A DNA stretch of 64,000 nucleotides from Prosthecobacter sp. (GTDB taxonomy: Bacteria; Verrucomicrobiota; Verrucomicrobiia; Verrucomicrobiales; Verrucomicrobiaceae), in NCBI GenBank assembly GCA_021733925.1, contig JAIPJY010000003.1:62001-126000 (forward strand). The letters are read 5' to 3'. How positions within the stretch are numbered: position 1 is the first letter of the stretch; each line of letters begins with the position of its first letter. Positions 1 through 64,000 of the stretch are shown here, in pieces. Below the pieces are notes generated by a model. That model was not told the DNA's origin and ran no database searches. It worked only from the letters and a program-made list of their open reading frames with translations. Both the position numbers and the translations under genes were made by a program.

Positions 1-467
1 ACCGCGAGCATGAATCTGGAATCCGCCTTGTAGGTCTGGGCCAGGGCCAGCAGGATGGGGGTGCTGAGCAGCAGCAGTCCCCAGCTGGCCAGCAGCATGC
101 CCTCCAGAGTCTTCCACAGCACCAGGCTGCGCGGTGGCAGTGGCAGGGCTATCTGCCATTCCATGTCCTTTCGCCGGAACAGGCTCATGCCAGTGATGGT
201 GGCATTGGAGATGATCAGCATCACGAAGAAGAAAAAGAAGAGCAGAAACACCAGCCGCTCCGTGAGCAGCGGGCCGATAAGGGGGAGCTTCATCATGAAA
301 TCCAGCCCGCGGCCCACCAGGAGGTAGGCGGAGAGACTGTACAGCCCGAGGAACATGCCGACTGTCAGGCTGAGCAGCTTGTTTTCCCGCATGCCAAAGC
401 GCAGCTTGTGCTGCAGCATGCGCCCGTGCGTTCGGGCGAGAAGCCATGTGGCAGATGCGGTGGTCAT
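1..467 (-). CDS. Membrane protein, ABC-permease-like (partial, runs off left edge)
   Basis: The frame stays open on the minus strand from an ATG at 467 to the window edge, giving about 155 N-terminal residues. The visible part starts with a basic amphipathic segment, then hydrophobic stretches at roughly residues 33-52, 70-90 and 120-145, separated by a short charged loop (RRKDMEW). This looks like the first three helices of a multi-pass protein of the bacterial ABC exporter permease type, but no family-defining motif is visible, so that is inference. It starts 15 bp after the stop of the beta-helix gene on the same strand, so the two may be co-transcribed. The missing C-terminal part lies to the left of the window. 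Confidence 0.6.
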   Translation of the reverse strand, partial: MTTASATWLLARTHGRMLQHKLRFGMRENKLLSLTVGMFLGLYSLSAYLLVGRGLDFMMKLPLIGPLLTERLVFLLFFFFFVMLIISNATITGMSLFRRKDMEWQIALPLPPRSLVLWKTLEGMLLASWGLLLLSTPILLALAQTYKADSRFMLA

Positions 468-482
468 GCCTTGGCGCCCATG

Positions 483-1844
483 TTATTTGTTGCCGAGCAC
501 ATTCTGCTCAATCTCGTTGTCCTTGCCGCCGACCGTGATGAGCGAGGTTGCCTTGCTGCGCTTATCTTCCTCACGGTCATCCCGGATGATGTTGCCGATG
601 ACCATGCTGTTGGTCACCTGATCGAGGCGGAGGGCGACTCCATCGGAATCCAGAACGCTGTTGTGGCAGATCTGCAGGCGGTTGCAGGACTCGATGTCCA
701 CTGCCGCGCGCTGCTTCCAGACGCCGCTGATCACGTTGTTGTTCAGAATGCTGTCTTCGCAGCGCAGGAAGACGATGCCGTTCATTTCGGCGTTGTCGTT
801 GCCATTCACGAGGTAGCGCGGATTGCGGTCAAAATTGTTCCCTGTGACCACGATGTTACTGCAGTCTGTCACGACGAGATCGTGCTGAAAGCCTTCCCAG
901 AAGGTGTTGCCGGTGATCGTCACACCACGTGAGTGCTGGACCTCCACATTGACCTGCACGTCGCTGAACACATTGGCGGTGATGGTCACATTGCCTTCGC
1001 GCGTGTGCTCGCGTCCGGCGCGGCGCAGCAGGGAGGCATCCGTGCCGGAACCGATGATGCGGATGTTGGCTGAATCGGGCGACTTGTGTGTGTGCTGCAG
1101 GGTGCAGCCGGTGATGGTCACCTCGCCGATGGAACCGCCGCGAGAGTCGAGCATGACGTTGGCACTGGGCGGGCCGTCCTTGGCGTGATTGCCCTCGATG
1201 TCGCAGGTGCCGATGTGGAGGTTACGAACGTTGCCTCCCACGGAAACGACGCCGCCGCCGCCGTTGTAACTGATGTGGCTGCCGACGATGTTGGACTGGT
1301 GCAGGTTCACATTGTCGTAGAAGACGCCGATGCCTGTGTTGTGGTAGAAATGACAGGCCGTGATCAGCACGTTGCGATTGCGTGTGGACAAATGCACGGC
1401 GTGCCGGCATTCACGAATGACGACACGGCTGAGGGTGATCTGCATGGTGCCCGTGGCCTCGATGCCATCCGCCTCCGCATGCGCTCCCACGATTTCAATG
1501 CCTTCCACCATGGGCGTGCGCTGGTTTTCCCAGACTTCGGGTTTGAACGACTCCGGCGCCGCCGAGCCTTCATGGGTGCCGATGAAATGGAGGGCGGGAC
1601 CTGATCCCGCCATGACGAGCCGTACGGTGCCATCACCGCTCAGCGCTGAGTAACCAGTTTTTGCCAGGTCAATCTTCAGCGTCTTTGTGATGAGATACAT
1701 CCCCTTGGGAAGTCGCACACTGCCCTGGGTATCGAACATGTGTTGAATCGCCGCTGTGTCATCCGCCTTGCCATCACCCACAGGCTGCTGACCCAGTGCC
1801 ACACTTGCTGCTGCCAGCAGCAGGAGAAAAGATTTTGAGAACAT
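483..1844 (-). CDS. Secreted right-handed parallel beta-helix protein
   Basis: 453 residues. A clear Sec signal peptide (MFSK..., hydrophobic core, Ala-rich cleavage region ending near residue 18) is followed by a GDGKADDTAAIQ segment typical of the start of pectate-lyase-3/polygalacturonase-like beta-helices. The rest is a run of short repeats of the form hydrophobic-x-hydrophobic-x-x-N with asparagine ladders (TGNNF, ITGNTF, NNNVISG, IGNIIRD). Family knowledge: such proteins bind or cleave extracellular polysaccharides. No catalytic triad can be assigned by eye, so substrate and activity are unknown. It is divergent from the cytochrome peroxidase gene and precedes the permease-like gene by 15 bp. 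Confidence 0.8.
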   Translation of the reverse strand: MFSKSFLLLLAAASVALGQQPVGDGKADDTAAIQHMFDTQGSVRLPKGMYLITKTLKIDLAKTGYSALSGDGTVRLVMAGSGPALHFIGTHEGSAAPESFKPEVWENQRTPMVEGIEIVGAHAEADGIEATGTMQITLSRVVIRECRHAVHLSTRNRNVLITACHFYHNTGIGVFYDNVNLHQSNIVGSHISYNGGGGVVSVGGNVRNLHIGTCDIEGNHAKDGPPSANVMLDSRGGSIGEVTITGCTLQHTHKSPDSANIRIIGSGTDASLLRRAGREHTREGNVTITANVFSDVQVNVEVQHSRGVTITGNTFWEGFQHDLVVTDCSNIVVTGNNFDRNPRYLVNGNDNAEMNGIVFLRCEDSILNNNVISGVWKQRAAVDIESCNRLQICHNSVLDSDGVALRLDQVTNSMVIGNIIRDDREEDKRSKATSLITVGGKDNEIEQNVLGNK

Positions 1845-1850
1845 TTGTGC

Positions 1851-1880
1851 AGCCTAGCGGTGTGCCGGGGTTTTCGTCAA
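1851..1880 (-). promoter_or_regulatory. Candidate sigma70 promoter, leaderless geometry
   Basis: On the minus strand TTGACG (1880-1875), an 18-bp spacer and TAGGCT (1856-1851). Only 6 bp separate the -10-like box from the ATG at 1844, so transcription would begin at or next to the start codon. Confidence 0.35.
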
Positions 1881-1999
1881 TTTGAAGCTGCTGGTAGTGT
1901 TGAGAAATCGTCTCAGTGAGTGTTGCTTTGCAATCACTTGAAACCCACGCCTTCCAAGCGACGTATCGACCTCGCCTCATATCATCCCAACATTCTCTC

Positions 2000-3022
2000 A
2001 TGCATCCAACTTTACGCAGTCTTGCCCTTGTCGTCGGATTGAGCACCACCTCCGCTTTTGCGCAGGCGGATTTCTCTGACGCTTTCCTTCCGATGTTCAT
2101 GCCGTTGCCTACCGAGGTCCCCTCCGCGACCAACGAACTCACGGAAGCAAAGATCAATCTCGGCCGCCAGCTTTACTTTGAGACGCGCATTTCGAATGGC
2201 GGGAAGATGTCCTGCAACTCCTGCCACGTTCTTGAGAAGTACGGTAACGACAACCTGCCATTCTCTCCCGGGCATGAAGGCAAGCTCGGCGGTCGCAGTT
2301 CGCCTACGGTATACAATGCCGCGCTGCACATTGCGCAGTTCTGGGATGGTCGTGCGCCGAGTGTGGAGGAGCAGGCCAAAGGCCCCGTGCTCAATCCGGT
2401 CGAAATGGGTGCGCCCGACGAGGCGTTTGTCATCAAAGTGCTGAAGAGCATGCCCGGCTATGTGGACGGCTTCAAGGCCGCCTTTCCAGGTGAGGAAGAC
2501 CCTGTGAACTACAACAACTTCGGCAAGGCGGTTGGTGCCTTTGAGCGCAAGCTGCTTACGCCTTCCAAGTGGGACGCATATCTCAAAGGCGACAAGACGG
2601 CTCTGAGCGCGGAGGAGAAGAAGGGTTTTGCCACCTTTACCAAAACAGGCTGCGTGACCTGTCACAACGGTGTGGCTGTCGGCGGCATGATGTATCAGAA
2701 GCTCGGCCTCGTGAAGGCCTGGCCTGGCCTCACCGACAAAGGACGTGGCGACATCACCAAGGTCGATGGTGAGATCGCTTTCTTCAAAGTTCCCAGCCTG
2801 CGCAACATCACGGAGACTGGTCCGTATCTGCACGATGGCTCGGTCAAGACCTTGGAAGAGATGGTCCAGAAGATGGCCGAATACCAGCTCGGCAAACAGA
2901 TCAGTGATGAAGAAGTGGCTTCCATCATCACCTTCCTCAAAGCCCTGAAAGGCGATCTTCCCAGCGAATACATCAAGGCCCCGAAGCTGCCTGAAAGCAC
3001 TGCCGACACGCCCAAGGCGTAA
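2000..3022 (+). CDS. Di-haem cytochrome c peroxidase family protein
   Basis: 340 residues from the ATG at 2000. This start is preferred over an in-frame ATG at 1916 because it begins directly with a signal peptide (MHPTLRSLALVV... cleaved after AFAQ). Two c-type haem motifs are visible: CNSCH at about residues 72-76 and CVTCH at about 218-222, the arrangement of the CcpA/MauG family. The sequence between them (NAALHIAQFWDGRAPSVEEQ, FKVPSLRNITETGPYLHDG) matches family landmarks. Expected role: periplasmic reduction of hydrogen peroxide with electrons from small cytochromes, or a related di-haem oxidase activity. The length is usual for the family. A strong terminator follows. Confidence 0.93.
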   Translation: MHPTLRSLALVVGLSTTSAFAQADFSDAFLPMFMPLPTEVPSATNELTEAKINLGRQLYFETRISNGGKMSCNSCHVLEKYGNDNLPFSPGHEGKLGGRSSPTVYNAALHIAQFWDGRAPSVEEQAKGPVLNPVEMGAPDEAFVIKVLKSMPGYVDGFKAAFPGEEDPVNYNNFGKAVGAFERKLLTPSKWDAYLKGDKTALSAEEKKGFATFTKTGCVTCHNGVAVGGMMYQKLGLVKAWPGLTDKGRGDITKVDGEIAFFKVPSLRNITETGPYLHDGSVKTLEEMVQKMAEYQLGKQISDEEVASIITFLKALKGDLPSEYIKAPKLPESTADTPKA

Positions 3023-3048
3023 GCGGACGGTACATTTTGAATTCTCTG

Positions 3049-3083
3049 ATCAGCCGGGCCCATCAGCCCGGCTGATTTGTTTT
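3049..3083 (+). terminator. Rho-independent terminator after cytochrome c peroxidase
   Basis: An 11-bp perfect stem (ATCAGCCGGGC / GCCCGGCTGAT), 6-nt loop, followed by TTTGTTTT. It lies 27 bp past the stop at 3022. Confidence 0.85.
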
Positions 3084-3272
3084 GCAGTTTTTTGAATGCC
3101 GGGCAGGTGCCTTGGGGGTGAATCATTCCTAGGAAAATGCGCCACCTGTGTTTGCGTCTGCTTTAGAGTCTTGACTCCTTCCTCATTTTCAGAATAAAAA
3201 GCTGGTGTGATCGTGTCATTGGCTCCCGTCCACTTTCTCGGTCAATCCCGCAACCAGCCTGCCAACCCACAA

Positions 3273-3277
3273 GGAGG
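3273..3277 (+). promoter_or_regulatory. Ribosome binding site that sets the start at 3285
   Basis: GGAGG within aaGGAGGaag, 7 bp before the ATG at 3285. It is one of very few good SD sequences in the window, and it argues against the in-frame start at 3207. Confidence 0.7.
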
Positions 3278-3284
3278 AAGTACC

Positions 3285-5564
3285 ATGCATGCAAAGTTCA
3301 CGCCTCGGCATCCGGTCACAAGGATGTGCTGTTTTGTCATGTTATTGACTGCCTTTGCATGGCCGTCTGCCATGAATGCACAGTCGCCTGCCGGCGCTCC
3401 TGCTCCGTCTGCCCCGACGACGTCAGCTGCTTCTTCCGAGATTCCCCAGGTCTCTGAAGCTGACCTGGACTATGCCACGCGAATGGCTCTCGCGCAGGGC
3501 GTGATGATGCTGAAAAAAATCGCCGAGGCAGATCCGCAAGGCTGGATCATTCCGCCGATCCAGAAGGTGACTCTCACGGGCTACAAGGATGTGCAGCTCA
3601 AGTATCGGCTCATCGAGCGGGACATTCCCATCTATGAATACACCGACCTTGTCGTTTTCACGCCCGGAACTTCGCCTGGCGATCCTCCCGTTCGACGGAT
3701 CGTGCAGCAACCGACCAAGCAGATCGGAACGCGAAAAGAAACGCACATCCGGTATGATCCCAATGGCCCGCTCGAAAGGACCTACAAGCAGCCCATTTAC
3801 GAGCATGTGGGAGACACCTCCTGGAGCTACAGCCTCATTGGCGACTCCGCCATGGCGCTCACGGCGCTGCGTGCCGCCGGGGTCCCTGAGAATGATCCGG
3901 TCGTGTATCACATGGTGGAGAACCTGCTCCTCTATCTCGACACGTACGGTCCGCCTGATCAAACATGGAATCTGGCCTGGCTGGCCGTCGCCATGGCCCA
4001 GACGGACGACAGCATCGCTGAGGATTGGACTGAAAAACTCGCCTCACGTCTGCTTGACGGCCAGATCACTGATGGAGCCGCACGCGGCCTGTGGGGACCG
4101 ATGTGTTTTCATCCCCGACTCATCTCCGTGCTGATCAGTGACTACCTTGCCAGTGAAGCGGAGGTGACTCGAATGCAAGCCAAGCAAAAGGAACGCCCCA
4201 CCAAAGCAAACCAAGTCCTCCTCTCGCAGGCCGAAGGCGCGCGCAACCGGCTGAAAAAATACGCGGATAGCTGGACCCATCTGGGGCTGAAGTTTGCCAC
4301 CGTGGAGTTTCCGCTGATCTGGGAGGACATGATGACTGAGAAGGTACAGTTCGCGGGTGCCACTGACTTTTTTTACAACCAGCGATCTGCGGATATGGAG
4401 AGCACGTGGGTCGCTCTGCATGCACTGTCCGTCTGTGCAGAAATGAAGCGTCTGCCCAAGGCCTCGATGCGCCCTCTCATGCCAGCGGCCTACGACGCCA
4501 CGCATAAGATCGGTGCCAACGTGCCCACCGCCAAGCCGGGCACCACAGTGGGTTCCCAGCTCAATGAGACCACGGTGCCGCCGGAGGCATCGATGGCCGT
4601 GCTAGCCCGTGCGGCCAATGCACTCGCGGTTCTGCTGCCTGAGGGCAAAGGCTGGAGTGAGTGCAACTTCCACCAGCCGGTCACGGATTTCGATGCCTTC
4701 AGCCGCTTCCTCGCCGTGCCTGCGGATGCATCGAGTTTTCCCCCGCTTGAATCACCAGTCACGGCAACGAGTGCTTCGATGGGCATCGCCGCGCTGGATA
4801 GCATCGGCCGCGCTGTGGGCATGGACAAGATGGCGAAGTTTGAGAACAAATTTAACTTCGGAGCGATAAGGCGGCTCACCGCGCAGCAGGAACTGCTGAA
4901 AACTCTGTGGCCCAAACCCATGCAGCGCCCGCAGGGAATCAACAACGAGCGCATCGATCTCTTCCTGCCCCTCATGCGTCCGCTGAAAGGCGATGAGCCC
5001 GACACGGTTCTTGCGGATGAAACCACCAGCCAGCTCACCCGCTACCTCATCCTCGGGGCTGATCCCGATGGCGGCTGGGGATCGAAGCTCCGCCGGACCT
5101 ACATTTCCAGCAGTTCCCGCGAGCGCTTCAAAGCATTGGAGAAGCTGCCCGGCCAGATTTGGAGGGCATGGCGGCTGGATGTGCCGGTCGAGCTGCACAA
5201 AGCGCACATCAGCCTCTGGCATGTGACTCCTTCCAATAACTCGTATTACAACAACATCAGCCCAGGCTCCGCATACGCCACCGCCATCGCTGTTCACTAC
5301 CTTGCCTCGCGCCTCAAAAACCCTGGGGCCATTTTGGAAAAACTCTGCGCCGATCCCACGCTCGCTGATCAGCGCAAAAGTGTTGATGCGCTCCTGCTGC
5401 CACAACCCAAGCCGAAGCCAAAACCAGCGCCTGTTGTCGCCGCCAAACCAGCAGCGCCTGTGGCTAAACCTGCTGAAAAAGCCATGGTAAAAGTCGAGGA
5501 AATCATCCCGGTCGTCCCCATCAAGCCCGCCGATACCCAGCCCAAGAAGGACGAGTCGTTTTGA
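3285..5564 (+). CDS. Secreted protein of unknown function with alpha/alpha-toroid-like region
   Basis: 759 residues. The start is set by the GGAGG site. An N-terminal signal peptide (basic start, hydrophobic core about residues 14-32, ending near MNAQ) is followed by an Ala/Pro-rich linker. The middle consists of helical segments with repeated small and aromatic residues (DTSWSYSLIGDSAMALTALR, TWNLAWLAVAMAQ, ADMESTWVALHALS, DGGWGSKL). These resemble the helix pairs of prenyltransferase/squalene-cyclase-type toroids, but this is a pattern impression, not a family match. The last 60 residues are a Lys/Pro/Ala tail (KPKPKPAP, VAKPAEKA), typical of an envelope linker. The 3' end overlaps the convergent beta-repeat gene by 44 bp. 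Function unknown. Confidence 0.75.
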   Translation: MHAKFTPRHPVTRMCCFVMLLTAFAWPSAMNAQSPAGAPAPSAPTTSAASSEIPQVSEADLDYATRMALAQGVMMLKKIAEADPQGWIIPPIQKVTLTGYKDVQLKYRLIERDIPIYEYTDLVVFTPGTSPGDPPVRRIVQQPTKQIGTRKETHIRYDPNGPLERTYKQPIYEHVGDTSWSYSLIGDSAMALTALRAAGVPENDPVVYHMVENLLLYLDTYGPPDQTWNLAWLAVAMAQTDDSIAEDWTEKLASRLLDGQITDGAARGLWGPMCFHPRLISVLISDYLASEAEVTRMQAKQKERPTKANQVLLSQAEGARNRLKKYADSWTHLGLKFATVEFPLIWEDMMTEKVQFAGATDFFYNQRSADMESTWVALHALSVCAEMKRLPKASMRPLMPAAYDATHKIGANVPTAKPGTTVGSQLNETTVPPEASMAVLARAANALAVLLPEGKGWSECNFHQPVTDFDAFSRFLAVPADASSFPPLESPVTATSASMGIAALDSIGRAVGMDKMAKFENKFNFGAIRRLTAQQELLKTLWPKPMQRPQGINNERIDLFLPLMRPLKGDEPDTVLADETTSQLTRYLILGADPDGGWGSKLRRTYISSSSRERFKALEKLPGQIWRAWRLDVPVELHKAHISLWHVTPSNNSYYNNISPGSAYATAIAVHYLASRLKNPGAILEKLCADPTLADQRKSVDALLLPQPKPKPKPAPVVAAKPAAPVAKPAEKAMVKVEEIIPVVPIKPADTQPKKDESF

Positions 5565-8500
5565 AGCACAGCGAGTTTTTGCAGCGCCTGCGTCTGACGA
5601 TCATGAGTCCCAAGGCCAGGCCCAGCAGGAGCAGGCGTGAGGGTTCGGGCACGAGGACGATGGCAATGGTGCCGTTGGTGGTGAAGCTGCTGATGTCCCA
5701 TGAATAGCCTGAGCCGGAAATATCCGGGAGGTCGAGGCCGCTTGATTCGTCGCCATTGCCGGTGAGATAACCGGTGAAGTTGAAGCGGCTGGCAAAGGTG
5801 GGTGAAGCGGAAAGTCCTGACCAGTCGAGCAGATTAAAAACCTCCGGAGCAGTGGGGGTGAAGGCATCTGCTGTGATGGTGAGGTTGCCGTTGAACAGCA
5901 GTATATTCGTGCCGGTGCCCACGATGTTGAGCCGATCGGAGGTGCCACCGGGGTGGATGCCGAGGATAGTCGTGCTGCCTGACTGAAAATCGATGGCACC
6001 AGAACCGGACACTGGTTTGAAGGTGAGCGTGCCGTAGTTGTCTTGAGCCGTGCCATCTCCTGCCTGCACGATAGCACCGCTGCTGGCGGTGAAACTGGAG
6101 CCTTGAATGAAGCCGGTGCCAAGCAGTGTGCCGCCATCTTGCACGGTGACAGCTCCAGTGCCGGTAGTGCCTGAGCCGCTGCTGCCGACTTGCAGCATGC
6201 CGGCGCTGACCGTCGTTGCACCGCTGTAGGTGTTGGTGCCGGTGAGCACCTGTGTGCCTGCGCCTGATTTTGTGAATGCGAGCGTGCCGTCCGTTCCTGT
6301 GCCATCGCCATTGCGCAGTGCGCCGCTGTAGGTTTGTGAGCCGGTAGCGACATTGACGGTGAGTGTCGCGGTCGAAGCACTACCGGATTCGTTTTCAACG
6401 ATGCCTGCGCCGCTGGTGCTGCTCAGGCCGCCGATGGTTTCGTTTTTGTTGTTGAGGCGGAAAATGCCGGCGCTGGCGCCACTGCCTTTGAAGGTGAGGA
6501 TGCTGGTATCGGCGATCTGATCGCTGTTGATGAGTTTCAGTATAGCTCCGGTGGTGCCGTCGCCGATGGTGATATTGCCCGCGATGGCATCGACACCTGC
6601 GGTTTTCGACAGGTCGAGTTCACCGGCATTGACGCTTGAGGTGCCGGTGAAGGTGTTGGCATCTGCGCCGGAAAGCGTGAGCGTGCCGAGGCCGTTTTTG
6701 GTGAGGCCGCCGGAGGTGTTGGCTGCGGTGGTGATCGTCCCCAGCACTGCTCCGCTGCCGCCGCCACCGAGCAAGGCCACGGTGGGAGTGGAGGTGTAGC
6801 CGATGCCAGGATTGCTGATGGTGATGCTCAGCAGCTTGCCATAGGTGGGGCTGGTGGGATCGAGATCCACCGTGGCGAAGGCCGTGGCACCGGAGCCACC
6901 ACCGCCGCTGATCTCCACATACGGAGCGCCGGTGTAGCCGCTGCCACCGTCGGTGACGGGGATGCTGGTGACTCCGTTCCCGGTGGGGGCGTTCAAGGCG
7001 ATGGGGATGGTGACGTTGAAGCCGTTGGTGTTGATCACCGCGCCACCCGCGTAAGTGCCGAAAGCACCGTTGACGTAGGCGGTCATGACTCCGGTGCCGC
7101 CGGTGCCGACTCCGACCATGAGCGTCGTGGTGGTCACTGCTGCCTGCAGGGTTCCGCCATTGAAATTGAGGTAGGCATTGATGGCTGCCCCGGTGCCGTT
7201 GTAGTGAATGATCTGGTTGTTGATCAAGGTGCCTGCGTCGAGGTTGAGGTAAGCGGTTCCGAGCGCCGTGTTGTTGTTTTGCTGGCCGATGGTGATGCTG
7301 TAACCGGCATTGTTCACCAAGCCGCCTGCCACCGTCATGGCTCCCTGCGCCGTGGTGGTGGCTGTGAGTGCACTGCCACCACTGCGGAATCCCAGGGCGA
7401 TGTAGTCTCCGGTACGGAGCACTTGGCCGCCTGTTACAGTGAACTCCCAGCGCTCGTTGCGGAACATGATGTAGTTGGACGTGTTGAGCGTGCCGCCGCT
7501 GACCTGCAGCACGGCAATGGAAGCGGTGGTGGTGCCGTCCAGTGAATCGACCCGTTTGGTGTTGATGGTTCCAGAAGTCAAAAACAGGCCACCGTAGCCA
7601 GTGCCACCGAGGCCGATGCCGGCTTGGGTGTTGGTGGTGGTGAGGTTTAAAGTGCCGCCGCTGACGACGACGGTGCCCTGATAGCCCGCACTGCTGCCAA
7701 TGCCGAGGGTCGTGGTGGAATAATCTGCCCCTGAAATCAGCCTCAGCATCCCCGGGGTGGACACTGCTCCCACTGTGGTGAGAGCGGTGCCATTGGATAA
7801 TGTGCTGCTGATTTCGAGCACGCCGCTGGAGACCGTGATGTTGCCGGCGATGTTGACACTGCCGCTAAGCAGCAGATTGCCCAAGCCTGTTTTGGTGATG
7901 CCGTAGGATCCGCCAGTTGAGGTGATGGCTGACGCGATGGTGAGATCGTGTGCAGCATTGAGGCTGTCATTGATGGCGAAGGTGCGGGTGGCGGTGCCGA
8001 GATCGAGCGTGCCGCCGGTGATCAACGCGCCAAGGGGATTGTTGGTGCTGCTGACGGTGAGCGTGGTGCCGAGGGTCAGCAGTCCGCCGCTGCCGATGTT
8101 GATCGTGCCCTGACTCGCCGCCGTGGAGGTGGCGTCGTAGAAGGTGAGGGTTCCAGAGGTCCAATTGAAGCCGTTCAGCGAGAGGGAGGCAGAGCCATTG
8201 GTGCCGGTGATGGTCAGGGCGGAACTGGAGGAAAGGGCGTTGTTGATGCCGAACTGAAGAATGCCCTCGTTGATCAGCGTGCTGCCTGTGTAGGTGTTGA
8301 CGCCGCTGAGCGTCTGAGTGCCTGCACCGCTTTTGATTAGAGACAGTGTTCCGGCGAGCGTGCCATTGCGCAGCAGACCGCTGAAATCCTGAGTGCCAGA
8401 GACTTTGAGCGTGAGTGAGGCGCTCGTGGCGCTTTCGTTTTCCACGATGCCTGCGCCGCCGGTGCTGCTGAGGCCGCCGATGGTTTCCCCCTTGCCATTG

Positions 8501-10080
8501 AGGCGGAAGATGCCGGCGTTGGTGTCGCTGCCGATGAGGGTTATGACGCTGGTATCAGCGATTTGATCGCTGATGAGGAGCTTCAGCATGGCCGTGGTGG
8601 TGCCGTCGCCAATGGTGATGAGGCCGGCGATGGCATTGAGGCCGGCGGTTTTGGAGAGATCGAGCTCACCTGCGCGGATGAGCGTGAGGCCGGTGTAGGT
8701 GTTGTCCGCCGTGCCGGAGAGCGTCAGGGTGCCGAGCCCCAGCTTGGTGAGGCCGCCGTCGGTGGAGTTGTCCCCGCCGATGTCGGAGTGGGTCAGCGCT
8801 TTGGCAAAAATGACAGCGAAGCCGTTCGTGTCGATCACCGCACCGCCATCACGGACGTTCACGGTGGTCAGGCTGGTGGCCAGCGTCATGACGGTGCCGT
8901 TGGCCTTGAGGGTGCCGCCGTTGAAGTTGAAGATCGAGGCAGCCACCGTGCCGCCGATGATGGTGCGGTTGGTGGCCAGGGTGCCGCCATCGAGATTGAG
9001 CGTGCCTGAACTGGCCGTGTTTGTGGCCGTGTTGGAGCCAAGCAGAATGCTGCCTGTGGACGTGGCGGTCTCGAACAGTCCGGTGCCGGAAACGGTCATG
9101 ATGCTGGCCCCGCTGAGCTCGGTATTCGAGTAGCCCGCTCCGATGCGGATCAGGTTTGTGCTGCTCGTCACGTTCATCGTGCCACCGGAGATGTTGAGAA
9201 AGCCACTGGCTGTGAGGGCGCTGCGGCCCAGCACCAGGCCGGCGCAGCTGGTGCCAATCGTGAGCGTGCCGCCGGTGACGTTGACCGTGGCGCTGGTGGC
9301 TTCACCGATCCGAAAAGTGGATGACGCGCCGGAGAGGTACTCAGTCCCTGAGAAATTGGTGATGCTGCCGCCGGAGAAGGCGGTTTGGCCGGTGGGATTG
9401 GCTGCCGAGGTTCCCAGTGTGCCGGTCACATTAAAGATGCCGCTGGTCACAGATAAACCGTAAGAGGAGGAGTAGCTCGTGCTGCGCGTGTAGCTGCCTG
9501 ACAGATTGGTGATGCCACCGCTGATGATCAGGGTTCCTCCGTCTGTGATGTCGCCTTTGAGATTGAGTGTGCCGGTGCCCGATTTACTGATGTTAAAACC
9601 CGCCCCATTCATGCTGTAGGTGGAATCAAAAGTCAGATTGCCCGAACCGGTGAAGGCCGTGCTGGCAGCCAGGGTTATGTTGGACTGAATCAATGCGAGT
9701 GTATTGGCGTTCGTGACGGTTACTGGGCCGCCAAAGGTCAGGGTATTGCCATTGCCAGCAAGGGTGTAGCCATCGGTGTTGAATGTGAGCCCACCTGCAG
9801 TGATCGCTTCCGTCAGCGTGACCGTCGCCGCAGTGCCGCCAAAGATGGCGACGTCGCTGTTGGCATTGTTCCAAGCCTTCATGACGTTGGACAGGTTCCA
9901 GAATGTGGAGGTCGTGTTCCAGTTGCCGGTGCCGCCGGTGTTTCCACCTGCTGTGCCATCGGCATCCCAAGTCAAACTGGAGGCAGCCAAAGCGAACCCT
10001 GGCAGAGCAAGCAAGACAAGCAGTCGAACACGAATTTTAGAGCCAAGGGGGCTGTGAATAGCGGTGGAAAGGTATGGCAT
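5521..10080 (-). CDS. Autotransporter-type beta-strand repeat protein with PEP-CTERM signal
   Basis: 1519 residues from the ATG at 10080. The body is Gly/Thr/Ser/Ala-rich with many copies of the autotransporter-associated beta-strand repeat pattern (GLTKNGLGTLTLSG..NTFTG, GAGTQVLTGTNTYSG), expected to fold as a long beta-helix. The C terminus carries VPEPSR, a hydrophobic helix and RRRR, the PEP-CTERM signal recognised by exosortase in related bacteria. Unlike its neighbour, the frame runs 20 residues past RRRR and overlaps the convergent gene. The start at 10080 is chosen over the upstream ATG at 10104 because it leaves 30 bp to the 70-bp upstream element, matching 31 bp in the paralogue, and still leaves a signal peptide. 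The last ~190 residues closely resemble those of the upstream paralogue. Probable surface or matrix protein; ligand unknown. Confidence 0.85.
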   Translation of the reverse strand: MPYLSTAIHSPLGSKIRVRLLVLLALPGFALAASSLTWDADGTAGGNTGGTGNWNTTSTFWNLSNVMKAWNNANSDVAIFGGTAATVTLTEAITAGGLTFNTDGYTLAGNGNTLTFGGPVTVTNANTLALIQSNITLAASTAFTGSGNLTFDSTYSMNGAGFNISKSGTGTLNLKGDITDGGTLIISGGITNLSGSYTRSTSYSSSYGLSVTSGIFNVTGTLGTSAANPTGQTAFSGGSITNFSGTEYLSGASSTFRIGEATSATVNVTGGTLTIGTSCAGLVLGRSALTASGFLNISGGTMNVTSSTNLIRIGAGYSNTELSGASIMTVSGTGLFETATSTGSILLGSNTATNTASSGTLNLDGGTLATNRTIIGGTVAASIFNFNGGTLKANGTVMTLATSLTTVNVRDGGAVIDTNGFAVIFAKALTHSDIGGDNSTDGGLTKLGLGTLTLSGTADNTYTGLTLIRAGELDLSKTAGLNAIAGLITIGDGTTTAMLKLLISDQIADTSVITLIGSDTNAGIFRLNGKGETIGGLSSTGGAGIVENESATSASLTLKVSGTQDFSGLLRNGTLAGTLSLIKSGAGTQTLSGVNTYTGSTLINEGILQFGINNALSSSSALTITGTNGSASLSLNGFNWTSGTLTFYDATSTAASQGTINIGSGGLLTLGTTLTVSSTNNPLGALITGGTLDLGTATRTFAINDSLNAAHDLTIASAITSTGGSYGITKTGLGNLLLSGSVNIAGNITVSSGVLEISSTLSNGTALTTVGAVSTPGMLRLISGADYSTTTLGIGSSAGYQGTVVVSGGTLNLTTTNTQAGIGLGGTGYGGLFLTSGTINTKRVDSLDGTTTASIAVLQVSGGTLNTSNYIMFRNERWEFTVTGGQVLRTGDYIALGFRSGGSALTATTTAQGAMTVAGGLVNNAGYSITIGQQNNNTALGTAYLNLDAGTLINNQIIHYNGTGAAINAYLNFNGGTLQAAVTTTTLMVGVGTGGTGVMTAYVNGAFGTYAGGAVINTNGFNVTIPIALNAPTGNGVTSIPVTDGGSGYTGAPYVEISGGGGSGATAFATVDLDPTSPTYGKLLSITISNPGIGYTSTPTVALLGGGGSGAVLGTITTAANTSGGLTKNGLGTLTLSGADANTFTGTSSVNAGELDLSKTAGVDAIAGNITIGDGTTGAILKLINSDQIADTSILTFKGSGASAGIFRLNNKNETIGGLSSTSGAGIVENESGSASTATLTVNVATGSQTYSGALRNGDGTGTDGTLAFTKSGAGTQVLTGTNTYSGATTVSAGMLQVGSSGSGTTGTGAVTVQDGGTLLGTGFIQGSSFTASSGAIVQAGDGTAQDNYGTLTFKPVSGSGAIDFQSGSTTILGIHPGGTSDRLNIVGTGTNILLFNGNLTITADAFTPTAPEVFNLLDWSGLSASPTFASRFNFTGYLTGNGDESSGLDLPDISGSGYSWDISSFTTNGTIAIVLVPEPSRLLLLGLALGLMIVRRRRCKNSLCFKTTRPSWAGYRRA

Positions 10081-10110
10081 GGCAGAGGCTGACATCAGCC
10101 CCATTTAGCT

Positions 10111-10180
10111 AAGCATTCGCGAGACCATGCAACGCGCCGTGCAGACGCTAAAAAAGGCGAAGGAGACCCTTTTTGTGCAC
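10111..10180 (-). promoter_or_regulatory. 70-bp upstream element, copy A (3 x AGAC at 21-bp phase)
   Basis: On the plus strand this runs from AAGCA (10111) to GTGCAC (10180). AGAC cores lie at 10122, 10143 and 10164, exactly 21 bp apart. It aligns without gaps to copies at 18896 and 20029. It fills most of the space between the two large beta-repeat genes and ends 30 bp before the start at 10080. Probable operator or promoter region, read in the minus direction. Confidence 0.7.
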
Positions 10181-10212
10181 TTGCCAAGTCTGGTCAGTGA
10201 GTGCTTTTGAGG

Positions 10213-13200
10213 CTAACGCCTGCGCCTGAGCAACAGCACGCCCAGACTGAAACCCAGCAGCAGCCAGCGGGAAGGCTCGGGCACGAGGATGATGGCGATG
10301 GTGCCATTGGTGGTGAAGTTGCTGATGTCCCAGGTGTAGCCTGACCCTGCAATGTCGGGAAGATCAAAGCCGCTGGTTTCATCGCCATTCCCATAGACCC
10401 AGCCTGTGTAGCTGTAGCGGCTGTCAAACGTGGGGGATGATGCCAGCCCGGACCAGTCGAGGAGATTGAACACTGCCGGCGCGGTGGGAGTAAAAGCGGT
10501 GGCTGTAACGGTCAGACTGCCATTAAACAGGAGTGTGGTGGAGCCGGTGCCCACGATATTGAGCAGATCCGAAGTGCCGCCAGGATTGAGGCCCAGAATG
10601 ATCGTGCTGCCCGACTGAAAATCGATGGTGCCGGAGCCTGAAGCCGGCTGGAAGGTGAGTGTGCCGTAGTTTCCTTGAGCAGTGCCATCACCCGCCTGAA
10701 TGACGGTGCCGCTGGCCGCAGTAAAGCTGGAGCCTTGGACAATTCCTGTGCCAAGGATGGTCGCGCCACTTTGCACCGTGACCTCACCCGTGCCGGTGGT
10801 GCCCATGCCTGTGAGGCCGACTTGCAGGGAACCCGCCTCGATGAGCGTGGCTCCGGAGTAGGTGTTATATCCTCCCAGAACATAGTCTCCTGAGCCGGCC
10901 TTCTTGAGGGCCACCGTGCCTGTGCCGCTGGTGTTGTCCACGATTGAACCCAGATAATAGCCCGAGGTGTCTCCCGTGCCCACGGTCAGAGTGGTGGCAG
11001 TACCGGTGGCGTTGTTGAGAATCGTGCCGCCGGGCGTGCCGAGCAGAACACCCATCATGGCGTCGTAACCGTTCAGGTCCAGGAAGGTCTGGGTATTCAT
11101 GGTCACTGTGGCTGTCGTGGCGATCTGGCTGTCGCCCGCAAGCTGCACGGTAGCGCTGCCGTAGGCGGCACCCACTGTGCCGATGATCAGTTTCGACGAT
11201 ACCGCCACAGCACCGCCTTTTTTCGCCAGCACGAGTATGCCGCTGTTCACTGTGAGCCCCGAAGAGCCGGAGAAGGTGTTGTCGGTGCTGCCACCGAGGG
11301 TTAGCTTGCCGGTTCCGGCCTTGACCACCGAGAGGTTCGCGCCAGTCAATGCACCGTCGAAGGTGGAGTCCGGTGCCGTTTGACTCAGCACGTTGCCAAT
11401 GGTGAGAAGCGAATTGGCCGTGGCAGTGACCGTGCCGCTGCCGTTGAGCGAATTGATCGTCTGTGAGGTACCAAGGGCCAGGGTATTGCCAGCGGCCATG
11501 GTCACCTGGGCAAATGTACCGATGGCGATGGCGTTGTTGAGGTTCAGCCTGATCGCTCCACCTTTGCCAGCCAGATTGATCTGCGTGCCGTCCACCAGAC
11601 TGCTGGCCGCCGATGCAAGGATGATGCTGCTGGCGCCGGTTCCGCTGTTTTGGAAAGTGATGGTGCGTGGTGCGATGGCTTGATCCGTTAGCGCGCCGAG
11701 AGTCAAGGTCGCGTTCGCGCTGGCGGTGCTTTGGACATCAAAGATGGGATTGCCGGGGGCGAGGGATGGTCCGCCAATGGTGATGGTCGTCAGTGTCAGC
11801 CCGATCGTGCCGCTGGTCACGTTGCTGCCTGCTTTTACGGTCAGGGTATTGCCACCGATGATGACCGCGCCCAGCGCGAGTGTCGTGCTGCCTGCCCCAG
11901 TGGTGGCGCGATCAATGATGATGGTCGAATCGGCCAAAACATTCACCGCACCGCCCACTGTGCCGCTGGTGTCAAAGCCCAGGCTCAAGGTGCCGCCGTT
12001 CATGGTCATGGAGCCGGTGCCCACCACGGTCATGGCTGTCAGGGCCTGCAGCCGCAGGATGCCTTCATCGATCTGGTTTGTGCCGCTGCGGGCACTGGCC
12101 GAAACACTGGTGACGGTCAGCGTGCCTGCGCCGAATTTTGTGAGCAGCGCATTGCCGGTGATGCCGCCCGCGTTGTTGATGAGGATGTCTCCTGTGCCGC
12201 CGATTTTGGCGTAGGACCCCTGGACCACGGTGCCCGTGATCGTGCCAAGTGAGGAACTGCTGTTGGTGATGGCACCGCCGCCGTTGAGCCCTGTGCCGCT
12301 GATGGAGCTGAAGTTGCGGTCCGTGCTTTGACCATTGAGATCCACAGTGGCACCGACGCTGATCGTGACGCCGCTGGTGGTGCCCAGAGCATTGGAGTTG
12401 CCCAGCTTCAGAATGCCTGCGCTGACAATCGTGGCACCAGTGTAGGCGGAAGTGGTGGGAGCCAGTGTCAGTGTGCCCAAGCCGTTTTTCGTCAGCGCCA
12501 GAGTTCCGGTGCCGTTGCTCAAGGTGCCGGTGAAGGTCGTGTTCAGCGGTGTGGCGCTGTTCACATTGCCAACGGTCAGAGTGAAGACGCCAGTGGCGCT
12601 GATCGTGCCATTTCCTGCCAGGGAGCCGAAAGTCTGAGCCGCGCCGAGGTTGATCACGCTGTTTCCGTTCACCGTCACTTGCGCCAGCGTGCCCAGGACT
12701 GTGGCGATGTTGAGGTTCAAAGTGACACCGGCATTCGTTCCGCTGTTAATTTTCACCACTGTGCCGTCCACCAGACTGGCCATGGCGGTCGCAAGGGTGA
12801 CGTTGCTGTTGGTGGTGGATGTTCCGGAGTTGCTGAAAGTGATCGTCTTGGCCACGCCCTGGTCGTTCAAGGCACCCAAGGTGAGCGTGGTGATGCCGTT
12901 GGTCGAGGAGGTCGGGCTTTGGACGTCGAACGTGGGGTTGTCGAGAAGCGTGGTGGCACCGAATGTGATGCCAGCAATGGTGCTTGCGGTGGTGACATTG
13001 CTCCCAGCCTGGATAGTCAGGGTCTGTGCCCCGATGGCAAGAACTCCGAGCGTGTGAGTGAGGCCGGCACCGGCGGTGAAGGCATCGGAAACAATGGTGG
13101 AACTGGCAGTGACTGAGACGGGATATGCCACCACCGAAGCTGTGCTGCCGAGGCTTAATGTTCCGCCATTGAGAATGATCGCGGCCGAGGAGATGCCGAT

Positions 13201-16200
13201 GGCGGAAGTTGAGTTGCTGATGCGCAAGGTGCCTTCGTCAATGCGGGTGGCAGCCGTGCGTGTGCTCGCCAGCGCGGTGCCGGCATTGTTGCCCACCGTC
13301 AGAGTGCCCGAGCCGGTTTTGACCAGGATGTTATTGCCGGTCAGCACTCCGGTGGAAGTGATGTTGCCGGTGCCGCCGATGCTGGCTCCGACGCTGCCCG
13401 TGCCATTTCCCAGTCCGATGGTCAGCGCCCCAATGCCGGCATTCGTGACGCTGTTGTTGACCAGTGCTCCTCCGTTGCTGATGCCCGTGCCGTTCAAGGT
13501 GGCGGTATTGATGATGATCTTGCCATTGAGATCGAGAACCCCGCCCACTTGTACCGTTGCGACGGAAGTGCTCATGGCTGCGGCGTTGCCGAGAATCAAG
13601 GTGCCCGCGTTGATGCTGGTGGCTCCGGTGTAGGCATTGGCAACGGTCAGCGTCAGGGTGCCTGCACCGTTTTTGGTCAAGCCACCGGTGGTGGTGTTGG
13701 TGATCGCAACCTGAATGCTCAGACTATCTCCCGCAGCGTCCGTGCCAATCACCAGATCACCACTGCCGGCGGTGGTCAGGCCGGTGGCGGAGCCTCCGTC
13801 TGCGATCACAGCCGCCACGCCGCCGGTGATCAATATGCCACCGGCGGTGTTCGCGCCATTGTTGATCGAGAGCAGTGTGCCGTTGCTGATCGTCAAGGTG
13901 TCACCACCGTTAAATTTCAAACCAGCGTTGACGGTGGCCGAACTCGTCTGCGCAAAGGAGCCGCTGATCAGGTAGGGATTGAGATTTCCTGAGGTCAGGC
14001 TGCTGGTGGCCGTGGTGGTGTCCGCTGCTCCGACAAGTCCTGCGGTGGAGGATGCGAAATCAGCGCCGTTGTAGGTGATGCGCGGGTCTATAATACCATT
14101 CGTGTTGGTGCTGCCGGTGATGGTCACGCTGGTGTTGGCTGGCGATACGATGTTCAGGCCCGAACCCAGTGCGGGGACGGAGAGAGAGGTGAAGGTCAAA
14201 GCATTCGTGCCGGAGGCAGGCGCATCGACCTTCAGCGTGCCACTGCCGGAGGTAAGCGTGAGCGCGCCGAGGGCCTGCGTGCTGGCGGCGGTGGTCCCGA
14301 CATATTCAAAGGTGCCGCTGCCGGTGTAGATCAAACCTGGGACAGCGAGTGGGGTCCAACTTCCCGTTGTGCCATCGCCGAGTTTCAAGGTGCCTGCATT
14401 GATCCAGATGGCCCCTGTGCTGGTATTTACACCTTTGAGCGTCCAGGTGCCCGTGCCGTTCTTGGTCACAGAGCCGGTGGTGGTGCCGATGATGCTGGAG
14501 ATGCTGCCATCACCCGCACCAGCGAGAATCAAGCCAATGCCCGTGCCAGTGATCGTGCCCGCATTCGTGAGATTGAGTGTGCCGCTGTCTGAAGAGATGG
14601 TGACTGCTGAAGTTGCGAGTGTGAGCAGGCCAGTGAAGTTGTTCACGCCGCTGACATTGACCAGCGCACCGGTTTGGATGTGGATGCCGTTGGAGCCTGC
14701 AAAACCTGAGCCGCCATTGAGGGTCAGCTTTTCCGCCGCCGTGGTGATGCCCCCCTGAATTTGCAATGTGCCCCCGTTGGTTACGGAGGTGGTGCCAACA
14801 ATCGAGCCAAGGGCGTTCGTGCTGCGGATGTTCAGGATGCCGGAGCTGACGGTGGTGCTGCCGGTGTAGGAATTGTCTCCTTCCAGAATCAGGGTGCCGA
14901 GAGCGGTCTGAGTGGAATTGCCAGCTACGATGCCGCCGACATTTGTGCCCTGGGTCACATTCCCACTGATGGTGAGTTGGTCGTTTACGGTGGTGAGGGC
15001 CATAGTGCGGGTGGCTGCCACTCCTGTCCCCGTCAGTTGAAGCGTACTGCTGCTGCTGATGGTGCTGACTCCGACAAATGTCATAGTTCCGCCAGTCTGA
15101 TTGATGGTCAAAATCCCGCTGCCAGTGATTGTGGTGCCAAACGAGGAGGAGAGGGTGAGCACGGTTAGATTGTAGCCGTTCAGGTCCAGGGTCGAACCCG
15201 CGCCCAACGTCAGTGCAGTGACCAGCGGAGTGGCCTGGTCACTGGCGCCGAGGCGCAATGTGGCATTGCCCAGCGTGGCGCTGGCTGAATTTCCAATGGT
15301 GAGACTGCCTCCTATCGCAATGGCCCCACCCGTCTTCGCCAGGACCAAGGTGCCCGAGCTGACCGTCGTTATACCGGTATAGGTGTTCGAATCGCTCCCA
15401 TCCAGTGTCAGCGTGCCGAGCCCCAGTTTGGTCAGTGTAAGAGTGCCAGTGCCGTTGGACAGAACGCCGCTGAAATGGGTGTCCGGCAGCGTGTAGCTCA
15501 AGGCGTTGCCGATGGTGAGAGTGAAGGCGCCGGTGGCGGTGACGGTACCGCTGCCAGCGAGCGATCCAAAAGTCTGTGCAGCGCCGAGACTGAGAGTGTT
15601 GCCGGCAGCGACGTTCACTTGCGCGAGGGTGCCCAGTCCACTCGCCACATTTAGATTCAGCGTCAGAGCTCCGCCTGTATTCGCCAAATTCACCTTCGTG
15701 CCATCGACTAGGCTGGTGGCACCTGCTCCCAGTGTGATCGTGCTGGCCGCCGTGCCGCTGTTTTGAAAGGTGATCGTGCTTGGCGCGATGCCCTGATCAG
15801 TGAAGGCTCCCAGAGTGAGCGTTAGCGCGGCATTTGCTGAACTCTGCACATCGAAGGTCGGGTTGCCGGGCCGCATGGAAACTCCGCCGATGCTGACCGC
15901 TCCCAAGGTCAGGCCGATCGTGCCGCTGGTGATGTTTTCGCCCGCCTGCACGGTCAAGGTGTTGGTGCCGATTGTCAGCGTGCTCAGCGTGGTGACGGTA
16001 CCGCCCGCACCCGATGTGGCACGGTCAGCGATGATGGTGCTGTTTTTGAGGAGGTTGATCACATTGGTGAAGGTTGTGGTGGCATCAAAGCCCAGGCTTA
16101 GAGTGCCGCCATTGAGCGCGAAAGATCCGGTGCCAACGGGGGCGATGGAGGCCACCGTTGACTGCAGCCGCAGTGTGCCGGCGTCGATCTGATTTGTTCC

Positions 16201-18864
16201 GCTGCGCGTGCTCGTTGTCGTCGAGTCGATCACGGTGAGCGTGCCGCTGCCTGTTTTGGTCAGCAGCACATTGCCGGTGATGCCGGTGGCGTTGCTGATG
16301 GTGATGCTGCCGGAGCCGCCGATGCTGGTGGAGGTGGCCAGCGCCGTGGTGCCGGTGACAATCGCCGTCGTGCTGCTGCTGTTGATGAGCGCGCCAAAGC
16401 TGCCGACGCCTGTGCCATTGATGGAGGTGAAGCTGCGGTTGGTGGTCTGACCGTTGAGATCCACCGTGGCCCCGGCGCTGATGAGGATGCCGCTCGTCGC
16501 CCCGCCTGCGGCGGTGCTTGCCAGCTTGAGGGTTCCCGCACTTACCGTTGTTGAACCTGTGTAGGTGTTGTTGCCGCCGAAGATCAGCGTGCCGGTACCG
16601 AGCTTGCTCACGGCACCTGCGCCGGTCAGGGCGGCGTTGACGGTCACGGTGCCTGCACCGCCAAAAGTGATCATGGAGGAATAGGAGATGACGCTGGAGG
16701 CCTGGATCGTGAGCGTGGCGGCGGCGTCTGCGGCGATCATTAACATGGCATTCTGCGCGATGGTCCCGGTGATGAAGTTGTCGCCGCTGAGGCTGCGGAT
16801 GGCACCATTGCTGCCATCTCCAAAACCGCCGATGGCCGCGAGGGAGCGGCTGATCGTGACGCCGCCGGAAAGCGCCAGGGTGGCTCCGTCCACCACGGTG
16901 ACCGTCCCCGAGGTGCCCAGCGCCCCGTTGCTGCGGACTTCCAGGATGCCGCTGGAAATCTGCGTGCCGCCGGTGTGTGCGTTGGTTCCTGTCAGGACGG
17001 TGCGTGATCCGGGCGCGCCATTGATCACCAGCGTGACAAGGCCCGTGCCGTTGTTGGCGAGGTTGGAGTTGATGGTCAGCAGTTCGGTGCTCGAATTGTT
17101 GGTGAGGAAGAGCTGCCCGGCGGTGTTGGTCACTGCGCCGCCGGCGGAAAGCGTACTGGTCACCCCTGCGGTTCCTACCGTCAGACTGCGAGCGCCGTTG
17201 ACCAGCTGAATGCCGCCCTGCGTGCCCAAGCGCAGTGTTTGACCCGTGGCCAGGGAAATCTGCCGGTCCGTGGTGATGTCGGCCATGGACAGGGTGTTCA
17301 GGTTCGTGGTGCCTGCATCCAGCGTCAGCGCGCCGGTGGAGCTGCCGGTGATGCCCACATTGGAGGTGACGGCAAAGGGTGCTGTGCTCAGGCTGCTGCC
17401 GGTGGTGTAGTAGATGTCGCCTGCATAGCCGTTGCCCAGCAGTCCACCAGCGGGCAGTGCCCAGCTCCGGCTGCCATTGCCGCCGGTGTAGGTCAGCCAC
17501 GGACCGACGAAACCATCCGCCTGTGTCGTGGTGATGGTGCCCACTGCCGGCGCGACCACGGCCAGCGTGGCGTTGGCGTCGCTGTGTATGAACGCACCCA
17601 GGCTGAGATTGACCGTGCCGCCCACGCCTGAATTGAGCTCCAGGGAGCTGTGCGTGCCGCTGACGATCACATTGCCAAGCCGCTGGCTGTCCGTCTGCCC
17701 GTCCTTGCCGGCGAGGCGCAGCACGCTGACGGAGTTTCCACCGATGAAGTTCAGGTTTCCCGGCGTGGCGAGGCCATGGTAAAGAATGTCGTCCTGCGGT
17801 GAGGTGGCCGCCGTGAAATCAAGGATGGTGATGCCACCGGAGTAGCCGGTGAGGGCGCGGCCCAGGGTGGTGGTCCCGCCATAGGTGTTGGCGGCAGAGA
17901 GCGCCAGGGTGCCGTTTCCCCGGGTGAAGGCAAAACGGGTGAAGCCGAAATTATTGCCGCCATCGGTGATGGGTGAATTGATGACGACGCCGGTCGTCGC
18001 GTTCGCCCCGCTGAAGTTGGTGTGCACTCCCGCATCCGCCGTGAGGGTGATGCCGCCTGACACGATGGTATTGTTGGAGGTGAAGCGTATGGCCCCGTAG
18101 GAGGTGCTGGAGAAAGTCAGGCTGTTGCCATAGCCCGCCAGGTAAAACGGCTGCGTGTAGTTGGGATTGGTTCCGCCAAGCACGACGGAGCCGCCCGCCT
18201 CCACCGCGATGCCGCTGACATTTTGCACGGTATTGGGCGCGCTGAGGGTGGCATAGATGCTGCCAGCAATCGTGAGGGTACCCGTCAGGTCCGGGTTGGT
18301 CGTCATGCCCAGGGTGATGTACTGAAAACTGGTGCTGCTGCCATATTTCTGAATGCGCAGGTTGTTGCTCTTGAGGCGGAGATTGCTGCCGAGACTCACA
18401 AACTGGGAGCCGCCCGATGAACGGTCATCCATCTGAATCAGGCCGTCGGTGCCGAAGTCGAGTATGCGGCCGGCCACATTTCCATTCAGTATGAACTGTT
18501 GCCCCGTAGCGATGGTGCCGGTGGTGACCGCCAGAAATCGAAGTTCTTTTAATACGATGTCTTCGGTGATGCTGATGGGATTGGAGAGTGCAGGAGTCGG
18601 GACGTTCGTGCCGAATTGAGCGATGGCTGACGCCGAATTGACCCAGGAGGTGTTTGCCGTTCCGTTCCACCAGTTGGTGTTAGTGGTGTTCCAGAGAAAG
18701 GTGTTGAGCGGGCTGCTGCCATCCGTGTTTTGGGGGCCTGTGACACTGGTGTTGGAATCCCAAGTCAGTGTCTGGGCAGCTGCGGTGAGGGAGGTCAGCA
18801 AAAACACTGATATCCACAGTTGGCAGATGCGATGTGAGAAACAAACAAAGGTGTGTAGTTGCAT
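10213..18864 (-). CDS. Giant autotransporter-type beta-strand repeat protein with PEP-CTERM signal
   Basis: 2883 residues with an N-terminal signal peptide ending near AAAQ (residue ~31), followed by TLTWDSNT. The body is dozens of beta-strand repeats (GTGTLTLTVANAYTGATSINAGTL type). Superimposed are three long modules of about 280 residues at roughly 888-1170, 1870-2147 and 2258-2545. Each runs from an S.R(S/T)..NQID.G.LRL segment through PTFDVQS, TITFQNSGT, SLVDGT and AQTFGSLAG. The C terminus is VPEPSR, a hydrophobic stretch and RRRR at the very end, a textbook PEP-CTERM signal. Family knowledge: export through Sec and sorting by exosortase, probably to the cell surface or an extracellular matrix. 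It follows the HAD gene on the same strand and has its own copy of the 70-bp element. Ligand unknown. Confidence 0.9.
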   Translation of the reverse strand: MQLHTFVCFSHRICQLWISVFLLTSLTAAAQTLTWDSNTSVTGPQNTDGSSPLNTFLWNTTNTNWWNGTANTSWVNSASAIAQFGTNVPTPALSNPISITEDIVLKELRFLAVTTGTIATGQQFILNGNVAGRILDFGTDGLIQMDDRSSGGSQFVSLGSNLRLKSNNLRIQKYGSSTSFQYITLGMTTNPDLTGTLTIAGSIYATLSAPNTVQNVSGIAVEAGGSVVLGGTNPNYTQPFYLAGYGNSLTFSSTSYGAIRFTSNNTIVSGGITLTADAGVHTNFSGANATTGVVINSPITDGGNNFGFTRFAFTRGNGTLALSAANTYGGTTTLGRALTGYSGGITILDFTAATSPQDDILYHGLATPGNLNFIGGNSVSVLRLAGKDGQTDSQRLGNVIVSGTHSSLELNSGVGGTVNLSLGAFIHSDANATLAVVAPAVGTITTTQADGFVGPWLTYTGGNGSRSWALPAGGLLGNGYAGDIYYTTGSSLSTAPFAVTSNVGITGSSTGALTLDAGTTNLNTLSMADITTDRQISLATGQTLRLGTQGGIQLVNGARSLTVGTAGVTSTLSAGGAVTNTAGQLFLTNNSSTELLTINSNLANNGTGLVTLVINGAPGSRTVLTGTNAHTGGTQISSGILEVRSNGALGTSGTVTVVDGATLALSGGVTISRSLAAIGGFGDGSNGAIRSLSGDNFITGTIAQNAMLMIAADAAATLTIQASSVISYSSMITFGGAGTVTVNAALTGAGAVSKLGTGTLIFGGNNTYTGSTTVSAGTLKLASTAAGGATSGILISAGATVDLNGQTTNRSFTSINGTGVGSFGALINSSSTTAIVTGTTALATSTSIGGSGSITISNATGITGNVLLTKTGSGTLTVIDSTTTSTRSGTNQIDAGTLRLQSTVASIAPVGTGSFALNGGTLSLGFDATTTFTNVINLLKNSTIIADRATSGAGGTVTTLSTLTIGTNTLTVQAGENITSGTIGLTLGAVSIGGVSMRPGNPTFDVQSSANAALTLTLGAFTDQGIAPSTITFQNSGTAASTITLGAGATSLVDGTKVNLANTGGALTLNLNVASGLGTLAQVNVAAGNTLSLGAAQTFGSLAGSGTVTATGAFTLTIGNALSYTLPDTHFSGVLSNGTGTLTLTKLGLGTLTLDGSDSNTYTGITTVSSGTLVLAKTGGAIAIGGSLTIGNSASATLGNATLRLGASDQATPLVTALTLGAGSTLDLNGYNLTVLTLSSSFGTTITGSGILTINQTGGTMTFVGVSTISSSSTLQLTGTGVAATRTMALTTVNDQLTISGNVTQGTNVGGIVAGNSTQTALGTLILEGDNSYTGSTTVSSGILNIRSTNALGSIVGTTSVTNGGTLQIQGGITTAAEKLTLNGGSGFAGSNGIHIQTGALVNVSGVNNFTGLLTLATSAVTISSDSGTLNLTNAGTITGTGIGLILAGAGDGSISSIIGTTTGSVTKNGTGTWTLKGVNTSTGAIWINAGTLKLGDGTTGSWTPLAVPGLIYTGSGTFEYVGTTAASTQALGALTLTSGSGTLKVDAPASGTNALTFTSLSVPALGSGLNIVSPANTSVTITGSTNTNGIIDPRITYNGADFASSTAGLVGAADTTTATSSLTSGNLNPYLISGSFAQTSSATVNAGLKFNGGDTLTISNGTLLSINNGANTAGGILITGGVAAVIADGGSATGLTTAGSGDLVIGTDAAGDSLSIQVAITNTTTGGLTKNGAGTLTLTVANAYTGATSINAGTLILGNAAAMSTSVATVQVGGVLDLNGKIIINTATLNGTGISNGGALVNNSVTNAGIGALTIGLGNGTGSVGASIGGTGNITSTGVLTGNNILVKTGSGTLTVGNNAGTALASTRTAATRIDEGTLRISNSTSAIGISSAAIILNGGTLSLGSTASVVAYPVSVTASSTIVSDAFTAGAGLTHTLGVLAIGAQTLTIQAGSNVTTASTIAGITFGATTLLDNPTFDVQSPTSSTNGITTLTLGALNDQGVAKTITFSNSGTSTTNSNVTLATAMASLVDGTVVKINSGTNAGVTLNLNIATVLGTLAQVTVNGNSVINLGAAQTFGSLAGNGTISATGVFTLTVGNVNSATPLNTTFTGTLSNGTGTLALTKNGLGTLTLAPTTSAYTGATIVSAGILKLGNSNALGTTSGVTISVGATVDLNGQSTDRNFSSISGTGLNGGGAITNSSSSLGTITGTVVQGSYAKIGGTGDILINNAGGITGNALLTKFGAGTLTVTSVSASARSGTNQIDEGILRLQALTAMTVVGTGSMTMNGGTLSLGFDTSGTVGGAVNVLADSTIIIDRATTGAGSTTLALGAVIIGGNTLTVKAGSNVTSGTIGLTLTTITIGGPSLAPGNPIFDVQSTASANATLTLGALTDQAIAPRTITFQNSGTGASSIILASAASSLVDGTQINLAGKGGAIRLNLNNAIAIGTFAQVTMAAGNTLALGTSQTINSLNGSGTVTATANSLLTIGNVLSQTAPDSTFDGALTGANLSVVKAGTGKLTLGGSTDNTFSGSSGLTVNSGILVLAKKGGAVAVSSKLIIGTVGAAYGSATVQLAGDSQIATTATVTMNTQTFLDLNGYDAMMGVLLGTPGGTILNNATGTATTLTVGTGDTSGYYLGSIVDNTSGTGTVALKKAGSGDYVLGGYNTYSGATLIEAGSLQVGLTGMGTTGTGEVTVQSGATILGTGIVQGSSFTAASGTVIQAGDGTAQGNYGTLTFQPASGSGTIDFQSGSTIILGLNPGGTSDLLNIVGTGSTTLLFNGSLTVTATAFTPTAPAVFNLLDWSGLASSPTFDSRYSYTGWVYGNGDETSGFDLPDIAGSGYTWDISNFTTNGTIAIILVPEPSRWLLLGFSLGVLLLRRRR

Positions 18865-18895
18865 AAGTGAATACTTTATTCAGCGCCCCTTCGCT

Positions 18896-18965
18896 AAGCA
18901 CCTGAGAGACCACTCCCGCATTCATGCAGACCCCTAATCGCGCAAAGAAGACGCTATTTGTGCAC
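18896..18965 (-). promoter_or_regulatory. 70-bp upstream element, copy B
   Basis: Runs from AAGCA at 18896 to GTGCAC at 18965. AGAC cores lie at 18907, 18928 and 18949 (21 bp apart). It sits 31 bp upstream of the start of the giant beta-repeat gene and is the only notable content of the gap 18865-19044. A small palindrome (GAATA-aag-TATTC) lies between the element and the ATG. Confidence 0.7.
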
Positions 18966-19044
18966 CCAACGGTTGCAGGTCGGTTGGGCACGAAGATGGC
19001 ACGCTTGTACAGGCTTCACCTGGCATGCACATCAGCATCGGCGG

Positions 19045-19956
19045 TTACTTGGTCATGGCCGGGCGTGGGCGCGGATATGCGATTTCGCTGCGCTGGTCCG
19101 GATGCTTCGCTCCCGGTTTTTTCTGCGCCGAGGCGGTGACGCGGGAGAGAAATTGCAGCCGGCTGCTGCTGGTGCCTGAGCCTCGAAGCTCTTCGAGCAG
19201 TTCATCAACACCCTCCAGCACGCACGTGGGCTGGTACACGTAACTGCTCAAATCTTCGAGGCGTGTGGAACCGGTCAGCACCAGGCAAGCCTGCATGCCG
19301 ACCTCAATGGCACCACGGATGTCCGTCTCCATTGTGTCACCCACCATCATCACTTCTTCGGTGTGGCGCTGCAGCAGCCGCCGGGCGCGCTGAAACATGT
19401 AGGGGTTGGGCTTGCCGAGGAAATAGGCGCGTTGGCCTGTGCTTGCTTCGAGGTAAGCGGCCAGCGCACCTGCGCCGGGACGGGTTACTTCCTTTTTTAC
19501 CGGGCACCAGTTGTCCGGATTGGTGGCCACCAGCCGCGCACCTTTCTCAATGAGTTCATGGGCTTTGGAGAGTTTCTCCGTAGATTGCATCCCTTCACCG
19601 ACGACCACGTAGGTGGGCCGGATCGAATCGTTGGGAATGCCGGCTTTCTGCAGAGCGAGAGTCAGCCCGGCATCCCCCATAACAAAGGCGGTGCAGCAAG
19701 GATGGTTTTCCGCCAGAAACTCTGCGGTGTTCATGGCGGCCGTGTAAAAATGCCGTGCTGAGATGCCGTGGATGCCCAGATGGTTGAGTTTGACGACGAG
19801 GTCTTCAGGCGTGGGCGCCGAGTTGTTGGTGACAAAGACGAAGGGTGTCGAAGTCTCGATGAGATGATGAATGAATTCCGCCGCCTTGGGCAGCAGCTGG
19901 TTTTCACGGTAGATCACACCGTCCATGTCGATCAGCAGTCCTTTGGTTTGATGCAT
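19045..19956 (-). CDS. HAD-superfamily hydrolase, NagD/HAD-IIA type
   Basis: 303 residues from the ATG at 19956. The HAD motif I (LLIDMDGV, nucleophile Asp10 and acid Asp12) lies right after the start. Motif II threonine (FVTNNS), a conserved GKPNP lysine region near residue 180 and motif III/IV VGDTMETDIRGA near 205 complete the NagD-like phosphatase set. Likely substrates are small phosphates such as nucleotides, p-nitrophenyl phosphate or phosphoglycolate-like compounds; the true one cannot be read. An alternative ATG at 19986 lies inside a perfect inverted repeat and adds ten residues before the conserved start. The last ~40 residues (basic, PRPRPAMTK) extend past the usual end. It has its own 70-bp element upstream and lies just downstream of the AraC-family gene. 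Confidence 0.88.
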   Translation of the reverse strand: MHQTKGLLIDMDGVIYRENQLLPKAAEFIHHLIETSTPFVFVTNNSAPTPEDLVVKLNHLGIHGISARHFYTAAMNTAEFLAENHPCCTAFVMGDAGLTLALQKAGIPNDSIRPTYVVVGEGMQSTEKLSKAHELIEKGARLVATNPDNWCPVKKEVTRPGAGALAAYLEASTGQRAYFLGKPNPYMFQRARRLLQRHTEEVMMVGDTMETDIRGAIEVGMQACLVLTGSTRLEDLSSYVYQPTCVLEGVDELLEELRGSGTSSSRLQFLSRVTASAQKKPGAKHPDQRSEIAYPRPRPAMTK

Positions 19957-19979
19957 GGCTTCAGAGGGGATTAGGGTTT

Positions 19980-20012
19980 GGAGCATGCTTCACAGAACTG
20001 TCTGCATGCTCC
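19980..20012. repeat. Perfect 9-bp inverted repeat at the HAD gene 5' end
   Basis: GGAGCATGC (19980-19988) and GCATGCTCC (20004-20012) with a 15-nt loop. The upstream candidate ATG (19986-19984) lies in the stem. In the RNA it would hide that start, leaving the ATG at 19956 accessible. Confidence 0.6.
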
Positions 20013-20028
20013 TATGGACTCTTGCTTT

Positions 20029-20098
20029 AAGCATGCGCGAGACCAGCACTCTGGCCATGCAGACCCCGAATCGTGCAAAGCAGACGCTCTTTGTGCAC
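20029..20098 (-). promoter_or_regulatory. 70-bp upstream element, copy C
   Basis: Runs from AAGCA at 20029 to GTGCAC at 20098. AGAC cores lie at 20040, 20061 and 20082 (21 bp apart). It is located between the stop of the AraC-family gene (20105) and the HAD gene. Its third unit also forms CAAAG/CTTTG around the AGAC core. Confidence 0.7.
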
Positions 20099-20104
20099 TC
20101 TGGC

Positions 20105-20974
20105 TCAGGAAGACTGTACCACCCGGCTGCGATAGGTCAGCGGGACGCAGTGCTGGTGCTCTCTGAACTGTCGCTGGAAATGCGCTGGTGATACAAAGCC
20201 GCAATCCATGGCGATCTGGCTGACGGTCAGGTCTGTTTCAGCGAGAAGGAGGCACGCACGTGCGATGCGAAGTTCGTTCACATACTGGGGCACGGTGCGT
20301 CCCGTGCTTTTCTTGAACAGACGGCTGAAGGCGCTTTTACCCAGACTCACGATTGCCGCCAGATCAGCTACATAAATTGGCTCCGGCAGATGGGATGCAA
20401 TGAATTCACAAGCCATGCTGATGCGGTCGGAGGTGCCGGGGCGTGGCTGCGGCAGGACGGCGGATGAGATTTCCTGCAGATCCTCTGAGTTTGACAGCAG
20501 ATCGAGCAGCTGCAGCAGGAGGATCACGCGCTTCATGCCATGAACGAGCAGCATTTCCTGGACGATGCGTGTGGCTGTCAGCCGGGTGATGCCTGTGACT
20601 TCCAGGCCCTGGTCGGCACGTTGGAACAACCTCCGCACGGGTATCATGGAGGAGCGCTCCATCCAGTCTTCATAACCTGGAAGCTGAGGCATGAACTGGA
20701 CGACAATGGCTTCCACAGGCGTAATTGATGAACCTGAAGCGCTGTGGTTCCGGTAGTCATGCGGCACATTGGAGCCCATAAACACGAGGTCTCCCGGAAG
20801 GATAGGGGAGATGTTGTTGCCCACAAGGCGTTCGGAACCACCCTTCAGAACCAGCGTGATTTCACACTCCGGGTGGTAATGCCACACGCAGCCAAAATCC
20901 TGCCCGCGCACGACCTCGCAAACCACCGGTTCGGCAGCTGCGAGAGGTGAGAGCATTTCAACAATGGGTTTCAT
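20105..20974 (-). CDS. AraC-family transcriptional regulator with cupin sensor domain
   Basis: 289 residues. The N-terminal half is a cupin-like ligand pocket (FGCVWHYHPECEITLVLKG, PGDLVFMGSNVPHDYRN: the His/Glu pattern of sugar-sensing AraC proteins). The C-terminal ~95 residues hold two helix-turn-helix units: a first near residues 200-225 (VADLAAIVSLGKSAFSRLF) and a second with LTVSQIAMDCGFVSPAHFQRQF, the AraC signature. Family knowledge: such proteins bind direct-repeat half-sites about 21 bp apart and control nearby operons. The three 70-bp elements just downstream have exactly this period, so it is the natural candidate for their regulator (inference). It is followed on the same strand by HAD and the two beta-repeat genes. 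Confidence 0.92.
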   Translation of the reverse strand: MKPIVEMLSPLAAAEPVVCEVVRGQDFGCVWHYHPECEITLVLKGGSERLVGNNISPILPGDLVFMGSNVPHDYRNHSASGSSITPVEAIVVQFMPQLPGYEDWMERSSMIPVRRLFQRADQGLEVTGITRLTATRIVQEMLLVHGMKRVILLLQLLDLLSNSEDLQEISSAVLPQPRPGTSDRISMACEFIASHLPEPIYVADLAAIVSLGKSAFSRLFKKSTGRTVPQYVNELRIARACLLLAETDLTVSQIAMDCGFVSPAHFQRQFREHQHCVPLTYRSRVVQSS

Positions 20975-21274
20975 TGACTGCTGGTGCTGGGAACGTGCAT
21001 GTCCTTATGTCTGCCATCTCAGATGGCGAACGTGCGAATTCGTTCATGAAACTAATACGAATCAAAGCTGCATACAGAAGTTCATTTATGGGATGAATGA
21101 TTGAAGGCAGAGTCGATTTAAGGCGCAAAAGGAGTGAGAAAGGGCGGGTGTAAATAAATCTTCAGACAAGGGGTCAGGCTGCATGGCTATGCAGCATACG
21201 TGCCACCTGTTGGCGCTACGCCTATGCTCCGCACAGATGTGTGTTCATCTGCGACAATCGTATCACTCAGCCCC
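20975..21274. other. 300-bp intergenic region with several palindromes
   Basis: No gene is seen between the AraC-family start and the DUF5722 stop. It holds GCCATCT-C-AGATGGC (21013-21027), a direct repeat GAACGTGC (20991 and 21028), and two small hairpins: GCTGCAT/ATGCAGC (21178-21195) and CAGATG/CATCTG (21234-21251). The hairpins lie downstream of the DUF5722 gene but lack a T-run. Confidence 0.5.
20991..21037 (-). promoter_or_regulatory. Candidate operator upstream of the AraC-family gene
   Basis: The perfect palindrome GCCATCT-C-AGATGGC is flanked by two direct copies of GAACGTGC 37 bp apart, 17-63 bp before the start at 20974. Position and symmetry fit a regulatory site; the binder is unknown. 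Confidence 0.35.
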
Positions 21275-22498
21275 CTATTGGTCCCACGCTTGCAAGCCAG
21301 TCACCGGCAGCAGTGTATCGGCAGCGGCACGCCATGCAGGAGTGCCGGCTTTCTTGAAGAGTTCGTAAATGAGTTTCTTGCTGTATGGATCCGCGACAGA
21401 GTTTGGTGCATTGCGCCATAACCCAAGCCGCAGGCCGCCCTCATGGGCATGATCCACATGGCGGTGGTAAATGAAGGCGTCGATGGTGGGCAGAGTTTGA
21501 ATCTTCTCCCAGGCATATGCGAAGGCTGTGGCCTGAAGCTTTTCACCCTCGGGCGTGAGCAGAGTGTGGAAGCCCTGCTCGCTGAGGATGATGCGGCGCG
21601 GCTTGCCGTTAAAGAGCAGTTCAGGGCGCTCGAGATGCTTGGGCAGCACCTCCAGGTTCTTGAAGGTGACCTTGTTGGTGTTGTCGTCGTGCGTGACCGT
21701 TTTGTCGGCCCAGGCACGTGGATTGCCGAGGTTTTCGGGGTAGGGGTGCCAGGCGACGTTCCAGTCGAAATCGCCACGCTCACGCACCAGACGCGCGAAG
21801 GTGTCGAGAAAGTCGCGGCCCGGAGTGGCTTCCTGCGGGCTCACGTTGTGCATGCTGCTGCTCCAATGGTGATCGGAGGAGAGGTAGGTGCGGGCGTTTT
21901 GCGAGTGTTTGCGAATGGCGCTGTGAGCGATGCGGAAGGCTTTTTCGTATTCGCTGGCGGCGGTCTCCAGCGGCACAAGGCCCATGTTGTTCCAGAGGAA
22001 GTGTGAATTAACCTCGTTGCCAATGATCCAGCCCCATACGCGGCCATGCTCGGGATGTGCACCGCTCCAGCGTTCGGCCAGCATGCTGATGACGGCGTCG
22101 AGGAAACGGTTGGTGGTGTTCACGGCACCGACCGTGAATTTGTAATCCTTGCGATGGCCCGGATGCAGCACCACGGCATCGATGGCCGGGTTCTTCGAGG
22201 GATAAGCGATGATGATGAGATAGACGACGATGCCTGCGTCCGAGAGCGGTTTGATCTGACGGTCCAGCGATGTGAGGTAGTTCTCATTCCACACAAATTC
22301 GCCCGCCCCCGGTTTCGACTTGGGGGTGTAGAGTGCGGTGAGGTTTACATTGATCGTTGCATGGTGAATGCCCAGCGACAGTGCGTCGTCCGTCATTTGC
22401 ACCTGGATGCCCTTCACGTCGGGAGGCGTGGGAAAAGGATCGGTGTTTTGCGCACAGGCGATTTGCGCGAGGAGGAGGCTGAGGAGAAGATGACGCAT
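21275..22498 (-). CDS. DUF5722 family secreted protein (TIM-barrel-like)
   Basis: 407 residues from the ATG at 22498, chosen because it starts a signal peptide (MRHLLLSLLLAQIACAQ). The upstream in-frame ATG at 22603 would place 35 non-signal residues before it. Family landmarks: KGIQVQMTDDALSLGI, TINVNLTALY, LDRQIKPLSDAGIVV, WGWIIGNEVNSHFLW (about residue 160), WHPYPENLGNPR, LSEQGFHTL (about 309). The paired Asn-Glu and later Glu-Gln fall where retaining glycoside hydrolases carry acid/base and nucleophile, so a carbohydrate-active role is plausible but not shown. It is secreted, and its start codon overlaps that of a divergent small gene. Confidence 0.8.
   Translation of the reverse strand: MRHLLLSLLLAQIACAQNTDPFPTPPDVKGIQVQMTDDALSLGIHHATINVNLTALYTPKSKPGAGEFVWNENYLTSLDRQIKPLSDAGIVVYLIIIAYPSKNPAIDAVVLHPGHRKDYKFTVGAVNTTNRFLDAVISMLAERWSGAHPEHGRVWGWIIGNEVNSHFLWNNMGLVPLETAASEYEKAFRIAHSAIRKHSQNARTYLSSDHHWSSSMHNVSPQEATPGRDFLDTFARLVRERGDFDWNVAWHPYPENLGNPRAWADKTVTHDDNTNKVTFKNLEVLPKHLERPELLFNGKPRRIILSEQGFHTLLTPEGEKLQATAFAYAWEKIQTLPTIDAFIYHRHVDHAHEGGLRLGLWRNAPNSVADPYSKKLIYELFKKAGTPAWRAAADTLLPVTGLQAWDQ
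22481..22486 (+). promoter_or_regulatory. Shine-Dalgarno for the small Cys-rich gene
   Basis: GAGGAG ending 10 bp before the ATG at 22497. It supports translation of the 53-codon ORF although it lies inside the divergent gene's signal-peptide codons. Confidence 0.5.
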
Positions 22499-22658
22499 GA
22501 GTGACGAGCCGACCAACCTAGCCATTACTGCAAATGAGCAACTGCAAGCTGCCTGCGAACGCTGCGGTAAACCCGAGGCGGGGAAGTTTGGTGACGAGTT
22601 CATCTGCGATGAATGCTACGCAGCCTGCGGGTCGTGCTGCGCTGGGGAGGAGGGCTGA
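22497..22658 (+). CDS. Small Cys-rich (zinc-ribbon-like) protein, 53 residues
   Basis: 53 codons, ATG at 22497 to TGA at 22656-22658. The sequence has an acidic N terminus followed by CERCGK, CDECYAAC and GSCC: CxxC at residues 20-23 and CxxC at 37-40, the spacing of a small zinc ribbon, with three further cysteines. A good SD (GAGGAG) precedes it. Codon use and the ordered cysteine pattern argue for a real gene. Function unknown; a metal-binding accessory protein is a guess. Its ATG overlaps the start codon of the divergent DUF5722 gene by two bases. Downstream on the same strand is the acyl-CoA synthetase, 136 bp away and with its own promoter candidate. Confidence 0.6.
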   Translation: MSDEPTNLAITANEQLQAACERCGKPEAGKFGDEFICDECYAACGSCCAGEEG

Positions 22659-22759
22659 GAGCGTGGTCGCTCCATTTCAGGCGTGAGATTTGCGAATAGG
22701 GAGCACTCTACGGAGGCCTCATCTGGTGGCAGAATCATCGCAACAAAACACAACATGCG

Positions 22760-22789
22760 TTGAGACGTCGGGCATTCCGTTCGTAGCAT
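22760..22789 (+). promoter_or_regulatory. Candidate sigma70 promoter, leaderless geometry
   Basis: TTGAGA (22760-22765), 18-bp spacer, TAGCAT (22784-22789), then 5 bp to the ATG at 22795. There is no SD between the -10 and the start. Confidence 0.35.
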
Positions 22790-22794
22790 TCAGC

Positions 22795-24900
22795 ATGTCC
22801 CTCACTTCCTTCTTTCAGCCACGCAGTATCGCTCTCGTCGGAGCCACGGAAAGGGAAGGGAGTGTCGGACGTGCGATCTGGGACAATTTGCGTGGATTTT
22901 CAGGCGTGGTTTTTCCGGTGAATGAGAAGCGGGCAGAGGTGTGCGGGGTGAAGGCATATCCAAGCATCGCGGCGTTGCCAGAAGTGCCTGAACTGGTGAT
23001 CATTGTGACGCCGTCAACCACCGTGCCGGGTCTGGTTGAAGAAGCCGGTGAGGCGGGTGTGAAGGCGGTGGTGGTGATCTCTGCGGGATTCAAGGAAGCG
23101 GGGGCCGAAGGTGCCAAGCTTGAGGCGGAGGTGCTGGCAGCGGCGAAAAAGCATGGTGTGCGCCTGATCGGGCCGAACTGCCTCGGTCTGATGAATCCGC
23201 ATGCGGGTCTGAACGCAAGTTTTGCCAGCAGTGTGGCGCAGCCCGGGCGGGTGGCGTTTTTGAGCCAGAGCGGGGCGCTATGCACGGCCATCCTCGACTG
23301 GAGCCATGATCAGCACGTGGGCTTCAGCGCGTTTGTTTCCACCGGCGCGATGGCCGATGTGGGCTGGGGCGATCTGATCCGGCATTTCGGCGATGACCCA
23401 CATACGAGCAGCATCGTGATCTATATGGAGTCTGTGGGTAATGATGCGGCGGCATTCCTAGCTGCGGCTCGGGCTGTGGCGGCGCAAAAGCCGATCGTGG
23501 TGATCAAGGTCGGACGCACGGCGGAGGCCTCGCGTGTGGCGGCTTCGCACACGGGCGCGCTGACCGGGAGCGATGCGGTGCTGGATGCGGCGCTGCGGCA
23601 AAGTGGCGTGCTACGGGTGGACACGATTGAGGAGCTGTTCGACATGGCGGAGGTGCTGGCCAAGCAGCCGCTGCCAACCGGGCGACGGCTGGCGATTGTG
23701 ACGAACGCGGGAGGTCCCGGTGCGCTGGCAACGGATGCGCTGGTGCTGGGCAAAGGTGAACTGGCGGCACTTTCAGCGCAAACCATGGAGGATTTGAACG
23801 CGCTGCTGCCCGAGTGCTGGAGCCATCACAATCCAGTCGATGTCTTGGGTGATGCAGATGCGGCTCGGTTTGCTCAGGCTTTACGCATTGTGGCCAGTGA
23901 CGCCGCCGTGGACGGTGTGCTGGCCATTTTGACTCCGCAGGCCATGACGCATCCCACAAACATCGCACGTGATGTTTCGGTGATCGCAGGCGAAATTGAC
24001 AAGCCGTTGCTGGCGAGCTGGATGGGGGCGCAGAGTGTGCAGGAAGGGCGCGGTATTCTTAATGCGGCGGGGGTGCCGACGTATGACTACCCCGATGAAG
24101 CTGCGCTGGCTTTTGTGCGCATGAGGGAACATCGTCTGCGTCTGATCTGGCTGAGTGAAACTCTGAGCGCCCATGCTGACGATGATGAAGGAGAAGCTCT
24201 GCCGGTGGTGGGAGGTATGATTGAGACGGTGCTCAAAAGCGGACGAACCCTTATGACGGAGCAGGAAGCCAAACAACTGCTGCAGGTGGCAGGCATTCCC
24301 ATCGTGGAGACACGCGCGGCCTACGATGAAGCCGCGGCCGTCGCAGCGGCGGAGGCGTTAGGATATCCGGTGGTGGTGAAGTTGCTTTCATCCACAATTA
24401 CGCACAAGAGCGACTGTGGTGGCGTGCAGCTCAATCTGCTCAATGCCACCGCGGTGCAGCAGGCATGGCGGCTGATCTGTGAAAACGTCACACACCTGCA
24501 TGGACTGGCCGCTTTCGAAGGGGTGACCGTGCAGCGCATGATCACAGATAAGGGCATCGAATTGATCCTCGGGTCGAGCACGGATGCACAGTTCGGGCCT
24601 GTGCTGCTCATTGGCGCTGGCGGGACCTTGGTGGAGGTGTTGCAGGATCACGCGCTGGCCCTGCCACCGCTCAATCACGCGCTGGCGCGGCGCTGGGTCG
24701 AGCAGACAAGAATTGCCAAAGTTCTGCATGGTGTACGCGGCCAGCCAGCGGTGGATCTGGCTGCACTGGATGATACACTGGTGAAATTCGCCCGATTGGT
24801 GCAGCACGAACGGCGAATTGTGGAGCTGGACATCAATCCGCTGCTGGCGACGCCGGAAGGTGTTGTGGCCCTGGATGCGCGGGTGGTGGTGCGTGCGTGA
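22795..24900 (+). CDS. ADP-forming acetyl/acyl-CoA synthetase (fused alpha-beta)
   Basis: 701 residues from the ATG at 22795, where homology begins (SLTSFFQPRSIALVGAT). Domain order: CoA-binding Rossmann domain (1-130), succinyl-CoA-ligase-like domains (150-450) with the active-site histidine in SHTGALTGSD (His252), and a C-terminal ATP-grasp domain (about 490-700) with GYPVVVKLLSSTITHKSD. The enzyme interconverts acyl-CoA + ADP + Pi with acid + CoA + ATP. It may serve acetate formation or acyl-CoA salvage; the substrate is not readable. The in-frame ATG at 22690 adds 35 unrelated residues and is rejected. Some bacterial homologues are protein acyltransferases, but the GNAT domain those need is absent here. 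Confidence 0.92.
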   Translation: MSLTSFFQPRSIALVGATEREGSVGRAIWDNLRGFSGVVFPVNEKRAEVCGVKAYPSIAALPEVPELVIIVTPSTTVPGLVEEAGEAGVKAVVVISAGFKEAGAEGAKLEAEVLAAAKKHGVRLIGPNCLGLMNPHAGLNASFASSVAQPGRVAFLSQSGALCTAILDWSHDQHVGFSAFVSTGAMADVGWGDLIRHFGDDPHTSSIVIYMESVGNDAAAFLAAARAVAAQKPIVVIKVGRTAEASRVAASHTGALTGSDAVLDAALRQSGVLRVDTIEELFDMAEVLAKQPLPTGRRLAIVTNAGGPGALATDALVLGKGELAALSAQTMEDLNALLPECWSHHNPVDVLGDADAARFAQALRIVASDAAVDGVLAILTPQAMTHPTNIARDVSVIAGEIDKPLLASWMGAQSVQEGRGILNAAGVPTYDYPDEAALAFVRMREHRLRLIWLSETLSAHADDDEGEALPVVGGMIETVLKSGRTLMTEQEAKQLLQVAGIPIVETRAAYDEAAAVAAAEALGYPVVVKLLSSTITHKSDCGGVQLNLLNATAVQQAWRLICENVTHLHGLAAFEGVTVQRMITDKGIELILGSSTDAQFGPVLLIGAGGTLVEVLQDHALALPPLNHALARRWVEQTRIAKVLHGVRGQPAVDLAALDDTLVKFARLVQHERRIVELDINPLLATPEGVVALDARVVVRA

Positions 24901-25004
24901 ATGTTCATCGAAACGACATGCAGTTCACTATGCTGTGCGTGCTGGAACCAGCTTGTCCAGATGTGGCGGCAGCCGCTGGGCCTTGAATCGAGGTCAGTGG
25001 AAAG

Positions 25005-25033
25005 TTGGCAGATTCGTTGGTTGCCTGTATTTA
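25005..25033 (+). promoter_or_regulatory. Candidate sigma70 promoter of the RND efflux operon
   Basis: TTGGCA (25005-25010), 17-bp spacer, TATTTA (25028-25033), 58 bp before the adaptor start at 25092. Confidence 0.5.
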
Positions 25034-25091
25034 CGTATGCTGCGTGAGATCAGCGGCGTCCGGTCGGGCGCTAGAAACGAATTCTTTGAGC

Positions 25092-26255
25092 ATGAGTACC
25101 TTTTTTCAACATCCCTTGATTGCGCTGGCACTGCTGCTCGCGAGTTGCGGGCGCAATCCTTCGGGGCCTCCGGCAGCACCGGGGCCACCCGGCCCCATGG
25201 AAGTGGGTGTGATCACCATTTCGACAACACCGGTGACGCTGACGCAGGATCTGCCGGGGCGCATTTCAGCCATCCGCGTGGCGGAGGTGCGGGCACGCGT
25301 CAGTGGCATCGTGCTGAAACGTCTCTTCAATGAAGGCAGCGATGTGAAGGAAGGCCAGGTGCTTTATGAGATCGATCCGGCGCAGTATGAGGCTTCTTAC
25401 GACAGTGCGCTGGGTACGCTGGCGCGTGCCGAGGCCGGATTGAACTCCGCCCAGTTGAAGCTGAACCGCATGAAGTCTCTGGTAGATTCACGTGCGATCA
25501 GCAAGCAGGATTATGACGAGGCTTCGGGCAGTCAGCGCGTCAATGAGGCGGAGGTGCAGCTCGGCAAAGCGGCGGTGAAGACCGCAAAAATCAATCTCGA
25601 CTACACCAAGGTGACCTCGCCAATCACCGGGCGAATCGGACTCTCGCAGGTGACGGAGGGTGCCTACGTACGCACTGATCAGGCGACCTTGCTCACGACC
25701 GTGCAGCAGATTGATCGTGTCTATGTGGATGTGAATCAGCCCAGCAGTGATTTGCTGCGCTTGAAGAACGCCCTGGCGAGCGGCAGGCTCAAGGCGGACT
25801 CCTCCGGAAAACCGCGTGTCAAACTGGTCCATGAAAATGGCGACATCTATCCCGAGGAGGGAACGCTGGAGGTTTCTGATGTCACGGTGAACCCGCTGAC
25901 CAATTCCGTCACCGTGCGCGCCGTGTTCCCTAATCCGCAGGGCGATCTGCTGCCCGGCATGTTTGTGCGGGCGCGACTGGAAGAGGGGACAACACCCGAT
26001 GCCATCCTCGTGCCGCAGTTCGCGGTCAGCCGCAATTCGAAGGGCGAACCGACGGCGATGGTGGTCGGTGCTGAGAGCATGGTCGAACTGCGTGTGCTGG
26101 AGACGCCGCGCGCTGTTGGCAATCAATGGCTGGTCACCTCAGGACTCAAGGCGGGCGACCAGCTTATCATCAACAATCTCCAGAAAATTCGTCCCGGCGC
26201 GCCGGTCAAAGTTGCTGCGGATGCTCCTGCTTCACCCCCCAGCGCCTCCAAGTAA
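25092..26255 (+). CDS. RND efflux periplasmic adaptor lipoprotein (MexA/AcrA family)
   Basis: 387 residues from the ATG at 25092. A lipoprotein signal with lipobox LASC puts the lipidated Cys at residue 19, followed by a Pro/Gly-rich tether. Next come the first half of the lipoyl-like domain (VRARVSGIVLKRLFNEGSDVKEGQVLYEID), a helical hairpin (about 90-150), the second lipoyl half (YTKVTSPITGRIGLSQVTEGAYV) and the beta-barrel/membrane-proximal domain. This is the usual order and length. It links the inner-membrane pump to an outer-membrane channel. The RND pump gene starts 6 bp downstream, so they form an operon. No outer-membrane factor gene is nearby, so the pump must use a TolC-type protein encoded elsewhere. 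Confidence 0.95.
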   Translation: MSTFFQHPLIALALLLASCGRNPSGPPAAPGPPGPMEVGVITISTTPVTLTQDLPGRISAIRVAEVRARVSGIVLKRLFNEGSDVKEGQVLYEIDPAQYEASYDSALGTLARAEAGLNSAQLKLNRMKSLVDSRAISKQDYDEASGSQRVNEAEVQLGKAAVKTAKINLDYTKVTSPITGRIGLSQVTEGAYVRTDQATLLTTVQQIDRVYVDVNQPSSDLLRLKNALASGRLKADSSGKPRVKLVHENGDIYPEEGTLEVSDVTVNPLTNSVTVRAVFPNPQGDLLPGMFVRARLEEGTTPDAILVPQFAVSRNSKGEPTAMVVGAESMVELRVLETPRAVGNQWLVTSGLKAGDQLIINNLQKIRPGAPVKVAADAPASPPSASK

Positions 26256-26261
26256 TCCACG

Positions 26262-29200
26262 ATGTCACGCTTCTTCATCGACCGGCCTGTTTTCGCCTGG
26301 GTCATTGCCATCATCATCATGCTGGCGGGGGCGCTCTCGATCGAGAGCCTGCCAATCGCCCAATATCCAAGCATCGCGCCGCCCACTATTGCGATTATCG
26401 CAAGCTATCCGGGTGCTTCAGCAAAGACCTTGGAGGATACGGTCACGCAGGTCATCGAGCAGAAGCTCAATGGCATTGACCACCTGAGGTACATTGAATC
26501 TTCCAGCACCTCGGATGGGACCGCGACGATCACTGTCACCTTTGATGGCGGTGCCAATGCAGACACTGCTCAGGTGCAGGTGCAGAACAAGGTGGCGCTG
26601 GCCATACCATCCCTGCCGCAGGAAGTGCAGCAGCAGGGCGTTCAGGTGAACAAATCAGTGCGCAACTTCCTCATCGTGGTCGGTCTGATCTCCACGGACG
26701 GGAGCATGTCGAACACCGACCTTGCGGACTACAATGCCAGTGTGATGAAAGATCCCATCAGCCGGCTTCAGGGGGTGGGTGAGATTCAGGCCTTCGGCAC
26801 TCAGTACGCGATGCGCATCTGGCTGGATCCCGACAAGATGACCAAATACCAGATCTCAACCACGGACATCATCCTGGCCGTGCGAGCGCAGAATGCGCAG
26901 GTCTCTGCCGGTGCGCTCGGCGGCCTGCCAGCCGTGCCCGGGCAGCTACTCAATGCCACGGTCATGGCGCAGAGTCGTCTGCAGACGCCGGAGGAGTTTG
27001 GCGCCATTCTTTTGCGCGTCAGCCAGGATGGCTCACGTGTCTTTTTGCGCGATGTCGCACGTACGGAACTTGGCAGTGAGTCCTACAACGTCATGGCGCG
27101 CTACAATGGCATGCCCGCGAGCGGCATGGCCATCCGGCCTGCACTGGGTGCCAATGCGCTCGAAACCGTGAACATTGTGAAGAAAAAGGTGGAGGAGCTC
27201 TCGCAGTTCTTCCCGCCGGGGGTGAAGGCCATCTACCCGTACGACACCACGCAGTTTGTGCGCATTTCTGTGGAGGAGGTGGTGAAGACCCTCATCGAGG
27301 CTGTCATTCTCGTCTTCGTGGTGATGTTCGTCTTCCTGCAAAGCTGGCGTGCCACGCTGATCCCCACCATTGCCGTGCCTGTGGTGCTGCTCGGCACTTT
27401 TGGTGTCATGGCGGCGGCGGGGTATTCCATCAATACGCTCACGCTGTTTGGTCTGGTGCTTGCCATCGGTCTCCTGGTGGATGATGCCATTGTCGTCGTC
27501 GAAAATGTCGAGCGCGTGATGCAGGAGGAGGGGCTCTCACCGAAGGAGGCCACGCGCAAGTCCATGGATCAGATCAGCGGCGCACTGGTCGGCATTGGGC
27601 TTGTGCTTAGCGCGGCATTTGTGCCCATGGCATTCTTCACCGGCTCCAGCGGTGTGATTTATCGGCAGTTCTCACTGGTCATCGTCAGCTCGGTGACACT
27701 CTCTGTGCTGGTGGCGCTGATTCTCACGCCAGCACTCTGCGCCACGTTGTTGAAACCGGTACCTAAGGACCATGGGATCAACAAGCGCGGACCCTTTGGC
27801 TGGTTTAACCGCGCCTTTGAGCGCACAGCTGATCACTATACGAACGCGGTCGCCGTGTTCCTGCGTCACTATGTGCTCGCGCTCATCCCCTACATTGCCA
27901 TTGCCGTGGCGGTCGTTTTTCTCTTCGAACGGGCACCCACCGGTTTCCTGCCCGATGAAGACACCGGCGTGCTTTTTGCCATGGCCCAGCTGCCACCCGG
28001 ATCTACTCGGGAGCAGGCAGATGAAGTGCTGAAGAAAATGGAGAAGCACTTCTTCGAGGAAGAGAAGGACGTGATAGAAGGCGGCTTCGGCGTGCTGGGC
28101 TTCAGCTTCAGTGGCAATGCGCAGAATCAAGTCCTTATGTTCGTCAAACTGAAGCCCTGGGGGGAGCGCAAACTGCCGGAGCAGAAAGTGAAGGCCATTC
28201 AGATGCGGGCATTGGGCAAGTTTGGACAGATCAAGGAAGCCCTCGCCTTTGCCTTCGCGCCACCCGCCGTTCTGGAACTTGGCACCGCCACAGGTTTCGA
28301 CATGAGGCTTGTTGATCTCGGTGGGCTGGGGCATGAGGCGCTTATGGATGCCCAAGGCCAGCTTCTTGGAATGGCCGCAAAAAATCCTCTGCTATCCTCT
28401 GTGCGCCCTAATGGACTCGCTGACACCGCCGCTTATCAGATCGAAATCGATCAGGAAAAAGCCAGCGCACTGGGGCTTTCTCTCGCAGACATCAATGCTT
28501 CCCTCAGCACCATCCTGGGCTCCACTTACGTCAATGATTTCATCGACAAGAACCGCGTGAAACGTGTCATGATGCAGGGTGACGCCCCATTCCGCATGCT
28601 CCCGGAGGACATCAACCGCTGGTATGTGCGCAATGCCCAGGGAGGCATGGTGCCGTTCTCCGCCTTCACCAGCGCCACTTGGAAAATGGCCTCTCCCAAG
28701 CTTGAGCGCTTCAATGGTTCGCCATCGCTTTCGATCCTTGGTGAGCCCTCTCCGGGGCACAGTTCTGGTGAGGCCATTCATGAGATCGAGCGACTTGTGA
28801 AGTCACTGCCGCCCGGTATTGGCGTCGCCTGGGCCGGACTGTCGTATGAAGAGCAAGCCTCCGGCTCCAAGGCTTCATCGGTTTACATCATCGCGCTGCT
28901 CATGGTCTTTCTCTGCCTTGCTGCTCTCTATGAAAGCTGGGCCATTCCGTTCTCGGTCATGATGGACATGCCGCTCGGCGCGCTCGGCGTCGTTGCTGCC
29001 ACGCAATGGCGCGGCATGCCCAATGACATCTATTTTCAAATCGGCCTGATCACCATTATCGGTCTTTCGGCCAAGAACGCGATCCTCGTGGTGGAATTTG
29101 CCAAGGAGCACTTTGATCAAGGTGCCACGCTCATTGACGCCGCGCTGCATGCGGTGCGTCAGCGGCTGCGGCCGATCTTGATGACCTCCATCGCGTTTGG

Positions 29201-29387
29201 TCTCGGGGTGCTGCCGCTGGCGATCAATACTGGCGCGGGTTCTGGCAGTCAGAACGCTATCGGTACCGGGATTGTCGGTGGTGCGGTGACGACCACGTTG
29301 CTGGGGCTGTTCTTTGTGCCGTTGTACTTTGTGGTTATTTTGCGGCTGTTCCGGGTGAAGCCGGTGAAGGTGCCTGAAGCAAAGTAG
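26262..29387 (+). CDS. RND multidrug efflux pump, HAE1 (AcrB/MexB) family
   Basis: 1041 residues, the usual size. [17 protein letters not shown] is the classical first membrane helix. The proton-relay aspartates lie in [16 protein letters not shown] (about residues 405-408), and the second repeat ends with [17 protein letters not shown]. The two periplasmic porter regions are complete. The family drives proton-coupled export of hydrophobic drugs, detergents or solvents from the periplasm. The start lies 6 bp after the adaptor stop. The stop codon TAG is the first part of a REP-like palindrome, so that repeat begins inside the gene's last codons. Confidence 0.96.
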
Positions 29388-29512
29388 CCCTCTCGCTCCG
29401 CGAGAGGTGCACAGACCGTTCGCAGGATGAGAGCGTCTGCGAGTGATGAAGGCACTTGCAGCTTGGCGTGAGCGCTGTGCTCATCTCGCGGAGCGAGGTT
29501 GGCTACTTTCCT
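29381..29512. repeat. REP-like inverted pair (GTAG-headed palindromes)
   Basis: The left unit (29381-29414) is AAAGTAGC followed by the perfect stem CCTCTCGC/GCGAGAGG and GTGCACAG. The right unit (29471-29512) is an inverted copy: read on the minus strand it gives GGAAAGTAGC, CCTCGCTCCGCGAG, then GAGCACAGCGCT. A third copy lies at 39671. The pair fills the gap between the RND and pyruvyl-transferase genes. GTAG next to a palindrome is the hallmark of REP sequences mobilised by RAYT transposases. Confidence 0.65.
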
Positions 29513-29534
29513 GGCGCGCATGCAGCATTCACAA

Positions 29535-30794
29535 TCACGCCCCAATGACACCCTTCAGCACCTTCATCTGGGAGGCAGCGCGTTCTTCGACATAGGCCAT
29601 CGCTTTTTTAACTTTTGCCTGGGCGGCGGGGTAGTCTTTGTGGATGCCCATGAGGATCTCGAACATCTTCGGGGCCGGGGTGGCGTCGAACTCGGGGGCC
29701 CATTCTTCGAGGCCGATGTCTTTGAACATCCAGCATTTCGGCGAGTGGAATTCGGAGAAGGTGTGCATCATCGGCGTGCCCATGGCCAGGGCCATGATGG
29801 GCGTGTGCGGCTCGTGGCAGATGACGGTGTGGGCACGGGCGTAGAAGGAGCAGGCTTCATCCACGTTCCAGAACTCGTCGAAGTTGACCACGTAGGGCTT
29901 CAGGTCGTCCGGCAGGGTGTCGTAGATGAACTTCTTGTTGTACTCCATCTCCTTGTTCACCTCAGGGGCGATGACCACCTTGAACCCGGTCTCCTTCACC
30001 CACATGGCGATGAGATCCTGATAGACCTTCGCGCGGCGCGTGTCGTCGGCGATGTTCTCTGGGGTGGGGTGCAGCGGGTTGAGCTTCTGCGGCCGCTTGT
30101 CATCCACACCCGGGCTGCTGGGTGAGTGGGTGCGGAGCTGGATGGTGATGAACTTCTTCTCTTCGAGGCCGTGCTTCTTCATCCGCGCCAACGCCTTCTC
30201 ATCATCGCGCACATCGATGCCGAAGCAGCCATCCGGCCCGAATTCCAGCACCGGCGGCTTCACGCCCACATCCTGCAGCAGTTTCAGCGTCTTGGAATCG
30301 CGGCAGTAGATGTAGGCGGCGCTGTTCAGCAGCGCGATACGCTTCTCCGCATCCTTCCCGGTGACCATGTCCGGGAAATACGACTGCCCCTGCAACCCCC
30401 AGGGCTTGCCCAGTTTCTGGCAGTAGATCATGAAATCCGTGCTCTGCCCCATGCCGGGCCCGCGCAGGAAAAAGTCGCTGCGACCCACCGCCTGCTGCAC
30501 CGCGCCGCCTTCTTTGGAAAGCGAGCCTTTCACAATCTCCAGCTTGGGAAACCGCTTCATCAACATCGCATCCACCGCCTCATTCGTGTTCATCGCCCAC
30601 AGGATGACCTTCACCTCCGGCAGATACTGCTCCAGAAACCGCAGCGTGCCCGGCGTGTGGCCAATGTCACCGATGTTCTTCGTGGCCCAGCCGCATTGAA
30701 GGAGGACGGTTTTTTGAGGGGTGGTAGCTTGCGCGAAGGCGGAGGAGCCGAGGGTGAGGGCGGATGTGCGGAGGAAGGAGCGGCGAGTGGGCAT
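29535..30794 (-). CDS. Tat-exported polysaccharide pyruvyl transferase family protein
   Basis: 419 residues from the ATG at 30794, chosen because it begins a twin-arginine signal (MPTRRSFLRTSALTLGSSAFAQ). The in-frame ATG at 30887 would bury that signal. The mature part has the pyruvyl-transferase fold pattern: LLQCGWATKNIGDIGHTPG at the N terminus, FFLRGPGMGQ, YCRDSKTLKLL, and a late HEPHTPIMALAMGTPM segment. Family members transfer pyruvate ketals onto exopolysaccharides or wall polymers, usually in the cytoplasm. A Tat-exported version is unusual and may have another role. No polysaccharide cluster surrounds it. Confidence 0.8.
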   Translation of the reverse strand: MPTRRSFLRTSALTLGSSAFAQATTPQKTVLLQCGWATKNIGDIGHTPGTLRFLEQYLPEVKVILWAMNTNEAVDAMLMKRFPKLEIVKGSLSKEGGAVQQAVGRSDFFLRGPGMGQSTDFMIYCQKLGKPWGLQGQSYFPDMVTGKDAEKRIALLNSAAYIYCRDSKTLKLLQDVGVKPPVLEFGPDGCFGIDVRDDEKALARMKKHGLEEKKFITIQLRTHSPSSPGVDDKRPQKLNPLHPTPENIADDTRRAKVYQDLIAMWVKETGFKVVIAPEVNKEMEYNKKFIYDTLPDDLKPYVVNFDEFWNVDEACSFYARAHTVICHEPHTPIMALAMGTPMMHTFSEFHSPKCWMFKDIGLEEWAPEFDATPAPKMFEILMGIHKDYPAAQAKVKKAMAYVEERAASQMKVLKGVIGA

Positions 30795-30901
30795 GGCTGA
30801 AATTGAGAGTGTCTTGCGAAGTTCCAACAGGCGAACCGCCGCCTGCTTCTCATTCAGACTAATAGGTCGGCTGCTGCCGTAAAACATAAAGTTTTGAGTC
30901 G

Positions 30902-31555
30902 TTAATCGGTGACGTACTCGTCGAGTTGCTGCGCCACATCCATCTGAGATGCCCAGGTTTCTGCGACTGGTATATCGAGGATTTTCGCAGGTGGCAGGAC
31001 GCGCTCAGCTGTCCAAAGAGGTGGATAGAAAAAGAGGCAACGGTCCGGTGGCAGACGCGAAATGACCTCTTCGCAACCTGGCCATGCCAGGTCATCGTAA
31101 AAGTCTTTGAAGTCCGTGCAGGCCCAAAGCAAAAACTGTGTGTAGGTGCACTCCAATGCCTCCCACCTGAGACTTCGGGGTGAGAAGTAATACATCAGGT
31201 TTCCATCGTTTCCGAGAGACCCACCATTCAGAGCGAAAAATCCTCCGAACGCATCATCAGCCACCAAGTAGAATCCGTCCGACCTGCCTTGGTTCCAGTC
31301 CGGCAGAGTGCGAGGAATAGCCTTGCTTCCAGAGCCAAGAATCCGGAACCAGCCATCGAGAACGGAAATGCCGCCCGTATGGTAGGCAATGGCTCCCATG
31401 GGCGATCGCGTCGTCACCTGCGTGCGATGCAGAACATCTGCCGCCGCAGGCGAGGCGGGATGCAGTACACAGCGTCCAGGGTGCGTTCGCACCGTTTCAG
31501 TCACAAAGGGCAGGGCGGACTCGGCCTCGTTGATTAGCTCTTTCAGCGGGCGCAT
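30902..31555 (-). CDS. DUF2625 family protein
   Basis: 217 residues. The family landmarks are clear: MRPLKELI at the start, TQVTTRSPMGAIAYHTGGI, DGWFRILGSG, GFYLVADDAFGGFFALNGG, YFSPRSLRWEALE and WPGCEE. The family is cytoplasmic and of unknown function. The ATG at 31555 matches the family N terminus. A TTG at 31585 would add ten residues but lies inside a hairpin that probably ends the upstream transcript. It stands alone between the Fe-S gene and the Tat-exported gene. Confidence 0.85.
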   Translation of the reverse strand: MRPLKELINEAESALPFVTETVRTHPGRCVLHPASPAAADVLHRTQVTTRSPMGAIAYHTGGISVLDGWFRILGSGSKAIPRTLPDWNQGRSDGFYLVADDAFGGFFALNGGSLGNDGNLMYYFSPRSLRWEALECTYTQFLLWACTDFKDFYDDLAWPGCEEVISRLPPDRCLFFYPPLWTAERVLPPAKILDIPVAETWASQMDVAQQLDEYVTD

Positions 31556-31571
31556 GGCATTAGCAAATGCT

Positions 31572-31591
31572 GGGAGATGATTCAATCTCCC
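31572..31591 (-). terminator. Hairpin between the ferredoxin-like and DUF2625 genes
   Basis: GGGAGAT / ATCTCCC with a 6-nt loop, 17 bp after the ferredoxin-like stop. It is followed on the minus strand only by AGCATTT, so it is a weak terminator or a processing site. Confidence 0.45.
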
Positions 31592-31607
31592 ATTTTCGAA
31601 TGAATCA

Positions 31608-32453
31608 TCACTGCGCCGCCAACGCCGCCGCAGCTCTCGCCTTGGCGATCTCCGCCTTCTTCAAAATCTCTTCGGTGCTCGGCAGGCTGGCCAGCACATC
31701 GGCGGGGATGAAGCCGTCGCCCACCAGTTTCGTCAGGCACTTCTTCCGTTCATCCAGGGCTTTGTCGGGGCTGCGTTCTTTGCTGAAGCGGGATTTGGCG
31801 GCGGCGCTGCGGTCTTTGAGGGCGGAGTAGATGTCGCCGCCGAGGAGGGAGGAGATGTCCACTTTGATCTTTTCGCGTCCGGCTTCGTTCTCGTTGATCT
31901 CGTCGCCGTTGATCGGTCCCGCCTGGTATTTGGGGAACATGATGGCGACTTCGGGGCAGACGCGGGAGCAGGCGGGGCAGTTGGTCTTGCAGTTGTCGTT
32001 GTTCTGCACCTGGATCTTGTTGTCGTCGCTGACGCCATAGACATCGAAGAGGCAGAAGCTGAGGCACTGCATGCAGTTGGTGCAGCGGGAGTAGTCGATG
32101 ACGGGGAACCAGGGCTTCCATTTGCCGGGTTCGTTCATGGTTTTCTCGCCGCGGGATTTGTCCACGAGTGCGACGATGGCATCGGGCTCCAGGCCGGTGA
32201 TGTCGCAGGTGTCGATGGTGATCTTGCCGGTGGCGTCTTCCAGCGCGGGGGCTTTGCCTTCAAAGGCGCCGAGCACGAGGAGGTTGCGCTCATCATGCGG
32301 CATGGCAGGCGCACCGAAGCTGCTGCGGGTGACGGTGTAGCCTTTGTCGAGCAGGGCCATCATGACCTTGGCACGGGACTCGGCGGGAAGCTGGATGCTG
32401 CCATTTCCTTCGTAGAGGACGACGCGGAGCGGGCGGTGGGTGTGGGTGATCAT
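31608..32453 (-). CDS. Two-[4Fe-4S] ferredoxin-type protein with N-terminal extra domain
   Basis: 281 residues. Residues 1-100 form an alpha/beta domain without metal ligands (RVVLYEGNGSI, ERNLLVLGAFEG). Residues 118-170 carry two cluster motifs: CTNCMQCLSFC (Cys124, 127, 130, 134) and CKTNCPACSRVCP (Cys155, 159, 162, 166). The C-terminal third is Ala/Lys/Glu-rich helix. It is expected to transfer electrons in the cytoplasm. It follows a small Cys-containing gene by 74 bp on the same strand, suggesting a two-gene redox unit. Partner enzyme unknown. Confidence 0.85.
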   Translation of the reverse strand: MITHTHRPLRVVLYEGNGSIQLPAESRAKVMMALLDKGYTVTRSSFGAPAMPHDERNLLVLGAFEGKAPALEDATGKITIDTCDITGLEPDAIVALVDKSRGEKTMNEPGKWKPWFPVIDYSRCTNCMQCLSFCLFDVYGVSDDNKIQVQNNDNCKTNCPACSRVCPEVAIMFPKYQAGPINGDEINENEAGREKIKVDISSLLGGDIYSALKDRSAAAKSRFSKERSPDKALDERKKCLTKLVGDGFIPADVLASLPSTEEILKKAEIAKARAAAALAAQ

Positions 32454-32461
32454 GGCGCGGC

Positions 32462-32489
32462 GTTTAAAGTTTCAAGTTTAAGGTTTCAA
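32462..32489. repeat. 14-bp tandem repeat upstream of the ferredoxin-like gene
   Basis: GTTTAAAGTTTCAA directly followed by GTTTAAGGTTTCAA, 8-35 bp before the start at 32453. Confidence 0.6.
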
Positions 32490-32527
32490 GTTGCCGGAGT
32501 TCTCGGTTCGATGCGGAGCGCGGAGGA

Positions 32528-32872
32528 TCAGGCAGCGGTTGCTGGCTCGGCGCTGAGGAGAGCGTCGGCGATTTCCTGCGCGGTCTGGGTGCGCATGTTG
32601 AGGATCTCGGTGTCGGCAGGCAAGGGGAAGCCGGCCTGCTGGAAGAGGCCCTTCACGGCGCGGGGGTAGCAGGCGGCGATGCGCAGGCTGCCGCAGGAGG
32701 CGATGGCCTGCAGGCGGGGATCGCGGTGAGCGGCCATCTCGCAGAGATCGGAGACGGTTTCAAAGCTGGCGTTCGAGTCGCAGAGCTTCTGCAGGACTTC
32801 GTTTTTGACGCCGGTGGGTACAACCTGGGCGTAGGCGCAGCGGCAATAGAGGATGGTGGCAGGGGTGCTCAA
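32528..32872 (-). CDS. Small conserved Cys-containing protein, probable redox partner
   Basis: 114 residues if translated from the TTG at 32872 (MSTPATILYCRCAYAQVVP). An ATG at 32968 gives 32 extra residues of poor quality and is disfavoured. Cysteines in YCRCAYA, LQKLCD, DLCEMA, IASCG and AACYP are spread over the chain, and the rest is helical. The pattern recalls small subunits that hand electrons to a ferredoxin, but I recognise no family. It is the first gene of a probable pair with the two-cluster ferredoxin downstream. Confidence 0.6.
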   Translation of the reverse strand: MSTPATILYCRCAYAQVVPTGVKNEVLQKLCDSNASFETVSDLCEMAAHRDPRLQAIASCGSLRIAACYPRAVKGLFQQAGFPLPADTEILNMRTQTAQEIADALLSAEPATAA

Positions 32873-32963
32873 AAGGGCGCTAGAAAAGGTGGGGAACAGT
32901 GTGGGCTCAGGTGGCGTACTACGCAACACCGCGAAGGAAGGCAGGACAAATTCAGGCCTAAAG

Positions 32964-32992
32964 CACAAAGTCGGCGCAGGGCCGACTTTGTG
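32964..32992 (-). terminator. Strong terminator-type hairpin after the response regulator gene
   Basis: A perfect 12-bp stem CACAAAGTCGGC / GCCGACTTTGTG with a 5-nt loop, 29 bp after the stop at 33022. Its own arms supply the T-rich tail. Confidence 0.65.
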
Positions 32993-33021
32993 GTTTGGCG
33001 GGAATCGATTTGTACGAAGGC

Positions 33022-34377
33022 CTATGACGTGGTCTTGCGCTCCACATTCAGCCCCATCTTGCGGTACAGGGTGGCGATGGAGACGCCGAGCATGCTGGCG
33101 GTCTTTTCGCGGGAGCCGCTGTTGTACTTGAGCGTTTCCTGAATGAAGGCTCGCTCCTGGCCCTTGATGAAATCATCGAGCGTGGAGCCGATGGGGAGCT
33201 TGGTGATGCCCTCGGTGGTGGAAGGGGTGGGAATCTCGATCTGCTGCGTGACTTTGGCTGGCAGGTCGGAGGGACGGACACGGTCGCCTTCCGCAAAGGC
33301 GCAAGCGCGTTCGATGGCATTGCGCAATTCGCTGACGTTGCCGGGCCAGTTGTACTTCTCCAGGAATTCGATGGCACCGGCTTCGATGGTCTTGGCCTTG
33401 GTGTCGGTACGGTCGGCGAGGTCTTTGAGGAAATGCTCGACTAGCGGGCGCACATCCACGCGGCGCTCACGCAGCGGCGGGATCTTGAGGGGAACCACAG
33501 AGAGCTTGTAGTACAAGTCTTCGCGGAACTTGCCCGCCTTCACGGCGTCTTCTAGTGAGGTGGTGCTGGAGACCACGAGGCGGAAATCTGCACCACCAGA
33601 GCCATTGCCCCAGCCTTTTTTCGACTGCGCTTCATCGAGGAAGGTGTTCAACTGGGCCTGGATGCGGGCCGGGAGTTGATTGATCTCTGCCAGATGGATG
33701 GTGCCGCCGGAGACGCGGTTGAAGATGGCGGTCTGTCCGAAGAGTTCGGTTTCGAGCACGTCTTCTGGCATGGCGCTGCACTGCAGTTCCTTGTAAGGTG
33801 AGTTGCTGCGGCGGCTGGCCTCATGCAACGCACGGGCGACCATGTGCTTGCCGACGCCAAATTCTCCTTCGAGGAGGACGGGGCTGTCGTTATTGGCGAC
33901 GCGGCGCACAATGTCAAAAATGCGCTGAATGGCGTCGCTGTGACCGATGAGTTTGGAAGCTGAGGCGGAGCGCAGGGTGGTGCTGGGAATGCTGGTGGGC
34001 GTGGCGGCGGCGATGCCGTTGCGCTGCAGGGCCTGATTCACTGTTTTGATCAGATCGCCCAGATCGAAGGGCTTGGTGAGGTAGTCGAAGGCGCCAAGTC
34101 GCATGGCTTCCACGGCGGTTTCCACGCTGCCATGACCGGTGACCATGATGACGGCGGTGTTAGGAAACTGATCCTTGCACATGCTGACGAGATCCAGGCC
34201 GTTCACATCGCCAATGCGCAGGTCCACAATGACGAGGTCTGGTTGATTGGAACGGATGGCCGCAATGCCGTCAATTCCGGTGGTGCAGCCGAAAACCTGG
34301 TGACCCGCAGCTTTGCAAAGCTTGGTCATGAGTTCGAGAATGGCGGCTTCGTCGTCTATGATTACTAGTTTAGCCAT
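33022..34377 (-). CDS. NtrC-architecture response regulator lacking the GAFTGA motif
   Basis: 451 residues from the ATG at 34377 (MAKLVIIDDE); longer frames upstream have no receiver homology. Receiver domain 1-120 with acidic Asp8/Asp9, phospho-acceptor Asp52 and Lys in LTKPFD. AAA+ domain about 145-375: Walker A GEFGVGKH (171-178), sensor/arginine region FREDLYYKL and PPLRERR, and sensor II WPGNVSELRN. The Fis-type HTH is at 405-445 (REKTASMLGVSIATLYRKM). Between ELFG (211-214) and GGTIHLAEI (224-232) the stretch that normally holds GAFTGA is missing. Walker B reads HLAEI instead of LFLDEI. It probably cannot remodel sigma54 polymerase. No sensor kinase is adjacent. The divergent gene encodes a secreted His/Gly-rich protein. 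Confidence 0.93.
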   Translation of the reverse strand: MAKLVIIDDEAAILELMTKLCKAAGHQVFGCTTGIDGIAAIRSNQPDLVIVDLRIGDVNGLDLVSMCKDQFPNTAVIMVTGHGSVETAVEAMRLGAFDYLTKPFDLGDLIKTVNQALQRNGIAAATPTSIPSTTLRSASASKLIGHSDAIQRIFDIVRRVANNDSPVLLEGEFGVGKHMVARALHEASRRSNSPYKELQCSAMPEDVLETELFGQTAIFNRVSGGTIHLAEINQLPARIQAQLNTFLDEAQSKKGWGNGSGGADFRLVVSSTTSLEDAVKAGKFREDLYYKLSVVPLKIPPLRERRVDVRPLVEHFLKDLADRTDTKAKTIEAGAIEFLEKYNWPGNVSELRNAIERACAFAEGDRVRPSDLPAKVTQQIEIPTPSTTEGITKLPIGSTLDDFIKGQERAFIQETLKYNSGSREKTASMLGVSIATLYRKMGLNVERKTTS

Positions 34378-34417
34378 ATTATTTTCGTGAAGTGAGAGGC
34401 ATGGTTGATTGTTAAAT

Positions 34418-34446
34418 AAGCTAAATGTTTCGCAGGATTGCGTCAA
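34418..34446 (-). promoter_or_regulatory. Sigma70-type promoter of the response regulator gene
   Basis: On the minus strand TTGACG (34446-34441), 17-bp spacer, TAGCTT (34423-34418), 40 bp before the ATG at 34377. Confidence 0.55.
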
Positions 34447-34664
34447 CTCCAGTTTCTCAAAAAAGAGAATGAGGGTCTTTGGGACGCGTGGAAACCGCAG
34501 GTGAGAGCGGCGTGAGAGGGCCTTGTGGATGGCAATTAACAATCTCCAGCACTGCAACAGCGGAGCTTTTAAACTGGGATTTCCTGCGATGACGCTGGTG
34601 CATTGCAACTCTTGTTCCTTACGAGGGTTTCTCCTCCTGCAGTCAACCTCAACAGCACACTCTC

Positions 34665-35840
34665 ATGAAATCCAAAACCAACCAACTCGCCTGGCTTTGT
34701 GGTGCCTTCGCTCTCAGCGTCGCTCAATTACAAGCCCAGGAATCCAAGCCCGCAGATCAGCCTCCAGCTGCTGTTCAACCTCTTCCAGCACCTCCCAAAG
34801 CAGACGCGCCTCCCGCCCCTGCGCGGCGTGACCAGCCGCGCCCGGACGAGCGTCGGGAAGGCAATGCTCCCCGCCCTGACAATATGGGGGAGCCGAAACG
34901 CCGTCCAGAAATGGGAGGTCAGCGCGATGGCGCGCAGCCGCAGCGCGATGGGCAGCGTGGACCGGTGAATTCTCCACAGAATGGTGGACCCATGAATCCC
35001 CCCAGAACTGACAATGACAAACGTGAGCAAGGGGGACATGAAGGCTTTCGCCGTCCGCCGATGGATGGTCAGCATGGTGGTGAACATCAGCGTGGCGAGG
35101 CGAAGCCGCAGGCAGAACGTGGCACGATGAAACCGTCCCACGAAGACAATCGTGGGCCGATGCACAAGCCGCGCCACGAAGGTGATCGTGGCCAGATGAG
35201 TCCGCAACACGAAGGTCACCATGGCCCAATGAACAAGCCGCAGCACGAAGGTAAAGGTGGCCAGGAACATGCGGGTCGTCAGGAGCACTTTCGTCAGCCC
35301 CAGGGGCCGCGTGGCAAGGAGCGCGGAGGAGTCCAGCCTCGGGCAGAAGGCCGTGGTCCGCAGTCTTTTGCACAGCGCGGAACGTTTGGTTCACCGCGTG
35401 GTGGTGAAGGTTTCCGCTCGCCTCAGGGGGGGCCGCAGCGCGGGCAGATGCACCGTGGTCGTGGGCAAGGTGACCAGGGCAGGATGGAGCACCAGTTTGG
35501 TGGGCATCAGCAGTCGCAGCAATTTGGCCGCCAGCGTCAGGGTTCGAAATTTGGTGGTGCACGCGGTCCGGAGCCCCGTTTTGAACATCGTCGTGGCCCG
35601 GCCCCCCAGCAGTTTGGGTCCCAACGCGGTGGCGAGCGCCCTGGCGCAGGCCACCAGCACTTTGACCACCCGATGCATCAGCCCCGGCATGGTGGCATGA
35701 GCGGAGGGGGGCGTGGCCCCGGTTCTCCTTCGCGTGAAGGTTCGCGCTTTCAGCAGGGTGGACAAGGACAACCGCATGGCCCGCCGCCGATGAATCCTGA
35801 GCGTGGCCGCGAAGGCCCGCCGCGTGATCGAAGCGTGTGA
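34665..35840 (+). CDS. Secreted intrinsically disordered His/Gly/Arg/Gln/Pro-rich protein
   Basis: 391 residues. The signal peptide (MKSKTNQLAWLCGAFALSVAQLQAQ region) is followed by a Pro/Ala segment. The rest of the chain is almost free of hydrophobic residues and dominated by Gly, Arg, Gln, His, Pro and Glu. Near residues 150-210 there is a degenerate repeat of HEG.(R/H)G.M.(K/P)P(R/Q) type. The composition suggests no stable fold, with a high positive charge and many histidines; metal or polyanion binding is a guess. It is divergent from the GAFTGA-less regulator across a 287-bp region, and an intrinsic terminator follows. No family recognised. Confidence 0.75.
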   Translation: MKSKTNQLAWLCGAFALSVAQLQAQESKPADQPPAAVQPLPAPPKADAPPAPARRDQPRPDERREGNAPRPDNMGEPKRRPEMGGQRDGAQPQRDGQRGPVNSPQNGGPMNPPRTDNDKREQGGHEGFRRPPMDGQHGGEHQRGEAKPQAERGTMKPSHEDNRGPMHKPRHEGDRGQMSPQHEGHHGPMNKPQHEGKGGQEHAGRQEHFRQPQGPRGKERGGVQPRAEGRGPQSFAQRGTFGSPRGGEGFRSPQGGPQRGQMHRGRGQGDQGRMEHQFGGHQQSQQFGRQRQGSKFGGARGPEPRFEHRRGPAPQQFGSQRGGERPGAGHQHFDHPMHQPRHGGMSGGGRGPGSPSREGSRFQQGGQGQPHGPPPMNPERGREGPPRDRSV

Positions 35841-35869
35841 CGCTTGCAGGTATCGAACTTCATAGCATG

Positions 35870-35897
35870 GCGGCCCGGGCAACCAGGCCGCTTTTTT
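35870..35897 (+). terminator. Rho-independent terminator after the His/Gly-rich gene
   Basis: GCGGCC / GGCCGC stem with a 10-nt loop followed by six T, 30 bp past the stop at 35840. Confidence 0.8.
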
Positions 35898-36002
35898 GTG
35901 CCTTTGAAAGAGGCATTCGCGTCTCGTGGGTTGTGTTTGTGCAAACGAACTCCATAGTCCCTTCCTCCCGCAGTCCCGACGGACTGCCACGACACCCACT
36001 GC

Positions 36003-39000
36003 ATGAGCTTGGTCAAAAAACTCGCCAAAAAGTTCAACACGAACACGCAGACGACTGCGTACGGAGTTAATGGACCGGCGGAGCTGCCATGGTGGTCAAC
36101 GGAACGTTGGGCGCACCTTTGGAATGGACAGCCGACGGTTTCCGCCGCCTCGGCCGCCACCGCCAACACCATGCTGCCCGTGCTGATTGAAGTTTTTGCG
36201 GCTTTCAGCAAGCTGGACGGCAACATCGAGGAGGAGGAGGTCGAATCCAGTCTCGGCTACCTGCGCTACGATTACCCCGAAGCGATCTATGCCGACATGC
36301 GGCGTCTCTATTTTGAGGCTCTGCAGGAGCCGCAGGACCTGACGCAGCGTGCGAAGGAGTTGAGCCAGAAACTCACTCAGGAGCAAAAAATCCTGCTGGG
36401 CGTACAGTTGTACCTGCTCATCTCACGTGCGCAGCAGAATCAGCGGCAGATGGTGGAGTTTTACCTCTTCATGACGAATCTGGGCATTGCGGCCCAGGCC
36501 ATCGACATCGTTTATCAGCTCAATGCCGGAGACAAACCGCCGGAAGAGGGGTTTTCCACCAAGGGCGGCCAGCCGCTGGACACGCTGCGCATCGGTGCCA
36601 CAAAAAATTGCGACGTTCTGCTGCGTTCGCTCTCAGACGACTGCTCCGTGGTGGCGTTCCGGTTTCAAAACCTCGTGCTGCTGAAGAACACGGGCAGCAT
36701 TTCCATTCTGGTCCGCAGCCGCCGGCAGCCGCCGGGAGAGTTCTCGCGGCTTTATCCCGGCGAGCGCGTGGTGATGGAGGACGTGACGCTGGACTACAAT
36801 GACCTGATCACCTACTTCAACTCCAAGAAGACCCTGTCAGGCACGCAGATCTACCTGACTCTCACGGAGAGTGGCAGCGCGGAAATCGCCCCGCAGCGCA
36901 CGCGTGGCACGAATTTGAGGCTCAGCTTTGGCCTGGGCGTCACGGTGGAGGCACTGCGCACGACGAAAGCGACGCTGAACGGGGTGCTGCTCAGCAGTGG
37001 CACGGTGGTGGAGGCCAGCATCGAAGACAGCCTGATCGCCCATGGTGAGGTGGAAATCTCGCTGCGCGATCTGCGGGTGCGTGCGCAGGAGTTTGGCGGG
37101 CAGTTCCGGCTGGAAGGAAGCCGCAACACCTACCTCGTCTCCAACAAGCCCGAATTGCTTGATGAGGGTGACATTCTTCTCTCAGAAGACACCGATGGTG
37201 AAATCCTGCTGCGCATTGAGTGCAACTACGCGCAGAAAACCGGTGTGCTCGAAGTGCTGCGCTCCTCGCGCCCGCTTTACATTGGCCTGATTCCGGTGCG
37301 TGACCGGATCACTCTCAACGATGGCGACACCATCACGCTGGGAGAGGGGCAGTACCTGCGCTGTCACTTTGCCGATCGCATTATCGAGGAGGAGCGCAAC
37401 ACCGTGCGCCAGATCGAGGTGCGCGAACTCAGCCACCGCTTCGATGGCCGCGACACTGCGCAGGATGGCGTGAGCTTCATCGCCCGCCGTGGCGAGATGA
37501 TCTGCGTCATGGGGCCCAGCGGCTGCGGCAAGAGCACTCTGCTGCGCATTCTAGGCGGGCAGCTCAAACCCAAGGGGGGCGAAGTGCTGATGAACGGCCT
37601 TGCGCTGTATGAAAACCTGCACAATCTCACGCCCTACATCGCCTACATTCCGCAGGAGGATGCCTTTGATCCCCTGCTCAAGGTGCAGGAGAATCTCGAC
37701 TTCTCCGTGGCGGTGCGATGTCCGCATTTGAAGACTGAGGAACGGCGTAAACGAGTTGATGCGAAGCTCGCAGAACTCGGACTGGCCGACCTGCGCGACC
37801 GGTTGGCCGGCACGCCGCAGCAAAAGTTTCTGAGCGGCGGCGAACGCAAACGTCTCAATGCGGGGCTCGACATGATCGGTATTTCCGATGTGTACCTGTT
37901 TGATGAACCGACCTCCGGTCTCTCCTCCAAGGACAGCGAGCACGTGCTCGAAATCATTCGTAGTCTGGCGCGCAACAAGATCGTTATTACTTCCATCCAT
38001 CAGCCCAGTTCACGGCTGCTGCAGATGTTCGACAAGGCCCTGCTGCTCGACAAGGGCGGCAAGCTGGCCTACTTCGGCACGCCGCAGGGGATGATCGAGT
38101 ACTTCTGGCGCGTGTATCATACGGAAACCGGTCAGTCAGGTGATGCGGATGCGCAGCCGCCGGAGAAACTCACACCGGACTTTGTCTTCGACGTGCTCGA
38201 AACACCGCTGCGCGACATCAGCGGTGACATCATTCATGAACGCAGTGCGGACGGGCATCTCGTGGCTGCGCGCCGCTTTCCGCCGAACTTCTGGCGTGAC
38301 TCCTATCAGCGGCATCTCATCATGGAGAGTATGGCCAAGCAGAAGGCCGCGCCGGGCAGCACCAGCCTCATCGCCCGGCCCAAGCGGGATGAAAGCCAGA
38401 GCGCCAGCCGCATGCGCAGCACGCCGAAACCGCCGAAGCATACCTTTCGAGAAGAGAGCATTCTCTTTTTCACGCTGTTGAAGCGCGCCTTCCTCAGCAA
38501 ACTGCGCAACCGCACGAATCTGCTCACGACCCTGCTTGAGGCTCCCTTGCTCGCCTGGATCATTTCCAGCGTGCTCAAATACTCCGAGGAGACGAACTAC
38601 ACCTTTGCCACCGCCTTCCACATCCCGACGTATCTCTTCATGAGCCTCGTCGTGGCGATGTTTCTGGGCCTGACTAACAGCGCCGATGAAATCATCCGTG
38701 ACCGCCATACCCTGAGCCGAGAGCGCAATCACAACCTGCGCACTTTCTACTATCTCAGCGGCAAGATCATCTCGCTCTCCACCTTTGCGCTCGTCCAGTG
38801 TGTGATCTACCTGCTCATCGGCAACTGGGTGCTCGAGATCCGCGACATGTTCCTCATTCACCTGTGGTGGATGTTCCTCACCTCTCTCACGGGGGTCTGT
38901 CTGGGACTGTTCATTTCCAGCATCGTCAGTGACAACCGCACTGCGGTGAACGCCATCCCGCTCCTTCTGATTCCGCAGATCATCCTCGGTGGTGCGCTGA

Positions 39001-39665
39001 TCAAGTACGAGGAGATGAACAAGAACCTCGACCTCGTCTATTCCGTGGGGAAATGGCTCAAAAAATCTGGCAACGATGAGGAAAATGCCAGCAAGCTCAA
39101 GGTGCCCTTCATCTGTCAGTTCATGCCGCTGCGCTGGTCCTATGAAGGCATGGTCATTTCTCAGTCCAAGCTCAACCCGCTCACGCGCAACCAGGACTTC
39201 CTCGACGAACGCATTCAGTCGTTGTTGCCGCCCTCGGGGGCGGACATGAGTGACCGGCAGCGCCATGAGCTTGAACTCACCAAACAGTCCCTCGCGGTCG
39301 TTTCGGGCCTGTATGCCGAGAACCCTCGCGAAATCTCCAAGCGACTGGGCTCCATCCGCGATGCCGTGCTCAGCGGTCGCATCGAGCCCCCCATGCTCGA
39401 CAGCATGTTGGAGCAGAACGACGGCGTCAGCGCCGAGGAAATCTACGTGAACCGCAAGGTGCTCGACCTCGTCACCAAGGCCGAGATGGAACGTGAGGAC
39501 TACCGCCGCAAGACCAGCCCGAATGTGTTTTTTGGCACGCGTAAAATGTATCTGGGTACCAAATACAACACCCTTTGGATCAACAGCATCGTCATCCTCT
39601 TCTCACTCTCGCTCATCATCGCTGCTGTGGAATTGAGTTTGAGACGGCAGTTGACGAAGGTGTGA
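36003..39665 (+). CDS. ABC transporter, ABCG-like ATPase-permease with TerB-like and FHA-like N terminus
   Basis: 1220 residues in one chain. About 50-170 is a helical region with acidic FSKLDGNIEEEEVE, resembling TerB-like domains. About 190-480 are beta-rich modules with FHA-like openings (LRIGATKNCDVLL). The ABC domain at 470-700 has Walker A GPSGCGKST (about 504), signature LSGGERKR (about 610), Walker B YLFDEPTSGL and H-loop SIHQPSS. A charged linker (730-830) precedes an ABC-2/ABCG-type membrane domain with helices at about 840-860, 875-895, 925-950, 960-985, 995-1015 and a last one at 1190-1210. A long soluble segment lies before the final helix. The ATPase-then-permease order equals ABCG half-transporters, which work as dimers. 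The substrate cannot be read. Confidence 0.9.
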   Translation: MSLVKKLAKKFNTNTQTTAYGVNGPAELPWWSTERWAHLWNGQPTVSAASAATANTMLPVLIEVFAAFSKLDGNIEEEEVESSLGYLRYDYPEAIYADMRRLYFEALQEPQDLTQRAKELSQKLTQEQKILLGVQLYLLISRAQQNQRQMVEFYLFMTNLGIAAQAIDIVYQLNAGDKPPEEGFSTKGGQPLDTLRIGATKNCDVLLRSLSDDCSVVAFRFQNLVLLKNTGSISILVRSRRQPPGEFSRLYPGERVVMEDVTLDYNDLITYFNSKKTLSGTQIYLTLTESGSAEIAPQRTRGTNLRLSFGLGVTVEALRTTKATLNGVLLSSGTVVEASIEDSLIAHGEVEISLRDLRVRAQEFGGQFRLEGSRNTYLVSNKPELLDEGDILLSEDTDGEILLRIECNYAQKTGVLEVLRSSRPLYIGLIPVRDRITLNDGDTITLGEGQYLRCHFADRIIEEERNTVRQIEVRELSHRFDGRDTAQDGVSFIARRGEMICVMGPSGCGKSTLLRILGGQLKPKGGEVLMNGLALYENLHNLTPYIAYIPQEDAFDPLLKVQENLDFSVAVRCPHLKTEERRKRVDAKLAELGLADLRDRLAGTPQQKFLSGGERKRLNAGLDMIGISDVYLFDEPTSGLSSKDSEHVLEIIRSLARNKIVITSIHQPSSRLLQMFDKALLLDKGGKLAYFGTPQGMIEYFWRVYHTETGQSGDADAQPPEKLTPDFVFDVLETPLRDISGDIIHERSADGHLVAARRFPPNFWRDSYQRHLIMESMAKQKAAPGSTSLIARPKRDESQSASRMRSTPKPPKHTFREESILFFTLLKRAFLSKLRNRTNLLTTLLEAPLLAWIISSVLKYSEETNYTFATAFHIPTYLFMSLVVAMFLGLTNSADEIIRDRHTLSRERNHNLRTFYYLSGKIISLSTFALVQCVIYLLIGNWVLEIRDMFLIHLWWMFLTSLTGVCLGLFISSIVSDNRTAVNAIPLLLIPQIILGGALIKYEEMNKNLDLVYSVGKWLKKSGNDEENASKLKVPFICQFMPLRWSYEGMVISQSKLNPLTRNQDFLDERIQSLLPPSGADMSDRQRHELELTKQSLAVVSGLYAENPREISKRLGSIRDAVLSGRIEPPMLDSMLEQNDGVSAEEIYVNRKVLDLVTKAEMEREDYRRKTSPNVFFGTRKMYLGTKYNTLWINSIVILFSLSLIIAAVELSLRRQLTKV

Positions 39666-39670
39666 GGTGG

Positions 39671-39745
39671 GAAAGTAGCCCTCTCGCTCAGCGAGAGGAG
39701 CACAGCGCTGCGCAATCCTCCAGCGCCATGATGAAGCGCAAGCTC
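39671..39745. repeat. REP-like element, second locus
   Basis: GAAAGTAGC followed by the stem CCTCTCGCT/AGCGAGAGG and AGCACAGCGCTG. It matches both units at 29381-29512. The next 35 bp end in an inverted GCGC...CTGTGC, a partial partner. It starts 5 bp after the ABC transporter stop. Confidence 0.6.
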
Positions 39746-39762
39746 TGTGCATGTGATGTCAG

Positions 39763-39797
39763 CTCATCTTGACGGGTCGAGATGACCACTTTGGTGG
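39763..39797. repeat. Two adjacent small hairpins
   Basis: TCATCTTGAC..TCGAGATGA (39763-39785) overlaps GACCAC-tttg-GTGGTC (39782-39797). There is no T-run; possible processing or transcription-end structure between convergent genes. Confidence 0.4.
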
Positions 39798-39863
39798 TCC
39801 GCGATACGCGTGCGAATCATTCGGGGAACAGCATCGAGGCCATTCAGCCGAACCGGGGTCAGA

Positions 39864-40100
39864 CTATTTCAGCCATCGCGACATGCGATTTTTAGCTGCG
39901 TCATGAGAAACAACACGGCCCTCTTCGATGGCTCGTTCGCCGCGAACAATGTTCTCCTGAATGTCGAGGCGCTGGCATGCGTCGCAAGTTTTCAGATCCA
40001 CAAGGGTTGCAGCGGCTTTGTCACGTTGCATGATGAGAATCTGGGCTTGGTCGGAATCAACAGCTTCATCTGCGGCTGTTGGTTGAATTAATCGGGGCAC
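39864..40100 (-). CDS. Antitoxin-like short protein without a toxin partner
   Basis: The frame is open from 40151; the likely start is GTG at 40100, giving 78 residues. The second half (DIQENIVRGERAIEEGRVVSHDAAKNRMSRWLK region) has the polar helix, (A/E)EGRVVSH and terminal arginine/tryptophan-lysine pattern of type II antitoxins of the Phd/RelB kind. The first part (SDQAQILIMQRDKAAATLVDL) fits their beta-alpha N terminus. No toxin gene lies on either side: downstream are hairpins and a REP-like repeat, upstream is a broken membrane gene. It overlaps the latter's 3' end by 35 bp. It may be a remnant of a toxin-antitoxin pair. Confidence 0.45.
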   Translation of the reverse strand: MPRLIQPTAADEAVDSDQAQILIMQRDKAAATLVDLKTCDACQRLDIQENIVRGERAIEEGRVVSHDAAKNRMSRWLK

Positions 40101-40359
40101 TGAACCGCAGGAAAATGCAGGAGACTCCAGCGATGAAAATGGGAAGCTCATAAAGCAGAATGAAGCGGCTGACGCTCCGATTAAAGTTTAAGTGTTCAAG
40201 CTCAGGATCGTTGATGCTTTGCCACCACAGGTAACATTGGAAAGCGATCATCAGAAGCAAAAAGATGCCGACGCCCAAGCCCCAATTGTGAGGACGCTTC
40301 CAAACTTTCCAAAGCAGAAATGACCAGAAAGCGATGCTTAAAAACGGGGTGAGAGCCAT
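40066..40359 (-). CDS. Small membrane protein, probably the 3' part of a frameshifted gene
   Basis: 97 residues from the ATG at 40359 with three hydrophobic helices (residues about 3-17, 25-45 and 66-86) joined by short basic loops. The reading frame is open further upstream to about 40395, encoding IRQPIGTAAE. This connects naturally to the hydrophobic N-terminal fragment 40360-40468 if one base is gained or lost. The total length 40066-40468 (403 bp) is one base off a multiple of three. Function unknown. Downstream of dsbD on the same strand. Confidence 0.5.
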   Translation of the reverse strand: MALTPFLSIAFWSFLLWKVWKRPHNWGLGVGIFLLLMIAFQCYLWWQSINDPELEHLNFNRSVSRFILLYELPIFIAGVSCIFLRFSAPINSTNSRR

Positions 40360-40468
40360 TTCGGCGGCTGTGCCGATAGGCTGGCGAATGCATTCCGATA
40401 ATGCTCATGACTGCAACCCCGATCAGCGAGATCATTGCCAGGCGATGAATCACAAGATGTGTTTTCAT
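40360..40468 (-). pseudogene. 5' fragment of the frameshifted membrane gene
   Basis: ATG at 40468, 4 bp after the dsbD stop (40473). It encodes MKTHLVIHRLAMISLIGVAV and a first membrane helix, then leaves the frame of the three-helix ORF near 40395. The tight spacing to dsbD argues that this is the authentic start. Confidence 0.4.
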
Positions 40469-40472
40469 TCTC

Positions 40473-42374
40473 TTACTTCTCCAGCTTCTTCAGTGCCGCC
40501 GTCACATTCCCCACTGTGAGAAGTTCATCGAGGATGAAGGGTTCCTCAGCGCCCGGTATGTAGAGCACGTTGACTGGCACGGCGCGTTTGCCGAGGGCTT
40601 CGAGGGCGAGGCGGATGGTTTCGTTTTCATCCGACCAGTCGGCTTTGAGCGTGGCGACGTGGTGCTGTTTGAAGAGGGCACGCAGGCCGGTGTCGGAATA
40701 GACGCGTTTGTTGACTTGGCAGGTCCAGCACCAGGAGGCGGTGAAGTCGATGTACACGGGCTGCTTGGCGGCACGCAGCGCGGCCACTTTTCCCGGTGAC
40801 CACGTTTCCCAGTGCAATGCATCGGGGTCATTGAGATTCACGTCTTCTTCTGCATGTGAGCGTTTGGCGGAAGCGTTTGGCAAACCGAGCCAGAGGCCGC
40901 CTGCCACCGCGAAGAACGTGAGCAGTCGCGCGATGTTCTGCGTGCGTGCGGTCTTGTGCGGCAGGGCCCAGCGACCGTAGATCCAGCAACCCAGTGCGAT
41001 GAGCACGAGGCTCAGGATGGCGAACAGCACTGGCAGGCCTTCGATCTGATTGGTCAGAACGTAGAGCATGAATCCCACGGTGCCGAAGAGCAGGAAGGAC
41101 ATGCCCTGCTTGAAGCTTTCCATCCATGCGCCAGGCCGTGGCAGTGCTGAGATGAGGCCCGGGAAGAGGGAGAGCAGCAGAAAGGGGCTGGCCAGACCTA
41201 GGCCGATGAGCGTGAAGATCAGCATCGACTGGGATGCAGGAAGCGCCAACGTGGCTCCGAGAGCGGTGCCAAGAAAAGGGGCGGAGCAGGGGGTCGCTAC
41301 CACCGTAGCCAGAAGCCCTGAAAAGAACGAGCCACCAAGGCCGCTCTTCGCCTGCAAACCTGAGCCCACGCCGATCGCCGAAGTGCCGATCTCAAACAGG
41401 CCTGCCATGTTCAGGGCAAAGATGAGGAAGAACGCGGCCAGGAAAAAGTTGAAGGCCGGTGATTGCAACTGCGAGCCCCAGCCCTTGTTCAGCGCGATGG
41501 CGACACCGCCAAGCACCCAGAACGAGAGCAGCACACCCACCGTGTACATCAAACCATGCAGCACCACTTTGCGGCGGTCTTCACCCGCCTGCTGGACCAC
41601 ACTCGTGACCTTGATGCCGAGCACCGGAAACACGCAGGGCATGATGTTGAGGATTAATCCGCCGACGAAGGCGTAGAGCAGCAGTTGTGCAAATGAGAGT
41701 TGGGATTTTGGTGCGGTGACCTGCGCTGGTCTCGATGTGGGAGTGATCGTCGCAGCGGACTTTGATTCATTCGCCGCAGGCGTTACGGCTGCGGTTTCAG
41801 CGCTTTTTTTTTCAGTGGCAGGAGCGCTGCTAAACGCGGACGCATTCGCTTCATTGACTGCGGGGGTAGCGGCAACGCCCAGCGAGAGAGTGACTTCTTT
41901 GGGAAAGGGCAGGCAGCTTTTCGGATCACACACAAGCGCGTTTACTTTCACTTTCAGCTCGACGCTGCTGCCGATGGCAGCGCTGGCAGGCGGGGTGATC
42001 TTCACCGGCAGGTACACCGTGCCGTCATAGCCGTCACTGATCGCGCCATCGGTGGAGGGAACCTGATGGGTCGCAGGCCAGGGCAGTTCTTCAATTTGCC
42101 AGCCCTCAGGCAGGGTCCAGGTCAGCTTTGTGGGCTTGCCGATGACGCCCGGGGGCAGCACCTTGCCATAGGTGTGGCAATCCTTCGCATGCACGAGTTT
42201 GACGGCGGCCTGAAACGGCTGACCAGGAGCGGCGGCAGACACTGCTGCGATCAGCTCTGCCGTGACCCGTTCCTGCTTCGGAGCGGCGGCCTCACCAAGG
42301 CCAAAGTTTTGTGCAGGGGCGACGGTGGCAGCGAGCAGCAAGGCGGCGAGTGACAGGAAACAGCTTCGATTCAT
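40473..42374 (-). CDS. dsbD: Thiol:disulfide interchange protein DsbD
   Basis: 633 residues from the ATG at 42374, which begins a signal peptide (MNRSCFLSLAALLLAATVAPAQ). The in-frame ATG at 42647 overlaps the CDGSH gene and is rejected. The periplasmic N-terminal domain carries CDPKSCLPFP. Eight-helix membrane domain with its two redox cysteines in NIMPCVFPVLG and VATPCSAPF. The C-terminal thioredoxin domain has ASWCWTCQVNK near residue 550. Together they pass electrons from cytoplasmic thioredoxin to periplasmic thiols. A Ser/Ala/Thr/Lys linker of about 50 residues sits between the N-terminal and membrane domains. A small membrane gene follows after 4 bp. Confidence 0.95.
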   Translation of the reverse strand: MNRSCFLSLAALLLAATVAPAQNFGLGEAAAPKQERVTAELIAAVSAAAPGQPFQAAVKLVHAKDCHTYGKVLPPGVIGKPTKLTWTLPEGWQIEELPWPATHQVPSTDGAISDGYDGTVYLPVKITPPASAAIGSSVELKVKVNALVCDPKSCLPFPKEVTLSLGVAATPAVNEANASAFSSAPATEKKSAETAAVTPAANESKSAATITPTSRPAQVTAPKSQLSFAQLLLYAFVGGLILNIMPCVFPVLGIKVTSVVQQAGEDRRKVVLHGLMYTVGVLLSFWVLGGVAIALNKGWGSQLQSPAFNFFLAAFFLIFALNMAGLFEIGTSAIGVGSGLQAKSGLGGSFFSGLLATVVATPCSAPFLGTALGATLALPASQSMLIFTLIGLGLASPFLLLSLFPGLISALPRPGAWMESFKQGMSFLLFGTVGFMLYVLTNQIEGLPVLFAILSLVLIALGCWIYGRWALPHKTARTQNIARLLTFFAVAGGLWLGLPNASAKRSHAEEDVNLNDPDALHWETWSPGKVAALRAAKQPVYIDFTASWCWTCQVNKRVYSDTGLRALFKQHHVATLKADWSDENETIRLALEALGKRAVPVNVLYIPGAEEPFILDELLTVGNVTAALKKLEK

Positions 42375-42472
42375 GGTTGGGGGAGGGATTGGCAGGTAAG
42401 AGAACGCGCCGTGCGGGTTATTCCCATCACGGCGCGTTACGCTGAAATTGGATACTTGAAAATCTCTACGAC

Positions 42473-42712
42473 TCAGAGCGCCTTGTGGCTGCCATCGCAG
42501 AAAGGCGGGTTCTTGGTGTGCTTGCAGTTGCAGAGCCAGACCTTCTTCGCCTCGGGCAGATTGAACTTCTTGGGGCCCATTCCACTGCCTTTGTGGCTGC
42601 CGTCGCACATCGGCTGATGGCCGCTCAAGCCGCAGGCGCACCACCAATGGTCCCCAGCAGGCAGTTCAACGGCGACGGGTTGTTTCTCGTGAATTTTGGG
42701 AAGGTTTTCCAT
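42473..42712 (-). CDS. CDGSH iron-sulfur protein with two cluster motifs
   Basis: 79 residues with two C-x-C...CDGSH motifs: CACGLSGHQPMCDGSH (about residues 25-40) and CNCKHTKNPPFCDGSH (about 61-76). Each gives three Cys and one His for a [2Fe-2S] cluster as in mitoNEET-type and bacterial double-CDGSH proteins. Expected to be soluble and cytoplasmic, with a redox or cluster-transfer role. It lies between pyrD and dsbD on the same strand. Confidence 0.93.
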   Translation of the reverse strand: MENLPKIHEKQPVAVELPAGDHWWCACGLSGHQPMCDGSHKGSGMGPKKFNLPEAKKVWLCNCKHTKNPPFCDGSHKAL

Positions 42713-42774
42713 GGGGTGACTCTGGCAGATGGGGCAAGAAGGTCAAGGTGCTGCGCCTCTTGATGAATCTTTGC

Positions 42775-43800
42775 CTACTTGATCGTCTCCAGCACCTCCC
42801 GCACCAATCCGGGCCCGCGATACACCAGCCCGCTGTAAACCTGCACGAGGGCGGCTCCGGCCTTCATCTTCTCCACTGCATCGGTTCCGCTGAGGATGCC
42901 GCCGACACCGATGAGCGGGATCTGCTCCTTGAGCAGCATGCGGAAGGCCTGCAGCACGAGGTTGGAGCGCTCACGCACCGGTGCACCGCTCAGGCCGCCG
43001 GTTTCGTTCGCCAGGCGATGACCCGTGATGGCATTGCGATCAATGGTGGTGTTGGTGGCGATGACACCGTCAATATCTTGCTCATTGAAGACGCGAGCGA
43101 GTGCCTCGATCTGCATGTCATTGAGGTCCGGGGCGATCTTGACGAGCAGCGGCACCTGTTTGCCATGCTCCTGCTGCAAGACGGCCTGCTCTTTCTTCAG
43201 GGCAAAGATCAGTTCCCGCACAGCACCTTCGGCCTGGAGGTCACGCAGGCCTTTGGTGTTGGGGGAAGAAATGTTCACGGCGATGTAGTCAGCGACCGGA
43301 TACGCTGCTTTCAGGCAGATGAGATAATCACTCACGGCATCCTCATTCGGTGTGTCGAAGTTCTTGCCAATGTTGACACCGACGACGGCCTTGGTGCTTC
43401 GGTTCTTGAGCTTCTTCACTGCGGATTGGATGCCGGGGTTGTTGAAGCCCATGCGGTTGATGAGAGCTTCATGTTCGGGCAGGCGGAAGAGGCGCGGCTT
43501 GGGATTTCCCGGCTGCGGACGCGGCGTGAGGGTGCCGACTTCGACTGCTCCCAGTCCGAGTGCGCCCCAGGCCTCGACCGCACTGGCGGACTTGTCCATG
43601 CCGGCTGCGAGCCCGAGAACGTTTGGAAAGGTGAGTCCCATCACGTTGCGAGATTGCTGGGGTCCGCTGGCGACTGACCTGAGCATGCCGAGACGATGCG
43701 CGATGATCATCATCTTGACCGTGAGGGTGTGAGCACGCTCGGCATCGAGCCTGAAGAGCCACGGTTTCAGGATGGGGTAAAAAGATTCGATCAGGGTCAT
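42775..43800 (-). CDS. pyrD: Dihydroorotate dehydrogenase (quinone), class 2
   Basis: 341 residues, usual length. The N-terminal helices (SFYPILKPWLFRLDAERAHTL) are the membrane-associating extension of class 2 enzymes. FMN-site and catalytic segments follow: GLAAGMDKSASAVEAWGALGLGAVEVGT, NISSPNTKGLRDLQ with the catalytic serine near residue 175, KIAPDLND, NTTIDR and IGVGGILSG. It oxidises dihydroorotate to orotate with quinone in pyrimidine synthesis. Its ATG overlaps the stop of the SGNH gene upstream by 4 bp (ATGA), so the two are translationally coupled. Confidence 0.97.
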   Translation of the reverse strand: MTLIESFYPILKPWLFRLDAERAHTLTVKMMIIAHRLGMLRSVASGPQQSRNVMGLTFPNVLGLAAGMDKSASAVEAWGALGLGAVEVGTLTPRPQPGNPKPRLFRLPEHEALINRMGFNNPGIQSAVKKLKNRSTKAVVGVNIGKNFDTPNEDAVSDYLICLKAAYPVADYIAVNISSPNTKGLRDLQAEGAVRELIFALKKEQAVLQQEHGKQVPLLVKIAPDLNDMQIEALARVFNEQDIDGVIATNTTIDRNAITGHRLANETGGLSGAPVRERSNLVLQAFRMLLKEQIPLIGVGGILSGTDAVEKMKAGAALVQVYSGLVYRGPGLVREVLETIK

Positions 43801-44453
43801 GCGTCTGGAGTGAGGATGGATTTTACGAGTGCTGCCACGGCTTTGCCGAGACGTCCATGTGCAGCCGCATCTAAATGGATGCCGTCGCTGCCAGGTTCGA
43901 TCAGTGTTTGCGTATTGAGAAATCCACAGCCGAGCGAGTCGGCGATGGCTTCATAATACTTGGGCAGTCTGCGGCTGTCTTTCTGGCCGTTCGGGAACTT
44001 GGCGGCGATGTCGGGAAGATGCAGTTGGTCACCGATGGCCGGCGGGCAGAGCAGCAGTAATTTTGGTGCTTTGTTACCGATACCGGCATCACCGCCCAAG
44101 ATCATCTGGGCCAGCATTTTGACACCGGTGGCGATCTCTCCGGGAGAAACACCAAACACGGCTTTGAGGTCATTTGTGCCGATCATCAGCACCACCAGAT
44201 CCAGTGGCTTTTGGGATTCCAGGATCGCAGGCAGCACTGTCCTGCCATTGCGTGCGAGGGCAAAAGGGTCGTCGTGCACGGTGGTGCGGCCGTTTTGTCC
44301 TTCTTCGATCACGCGGAAACCGGAGCCCAGTTCACGGGCTAAAATACCGGTCCAGCGCACGTCGTGCGGGTGTCGTTCGGGGCAGGGGAGGGAGATGCTT
44401 TCGGGCATGAAGCCCCAGGTGTTTGAGTCGCCAAAACAGAGAACGTTTTTCAT
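43797..44453 (-). CDS. SGNH/GDSL-family esterase
   Basis: 218 residues from the ATG at 44453 (MKNVLCFGDSNTWGF), the family start; an in-frame upstream start at 44627 adds non-homologous sequence. Block I GDSN has the catalytic Ser10, block III is IGTND, and block V DGIHLDAAAH provides the Asp-His pair near residue 190. It resembles the arylesterase/acyl-CoA thioesterase group. There is no signal peptide, so it is cytoplasmic. It is coupled to pyrD by a 4-bp overlap, an unusual partner without an obvious metabolic link. Confidence 0.93.
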   Translation of the reverse strand: MKNVLCFGDSNTWGFMPESISLPCPERHPHDVRWTGILARELGSGFRVIEEGQNGRTTVHDDPFALARNGRTVLPAILESQKPLDLVVLMIGTNDLKAVFGVSPGEIATGVKMLAQMILGGDAGIGNKAPKLLLLCPPAIGDQLHLPDIAAKFPNGQKDSRRLPKYYEAIADSLGCGFLNTQTLIEPGSDGIHLDAAAHGRLGKAVAALVKSILTPDA

Positions 44454-44550
44454 CAGATATGCATGATGCCGTTCATCCAGACGGGGGCAACTGGTCTCCA
44501 CGAATGTGAATAACTCCTCAAATACCTGTGCAAAACTGCAAAAATCTAGC

Positions 44551-44578
44551 TTGCACGAGTTTTCGTCTGTGTTAGACA
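44551..44578 (+). promoter_or_regulatory. Candidate promoter of the ribosomal protein operon
   Basis: TTGCAC (44551-44556), 16-bp spacer, TAGACA (44573-44578) with an upstream TG, 68 bp before rpmJ. The leader contains C-rich and G-rich runs (44583-44624) that could pair, possibly for autoregulation. Confidence 0.45.
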
Positions 44579-44646
44579 TCCTGCCCCCCCGCTCCAAAAG
44601 TGGGGTTTTGAGTTCCCCCAGACTCACCTTATTTCACTACTCCTGT

Positions 44647-44760
44647 ATGCGCGTCCGTACCTCCGTTAAACCTCTCTGCGAACTTTGCCGTGTAATCCGC
44701 CGCAAAGGTGTTGTCCGTGTTGTCTGCAAAAATCCACGCCACAAACAGCGTCAGGGTTAA
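44647..44760 (+). CDS. rpmJ: Ribosomal protein bL36
   Basis: 37 residues ([16 protein letters not shown]...). The zinc ligands Cys11, Cys14, Cys27 and His32 of the C+ form are all present. A structural protein of the large subunit. The ATG at 44647 is chosen by homology over a longer in-frame ORF from 44506. First gene of the S13-S11-S4 cluster; rpsM follows after 30 bp. Confidence 0.97.
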
Positions 44761-44790
44761 TCCTTCATTTAAATCCCACCACACTGAATT

Positions 44791-45168
44791 ATGGCCCGCC
44801 TGCTTGGAGTCGAAATCCCGAACGAAAAGAAAATTGAATACTCACTTCCGTATATCTACGGCATTGGGCTTTCTGTCAGCCGCAAGATCCTTGCTGCTAC
44901 CAACATCGACCCCAACATCCGGGCAGGTGAACTGAGCGACGAACAGATCGCTGCAATCACCCAGACCGTTCAAGGGATGAAGATTCCGATCGAAGGTGAC
45001 CTTCGTCGTGAGCTTCAGATGCACATGAAGCGCATCCTTGGTATCAACTGCTACCGTGCTCATCGTCATCGTCGTGGTCTGCCAGTGCGCGGCCAGCGCA
45101 CGCACACCAACGCTCGTACTCGTAAAGGTCCTCGTAAGACCGTGGGTGCCCAGAAGGCGAAGAAGTAA
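44791..45168 (+). CDS. rpsM: Ribosomal protein uS13
   Basis: 125 residues, usual length. MARLLGVEIPNEKKIEYSL, the H2TH region with YGIGLSVSRKIL, and the basic tail RGLPVRGQRTHTNARTRKG are diagnostic. It binds 16S rRNA in the head of the small subunit and contacts tRNA. Second gene of the operon; rpsK follows after 33 bp. Confidence 0.98.
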   Translation: MARLLGVEIPNEKKIEYSLPYIYGIGLSVSRKILAATNIDPNIRAGELSDEQIAAITQTVQGMKIPIEGDLRRELQMHMKRILGINCYRAHRHRRGLPVRGQRTHTNARTRKGPRKTVGAQKAKK

Positions 45169-45201
45169 TCAGAATTTTAGCAACGTCCCCGTCTATATAT
45201 C

Positions 45202-45780
45202 ATGGCTGAAGAAACGACCCCCACCGCACCTGAAGCAGCAGTTCCTGCACCTGCCGCAGCAGTTCCTGCTCCTGTCGCTGCACCGGCAGCATCTGGTGCT
45301 CCCGCTGCACCTGCCGCACCAGCGGATCAGCGCACTTCCACCAGCGGTGACAAACAGGTTTCCCAGAACGTCTGGCTCGAAATCGGTGGTGAAGCTGCCG
45401 AACAGAAGGTCATCAAGGCCAAGGGTTCCAAAAACGTCTCTCAGGGCCTTGTGCATGTGTACGCCACCTTCAACAACACCATCGTCACGATCACTGACCG
45501 TGCGGGTGGTGTGATCGGCTGGTCCACAGCTGGCAAGATGGGCTTCCGTGGTTCCCGTAAAGGCACCGCATACGCCGCTCAGGTCGTTGCTCAGGATGCC
45601 TGCCGTCAGGCAATGGGCCATGGTCTTCGTGAAGCTGAAGTCCGCCTTCGTGGTCCTGGCTCCGGTCGTGAATCCGCCGTTCGTGCCGTTCAGGCCCTCG
45701 GTGTCGAAGTGACCACCATCAAAGATGTGACTCCTATCCCGCACAACGGCTGCCGTCCGCCAAAAGCCCGTCGCGTCTAA
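45202..45780 (+). CDS. rpsK: Ribosomal protein uS11 with Ala/Pro-rich N-terminal extension
   Basis: 192 residues, about 60 longer than the usual ~130. The first ~45 residues are acidic and then Ala/Pro/Val-rich ([21 protein letters not shown]). The core starts near residue 72 ([23 protein letters not shown]) and ends with [14 protein letters not shown]. The core is complete, so the protein is functional in the platform of the small subunit. The extension is probably disordered and exposed. There is no internal ATG in frame at the core start, so the extension is translated. Confidence 0.97.
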
Positions 45781-45807
45781 TTTTTCAGCCCCTTTCTTCT
45801 ACTTACT

Positions 45808-46422
45808 ATGGCACGCTACACAGGTCCTCGCGAAAAAATCAATCGTCGTTTCGGCATTGCTCTTTTCGGTCCTTCCAAATCTCTCGAAACCCGTAACTTC
45901 CCACCAGGACAGCACGGTGCTCGCAACACCCGCCGCAAGACTTCCGAATACGGCACCGCCCTCGCTGAAAAGCAGAAGCTGCGTTTTCAGTATGGTCTCA
46001 TGGAGAAGCAGTTCCGCCGCTTCTTTGCCGAAGCTCAGCGCCGTAAAGGCGTGACCGGTGAAAACCTGCTGCAACTGCTCGAAATGCGTCTCGACAATGT
46101 CGTGTATCGCATGGGCTTCGCCAACACCCGTTTCGCTTCCCGTCAGCTCACCAGCCATCGTCACATCACTGTGAACGGCAAGGTCGTGAACATCGCCAGC
46201 TACCAGTGCAAGCCAGGTGACGTCGTCGCCGCCCGCACCACCAGCCAGCGCAGCCAGCAGCTCATCGGTCGTTTCCTCGAAATGACCCAGGGCACTCCTG
46301 CTTCCGACTGGATGACCGTCGATCGCGACAAGATGAGCGGTGTTATCAATCGCGTCCCTGTGCGTGAGGAGATCAACCCGATCGCCAACGAGCAGCTCAT
46401 CGTCGAGCTCTACTCCCGTTAA
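45808..46422 (+). CDS. rpsD: Ribosomal protein uS4
   Basis: 204 residues. MARYTGPREKINRRFG, FPPGQHG-like segment (FPPGQHGARNTRRKTSEYG), and an S4 RNA-binding domain (LLQLLEMRLDNVVYRMGFANTRFASRQLTSHRH) are classical. It is a primary 16S rRNA binder. The zinc-binding N-terminal cysteines are absent (C- form). Last gene of the cluster: a strong terminator follows and the usual rpoA and rplQ do not. Confidence 0.98.
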   Translation: MARYTGPREKINRRFGIALFGPSKSLETRNFPPGQHGARNTRRKTSEYGTALAEKQKLRFQYGLMEKQFRRFFAEAQRRKGVTGENLLQLLEMRLDNVVYRMGFANTRFASRQLTSHRHITVNGKVVNIASYQCKPGDVVAARTTSQRSQQLIGRFLEMTQGTPASDWMTVDRDKMSGVINRVPVREEINPIANEQLIVELYSR

Positions 46423-46451
46423 TCCCTCTGGATTAGCCAATCTTCTTCAAG

Positions 46452-46482
46452 AGGGACGCTTTCGAGCGTCCCTTTTGCTTTT
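46452..46482 (+). terminator. Rho-independent terminator of the ribosomal operon
   Basis: AGGGACGCT-ttcg-AGCGTCCCT, a 9-bp stem with a stable UUCG tetraloop followed by TTTGCTTTT, 29 bp after rpsD. Confidence 0.92.
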
Positions 46483-46509
46483 CCCGTTTCTCTCCCTAGA
46501 TTTCCCTCT

Positions 46510-46800
46510 ATGTCCCCGACCCGCCTGGAACTCATCGGTACCGAAGTCGCCCTCGTTTGGAGCGATGGCACGGAGCAGTTCATCGCCATGGAAAAACTGC
46601 GCGCCGCCTCACCCAGCGCCGAGAACACCGGCGAACGTGATCTGCTGGGAAAGAAGATCGGCGGCACCGATCAAAAGCACTTTCCCGGCGTCACTGTTAA
46701 GGACTGGCGCATGGTTGGCGGCTACGCGATCCAGTTCGACTTCAGCGACGGACATAACACCGGGCTGTACACGTTTGATTATTTGCGGGCGCTGGAATGA
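46510..46800 (+). CDS. DUF971 family protein
   Basis: 96 residues. LELIGTEVALVWSDGTEQFI, RDLLGKKIGG, VKDWRMVGGYAIQFDFSDGHNTGLYTFDYLR match DUF971, the fold also found at the N terminus of gamma-butyrobetaine hydroxylases and in Fe-S assembly-related proteins. Soluble and cytoplasmic; exact role unknown. It stands right after the ribosomal terminator, and the next ORF starts 17 bp later. Confidence 0.88.
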   Translation: MSPTRLELIGTEVALVWSDGTEQFIAMEKLRAASPSAENTGERDLLGKKIGGTDQKHFPGVTVKDWRMVGGYAIQFDFSDGHNTGLYTFDYLRALE

Positions 46801-46816
46801 GCTAAATTTTGATGCC

Positions 46817-47152
46817 ATGAACTGGTCGATTTTTGATGATGGGAAAACGATCGGGCTGGCTGGCTCTGAAAGCGGAATCATCATCCGGGATGAGGAGCAC
46901 TCAGATGGAGTTCGTATTACCATTGAGCGAGGAGGCAGTATAGCCCCCTACAGCATCACATGCGGCATTTATGGATGGATGGTGCACACACGCTTTTTCG
47001 GATCAGAGGAAGAAGCGCAAATTGAATTCATCAAGATGCGGACAGAACTGGAGAAAATCATCACGCTGATATGTGATGATGCACTCGATGAAGAGCGATC
47101 TATGGAGATGGCTGTGGACGCTATATCCCAGTTTGTTGCACAATTTCCCTGA
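46817..47152 (+). CDS. Conserved hypothetical protein, 111 residues
   Basis: ATG at 46817; an in-frame extension to 46340 runs through rpsD and the terminator and is rejected. The chain has a beta-rich first half (TIGLAGSESGIIIRDEEH, RITIERGG, YSITCGIYGWMVHTRFF) and a helical, acidic second half. The compact pattern looks like a conserved small cytoplasmic protein, but I do not recognise a named family. It follows the DUF971 gene by 16 bp and converges with yjbQ. Confidence 0.65.
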   Translation: MNWSIFDDGKTIGLAGSESGIIIRDEEHSDGVRITIERGGSIAPYSITCGIYGWMVHTRFFGSEEEAQIEFIKMRTELEKIITLICDDALDEERSMEMAVDAISQFVAQFP

Positions 47153-47158
47153 CGGTCG

Positions 47159-47578
47159 CTACTCGCCCACCACAGTGACCACAATGCTCCGAGTGTGCGG
47201 GGCCCGGCGGTGCTCGAAGAGAAAAATGCCCTGCCATGTCCCGAGTGCGAGGCGGCCATTCACCACGGGAATGACTTCGGATGTGCGGGTCAGCGCCATT
47301 CGCAGGTGGCTTGGCATGTCATCCGGCCCTTCGTAGGTGTGAACGAAATAAGGTGTGTCCTCCGGCACGAGGTGGTCAAAGAAGCTGTGCAGGTCGGTGC
47401 GCGCTGTCGGATCGGCGTTTTCGAATATCACCAGACTCGCGCTCGTGTGCTGTACGAAGACCGTGACGGTACCTGTGCGGATGCCGCTGGCGCGTACAAT
47501 CTCCTGGCAGCGTTCGGTGATCTCATGGGTGCCTTTGCCGCGGGTAGGGATGGAAAATTGATCTGCGTGAGCGGCCAT
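47159..47578 (-). CDS. yjbQ: YjbQ family protein (UPF0047, secondary thiamine-phosphate synthase type)
   Basis: 139 residues from the ATG at 47578; the longer frame to 47662 adds a spurious hydrophobic start. Landmarks: FVQHTSASLVIFENADP, a DLHSFFDHLVPED stretch, HLRMALTRTSEVIPV and LGTWQGIFLFEHR, the conserved C-terminal motif. In E. coli the protein shows weak thiamine-phosphate synthase activity in vitro; its true role is unsettled. Convergent with the 111-residue gene, 6 bp apart. Confidence 0.92.
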   Translation of the reverse strand: MAAHADQFSIPTRGKGTHEITERCQEIVRASGIRTGTVTVFVQHTSASLVIFENADPTARTDLHSFFDHLVPEDTPYFVHTYEGPDDMPSHLRMALTRTSEVIPVVNGRLALGTWQGIFLFEHRRAPHTRSIVVTVVGE

Positions 47579-47631
47579 GTGTGGAGGGGGAGATAATGAG
47601 GAAAAGCAGCCACATCCTGCATGGATGGTCA

Positions 47632-47669
47632 GCAACAAAAATGCCATGTGATTCTTCATCACATGGCAT
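47632..47669 (-). terminator. Rho-independent terminator after peroxiredoxin
   Basis: On the minus strand a perfect 12-bp stem (ATGCCATGTGAT / ATCACATGGCAT, 5-nt loop) followed by TTTTGTTG, 25 bp after the stop. Confidence 0.88.
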
Positions 47670-47694
47670 CTGATTGTTTGCTACTGCTGGTCGA

Positions 47695-48165
47695 TTACGA
47701 CAGTTCAGCGAGCTTTGCTTTCACCGCAGCGAAGTCTGGAAGGTCCTTCGGGGTGGCAGTCTGTTCGGCGTATTGGATGACGCCGTCCTTGTCGATGACG
47801 AAAGCGGCACGTGCCGAGGTGTCACCGATGCCGGCGAGGCCTGGGAAGAGCACGTCGTAGGCCTTGGTGGTTTCCTTGTTCAGGTCGCTGACCAGGGTGA
47901 TGCCGATCTTTTCCTTCTGGGCCCAGGCTTCTTGTGCGAAGGGGCTGTCCACGCTGATGCCGATGACTTCGGCGTTGAGGTCGCTGTAGGAACTGAGGCC
48001 TGCAGTGATGTCGCAGAGTTCCTGGGTGCAGACGCCTGTGAAAGCGAGAGGGAAGAACAGCAGGACGGTGTTCTTGCCGGCTGCGAGCGAGACATCGCTG
48101 AGACCGGAGGCGGATTTTGATTTGAGGGTGAAGACAGGGGCTTTGGAACCGACGGAGAGTGCCAT
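47695..48165 (-). CDS. Peroxiredoxin (BCP/AhpE-like)
   Basis: 156 residues. The peroxidatic Cys46 sits in PLAFTGVCTQELC, with a second Cys51 five residues later in the position of the BCP-type resolving cysteine. VIGISVDSPFAQEAWA and ARAAFVIDKDGVIQY complete the thioredoxin fold. It reduces hydrogen peroxide and organic peroxides in the cytoplasm using thioredoxin-type donors. It stands alone, with its own terminator. A 13-bp palindrome (GGCCAGaCTGGCC) lies 58-71 bp upstream. Confidence 0.95.
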   Translation of the reverse strand: MALSVGSKAPVFTLKSKSASGLSDVSLAAGKNTVLLFFPLAFTGVCTQELCDITAGLSSYSDLNAEVIGISVDSPFAQEAWAQKEKIGITLVSDLNKETTKAYDVLFPGLAGIGDTSARAAFVIDKDGVIQYAEQTATPKDLPDFAAVKAKLAELS

Positions 48166-48284
48166 AGAGGTTGTGTGGGTGTGGGTTGCGTTCAGGCCGG
48201 GAGGCCAGGAGTCCGGTTACCAAGGCCAGACTGGCCCTCAGGTCAAACTAACGTTGATGTTCTCCGCCTCGGAAGCTCTGCCGT

Positions 48285-49712
48285 TTATGCCAGTGGCAGG
48301 AGTTCTTTGATGGGATCGCCAAATGGCAGGATGGGCATCGGTCGGCCTTGGAAATCGTCAAACGAGTCCTCTGGATCGATGCCCAGATGCTGGTACACCG
48401 TGGCCCAGAGATCATTCGGACTCAACGGACGCTCGATGGGGTATTCGGCCCGTGGATTCGTCGCACCGATGATCTGGCCCGTCTGCATGCCGCCACCGCT
48501 GACGATGAAGGACATCGCACTGGGCCAGTGGTCGCGCCCGGGCTGGCTCACACCGGTCTGGGTGCCGATTTGCGTGTTGATTCTGGGCGTGCGGCCAAAT
48601 TCGCCGGTGATGATGACGAGAACGTCTTTGTCGAGCCCGCGCTGATGGATGTCTTCTATTAACGCTGACGCTGCCTGATCATACACGGGCATGCGCCAGC
48701 GGGCGTCGGCATACATGTCGCAGTTCACGGCATGGCTGTCCCAGTTGTAGGTGCAGTTCTTTGGAATGGGGGTGGAGAAGGGGTTCTCCCAGACCATGGT
48801 CACGAAGCGACAGCCTGCCTCCACCAGCCGTCGTGCCATGAGACCGCGCTGGCCGTAGGTGCTGTAGCCGTAGCGCTCGCGTGTTTGGGCGGACTCCTGG
48901 GTCAGGTCAAAGGCATCACGCACGGCGGGTGTGGTGAGCATGCCAAAGGCGCGCTGGCTGAAGCTGTCCATGGCCTCCATGAGACCGCTGCGGTCCATCT
49001 CGCGCTTGAGATTGTCCATGCCCGTGAGCAGGTGCATGCGCTCGTCCATGCGCGCGGCCATGTCAGGCGTCAGGCCGATGTTCTCGATCTTGAAATCTTT
49101 GGCGCTGGGATCTCCCACCACCATGAAGGGGGAGGCGGAAGGCCCGAGATAGGCTGCGCCCATCGAAAACACATCAATGCCGCTGCGACCTCGATCCACA
49201 CCTGCCACACAGGTCGGCATGGCCTGTCCGGCACGTTGCAGCTTGCGCGTGATGATCGACTGCACGGACGGCGCATCATTGACGAATCCGACTGGCAGGG
49301 CGGGATTGCGCCCGGTCATGAAGCGCTTGTGCCCGCCGCCATGATCCGAAAACTCGTGGTGCACACTGCGGATGATGTTGAACTTGTCGGCGATCTTTGC
49401 CTGCTTGGGAAACAGCTCGCTGATGTGCGTGCCGGGCACCTTGGTGCGGATCGGATTGAGCACGCCGCGATATTCCACCGGGGCGTTTGGTTTCATGTCG
49501 TAGCTTTCGAGCTGTGACATGCCGCCCGGCAGCCAGACAAAGATGACCGACTTGTCCTTGAGCCGTTTGCCAGCCGCTTTGGCAAGCGTCTCTGCGCGCA
49601 AAGTGTCGCTCAATGACCACCCAGTAAGTCCGAGGGTTCCCATGCTGAGAAAGCTCCGTCGTGACTGCGGGCCGGTGCAGCGATGTGGAGATGCAGATGA
49701 GGCGAACGACAT
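48285..49712 (-). CDS. DUF1501 domain protein with Tat signal
   Basis: 475 residues. A twin-arginine signal (SRRSFLSMGTLGLTGWSL) is followed by the DUF1501 pattern: VIFVWLPGGMSQLESYDMKP, HHEFSDHGGGHKRFMTG, GYSTYGQRGLMARRLVEAG and VLVIITGEFGRTPRIN, an alkaline-phosphatase/sulfatase-like fold. Family members are abundant in Planctomycetes and Verrucomicrobia, usually next to large haem-binding dehydrogenase or DUF1553/1549 genes. Biochemical role unproven. Here it follows the PVC dehydrogenase by 49 bp on the same strand. Confidence 0.93.
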   Translation of the reverse strand: MSFASSASPHRCTGPQSRRSFLSMGTLGLTGWSLSDTLRAETLAKAAGKRLKDKSVIFVWLPGGMSQLESYDMKPNAPVEYRGVLNPIRTKVPGTHISELFPKQAKIADKFNIIRSVHHEFSDHGGGHKRFMTGRNPALPVGFVNDAPSVQSIITRKLQRAGQAMPTCVAGVDRGRSGIDVFSMGAAYLGPSASPFMVVGDPSAKDFKIENIGLTPDMAARMDERMHLLTGMDNLKREMDRSGLMEAMDSFSQRAFGMLTTPAVRDAFDLTQESAQTRERYGYSTYGQRGLMARRLVEAGCRFVTMVWENPFSTPIPKNCTYNWDSHAVNCDMYADARWRMPVYDQAASALIEDIHQRGLDKDVLVIITGEFGRTPRINTQIGTQTGVSQPGRDHWPSAMSFIVSGGGMQTGQIIGATNPRAEYPIERPLSPNDLWATVYQHLGIDPEDSFDDFQGRPMPILPFGDPIKELLPLA

Positions 49713-49761
49713 GGTATGACACAGATACGTCCGTGCGAATGCGGACTTTCAGACTGAGCAT

Positions 49762-52575
49762 TCACTTCAAGCTCATGATGAACGCCTTCACATCGGCGAA
49801 CTCCTGGGGCTTTAAGATGAGATTCATCGGAGGCATTGGGGAGATGGGGGTGGCGGTGTAGCCTTCGGCGAGTTTGGCGTTCGGATTGACGAGGCTTTCG
49901 AGGATGTAGGCGGCGTCTTTGCGCGTGGCGATGCCATCCAGCGCGGGGCCCACGGCGCTGCCCTGGCCTTTGAGTATGTGGCAGTTTTTGCAGGCGGCCA
50001 CGGGGTGCTCCCAGAAGATTTTCTCACCGCGTTTCACGTCGCCGACGAGCTTGGATTCATCGTCCTCAATTTCGGGAATCAGTTCCACCAGGCGCACATC
50101 ATCAAAGTAGGTGTCGCCTTTGCCCACGTGAAGGAGGTTGATGCTCGCCTTGTCGCGGGTCTTGCTGTTGAAAGTCTCGTCCACTTCGGTCCAGTCCTGC
50201 GTGCGGGTGAGCTTGGTTGTTTCAGAGCGGCCAAGGTGATCGTTGAGGCTGGCTTTGCCACGGAAGCCGTGGGTCTTGATCCAGGCGCTGAGCTTGTATT
50301 CCGTGTTCGGCTTCAGCGGCACGTCGGCAAAGAAGCTGGTGTCGGCATCATCGCGGGTGATGACGCGGAAAGCTTGCTTGCCACTGTGGATCATCTTCTC
50401 ATCGGTGACGATGCTCCATTCGGCTCCGGCATTGCCGGGCTTCTTGCCGTAGTCGCGGTGCTGCCAGGCGGTCGGTGTTTTGGCACCTGCCACCACTTCT
50501 TCAAAGCCGCTGTTCGGCAGCAGATTCGGGCCTTCCTTGTAGTTCAGCGCCTTGTGTTTCTTGCCAAGCATCTTGGCGGCTTCGGCCAGCCATTCGTCAT
50601 TCTTAACCACCGGATCAATGGCGAGCTTTTTCACGAGCGTCTGGATCTCTGGTGTGGTGGGGAAGTCCGCGAGCTTCACGAAAGCGGTGAGGCGGGTATG
50701 CAAATCGGGATCGCTGATGACGCCGGAGCCGAAGAACAAGTCCTGCGCGGCTTTGTCGTTGCCAAGAGCGCGAATCGCATTGCGGCGGAGTTTGGCGTCT
50801 TTGGAGATGAGCGCGGTTTGGTGGGTTTTGGCGTCGAGGATGCCAAGACCTTGAAGCGTCCATAAGGCATGGATCGCTTGGGCACCCTCCATCGGCGCCA
50901 ACTTGGAATGCAATCCATCCGATAAGGTGACCTTCTCCTCGATCAATTGTCTCTGTGCATTCAAGCGGCTGTAGAGGGAGGCTGCTTCCAAGTTATTAAG
51001 AACATCCGTCGGTGTCGGCGGAGGTTGCGGAATTACCCCAGACCAGTGGTAGCCCTTTTTCACAATCCTGTAAATCCGTCCGCGGCTGTGATCGCGCAAA
51101 TCATTCTCATGCGCGCCGCCTTTGCCGGTGGTAGCCACGAAGCCGCCGCGTTCCAGGCTCGGGGTGGGATTGTGCTGGATGATGAAGTTTTCGAAATCGG
51201 CCACCCACACGGCGCCATCGGGACCGACTTCGGCGTGGACGGGGGAGTTCCACTCATCGCTGCTGGCGTAGATGTTCATGAAGTCGAGCGCCTTCCAGCC
51301 TGCGCCATCGGGCTGCACGTCAAAGAGGGAGACGACCTTCATCGTGGGTTCGCAGACCATGGCCTTGCCTTGGAAGCGCTTGGGCAGGTTGCCGCTGTAG
51401 ATGAAATTGCTGCCCGCTGCGGAGGTGTAGCCGCCGAAGACATCGACCTGACGGAAGTTGGGCGTGATGGTGTGGCAGGTGTCGACGACGTTGATCTTCT
51501 TCGACGTCATTCCGCGTGAGCCTTCGGGGTAGGCGGTTGCGGGGATGCCGCCAAAGAAGATGGGCGCGCCATTCGCGGTGCCGCCGAACTGGTCGCCTGC
51601 ATCGTTGGTGCTGTGCGCCCAGGCGTTGTTGGTGAACTGATGCAGGAACTCAAGTGCGCTGCCATCGGCCTTGAAGCGATAGGTGCCCATGGCGAACTGA
51701 TGCTTCTTGCCGCCGACGTATCCTTCGATGCCGCTGTAGCCCACACAGCCGTAGATCCAGTTGTCGAAGCCGTAGTGGAGATTGCTGGCCTGTGCATGCG
51801 TGTCGCGGATGCCCCAGCCGTCGATCACGGTTTCGCGCACATCGGCTTTGTCGTCGCCGTCCGTGTCCTTGAGGAAGATGAACTTCGGCGGTTGGCTGAC
51901 GATGATGCCACCACGTGCAAAGACGATGCCGGTGGGCAGGTTGAGCTTGTCGGCAAAGACGGTGAACTTGTCGGCCTTGCCATCACCATCGGTGTCCTCG
52001 CAGATCTTGATGCTGTCCTGGCCTTCGCCGCTGTCGGTGACGCCATGGGGGTAGTCGCGTGTTTCCACCACCCAGCAGCGGCCGCGCTCATCCCAGGCGA
52101 AAGCGATTGGCTTGGCGATGTCCGGCTCACTGGCGAAAAGCTTCAATTCGCAATCGGCCGGCACCTGCGTGCGCTCCATGCTGGCTTTCACGCTCATGGG
52201 CAACTGCAGCGTGAGCGGTTCGGGGCGCTTCTCGTAATTGGCCACCTGCGGGTGCTTCTTGCGCTCCTCGGGATCGCGCTGCTTGAGGAAGGCTTCGTAG
52301 CTGGCTTTGCGCTCGGCGCTGAGTTTGGACAGGATCGCGTCGCGGCTTAGATCGCTGCCGGGCTTGAGGATGAGGTCGTAGTCCCCGGCTGGCAACTCCT
52401 CCTTGGCATAGTCAAACCAGATCGCATCGCGGCCCAGATCACGCATCGCTGCGTGCAATGGGCCCACGGCGGTCTGCTCCTTGCCCTCCGCATCCAGATA
52501 GAGCACACGGATGGGGCCAGTGGGTGCAGCATGGGCTAAAACGGCGGTGAAGAGGGTGAGCAGAATTGCTTTCAT
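49762..52575 (-). CDS. PVC-type membrane-bound dehydrogenase with carbohydrate-binding and haem domains
   Basis: 937 residues with a signal peptide. After a short ThuA-like segment (IRVLYLDAEGKEQ, GDYDLILKPG), residues about 130-480 form the PVC dehydrogenase/NHL-like propeller (AFAWDERGRCWVVETRDYP, KICEDTDGDGKADKFTVFAD, SNLHYGFDNWIYG). About 490-640 is helical HEAT-like. About 660-825 is a beta-sandwich resembling carbohydrate-binding modules (LLPNSGFEEV). The C-terminal c-type haem domain has CKNCH near residue 860. The CxxCH domain would take electrons from oxidation of an unknown, probably sugar-like substrate in the periplasm. Operon with the DUF1501 gene. Confidence 0.92.
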   Translation of the reverse strand: MKAILLTLFTAVLAHAAPTGPIRVLYLDAEGKEQTAVGPLHAAMRDLGRDAIWFDYAKEELPAGDYDLILKPGSDLSRDAILSKLSAERKASYEAFLKQRDPEERKKHPQVANYEKRPEPLTLQLPMSVKASMERTQVPADCELKLFASEPDIAKPIAFAWDERGRCWVVETRDYPHGVTDSGEGQDSIKICEDTDGDGKADKFTVFADKLNLPTGIVFARGGIIVSQPPKFIFLKDTDGDDKADVRETVIDGWGIRDTHAQASNLHYGFDNWIYGCVGYSGIEGYVGGKKHQFAMGTYRFKADGSALEFLHQFTNNAWAHSTNDAGDQFGGTANGAPIFFGGIPATAYPEGSRGMTSKKINVVDTCHTITPNFRQVDVFGGYTSAAGSNFIYSGNLPKRFQGKAMVCEPTMKVVSLFDVQPDGAGWKALDFMNIYASSDEWNSPVHAEVGPDGAVWVADFENFIIQHNPTPSLERGGFVATTGKGGAHENDLRDHSRGRIYRIVKKGYHWSGVIPQPPPTPTDVLNNLEAASLYSRLNAQRQLIEEKVTLSDGLHSKLAPMEGAQAIHALWTLQGLGILDAKTHQTALISKDAKLRRNAIRALGNDKAAQDLFFGSGVISDPDLHTRLTAFVKLADFPTTPEIQTLVKKLAIDPVVKNDEWLAEAAKMLGKKHKALNYKEGPNLLPNSGFEEVVAGAKTPTAWQHRDYGKKPGNAGAEWSIVTDEKMIHSGKQAFRVITRDDADTSFFADVPLKPNTEYKLSAWIKTHGFRGKASLNDHLGRSETTKLTRTQDWTEVDETFNSKTRDKASINLLHVGKGDTYFDDVRLVELIPEIEDDESKLVGDVKRGEKIFWEHPVAACKNCHILKGQGSAVGPALDGIATRKDAAYILESLVNPNAKLAEGYTATPISPMPPMNLILKPQEFADVKAFIMSLK

Positions 52576-52716
52576 GGTTGATGGGTTGGATTATCGCTCG
52601 AAATAACGCCATATGGCCAGCCTGATGTGCGGACAACTTTTGGGAGGAATCGGACACAGTGAAAATGACGGAATGTACGTTTGGCTTTTCGTCTGGCGGC
52701 GGCATTATCCCGGCCC

Positions 52717-54423
52717 GTGACTGATACCAAACGACTGCGCCTGTTCATGTTCATCGCCCCGCTGCTCAGCGGGATCATTTTGACGTTTGCCTTTCCAGGC
52801 TGGAATTCCAATCTCGCGGTCTGGCTCTGGCTCTTTCCGCTGCTGGCGGTGCTGTGGCCTTGGAAAAATGTAGAAGGTGTCAAACAGCGGCCGTTCTGGC
52901 GTGGCTACCTTGCGGGGCTGGCTTTCTTTCTGCCCAATTTGAAATGGGTGCATCATTCAGCGCGTGTCAGGCTGGGCGCAGCAGTGGATGACTCCTGGGT
53001 TGGGCTGGGACCGGAACTGCTGGGATGGGGGGCGCTGGTCGGCCTTGCAGGATACTGCGCGGTTTACTTTGGCCTGTGGGCCTGGTTCGCGCATCGCTTT
53101 GCACGACCCAATGTGACCACCCTGACCAAAGACGCGTGGTGGCCGAGCACGCTGCATTCCCTGGCATGTTCCTTTCTGGCTGCTGCGGCATGGGTCGCAT
53201 GCGAGTGGCTGCGCAGCACGACGGTCTTTACCGGATTTGGCTGGAACGGCCTTGGTGTGGCGATGCATGGCAATCTGCCGCTCATTCAGGCGGCGGATTT
53301 GGTGGGCGTCTTTGGCCTTTCCTTTCTGCCGGTGTTCATGGCTTGCACGGCTTGGAACGTGCTGACTCGCCTCATCATCGCTTATCGCGGAGATGGGACG
53401 TGCAAGACCCGGCTCGACCTCACGGTGGCTTTGATCCTCATGCTCATCACGGCTTGTTATGGCATGCTGAAGCTGGCCGCCAAAGAGGAGGATTCCATCA
53501 CCGTGCGCACCGTTCTGGTGCAGCCCAATGTATCGCTGGTGGATGCGGCGACGGGCAGGCTTGCGGAGCAAACTTATCAGCACCTCGATCAGTTCACCCG
53601 CATGTATGGCACGGCGAAGGAGGGCAAGACCTCCACGGATCTCATTATCTGGCCGGAGAGCGCGCTGCCGGTCAATCTGGAGGACCGGTATCGCTATCTC
53701 CCGCAGGACTTCCATAAAAACTACTTCAATGACATGCTGCAGTCTGGAGACTTCAGCCTCTTCTTGGGCACGGATCTCTATGAAAGCGCTGAGATCGGGC
53801 ATGTGTCCGCCGTGCTGTTTCGTGGCAGCGCCGAGCATCGGCAGGACTACCACAAGGTGCATCTGGTGCCCTTTGGTGAATACCTGCCGCTGAAAAGCAT
53901 CCCGCCTTTTTCCTTTCTGAGCAGCATGTTTGAAGGGGCCTTCACGCCTGGAGACAAAACCGAGCCGATGCTGTTGGAGCAGCCGCAGGTGCAGATCATC
54001 CCCCTCATCTGTTTTGAAGACACCGTGGGCAGTCTGGCGCGCAAGTTTGTGCGCGAGGCACCGCAGATGATCGTGAACATCACCAATGATGGCTGGTTCC
54101 TGCAAAGTGAGGAGCCCGAGGTGCATCTGGCCAATGCCCTCTTCCGCGCCATCGAGCTGCGCCGCCCCATGGTGCGCGCCACCAACACCGGCGTCAGCTG
54201 CTTCATCGACACCTGTGGTCGCATCACCGCCAGGCTCAGCGATCCCGAGACCGGCAGTTCATTCATCGAAGGCACGCTGCCCGGCGAGGTCAAGGTGCCG
54301 CGTGCAGGACACATGACGCTCTATGCACGGTTTGGCGACTGGTTTGCTCTGACGCTGCTGGGCATCTGCGTGGTCGTGTGGTTGTACAGCAGATTGATCC
54401 AGAAAAAGAACGCGCTTCCTTAA
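52717..54423 (+). CDS. lnt: Apolipoprotein N-acyltransferase
   Basis: 568 residues from GTG at 52717 (an in-frame TTG at 52681 and an ATG at 52747 are alternatives; no SD decides). N-terminal membrane helices are followed by a nitrilase-like domain with the catalytic triad Glu (WPESALP, about 313), Lys (YHKVHLVPFGEYLP, about 379) and Cys (IPLICFED, about 432), and a last membrane helix before the end. It adds the third acyl chain to lipoproteins at the periplasmic face. The organism encodes lipoproteins, for example the RND adaptor. It converges with the Pro-rich gene, 6 bp apart. Confidence 0.93.
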   Translation: MTDTKRLRLFMFIAPLLSGIILTFAFPGWNSNLAVWLWLFPLLAVLWPWKNVEGVKQRPFWRGYLAGLAFFLPNLKWVHHSARVRLGAAVDDSWVGLGPELLGWGALVGLAGYCAVYFGLWAWFAHRFARPNVTTLTKDAWWPSTLHSLACSFLAAAAWVACEWLRSTTVFTGFGWNGLGVAMHGNLPLIQAADLVGVFGLSFLPVFMACTAWNVLTRLIIAYRGDGTCKTRLDLTVALILMLITACYGMLKLAAKEEDSITVRTVLVQPNVSLVDAATGRLAEQTYQHLDQFTRMYGTAKEGKTSTDLIIWPESALPVNLEDRYRYLPQDFHKNYFNDMLQSGDFSLFLGTDLYESAEIGHVSAVLFRGSAEHRQDYHKVHLVPFGEYLPLKSIPPFSFLSSMFEGAFTPGDKTEPMLLEQPQVQIIPLICFEDTVGSLARKFVREAPQMIVNITNDGWFLQSEEPEVHLANALFRAIELRRPMVRATNTGVSCFIDTCGRITARLSDPETGSSFIEGTLPGEVKVPRAGHMTLYARFGDWFALTLLGICVVVWLYSRLIQKKNALP

Positions 54424-54429
54424 GCGGAC

Positions 54430-55713
54430 TCAATCGCCACGCCACCAGGAGCGCCAGGTGGGGCGGGGTTTGGGATCGTGCTGAGATTGCAGTGGGCCCG
54501 GAAAGTGGGTGTCATTGGCAACCTCGGCAGGCGAGGGGGCGCTGTCTTCGTCCGAGAAATGCTTGGCGAAGCTTGGAGGGGTGAATTTGGATTTCGCGGT
54601 GACGGCGTTCTGCGTCGGCGCGCGCGGGCGCAGAATGATTTCGGCTTCTACGATGGTGTTCTTCATTTGCGTCTGAACTAGTGGCGCAGGCGTCAGTGCA
54701 AATGCGTCCGGCTCAGGCTGCCAGGGATTTTGAGGAGCGGCGGCCAGTGGCGGATCGAATGATGCATCGCCAGGAGCGGCAAGTTCCAACGTGATTTCCG
54801 GTGTTGTTTCCTCAGCGGCAGGAGGCTCGGTCACCGGCTCCGGCTCCTGCGCAGGGGATTCAGCGGACGGAGGCTGCACAGGTTCGGATGCAGGAGCGAC
54901 CTGAATTTCATCTGGGAATGTCGCCCCCTGGAACACGGAATTGGAAAAAAAGAGCGGTGGTCCTGGTTCTTCGTGCTGCAAAGGAGCGGTGGAGAACATG
55001 TTGGAGGTCGGAGACTCCTGTTTGCTGATGGGAGTTTCCTGCCGTCCTGGTGTGCTGAAGAACATGCTGCCGACTGGGGCGACGTATGACGCGGCATCGT
55101 TCAGACTCGGCATGGGATCGACACCGAGAGTCCATGCGGCATCTGCTACAGCGGGTGGGGAGGGAGGGGGAGGCGTCTGCAGCAGCACTGGCGGCGAGGA
55201 ATAAGCTTCCAGCGGCTCTTCTATTTCCTCGATCTCTGGGGCAAACTCTGGAAGCGGCTGCGGTGGAGGTTCTGTGAGGCCGGCAAAAGCATCGTTGTCG
55301 GGCGGTGGAGAGTTGGAGATGCCGTCAGAGTCATCCAACAGAAATGACTCCGGGTGGTAATCATCTTCGGGCTCGGCCGGCGTGACGTCGGCTTTGTTGA
55401 AATCAACGACAGGGGCCTGCTTTTCGCGAATGATTTGCTGGGAAAGCCACTGCTCGACCTGGCTCTGAGCGGGGATTTCAAGCGGTGGAGCAGGGGGCGG
55501 CACGCTCTGCGGCTTGGCCGATGGAGCGATGCTTTTTTTCTGCCTCAGCATCGCCAGTGCAGCGGCACCAGCGGCGAAGAGCAAGGGCGCTTTGCCCATG
55601 CGTGTGGCAACGACTCCGCCTATCGCCGTGGCAGCGAGGATCGCCAACGGGCCAGGCTGATGACTGGCCCGTTGTGGCTGGTCTGGCGAAGTGTCCTCGG
55701 AAGCCGTGCTCAT
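54430..55713 (-). CDS. Pro/Glu-rich protein with N-terminal membrane segment
   Basis: 427 residues. A polar N terminus is followed by two short hydrophobic segments (about 21-38 and 42-57, GPLAILAATAIGGVVATRMG..LLFAAGAAALAML). The remainder is Pro/Ala/Glu/Ser-rich and acidic with no predicted fold; short repeats such as PPPAPPLEIP and PAQEPEPVTEPPA recur. The C terminus turns basic (RPTWRSWWRGD). It could be a scaffold or cytoplasmic-membrane anchor. It is the last gene after the two pilT genes (77-bp gap), so a link to pilus machinery is possible but unproven. Confidence 0.7.
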   Translation of the reverse strand: MSTASEDTSPDQPQRASHQPGPLAILAATAIGGVVATRMGKAPLLFAAGAAALAMLRQKKSIAPSAKPQSVPPPAPPLEIPAQSQVEQWLSQQIIREKQAPVVDFNKADVTPAEPEDDYHPESFLLDDSDGISNSPPPDNDAFAGLTEPPPQPLPEFAPEIEEIEEPLEAYSSPPVLLQTPPPPSPPAVADAAWTLGVDPMPSLNDAASYVAPVGSMFFSTPGRQETPISKQESPTSNMFSTAPLQHEEPGPPLFFSNSVFQGATFPDEIQVAPASEPVQPPSAESPAQEPEPVTEPPAAEETTPEITLELAAPGDASFDPPLAAAPQNPWQPEPDAFALTPAPLVQTQMKNTIVEAEIILRPRAPTQNAVTAKSKFTPPSFAKHFSDEDSAPSPAEVANDTHFPGPLQSQHDPKPRPTWRSWWRGD

Positions 55714-55790
55714 CCTTGGATTAGAACGATGTTAATTCACCGCAGAAGCTGCGGCAAGACTCAACTGCTTCGCGGGAAGTCCACGTCTGC

Positions 55791-56894
55791 CTATTTGTTG
55801 GCGTCGCCTCCACTGGCGGCACCAAGTCCGGCATCTTCCGGGGGGAGGAAGGCTTTGAAGCGGTTCTTGTCGATGGCCTTCATGTAGGCTTCCATCGGAG
55901 TGACATAACCGTCACGGAGCTTCTGCCAGATGGCTTCGTCCATGAACTGCATGCCCTGGGATTTGCCGCCGATGATGACGTCGTAGAGCTTTTGCGTGGC
56001 ACCTTCACGAATGATGGCGCCGACGGCAGGATTGGACACCATGATTTCATTCACGGCGGCACGGCCCTTGCCGTCCGACTTTTTCATGAGGAGCTGGGCG
56101 ACCACGCCTTTGAGCGAAGCGGCGAGCATGGTTCGCACCTGGCTTTGCTGATCGGATGGAAAGACGTCAATGATACGGTCAACGGTTTTGCGGGCGTTGT
56201 TGGTGTGCAGGGTGCCAAAGACGAGCAGGCCGGTCTCCGCTGCCGTAAGCGCGAGCGAGATGGTTTCAAGGTCGCGCATTTCCCCCACGAGCACGATGTC
56301 CGCATCCTCACGCAGCGCGGCGCGCAGGCCGTCCGCGAATGAAGGTGTCTGGATGGGCACCTCACGCTGGGTGATGATGCTCTTCTTGTTGCGATGCACG
56401 AACTCGATCGGTTCTTCGATCGTGATGATGTGCCGGCGGAAGTTGGTGTTGATGTAGTCCAGCAGGGCGGCCAGCGTGGTCGATTTGCCCGAACCGGTGG
56501 GGCCGGTGACGAGAACGAGACCGCTGCGCATGTGACCGAACTCCTTCACCACGGGAGGAATGCCGAGCTGCTCCAGGCTGGCGATCTTGGTGGGAATGAT
56601 ACGAAACACGGCGGCGTAGCCATGCTGCTGACGCAGGTAGTTGCAGCGGAAGCGGTTGTCCTCGTCCATCTCGTAGGCGAAGTCGAGGTCTCCCTTTTCC
56701 TTGTAGCGGTCCCAGGCGCGGGGCTCGCAGATCTCCCGCATCATGGTCTCCATGAGGCGCTCGTCCAGGATCTGGTCGGAGATGGGCTTGATGCTGCCGT
56801 GCACGCGCACCTTGGGCGGCTGCTTCTGGCTGAGGTGGAGGTCGGAGCCGCCCAGTTCGATGAGCTTCTGGAAATATTGATCAATGATTGGCAT
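55791..56894 (-). CDS. pilT: Type IV pilus retraction ATPase PilT (paralogue 1)
   Basis: 367 residues. The N-terminal domain begins DQYFQKLIELGGSDLHLS, and the RecA-like domain has Walker A GPTGSGKST (131-139), the Asp box ITIEEPIEFVH, Walker B VGEMRDLETI and His box GTLHTNNARKTVDRIID. The PilT hallmark region reads AVGAIIREGATQKL (canonical AIRNLIRE). It is expected to power pilus retraction and twitching. The upstream neighbour is a second pilT-like gene (38-bp gap). Confidence 0.95.
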   Translation of the reverse strand: MPIIDQYFQKLIELGGSDLHLSQKQPPKVRVHGSIKPISDQILDERLMETMMREICEPRAWDRYKEKGDLDFAYEMDEDNRFRCNYLRQQHGYAAVFRIIPTKIASLEQLGIPPVVKEFGHMRSGLVLVTGPTGSGKSTTLAALLDYINTNFRRHIITIEEPIEFVHRNKKSIITQREVPIQTPSFADGLRAALREDADIVLVGEMRDLETISLALTAAETGLLVFGTLHTNNARKTVDRIIDVFPSDQQSQVRTMLAASLKGVVAQLLMKKSDGKGRAAVNEIMVSNPAVGAIIREGATQKLYDVIIGGKSQGMQFMDEAIWQKLRDGYVTPMEAYMKAIDKNRFKAFLPPEDAGLGAASGGDANK

Positions 56895-56932
56895 GAGACG
56901 TTCGCAGTTGTCGGTTGGCGTGGCTGAAGGCC

Positions 56933-58036
56933 TCAGGATTCAAAAAATTTCTTCATGATGATCTTGTCCTCGGCGCGGAACTCACATTCTTCGCGGCTGA
57001 TCTCTCCGGTGGAGTAGAGATTGCGCAATGAGTCATCCATGGTGATCATGCCGACGCCTTTGCCGGTCTGCATGACACCCGCGAGCATGTAGGTCTTGCC
57101 TTCACGGATACAGTTGCCGACGGCGGGGGTGTTGACGAGCACTTCGAGCGCCATCACACGACCTTTGCCGTCGATTTTGGGCACCAGCTGCTGGGAGAGG
57201 ATGCCGCGCAGGGATTCAGACACCATGATGCGGATCTGATCACGCTGATCAATGGGGAACACATCGAGCACACGGTCAAGGGTGCGGGCTGCACTGCCGG
57301 TGTGCAGTGTGCCGAGCACAAGATGTCCCGTTTCCGCAGCGGTGATGGCAAGGGAGATGGTTTCAAGGTCGCGCATTTCACCGACCATGATCACGTCCGG
57401 ATCTTCACGCAAGGCACCGCGCAGGGCGGCAGCAAACGAAGCGGTGTGGGTGTGAACTTCGCGCTGGTTCACATGGCAGCCTTTGGGCTCGATGATGTAT
57501 TCAATCGGGTCTTCCAGGGTGATGATGTGATCCTGCCGCTCTTCATTGATGGAATCGACCAGCGCGGCCAGGGTGGTGGATTTGCCGCAACCGACAGGAC
57601 CGGTGACGAGAATCAGGCCGTTGTGGAAACGGGTGAGCGTTTTGGCCGTGGCGGGCAGGCCGAGGTCTTCGACAGACTTGATGCTGGTTTTGATGACACG
57701 GAAAACCATGTCGATGCCCAGGCGCTGCTGAACGACGGAAGAGCGGAACCGCCCGAATGCTGGCGAGTAGGCAAAATCGACATCGCCACGTGCTTCGAGC
57801 TGTTTGATCTGAGCTTCTCCCAGGAAACCGTAGGCGAGGCGGCGGGCATCTTCAGGGGTCAGCAGAGCGGCATTGTCCCAGATGGGCTGCAGATTGCCAT
57901 AGCGCCGCCAGACAGGTTGCGCACCGGTGGCGAGATGCAAATCAGATGCATCATACTCCATGCAAAAGCGCAGGTAGTCATCCACGGAGCCTAAAACAGG
58001 AAGAAGATCTTGTGGGGGTTGGTTGGGATCGGACAT
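56933..58036 (-). CDS. PilT/PilU-like ATPase (paralogue 2)
   Basis: 367 residues, the same length as its neighbour. SDLHLATGAQPVWRRYGNL, Walker A GPVGCGKST (146-154), ITLEDPIEYI, VGEMRDLETI, GTLHTGSAARTLDRVLDVFP and PAVGNCIREGKTYML are all present, so ATPase activity is expected. Tandem PilT-type motors usually represent PilT plus a PilU-like accessory; which copy plays which role cannot be settled from sequence alone. It is preceded by a small membrane gene ending 15 bp upstream. Confidence 0.93.
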   Translation of the reverse strand: MSDPNQPPQDLLPVLGSVDDYLRFCMEYDASDLHLATGAQPVWRRYGNLQPIWDNAALLTPEDARRLAYGFLGEAQIKQLEARGDVDFAYSPAFGRFRSSVVQQRLGIDMVFRVIKTSIKSVEDLGLPATAKTLTRFHNGLILVTGPVGCGKSTTLAALVDSINEERQDHIITLEDPIEYIIEPKGCHVNQREVHTHTASFAAALRGALREDPDVIMVGEMRDLETISLAITAAETGHLVLGTLHTGSAARTLDRVLDVFPIDQRDQIRIMVSESLRGILSQQLVPKIDGKGRVMALEVLVNTPAVGNCIREGKTYMLAGVMQTGKGVGMITMDDSLRNLYSTGEISREECEFRAEDKIIMKKFFES

Positions 58037-58051
58037 GAAATGATGATGACG

Positions 58052-58453
58052 CTAGACTGTTTCGGAATCCGGAGCGTTCGGAGATATTTTCTGGCGCAGA
58101 TAAGTTTCAAACAATTGGGTGCCGTAATTCATCAAGGATTTACGAGCGAGACCGAGCAACGGACTGAGAAGCAGAGCAAACAAACCACTTCTTTGTGCGC
58201 CAGTAAGCGTACCTTCATGATGGAGGGCTGCGCGCCGAGATGGCCAGACTGCTTTCAGCACAGCCAGTCCTGCGACGGCGGTGGCGCCAATCCACAGCGC
58301 CCGATGCTTCTCCACGCTGCGGGTGATGATGGCCTTCGGGCTCCATTCTTCCGCTGCATGGGAGGCATGATGAGCCAGAGACCCACGGGCCTCCTCAAGA
58401 TCACGCAAAGCCTGCTGCTTTGGGGTCAGTCGTTCTTGTTGCGGATGAGCCAT
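58052..58453 (-). CDS. Hypothetical membrane-associated protein, 133 residues
   Basis: A charged helical N terminus (PKQQALRDLEEARGSLAHH) is followed by a hydrophobic segment near residues 53-68 (LWIGATAVAGLAVLKAVW) and a second near 90-103. The pattern resembles small proteins that accompany DUF883/holin-X cell-envelope stress genes. Its 5' end overlaps the previous gene by 28 bp, so the two are translationally linked. Function unknown. Confidence 0.7.
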   Translation of the reverse strand: MAHPQQERLTPKQQALRDLEEARGSLAHHASHAAEEWSPKAIITRSVEKHRALWIGATAVAGLAVLKAVWPSRRAALHHEGTLTGAQRSGLFALLLSPLLGLARKSLMNYGTQLFETYLRQKISPNAPDSETV

Positions 58454-58827
58454 TCGCGGTCGCGACTGAATTGGTTTAAAGTTTCCTCAAAGAGCTGCAT
58501 GCCACGCAGCTTGGATTTCAATCCGGCGAGCAGCAGCAGGCCGAGAAAAAGATGAATGCCAGCACCGGCTAGCGCCACCCGAGTCCAGGGCCAGCCGTTG
58601 GATTCGGCAATGATATAGACCAGTGCGGGAGCGGCCAGCATCCACCCAATGCCAAAGGCGGCAAAAGCCAGCATGACCATGCCGGTGAGATTGATGAGGC
58701 GGCTGCCGGCTTCCTGCCCTTCGATGTGCAGCAGGCGTCCACGTGCCTCAATGTACAGGGCCACGGCACGCAGCAGTCCTGTTGCGCTGGCGCGTTCCTC
58801 GGGGGCGGGCGGCGTGCCTGGGTTCAT
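58426..58827 (-). CDS. Holin-X/DUF1469-like (phage holin superfamily) membrane protein
   Basis: 133 residues from the ATG at 58827; the longer frame to 59112 overlaps the next gene and lacks homology. Residues 15-45 (LLRAVALYIEARGRLLHIEGQEAGSR as a helix) lead into two membrane helices at about 47-72 and 82-102, then a charged C-terminal helix. This is the layout of the YqjE/DUF1469 group, which usually sits with YqjD-type proteins, and such a gene is indeed next upstream. Cell-envelope role assumed, not phage-derived. Confidence 0.75.
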   Translation of the reverse strand: MNPGTPPAPEERASATGLLRAVALYIEARGRLLHIEGQEAGSRLINLTGMVMLAFAAFGIGWMLAAPALVYIIAESNGWPWTRVALAGAGIHLFLGLLLLAGLKSKLRGMQLFEETLNQFSRDREWLIRNKND

Positions 58828-58849
58828 GAAATGGGGGCGCGATGAAAGA

Positions 58850-59215
58850 TCAGCGACGAAGAATGGCCCCGACGACAAAACCAATGCCAAAGGCCGTGAG
58901 CAGCGCCTGCAGCGGCTTCTCACGGGCGAATTTTTCCGCCTCGGCACGCAGATCATCATACCGTACACGCGCTTCACTGAAAGTGTGGTCGGCGAATTCA
59001 CCGGCCTTTTCCTTGATGTCGGTGGCCTTCTGCTCTGCGGTGTCGCGGAACTGCTGCGCCCGTGATTCTGCAGCAGTGCGGAATTCGGATGCCTTCTGCG
59101 CTGCTGCTGCACGCAGCTCCTCGGCGGCTTTCAAAGCGCTGGCTTTCGCGGCTTGAAAAGGGTCATGCGGAGGACTGCTGCCGAAGGCGGATTCTGCGAT
59201 GGGGTTGTCAGTCAT
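58850..59215 (-). CDS. YqjD/DUF883-like protein
   Basis: 121 residues from the ATG at 59215 (an in-frame ATG at 59242 adds nine). A long Ala/Glu/Lys/Arg amphipathic helix (residues 20-95, coiled-coil type) is followed by a single C-terminal membrane helix with small-residue pattern FGIGFVVGAILRR. This is the layout of E. coli YqjD/ElaB-type tail-anchored proteins, which bind ribosomes at the membrane in stationary phase. First of the small envelope trio preceding the pilT genes. Confidence 0.8.
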   Translation of the reverse strand: MTDNPIAESAFGSSPPHDPFQAAKASALKAAEELRAAAAQKASEFRTAAESRAQQFRDTAEQKATDIKEKAGEFADHTFSEARVRYDDLRAEAEKFAREKPLQALLTAFGIGFVVGAILRR

Positions 59216-59330
59216 GGTGCAAAAAAGGGTGTGGGGTGTCATGCAAGGCTGGGCGCCTGCTTTATATCCCTGATTAAAGACGGTCTCTCACCGTTGGCGA
59301 GAGGAAAAAACAGTTGGGCGATTTCTTCGC

Positions 59331-59954
59331 TCAGGAGCTGCGCACCGCGCTCCGAGGGGCACTTTTCCGCATGGCGGGCACCGGCAGTCTGCGTCTTGCG
59401 AGCAGCAAGGAACGCTGCAGAGCAGCATTATGCTGCCTGCCGCTGGCGATTTCCGCCTTTGCCGCAGCAAGTTCTGTCTCAAGAGATTGGATGCGCAACG
59501 AATCCATGGTGGGCAGCCCGGGCTGGGATGGAGGGGGCGGCTTGGGCAGCGCGGCAGTGACTGGCGCTGGAAGCACCATGGCTGACGGCTTGGCGGAAAG
59601 GGCGGCTTCCAGTTCTGAAATTCTGGCGAGTGCCTTCTTGTGAGCCTCATTCAAATCCTTCAGGGCATGCGTGCCGCCCTGATCAGATTGCTGCAGCTTG
59701 TGTGAGAATTCGCTGCGGAGAGCATCAAACTGACGCTGGGTTTTGGCTCTCCATGACATGGCATCATGGTGAATGGAGGTCACTTCCATCTGCTGCAGTG
59801 CCGCCTGCTTTTCCATCCTCGCGTTTTCAACGCGCATGCGGCGGTTTGAGCGGGATAGCAGGAAGATGCGAATCAGGGATATTAAAAACAGTCCAGCGAC
59901 GATGATGAGGCCAAAAAGCAAAATCTGAATGTCCTGAGGCAATACTCTATTCAT
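59331..59954 (-). CDS. Single-pass membrane protein with coiled coil (paralogue 1)
   Basis: 207 residues. A membrane helix at about 11-33 is followed by a basic stretch (RSNRRMRVENARMEKQ), a coiled-coil region to about 120, a Pro/Ala linker (PAPVTAALPKPPPPSQP) and a short second helix, ending Arg-rich. A neighbouring gene has the same layout and similar residues in the membrane helix and the SWR.K.QR.FD(A/S)(L/F)R.E motif, so they are paralogues. A -35/-10 lies 5 bp from the start. Function unknown. Confidence 0.7.
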   Translation of the reverse strand: MNRVLPQDIQILLFGLIIVAGLFLISLIRIFLLSRSNRRMRVENARMEKQAALQQMEVTSIHHDAMSWRAKTQRQFDALRSEFSHKLQQSDQGGTHALKDLNEAHKKALARISELEAALSAKPSAMVLPAPVTAALPKPPPPSQPGLPTMDSLRIQSLETELAAAKAEIASGRQHNAALQRSLLLARRRLPVPAMRKSAPRSAVRSS

Positions 59955-59959
59955 GCATT

Positions 59960-59988
59960 TTTATGAAGCAAAGGGTGTTCAAAATCAA
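59960..59988 (-). promoter_or_regulatory. Candidate sigma70 promoter, leaderless geometry
   Basis: On the minus strand TTGATT (59988-59983), 17-bp spacer, CATAAA (59965-59960), then 5 bp to the ATG at 59954. An inverted repeat AAGTCCTT/AAGGACTT (59998-60038) lies just upstream. Confidence 0.45.
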
Positions 59989-60054
59989 ATTTGTGTGAAG
60001 TCCTTCGCTTTAGCGGAATTTCAATCACCCAAGGACTTTCTGCTTTGGTGCGAT

Positions 60055-60492
60055 TTAAGAAATGTTCAGCGCCGGAACGGGCAGCACAGAGCTCTCTTCT
60101 AGCTCAACATTTTCTGTCACCGCGAATGATGCGGGCATGGAGGGTGCTGAAAATGCAACTGGCTTGGCGGGCTTGCTGATAATTCCTGCACTCTGCTGGA
60201 TATCCTGATAACGTTGTTCGGATTCTTCCAGACGTTTGGAGGACTCCGCGCGAAAAGAATCAAACATGCGCTGCATTTCTCCGCGCCAGGCATTGGAATC
60301 CGAGCGGACTGAGAGGATCGCCTGCTGCTGGCTGAGCACCTGCTGTTCCATTTTAGAAGTACTCTGGCGCAGTTTGGCATTGGTACGGAGCAGAAACAGA
60401 ATCCGCACCATCGCGATCAGCAGCAGGCCACCGACCACTGCTAAACTCAGCTTAAGCGTAGGTACATCAAGAGCAATTTGGGAAAGGTCCAT
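60055..60492 (-). CDS. Single-pass membrane protein with coiled coil (paralogue 2)
   Basis: 145 residues from the ATG at 60492, picked because it gives the same distance to the membrane helix as in the paralogue; ATG at 60510 and TTG at 60528 are alternatives. Membrane helix about 15-36, then LRQSTSKMEQQVLSQQQ coiled coil, the shared NAWRGEMQRMFDSFRAE motif and a Pro/Ser-rich end without the second helix. Sits between its paralogue and the sulfatase gene. Confidence 0.65.
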   Translation of the reverse strand: MDLSQIALDVPTLKLSLAVVGGLLLIAMVRILFLLRTNAKLRQSTSKMEQQVLSQQQAILSVRSDSNAWRGEMQRMFDSFRAESSKRLEESEQRYQDIQQSAGIISKPAKPVAFSAPSMPASFAVTENVELEESSVLPVPALNIS

Positions 60493-60545
60493 AGGGAAAG
60501 ATGGGAGCATGTTTTGTTCCAAATTCAATATTGCATCTTATTTTT

Positions 60546-62252
60546 TTACTCCTTCCCGTTTTTGCTTCCTTTCTTTGTATTCGACTTTTTCCAAGCGCCG
60601 ACGGGCAGCACTTGCGCCCGTGCAGCCCAGGCATCCCAAGCGGTGGCCATGGTTCGGACGCGATCTGGTTCAGCAGCGGCAAGGTCATGCAACTCGGCGC
60701 GGTCCAAATCAATGTTGTAGAGTTCCCAGGGTTTGTCGGCCTTCGCCACAAGTTTCCATGGGCCGGCGCGATGAGCACGGTTGCCTTCATGTTCCCAGAA
60801 GATGGAACGCGTGCTTGGTTTTTGGCCTTGAAAGGCAGGAATCAAACTGATGCCTTCTTTGGGGCGGATCGTCTGGCCGTTGAATTCGGCGGGATAGTTT
60901 GCTCCGGCCACGTCGGCGCAGGTGGCCATAAGATCAATGAGGTGGCCGGGTTGCGTCTCGATTTTGCCATCTTGCGCATCTGGAATCCCGGCTGGCCAGT
61001 GAGCGATGAGCGGTGTGGAGATGCCGCCCTCATGCACAAAATGTTTGTACATGCGGTGCGGCGTGTTGGAGACGTTGGCCCACGCTTCGCCATAGGCGAT
61101 GTAGTCGTTCGGTCCGCCCGGCATGATGCCCTGGCCCTGCTTCACCGGCTGACCATCGCGTGTTTGTTTGGGGATGACGTCGAGACGAATCGCATCCTGT
61201 GCGATGACGGGAAATGTCTGCGTGTTGAACTTCGGAGGCATGGCCTGGCGTCCAATGCCTTCCTGGCAGCCGCCATTGTCCTGGAGAAAGAGAATCAGGG
61301 TGTTTTGCAGCATGCCCTTTTTTTCCAGCGTTCCGACCACACGACCGATGCCCTGATCCATGCGGTCGATCATGGCGGCATAAACTTCCATGCAGCGCGT
61401 CTCCCATGCTTTGTCTTTCACCTGCGTCCAGTCGCCGAACGTGGGAGAGAGTTCCGCATTCTTCGCGATCAATCCCATCTGCTGCATGCGAAGCAGCCGT
61501 GCCTGCCGCATGGATTCATAGCCTGCATCATACTTGCCTTTGTATTTGGCCACGTCTTCCGGCAGCGCGTGCATGGGCCAGTGGGCGGCGGTGTAGGCCA
61601 TGTACATGAAGAAGGGCTTGTCCTTTTGTGTGCTGGCATGTTCGTCAATGAAGCGAATCGCATGGTCGCTGATGGCATCGGTGTAGTAATACTGCTTGGG
61701 CTGGTACTCGGGATCGGCGAAGGGCGAAATCATCGTGTCATCGCGTGTCAGTGTGCCTGGATCATAGAAGCTGCCTGCTCCGGTGATCGTGCCATAGAAG
61801 CGGTCGAAGCCGCGATGCATCGGCCAGTTGAACTTGGGGCCTTCTGACTGTGCATGCTTCGTGACATGCCATTTGCCCACGGCATAAGTCCGGTAGCCTG
61901 CGGGCTTTAACACTTCGGCGATGGTCACGCAGTGGTTGTTCAAATCACCGCGATAACCATCCTTTCCACGGTCTTCCATCATGTGTCCGATGCCCGCCTG
62001 ATGCGGATACAGCCCTGTCAGCAGCGAGGCGCGCGTGGGGCAGCAGCGTCCCGCATTGTAGAACTGGCTGAGTCGTACCCCTCCCTGCGCCAGTCGGTTC
62101 AGGTTGGGCGTTTGGATTTCCCCACCGTAGCAGCCAAGGTCTGAGAAGCCCATGTCGTCTGACATGATGAGGATGATGTTGGGCTGGGCCGCATCTGCGG
62201 AGGCAGCCGATAGCAAGAGAGACGCGAGTAAGGTGCAAAAGCGGTTGGGCAT
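60546..62252 (-). CDS. Secreted sulfatase (arylsulfatase family)
   Basis: 568 residues with a signal peptide ending near residue 22. The metal-site aspartates lie in IILIMSDDMGFSDLGCYG. The sulfatase signature CCPTRASLLTG at residues 70-80 places the formylglycine-forming Cys at 70 (C-x-P-x-R), and GKWH follows later. The C-terminal part (REIDLMATCADVAG-like, HEGNRAHRAGPWKLVAK) is typical of the arylsulfatase A/B group abundant in PVC bacteria. It hydrolyses sulfate esters, probably on sulfated polysaccharides. No maturase gene is in the window. Confidence 0.95.
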   Translation of the reverse strand: MPNRFCTLLASLLLSAASADAAQPNIILIMSDDMGFSDLGCYGGEIQTPNLNRLAQGGVRLSQFYNAGRCCPTRASLLTGLYPHQAGIGHMMEDRGKDGYRGDLNNHCVTIAEVLKPAGYRTYAVGKWHVTKHAQSEGPKFNWPMHRGFDRFYGTITGAGSFYDPGTLTRDDTMISPFADPEYQPKQYYYTDAISDHAIRFIDEHASTQKDKPFFMYMAYTAAHWPMHALPEDVAKYKGKYDAGYESMRQARLLRMQQMGLIAKNAELSPTFGDWTQVKDKAWETRCMEVYAAMIDRMDQGIGRVVGTLEKKGMLQNTLILFLQDNGGCQEGIGRQAMPPKFNTQTFPVIAQDAIRLDVIPKQTRDGQPVKQGQGIMPGGPNDYIAYGEAWANVSNTPHRMYKHFVHEGGISTPLIAHWPAGIPDAQDGKIETQPGHLIDLMATCADVAGANYPAEFNGQTIRPKEGISLIPAFQGQKPSTRSIFWEHEGNRAHRAGPWKLVAKADKPWELYNIDLDRAELHDLAAAEPDRVRTMATAWDAWAARAQVLPVGAWKKSNTKKGSKNGKE

Positions 62253-62395
62253 GGCAGGGAATGAGAGGTAACGGCTGCAAACGAAGCCGCGATGAGTTTC
62301 TCACAGGGACATTTTTGTTTGCCCCAGATGCTGCCTAGTCAGAGACAAACGTTGATTTGTCACGAAGCACTGAGCTCCAGAATTTGCTGCGAACC

Positions 62396-63022
62396 TCACT
62401 TCACCTTCGCCACATCCACCACGTTGAGCTGAATGAACTGGCCGTTGAAAGGCTGCGGGGCAGGTGAGACTTCGGGGACGACGAGTTTGGCGAAGTTGGT
62501 GATCATGTGCCCGTTCTGGCCGTCGCCGTGAAGGGTGAGCGTGGCGCCGCCTTCGACCTCGATGGTGGCGGTGTAGTCGATGGTGAAGATCTTGTGGCCC
62601 ACCTTGTCCTGGCGATTGAAGAAGAAATGCTGTGCCGGGGCGGAGACGGTGATCTGGTAGATGTTGTAAGTGGCGTTGTTGGGTGTGCCGCCGACGTAGA
62701 AGTACTCGCCCACCTGCTGGCCGTCTTTGTACATCATGGGCTCCACCACGCCGCGCACGCGGAGGGTGACCTTGTAGCGCTTGCCGGGCTCGCCGCCAAA
62801 CTTGCGCACATCCGTGAACTTGTCGTTGGTCGCGGGATCGTCCGTCGCCCGGGCGGAGATGCCGTCGGCACCGGGCTTGGGGTTTTCCGGCATGGGGTCC
62901 TTGCAGGCGAATTCGAAACGGTAGCCATCCAGACTGGCGGCGACGGCTTTCAAATCCTCCGCTTGAGAAGCTGGTGCGATGCAGAGGGTGATGGCGAGGA
63001 GGAGGGTGGAAAGGCGGTGCAT
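62396..63022 (-). CDS. Secreted protein of unknown function
   Basis: 208 residues from the ATG at 63022, where a signal peptide (MHRLSTLLLAITLCIAPASQA) starts; the ATG at 63076 adds 18 residues in front. The mature part is beta-rich with alternating hydrophobic residues (YKVTLRVRGVVEP, YNIYQITVSAP, IFTIDYTATIEVEGGATLTLHGDGQN), resembling a jelly-roll or lectin-like sandwich. Family not recognised. It is divergent from the helicase gene and follows none of its neighbours closely. Confidence 0.7.
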   Translation of the reverse strand: MHRLSTLLLAITLCIAPASQAEDLKAVAASLDGYRFEFACKDPMPENPKPGADGISARATDDPATNDKFTDVRKFGGEPGKRYKVTLRVRGVVEPMMYKDGQQVGEYFYVGGTPNNATYNIYQITVSAPAQHFFFNRQDKVGHKIFTIDYTATIEVEGGATLTLHGDGQNGHMITNFAKLVVPEVSPAPQPFNGQFIQLNVVDVAKVK

Positions 63023-63042
63023 AAATGGTTGGTAGGGTGAAC

Positions 63043-63085
63043 CGACGAAACGAAGCGAGTGGATGGAATCCACCAACGTTCGTCG
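63043..63085. repeat. Nested imperfect palindrome in a divergent intergenic region
   Basis: Outer arms CGACGAAACG / CGTTCGTCG (one bulged base) enclose a perfect GTGGAT-gga-ATCCAC hairpin. It lies between the secreted-protein gene and the helicase gene and would affect both 5' regions. Confidence 0.5.
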
Positions 63086-63126
63086 AAAAAGGTGAAGATC
63101 TGGTCTATAGCGTGAGGCTTCACTTC

Positions 63127-64000
63127 ATGCCTGCCCCCACCGCGCTCCCCATCTGGAAGATTCACGCTGACATCCTGCGCACGCTGCAAGGGGGCAATCG
63201 ACTGGTTCTGGTGGCCCCGACGGGTTCGGGCAAGACGACGCAGGTGCCGCAGATGCTGCTGGATGCTGGCGTGGCAGGGGACAAGATGATCGTGGTGCTG
63301 CAGCCGCGCCGCGTGGCCGCACGCACGGTGGCGGCACGCGTGGCTTCAGAGCGTGCGGGCAAGCTCGGCGCGGAGGTGGGTTATCAAATTCGCTTTGATG
63401 ATCACACCAGCGTCGGCACGCGCATTTGCTTTGTCACGGAGGGCATCCTGCTGCGCTGGCTGCAGGATGATCGCACGCTGGGGAATATTGGTGCGGTGGT
63501 CTTCGATGAGTTCCATGAGCGCAACCTGCTCAGCGATGTCGCACTGGCCTTGGTGAAGCATTTGCAGCAGAGCCAGCGGCCCGATCTGGTGATGCTGGTG
63601 ATGTCTGCCACGCTCGATGCGGAGCCGGTGGCGGCGTATTTGAACTCGTGCCCGATCCTCGTTTCAGAAGGGCAGAGCTATCCTGTGGAAGTGGACTATT
63701 TGCCGATGCCTGACCAGCGCCCGTTCACGGTGCAGGCGGCGGAAGCGGTGGAGCGCATCATCCATGAAGGTGATCCTGGCGACATCCTCGTCTTCATGCC
63801 GGGGCGTGGCGAGATCAATGGCACCCTGGACGCGCTGAGAGGCCTGCGAACGCAGGAGCGTGTGGCGTGCATACCCTTGCATGGCGAACTGGAGCCGCAG
63901 GAGCAGGATCGAGCCTTTGCCCCGAACGCGCTGCGCAAAGTCATCGTGGCCACCAATGTGGCCGAGACCAGCATCACCATCGACGGCATCCGCCACGTGG
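63127..64000 (+). CDS. hrpB: ATP-dependent RNA helicase HrpB-type (partial, runs off right edge)
   Basis: 291 N-terminal residues of a protein normally about 800 long, ATG at 63127. Motif I APTGSGKTTQVPQ, motif Ia QPRRVAARTVAARVA, motif II DEFHER (HrpB-type variant of DEAH), motif III MSATLD, and motif V ATNVAETSITIDG are all visible in order. DEAH/RHA-type helicase; cellular role of HrpB is poorly defined. It continues beyond the window. Confidence 0.93.
   Translation, partial: MPAPTALPIWKIHADILRTLQGGNRLVLVAPTGSGKTTQVPQMLLDAGVAGDKMIVVLQPRRVAARTVAARVASERAGKLGAEVGYQIRFDDHTSVGTRICFVTEGILLRWLQDDRTLGNIGAVVFDEFHERNLLSDVALALVKHLQQSQRPDLVMLVMSATLDAEPVAAYLNSCPILVSEGQSYPVEVDYLPMPDQRPFTVQAAEAVERIIHEGDPGDILVFMPGRGEINGTLDALRGLRTQERVACIPLHGELEPQEQDRAFAPNALRKVIVATNVAETSITIDGIRHV

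Follow-up and report, generated by a model that had tools for sequence, protein, structure and literature searches.

A conserved two-part promoter module predicted ahead of PEP-CTERM protein genes in Prosthecobacter and its candidate AraC-family regulator

Genes and elements of the locus

The DNA analysed in this study (the window) is a stretch of 64,000 nucleotides from an uncultured Prosthecobacter sp. It contains three gapless 70-bp elements, every one of which is located directly 5′ of a minus-strand gene (Table 1). They occupy three successive gaps in a minus-strand series composed of the genes for an AraC-family regulator, a HAD phosphatase, a 2,883-aa PATR protein and a 1,527-aa PATR protein. 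The 5′ edges of the elements are 6, 32 or 79 bp past the stop codon of the preceding gene, and the 3′ edges are 6, 31 or 42 bp ahead of the next called start, in agreement with the original prediction that the copies lie immediately upstream of minus-strand genes. Both PATR proteins show PATR repeats and a C-terminal sorting signal. A likely start of the 1,527-aa PATR gene is the ATG at 10080. In the HAD gene, the start conserved across all 7 genomes is not 19986 but Met-11 (19956). The shorter PATR protein had been described as a small beta-repeat protein, which does not fit its actual length.

The pairwise identity among the three copies is 45, 50 and 53 of 70 positions. When the pattern AGAC-N17-AGAC-N17-AGAC was searched with at most one mismatch, four matches were obtained in the window. 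Three of them are exact and correspond to the elements, and the fourth is located at 3365-3410 on the minus strand with one mismatch. Shuffled windows gave 0.14 matches on average and one at most. The three 70-bp copies and their AGAC positions were confirmed as first reported.

Table 1. Elements, their parts and neighbouring genes in the window
Feature	Position	Strand	Description
Element 1	10111..10180	minus	precedes 1,527-aa PATR gene; R2 model 59.2 bits
Element 1 parts	operator 10137-10179; core TGG 10125-10127, TGCT 10112-10115	minus	
Element 2	18896..18965	minus	precedes 2,883-aa PATR gene; R2 model 76.4 bits
Element 2 parts	operator 18922-18964; core TGG 18910-18912, TGCT 18897-18900	minus	
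Element 3	20029..20098	minus	precedes HAD gene; R2 model 75.3 bits
Element 3 parts	operator 20055-20097; core TGG 20043-20045, TGCT 20030-20033	minus	
AraC-family regulator	20105..20974	minus	289 aa, cupin + HTH_18; candidate operator binder
PATR / PEP-CTERM protein, 1,527 aa	5521..10104	minus	PF12951 and TIGR02595 above cut-off
PATR / PEP-CTERM protein, 2,883 aa	10213..18864	minus	PF12951 and TIGR02595 above cut-off
HAD-IIA phosphatase	19045..19986	minus	TIGR01460 140.4 bits (cut-off 100.15)

The leaders of these genes carry features of their own. An inverted repeat, GGAGCATGC ... GCATGCTCC (9-bp arms, 15-nt loop), spans the first ATG in the HAD leader at 19980-20012, and its arms are partly kept in relatives. 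Several PATR leaders carry a short GCTGAnnTCAGC-type palindrome just ahead of the start codon, at 10087-10100 in the window and also between element and start in L057, L059 and L113.

Copies, downstream genes and architecture of the element

Tight and loose pattern searches of the source genome found no copy beyond the three in the window. Across 56 genomes, the pattern search was positive in 8, one of them the source genome; the others include same-genus relatives, and G049 gave a single match outside the genus. The regions round 16 AraC orthologues were taken, and an iterated matrix was run over them and the window. It gave 26 matches, of which 25 were retained and one inside an ORF (L063, 25.4 bits) was dropped, and 0 matches on the sequences read backwards. 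A first sequence-only model was made from 24 of the 25 copies, leaving out a truncated copy of G020. Over 48 genomes of the genus, this model found further strong copies unlinked to the AraC locus. The fourth copy of the source genome (C23:21449) is unlinked as well, and it precedes a gene for a 69-aa helix-turn-helix (HTH) protein. A second model, made from 40 copies of 16 genomes, was run on 288 genomes of the order with 40 bits as the lower limit of a strong match. It gave 41 strong matches in 16 of the 288 genomes, namely the 40 copies and the truncated one; the strength of the 40 is by construction, as they are the training set, while the absence of other strong matches is not. The filters of the model search were strict and weak copies can be lost. 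Single weak matches of 21.8–24 bits in G094, G066 and G001 were not counted. Within the genus, strong elements are present in 14 of the 48 genomes. The source assembly (7.3 Mb, 127 contigs) is 93% complete, and its four copies are therefore a lower bound.

The genes 3′ of the 40 aligned copies are PATR genes in 24 cases, the 69-aa HTH gene in eight and HAD genes in seven; the gene behind the orphan copy of G016 is not recognisable. The PATR calls are based on Pfam matches above the cut-off (8), BLAST similarity to the window proteins (14) and matches just below the cut-off (2; 22.7 and 24.5 bits against 27, both frames being cut by contig ends). The HAD proteins match the window HAD protein at 93–100%, and the one of G029 ends short at 204 aa. 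In G020, the truncated element (L051:162-231) has kept its operator and lost its core, and continues directly into the 3′ end of the HAD gene, which looks like the result of a deletion of that gene. The copies unlinked to AraC precede the small HTH gene in eight AraC genomes, as well as moved or other PATR genes; for example, a PATR gene away from the AraC locus in G058 still has an element. An in-frame ATG is located 29–33 nt past the core TGC in 15 of the 24 PATR genes, 6–20 nt past it in seven and more than 200 nt past it in two. The conserved HAD start is 61–76 nt away from the core in 7/7, and the HTH gene starts 57–62 nt after the first base of TGG in 8/8.

The position of the module before non-homologous genes is a direct observation. 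Since one upstream module precedes three non-homologous gene families, regulation is indicated rather than duplication of a gene together with its flank. Because the copies recur between genes, 6–79 bp past stop codons, one might think of structured leader RNA or of a mobile repeat in intergenic DNA. However, six strands folded no better than their shuffles (z from –1.07 to 0.61), the consensus fold reached –1.92 kcal/mol with one covarying pair of eight, and there was no Rfam match in 5000-22000 at E up to 1. The genome-wide scan likewise revealed no more than four strong copies in 7.3 Mb, all located just 5′ of a gene and not scattered or intragenic. Both readings are thus extremely improbable, and it is supported that the 70-bp element is a regulatory site and not a mobile repeat.

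The 69-aa protein behind the element is of the HTH_Tnp_1 type, TnpA-like, and its gene is preceded by the element in eight genomes (L254-L261). Its distant relatives are encoded directly behind a C-terminus that looks PEP-CTERM-like by eye in G067, G056, G031 and G022 (loci L262, L263, L265 and L269). This suggests a small PEP-CTERM-linked family of putative regulators around the 69-aa protein. A promoter of an sRNA behind a pentapeptide-like gene was considered and dropped once the 69-aa HTH ORF was seen.

The alignment divides the element into two blocks. The distal block is a putative operator of 43 bp without an indel in 40/40 aligned copies; its majority sequence in the minus-strand sense is TGCACAAAnAGCGTCTnCTTTGCGCGATTTGGGGTCTGCATGA. 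The proximal block, TGG-N9-TGCT, is invariant in 40/40 copies. The spacer between operator and core is 9 bp in 26 copies and 10 bp in 14. The promoter-proximal AGAC is the complement of a GTCT whose first base is the last G of TGG. These rigid and variable parts are directly visible in the alignment, and from them we predict that the element is a two-part module composed of a rigid 43-bp operator and a core promoter.

The copies had been explained as a tripartite site, in which three equal AraC half-sites are placed at 21 bp and an ordinary promoter lies beyond the element. The AGAC triplet is indeed exact in all three window copies, and in every unit at least 36 of the 40 copies retain the G and C of the GTC core. 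On the other hand, an exact GTCT (sense strand) is present in 32/40 copies at the distal unit, 17/40 at the middle and 11/40 at the proximal unit, and all three are exact in 7/40. The claim of a uniform 21-bp spacing is correct for the window copies and for the distal-to-middle step (40/40), but not for the middle-to-proximal step, which is 21 bp in 26/40 and 22 bp in 14/40, the fourth copy of the source genome being one of the latter. The tripartite pattern therefore characterises the window copies and those of some near relatives, but not the element family. As the spacing between the distal and proximal parts varies and a conserved –10-like box beyond the element was not seen by eye in the alignments, three equal half-sites are very improbable. 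The self-similarity of the operator as a direct repeat is weak (p 0.046 at shift 21, p 0.017 at shift 20, p 0.20 for the best of all shifts). The operator also contains GCACAAA-N10-TTTGCGC, which is an imperfect inverted repeat (p 0.055 for the best inverted-repeat score).

At least 29 PATR reading frames are encoded in the source genome (150 of 408 candidates scored), and frames of 10,656 and 9,031 residues are found on its contigs C66 and C98 (G000). A sigma-54-like promoter for all PATR genes was considered and rejected. Of the 27 frames outside the window, 26 were scanned, and in no case was the core located at promoter position: TGG-N9-TGCT matched three times, twice inside an ORF and once some 240 nt ahead of the first in-frame ATG, with several ORF starts uncertain because some frames continue into non-PATR-like sequence. 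The circuit is narrow. The proposed surface-protein regulon is supported in that 24 of the 40 copies precede PATR genes, and it is narrower than first thought in view of these 26 frames. Out of at least 29 PATR frames, the module would place two under common control together with a phosphatase and a small HTH protein.

Co-occurrence of the element and the AraC-family gene

The AraC-family protein of the window has an HTH_18 / HTH_AraC domain (PF12833, 78.8 bits) with an N-terminal sensor domain, a cupin (PF07883, 33.2 bits against a cut-off of 27.2); PF02311 is also above its cut-off at 25.5 bits. Its gene and the element were searched in two runs, each over 288 order genomes sampled under identical settings, and their co-occurrence was observed directly. 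The gene is present in 15 of the 16 element-bearing genomes. All of the 15 best AraC matches belong to element genomes, and the next 15 to genomes without a strong element. The exception, G016, has the orphan strong element and only a 42% AraC paralogue; this genome is 77% complete and its site is decayed.

Identity alone does not separate the two groups, because the AraC protein of the carrier G024 shows 59% and that of the non-carrier G060 shows 60%. In the tree, a branch (85/71; 82% of bootstrap trees) separates the AraC proteins of the carriers from the rest. The recognition helices also differ. They read [LM][GS][KR]S and CGFVS in 15/15 carriers, and LSES and CGYP in 5/5 non-carriers, these being the aligned ones of the 15 non-carrier orthologues found. 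G024 has the carrier helices though its DNA-binding domain is 66% identical to that of the window, against 68–72% for the non-carriers. The five aligned non-carrier genes, that of G070 included, adjoin other genes, and no element was found in their fetched regions.

The carrier genomes are related to one another. In a proxy tree of a single bEBP orthologue, not a marker set, which was present in 25 of 30 loci, the element requires four changes over the 25 genomes. G001 and G004 are nested among the carriers and have no AraC gene, no strong element and no small HTH gene; G001 has a single weak match of 21.8 bits. An independent-pairs test on 24 genomes (G063 was dropped for its long branch) gave only three pairs; on average, 2.5 of them showed AraC and element together, and none showed them apart. 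So small a number does not reach significance, and for AraC against the unlinked copy the test decides neither way. Considering this distribution, the adjacent AraC-family protein is the best candidate for the operator binder, and the small regulon would most likely be controlled by it. The co-occurrence in 15 of 16 carriers and the differing recognition helices speak in favour of the regulon idea of the original prediction.

The core promoter and a model for the control of the regulon

The GG and GC of the core are 10 bp apart in 40/40 copies, which is the –24/–12 spacing of sigma-54 promoters. Such a GG-N10-GC pattern was reached at 90% conservation by 122 of 20,000 column shuffles. The consensus –24 box TGGCA is present in 0/40 copies; position –22 is C in 37/40 and positions –23/–22 are never CA. 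The sigma-54 consensus given in the available part of PMC12316311 is TGGCACN5-7TTGCT, and according to the same part E. coli glpQp (TGGACT) is a validated promoter departing from it. The genus itself provides a reference: a conserved TGGCACG site with GG-N10-GC is located beside rtcR in 6/6 fetched loci (L330-L335). It reads TGGCACG-N3-CTAGCAWTA, is sigma-54-like, and precedes, in the loci that showed it, a gene whose product starts with MASKSLF; in four of the six loci the ORF caller extends a longer frame over the site. These sites were scored against the sigma-54 consensus. Overall, it is possible that the core is a sigma-54 promoter, and we lean slightly against it. No part of the module is more interesting, or less certain, than the sigma-54-like core.

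If it were a true sigma-54 promoter, the operator could be an enhancer for an NtrC-type bEBP encoded elsewhere, and AraC an uninvolved neighbour. The invariant GG-N10-GC, the core position ahead of the start codons and the inverted repeat in the operator agree with this possibility, and five bEBPs are encoded in the source genome. Moreover, a sigma-54 cis site accompanies PEP-CTERM genes in Proteobacteria (available part of PMC1569441), and the pepA gene of Aquincola tertiaricarbonis is RpoN-dependent with TGGCAC/CTGCTT boxes (available part of PMC9850573). However, bEBPs were found in 48/48 genomes of the genus against strong elements in 14 of these, and –23/–22 are never CA in contrast to the conserved TGGCACG beside rtcR. 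None of the source genome's bEBP types was seen to be confined to carriers among the matches listed; the types were judged by scores and frame lengths, unaligned except the one used for the tree, and the comparison covered bEBPs other than the degenerate one of the window (P0005). A dedicated bEBP limited to element genomes was sought and not seen among the matches listed (E below about 1e-48). PrsR was not found, as the best of the five bEBPs scored 406.6 bits with TIGR02915 against a cut-off of 502.6. Control by such a bEBP is accordingly rather unlikely. A response-regulator bEBP is encoded at 33022-34608 on the minus strand of the window; its AAA+ domain reads LFGQTAIFNRVSG without a GAFTGA-like loop and therefore it may not work through sigma-54.

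Several known systems resemble the module in part. Direct-repeat sites of the AraC/XylS family, such as araI1-I2, Pm of XylS and the MelR sites, have half-sites about 20–21 bp apart, and these promoters use sigma-70-type cores. The element may share this tandem spacing, and with a transcription start close to its end it would occupy the usual position of such activators; unlike in those promoters, the invariant core does not resemble a –10 box. AraC proteins are not known to activate sigma-54 promoters, and therefore the pairing of AraC control with a sigma-54 core is an awkward one. The PrsK/PrsR site of Proteobacterial PEP-CTERM genes, as given in the available part of PMC1569441, shares a –24/–12-like core 5′ of PEP-CTERM genes and a conserved activator site upstream. 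That system includes PrsR and has a 17-nt motif 1 that ends in TTTACA, followed by a spacer of about 63 nt. In contrast, the Prosthecobacter element has a 43-bp operator 9–10 bp from the core, another sequence and another phylum, and is tied to AraC; its operator consensus contains neither TTTACA nor the 17-nt motif 1 about 63 nt before the core. With regard to Aquincola pepA, likewise as excerpted in PMC9850573, the –12 box CTGCTT is similar to the TGCTT found in many copies and the target is a PEP-CTERM gene in both, but its –24 box is TGGCAC and the Prosthecobacter copies have TGG followed by other bases, never TGGCA.

Taken together, we cautiously favour an AraC-controlled two-part promoter with an operator, a sigma-54-spaced core and a joint regulon. 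Each 70-bp element would be a two-part promoter module for the gene after it. The AraC-family neighbour would probably bind the 43-bp operator as two tandem half-sites 21 bp apart, and the core TGG-N9-TGCT, 9 or 10 bp past the operator, would serve as a promoter with –24/–12 spacing. In this way, AraC, perhaps via its cupin domain, would co-ordinate two PEP-CTERM beta-repeat surface proteins, the HAD phosphatase and the unlinked 69-aa HTH protein. The AraC binding, the sign of the regulation, the signal and the sigma factor are what we infer. A related and decidedly unlikely possibility is that AraC governs sigma-54-type promoters, its tandem sites running into the –24 box and either gating the sigma-54 polymerase or aiding a general bEBP. 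The overlap of the AraC sites with the –24 box would then account for TGGTC instead of TGGCA, and the arrangement, if true, would be a verrucomicrobial counterpart of PrsK/PrsR control of PEP-CTERM surface proteins.

Judged from conservation, the element is a real, conserved two-part module and the predicted promoter of a small regulon. The open-licence PMC literature gave no title on such a module in Verrucomicrobia among the matches listed. According to the available part of the 2006 paper (Haft 2006; PMC1569441), the PEP-CTERM sigma-54 cis site (motif 1 and motif 2) was found only in Proteobacteria, and further PEP-CTERM regulators and motifs remain to be found. The control of PEP-CTERM surface proteins outside Proteobacteria was thus left open in that part of the paper. 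The AraC-controlled two-part promoter favoured here would give Verrucomicrobiaceae a concrete module open to testing, in which one genome offers a candidate regulator together with four putative promoters.
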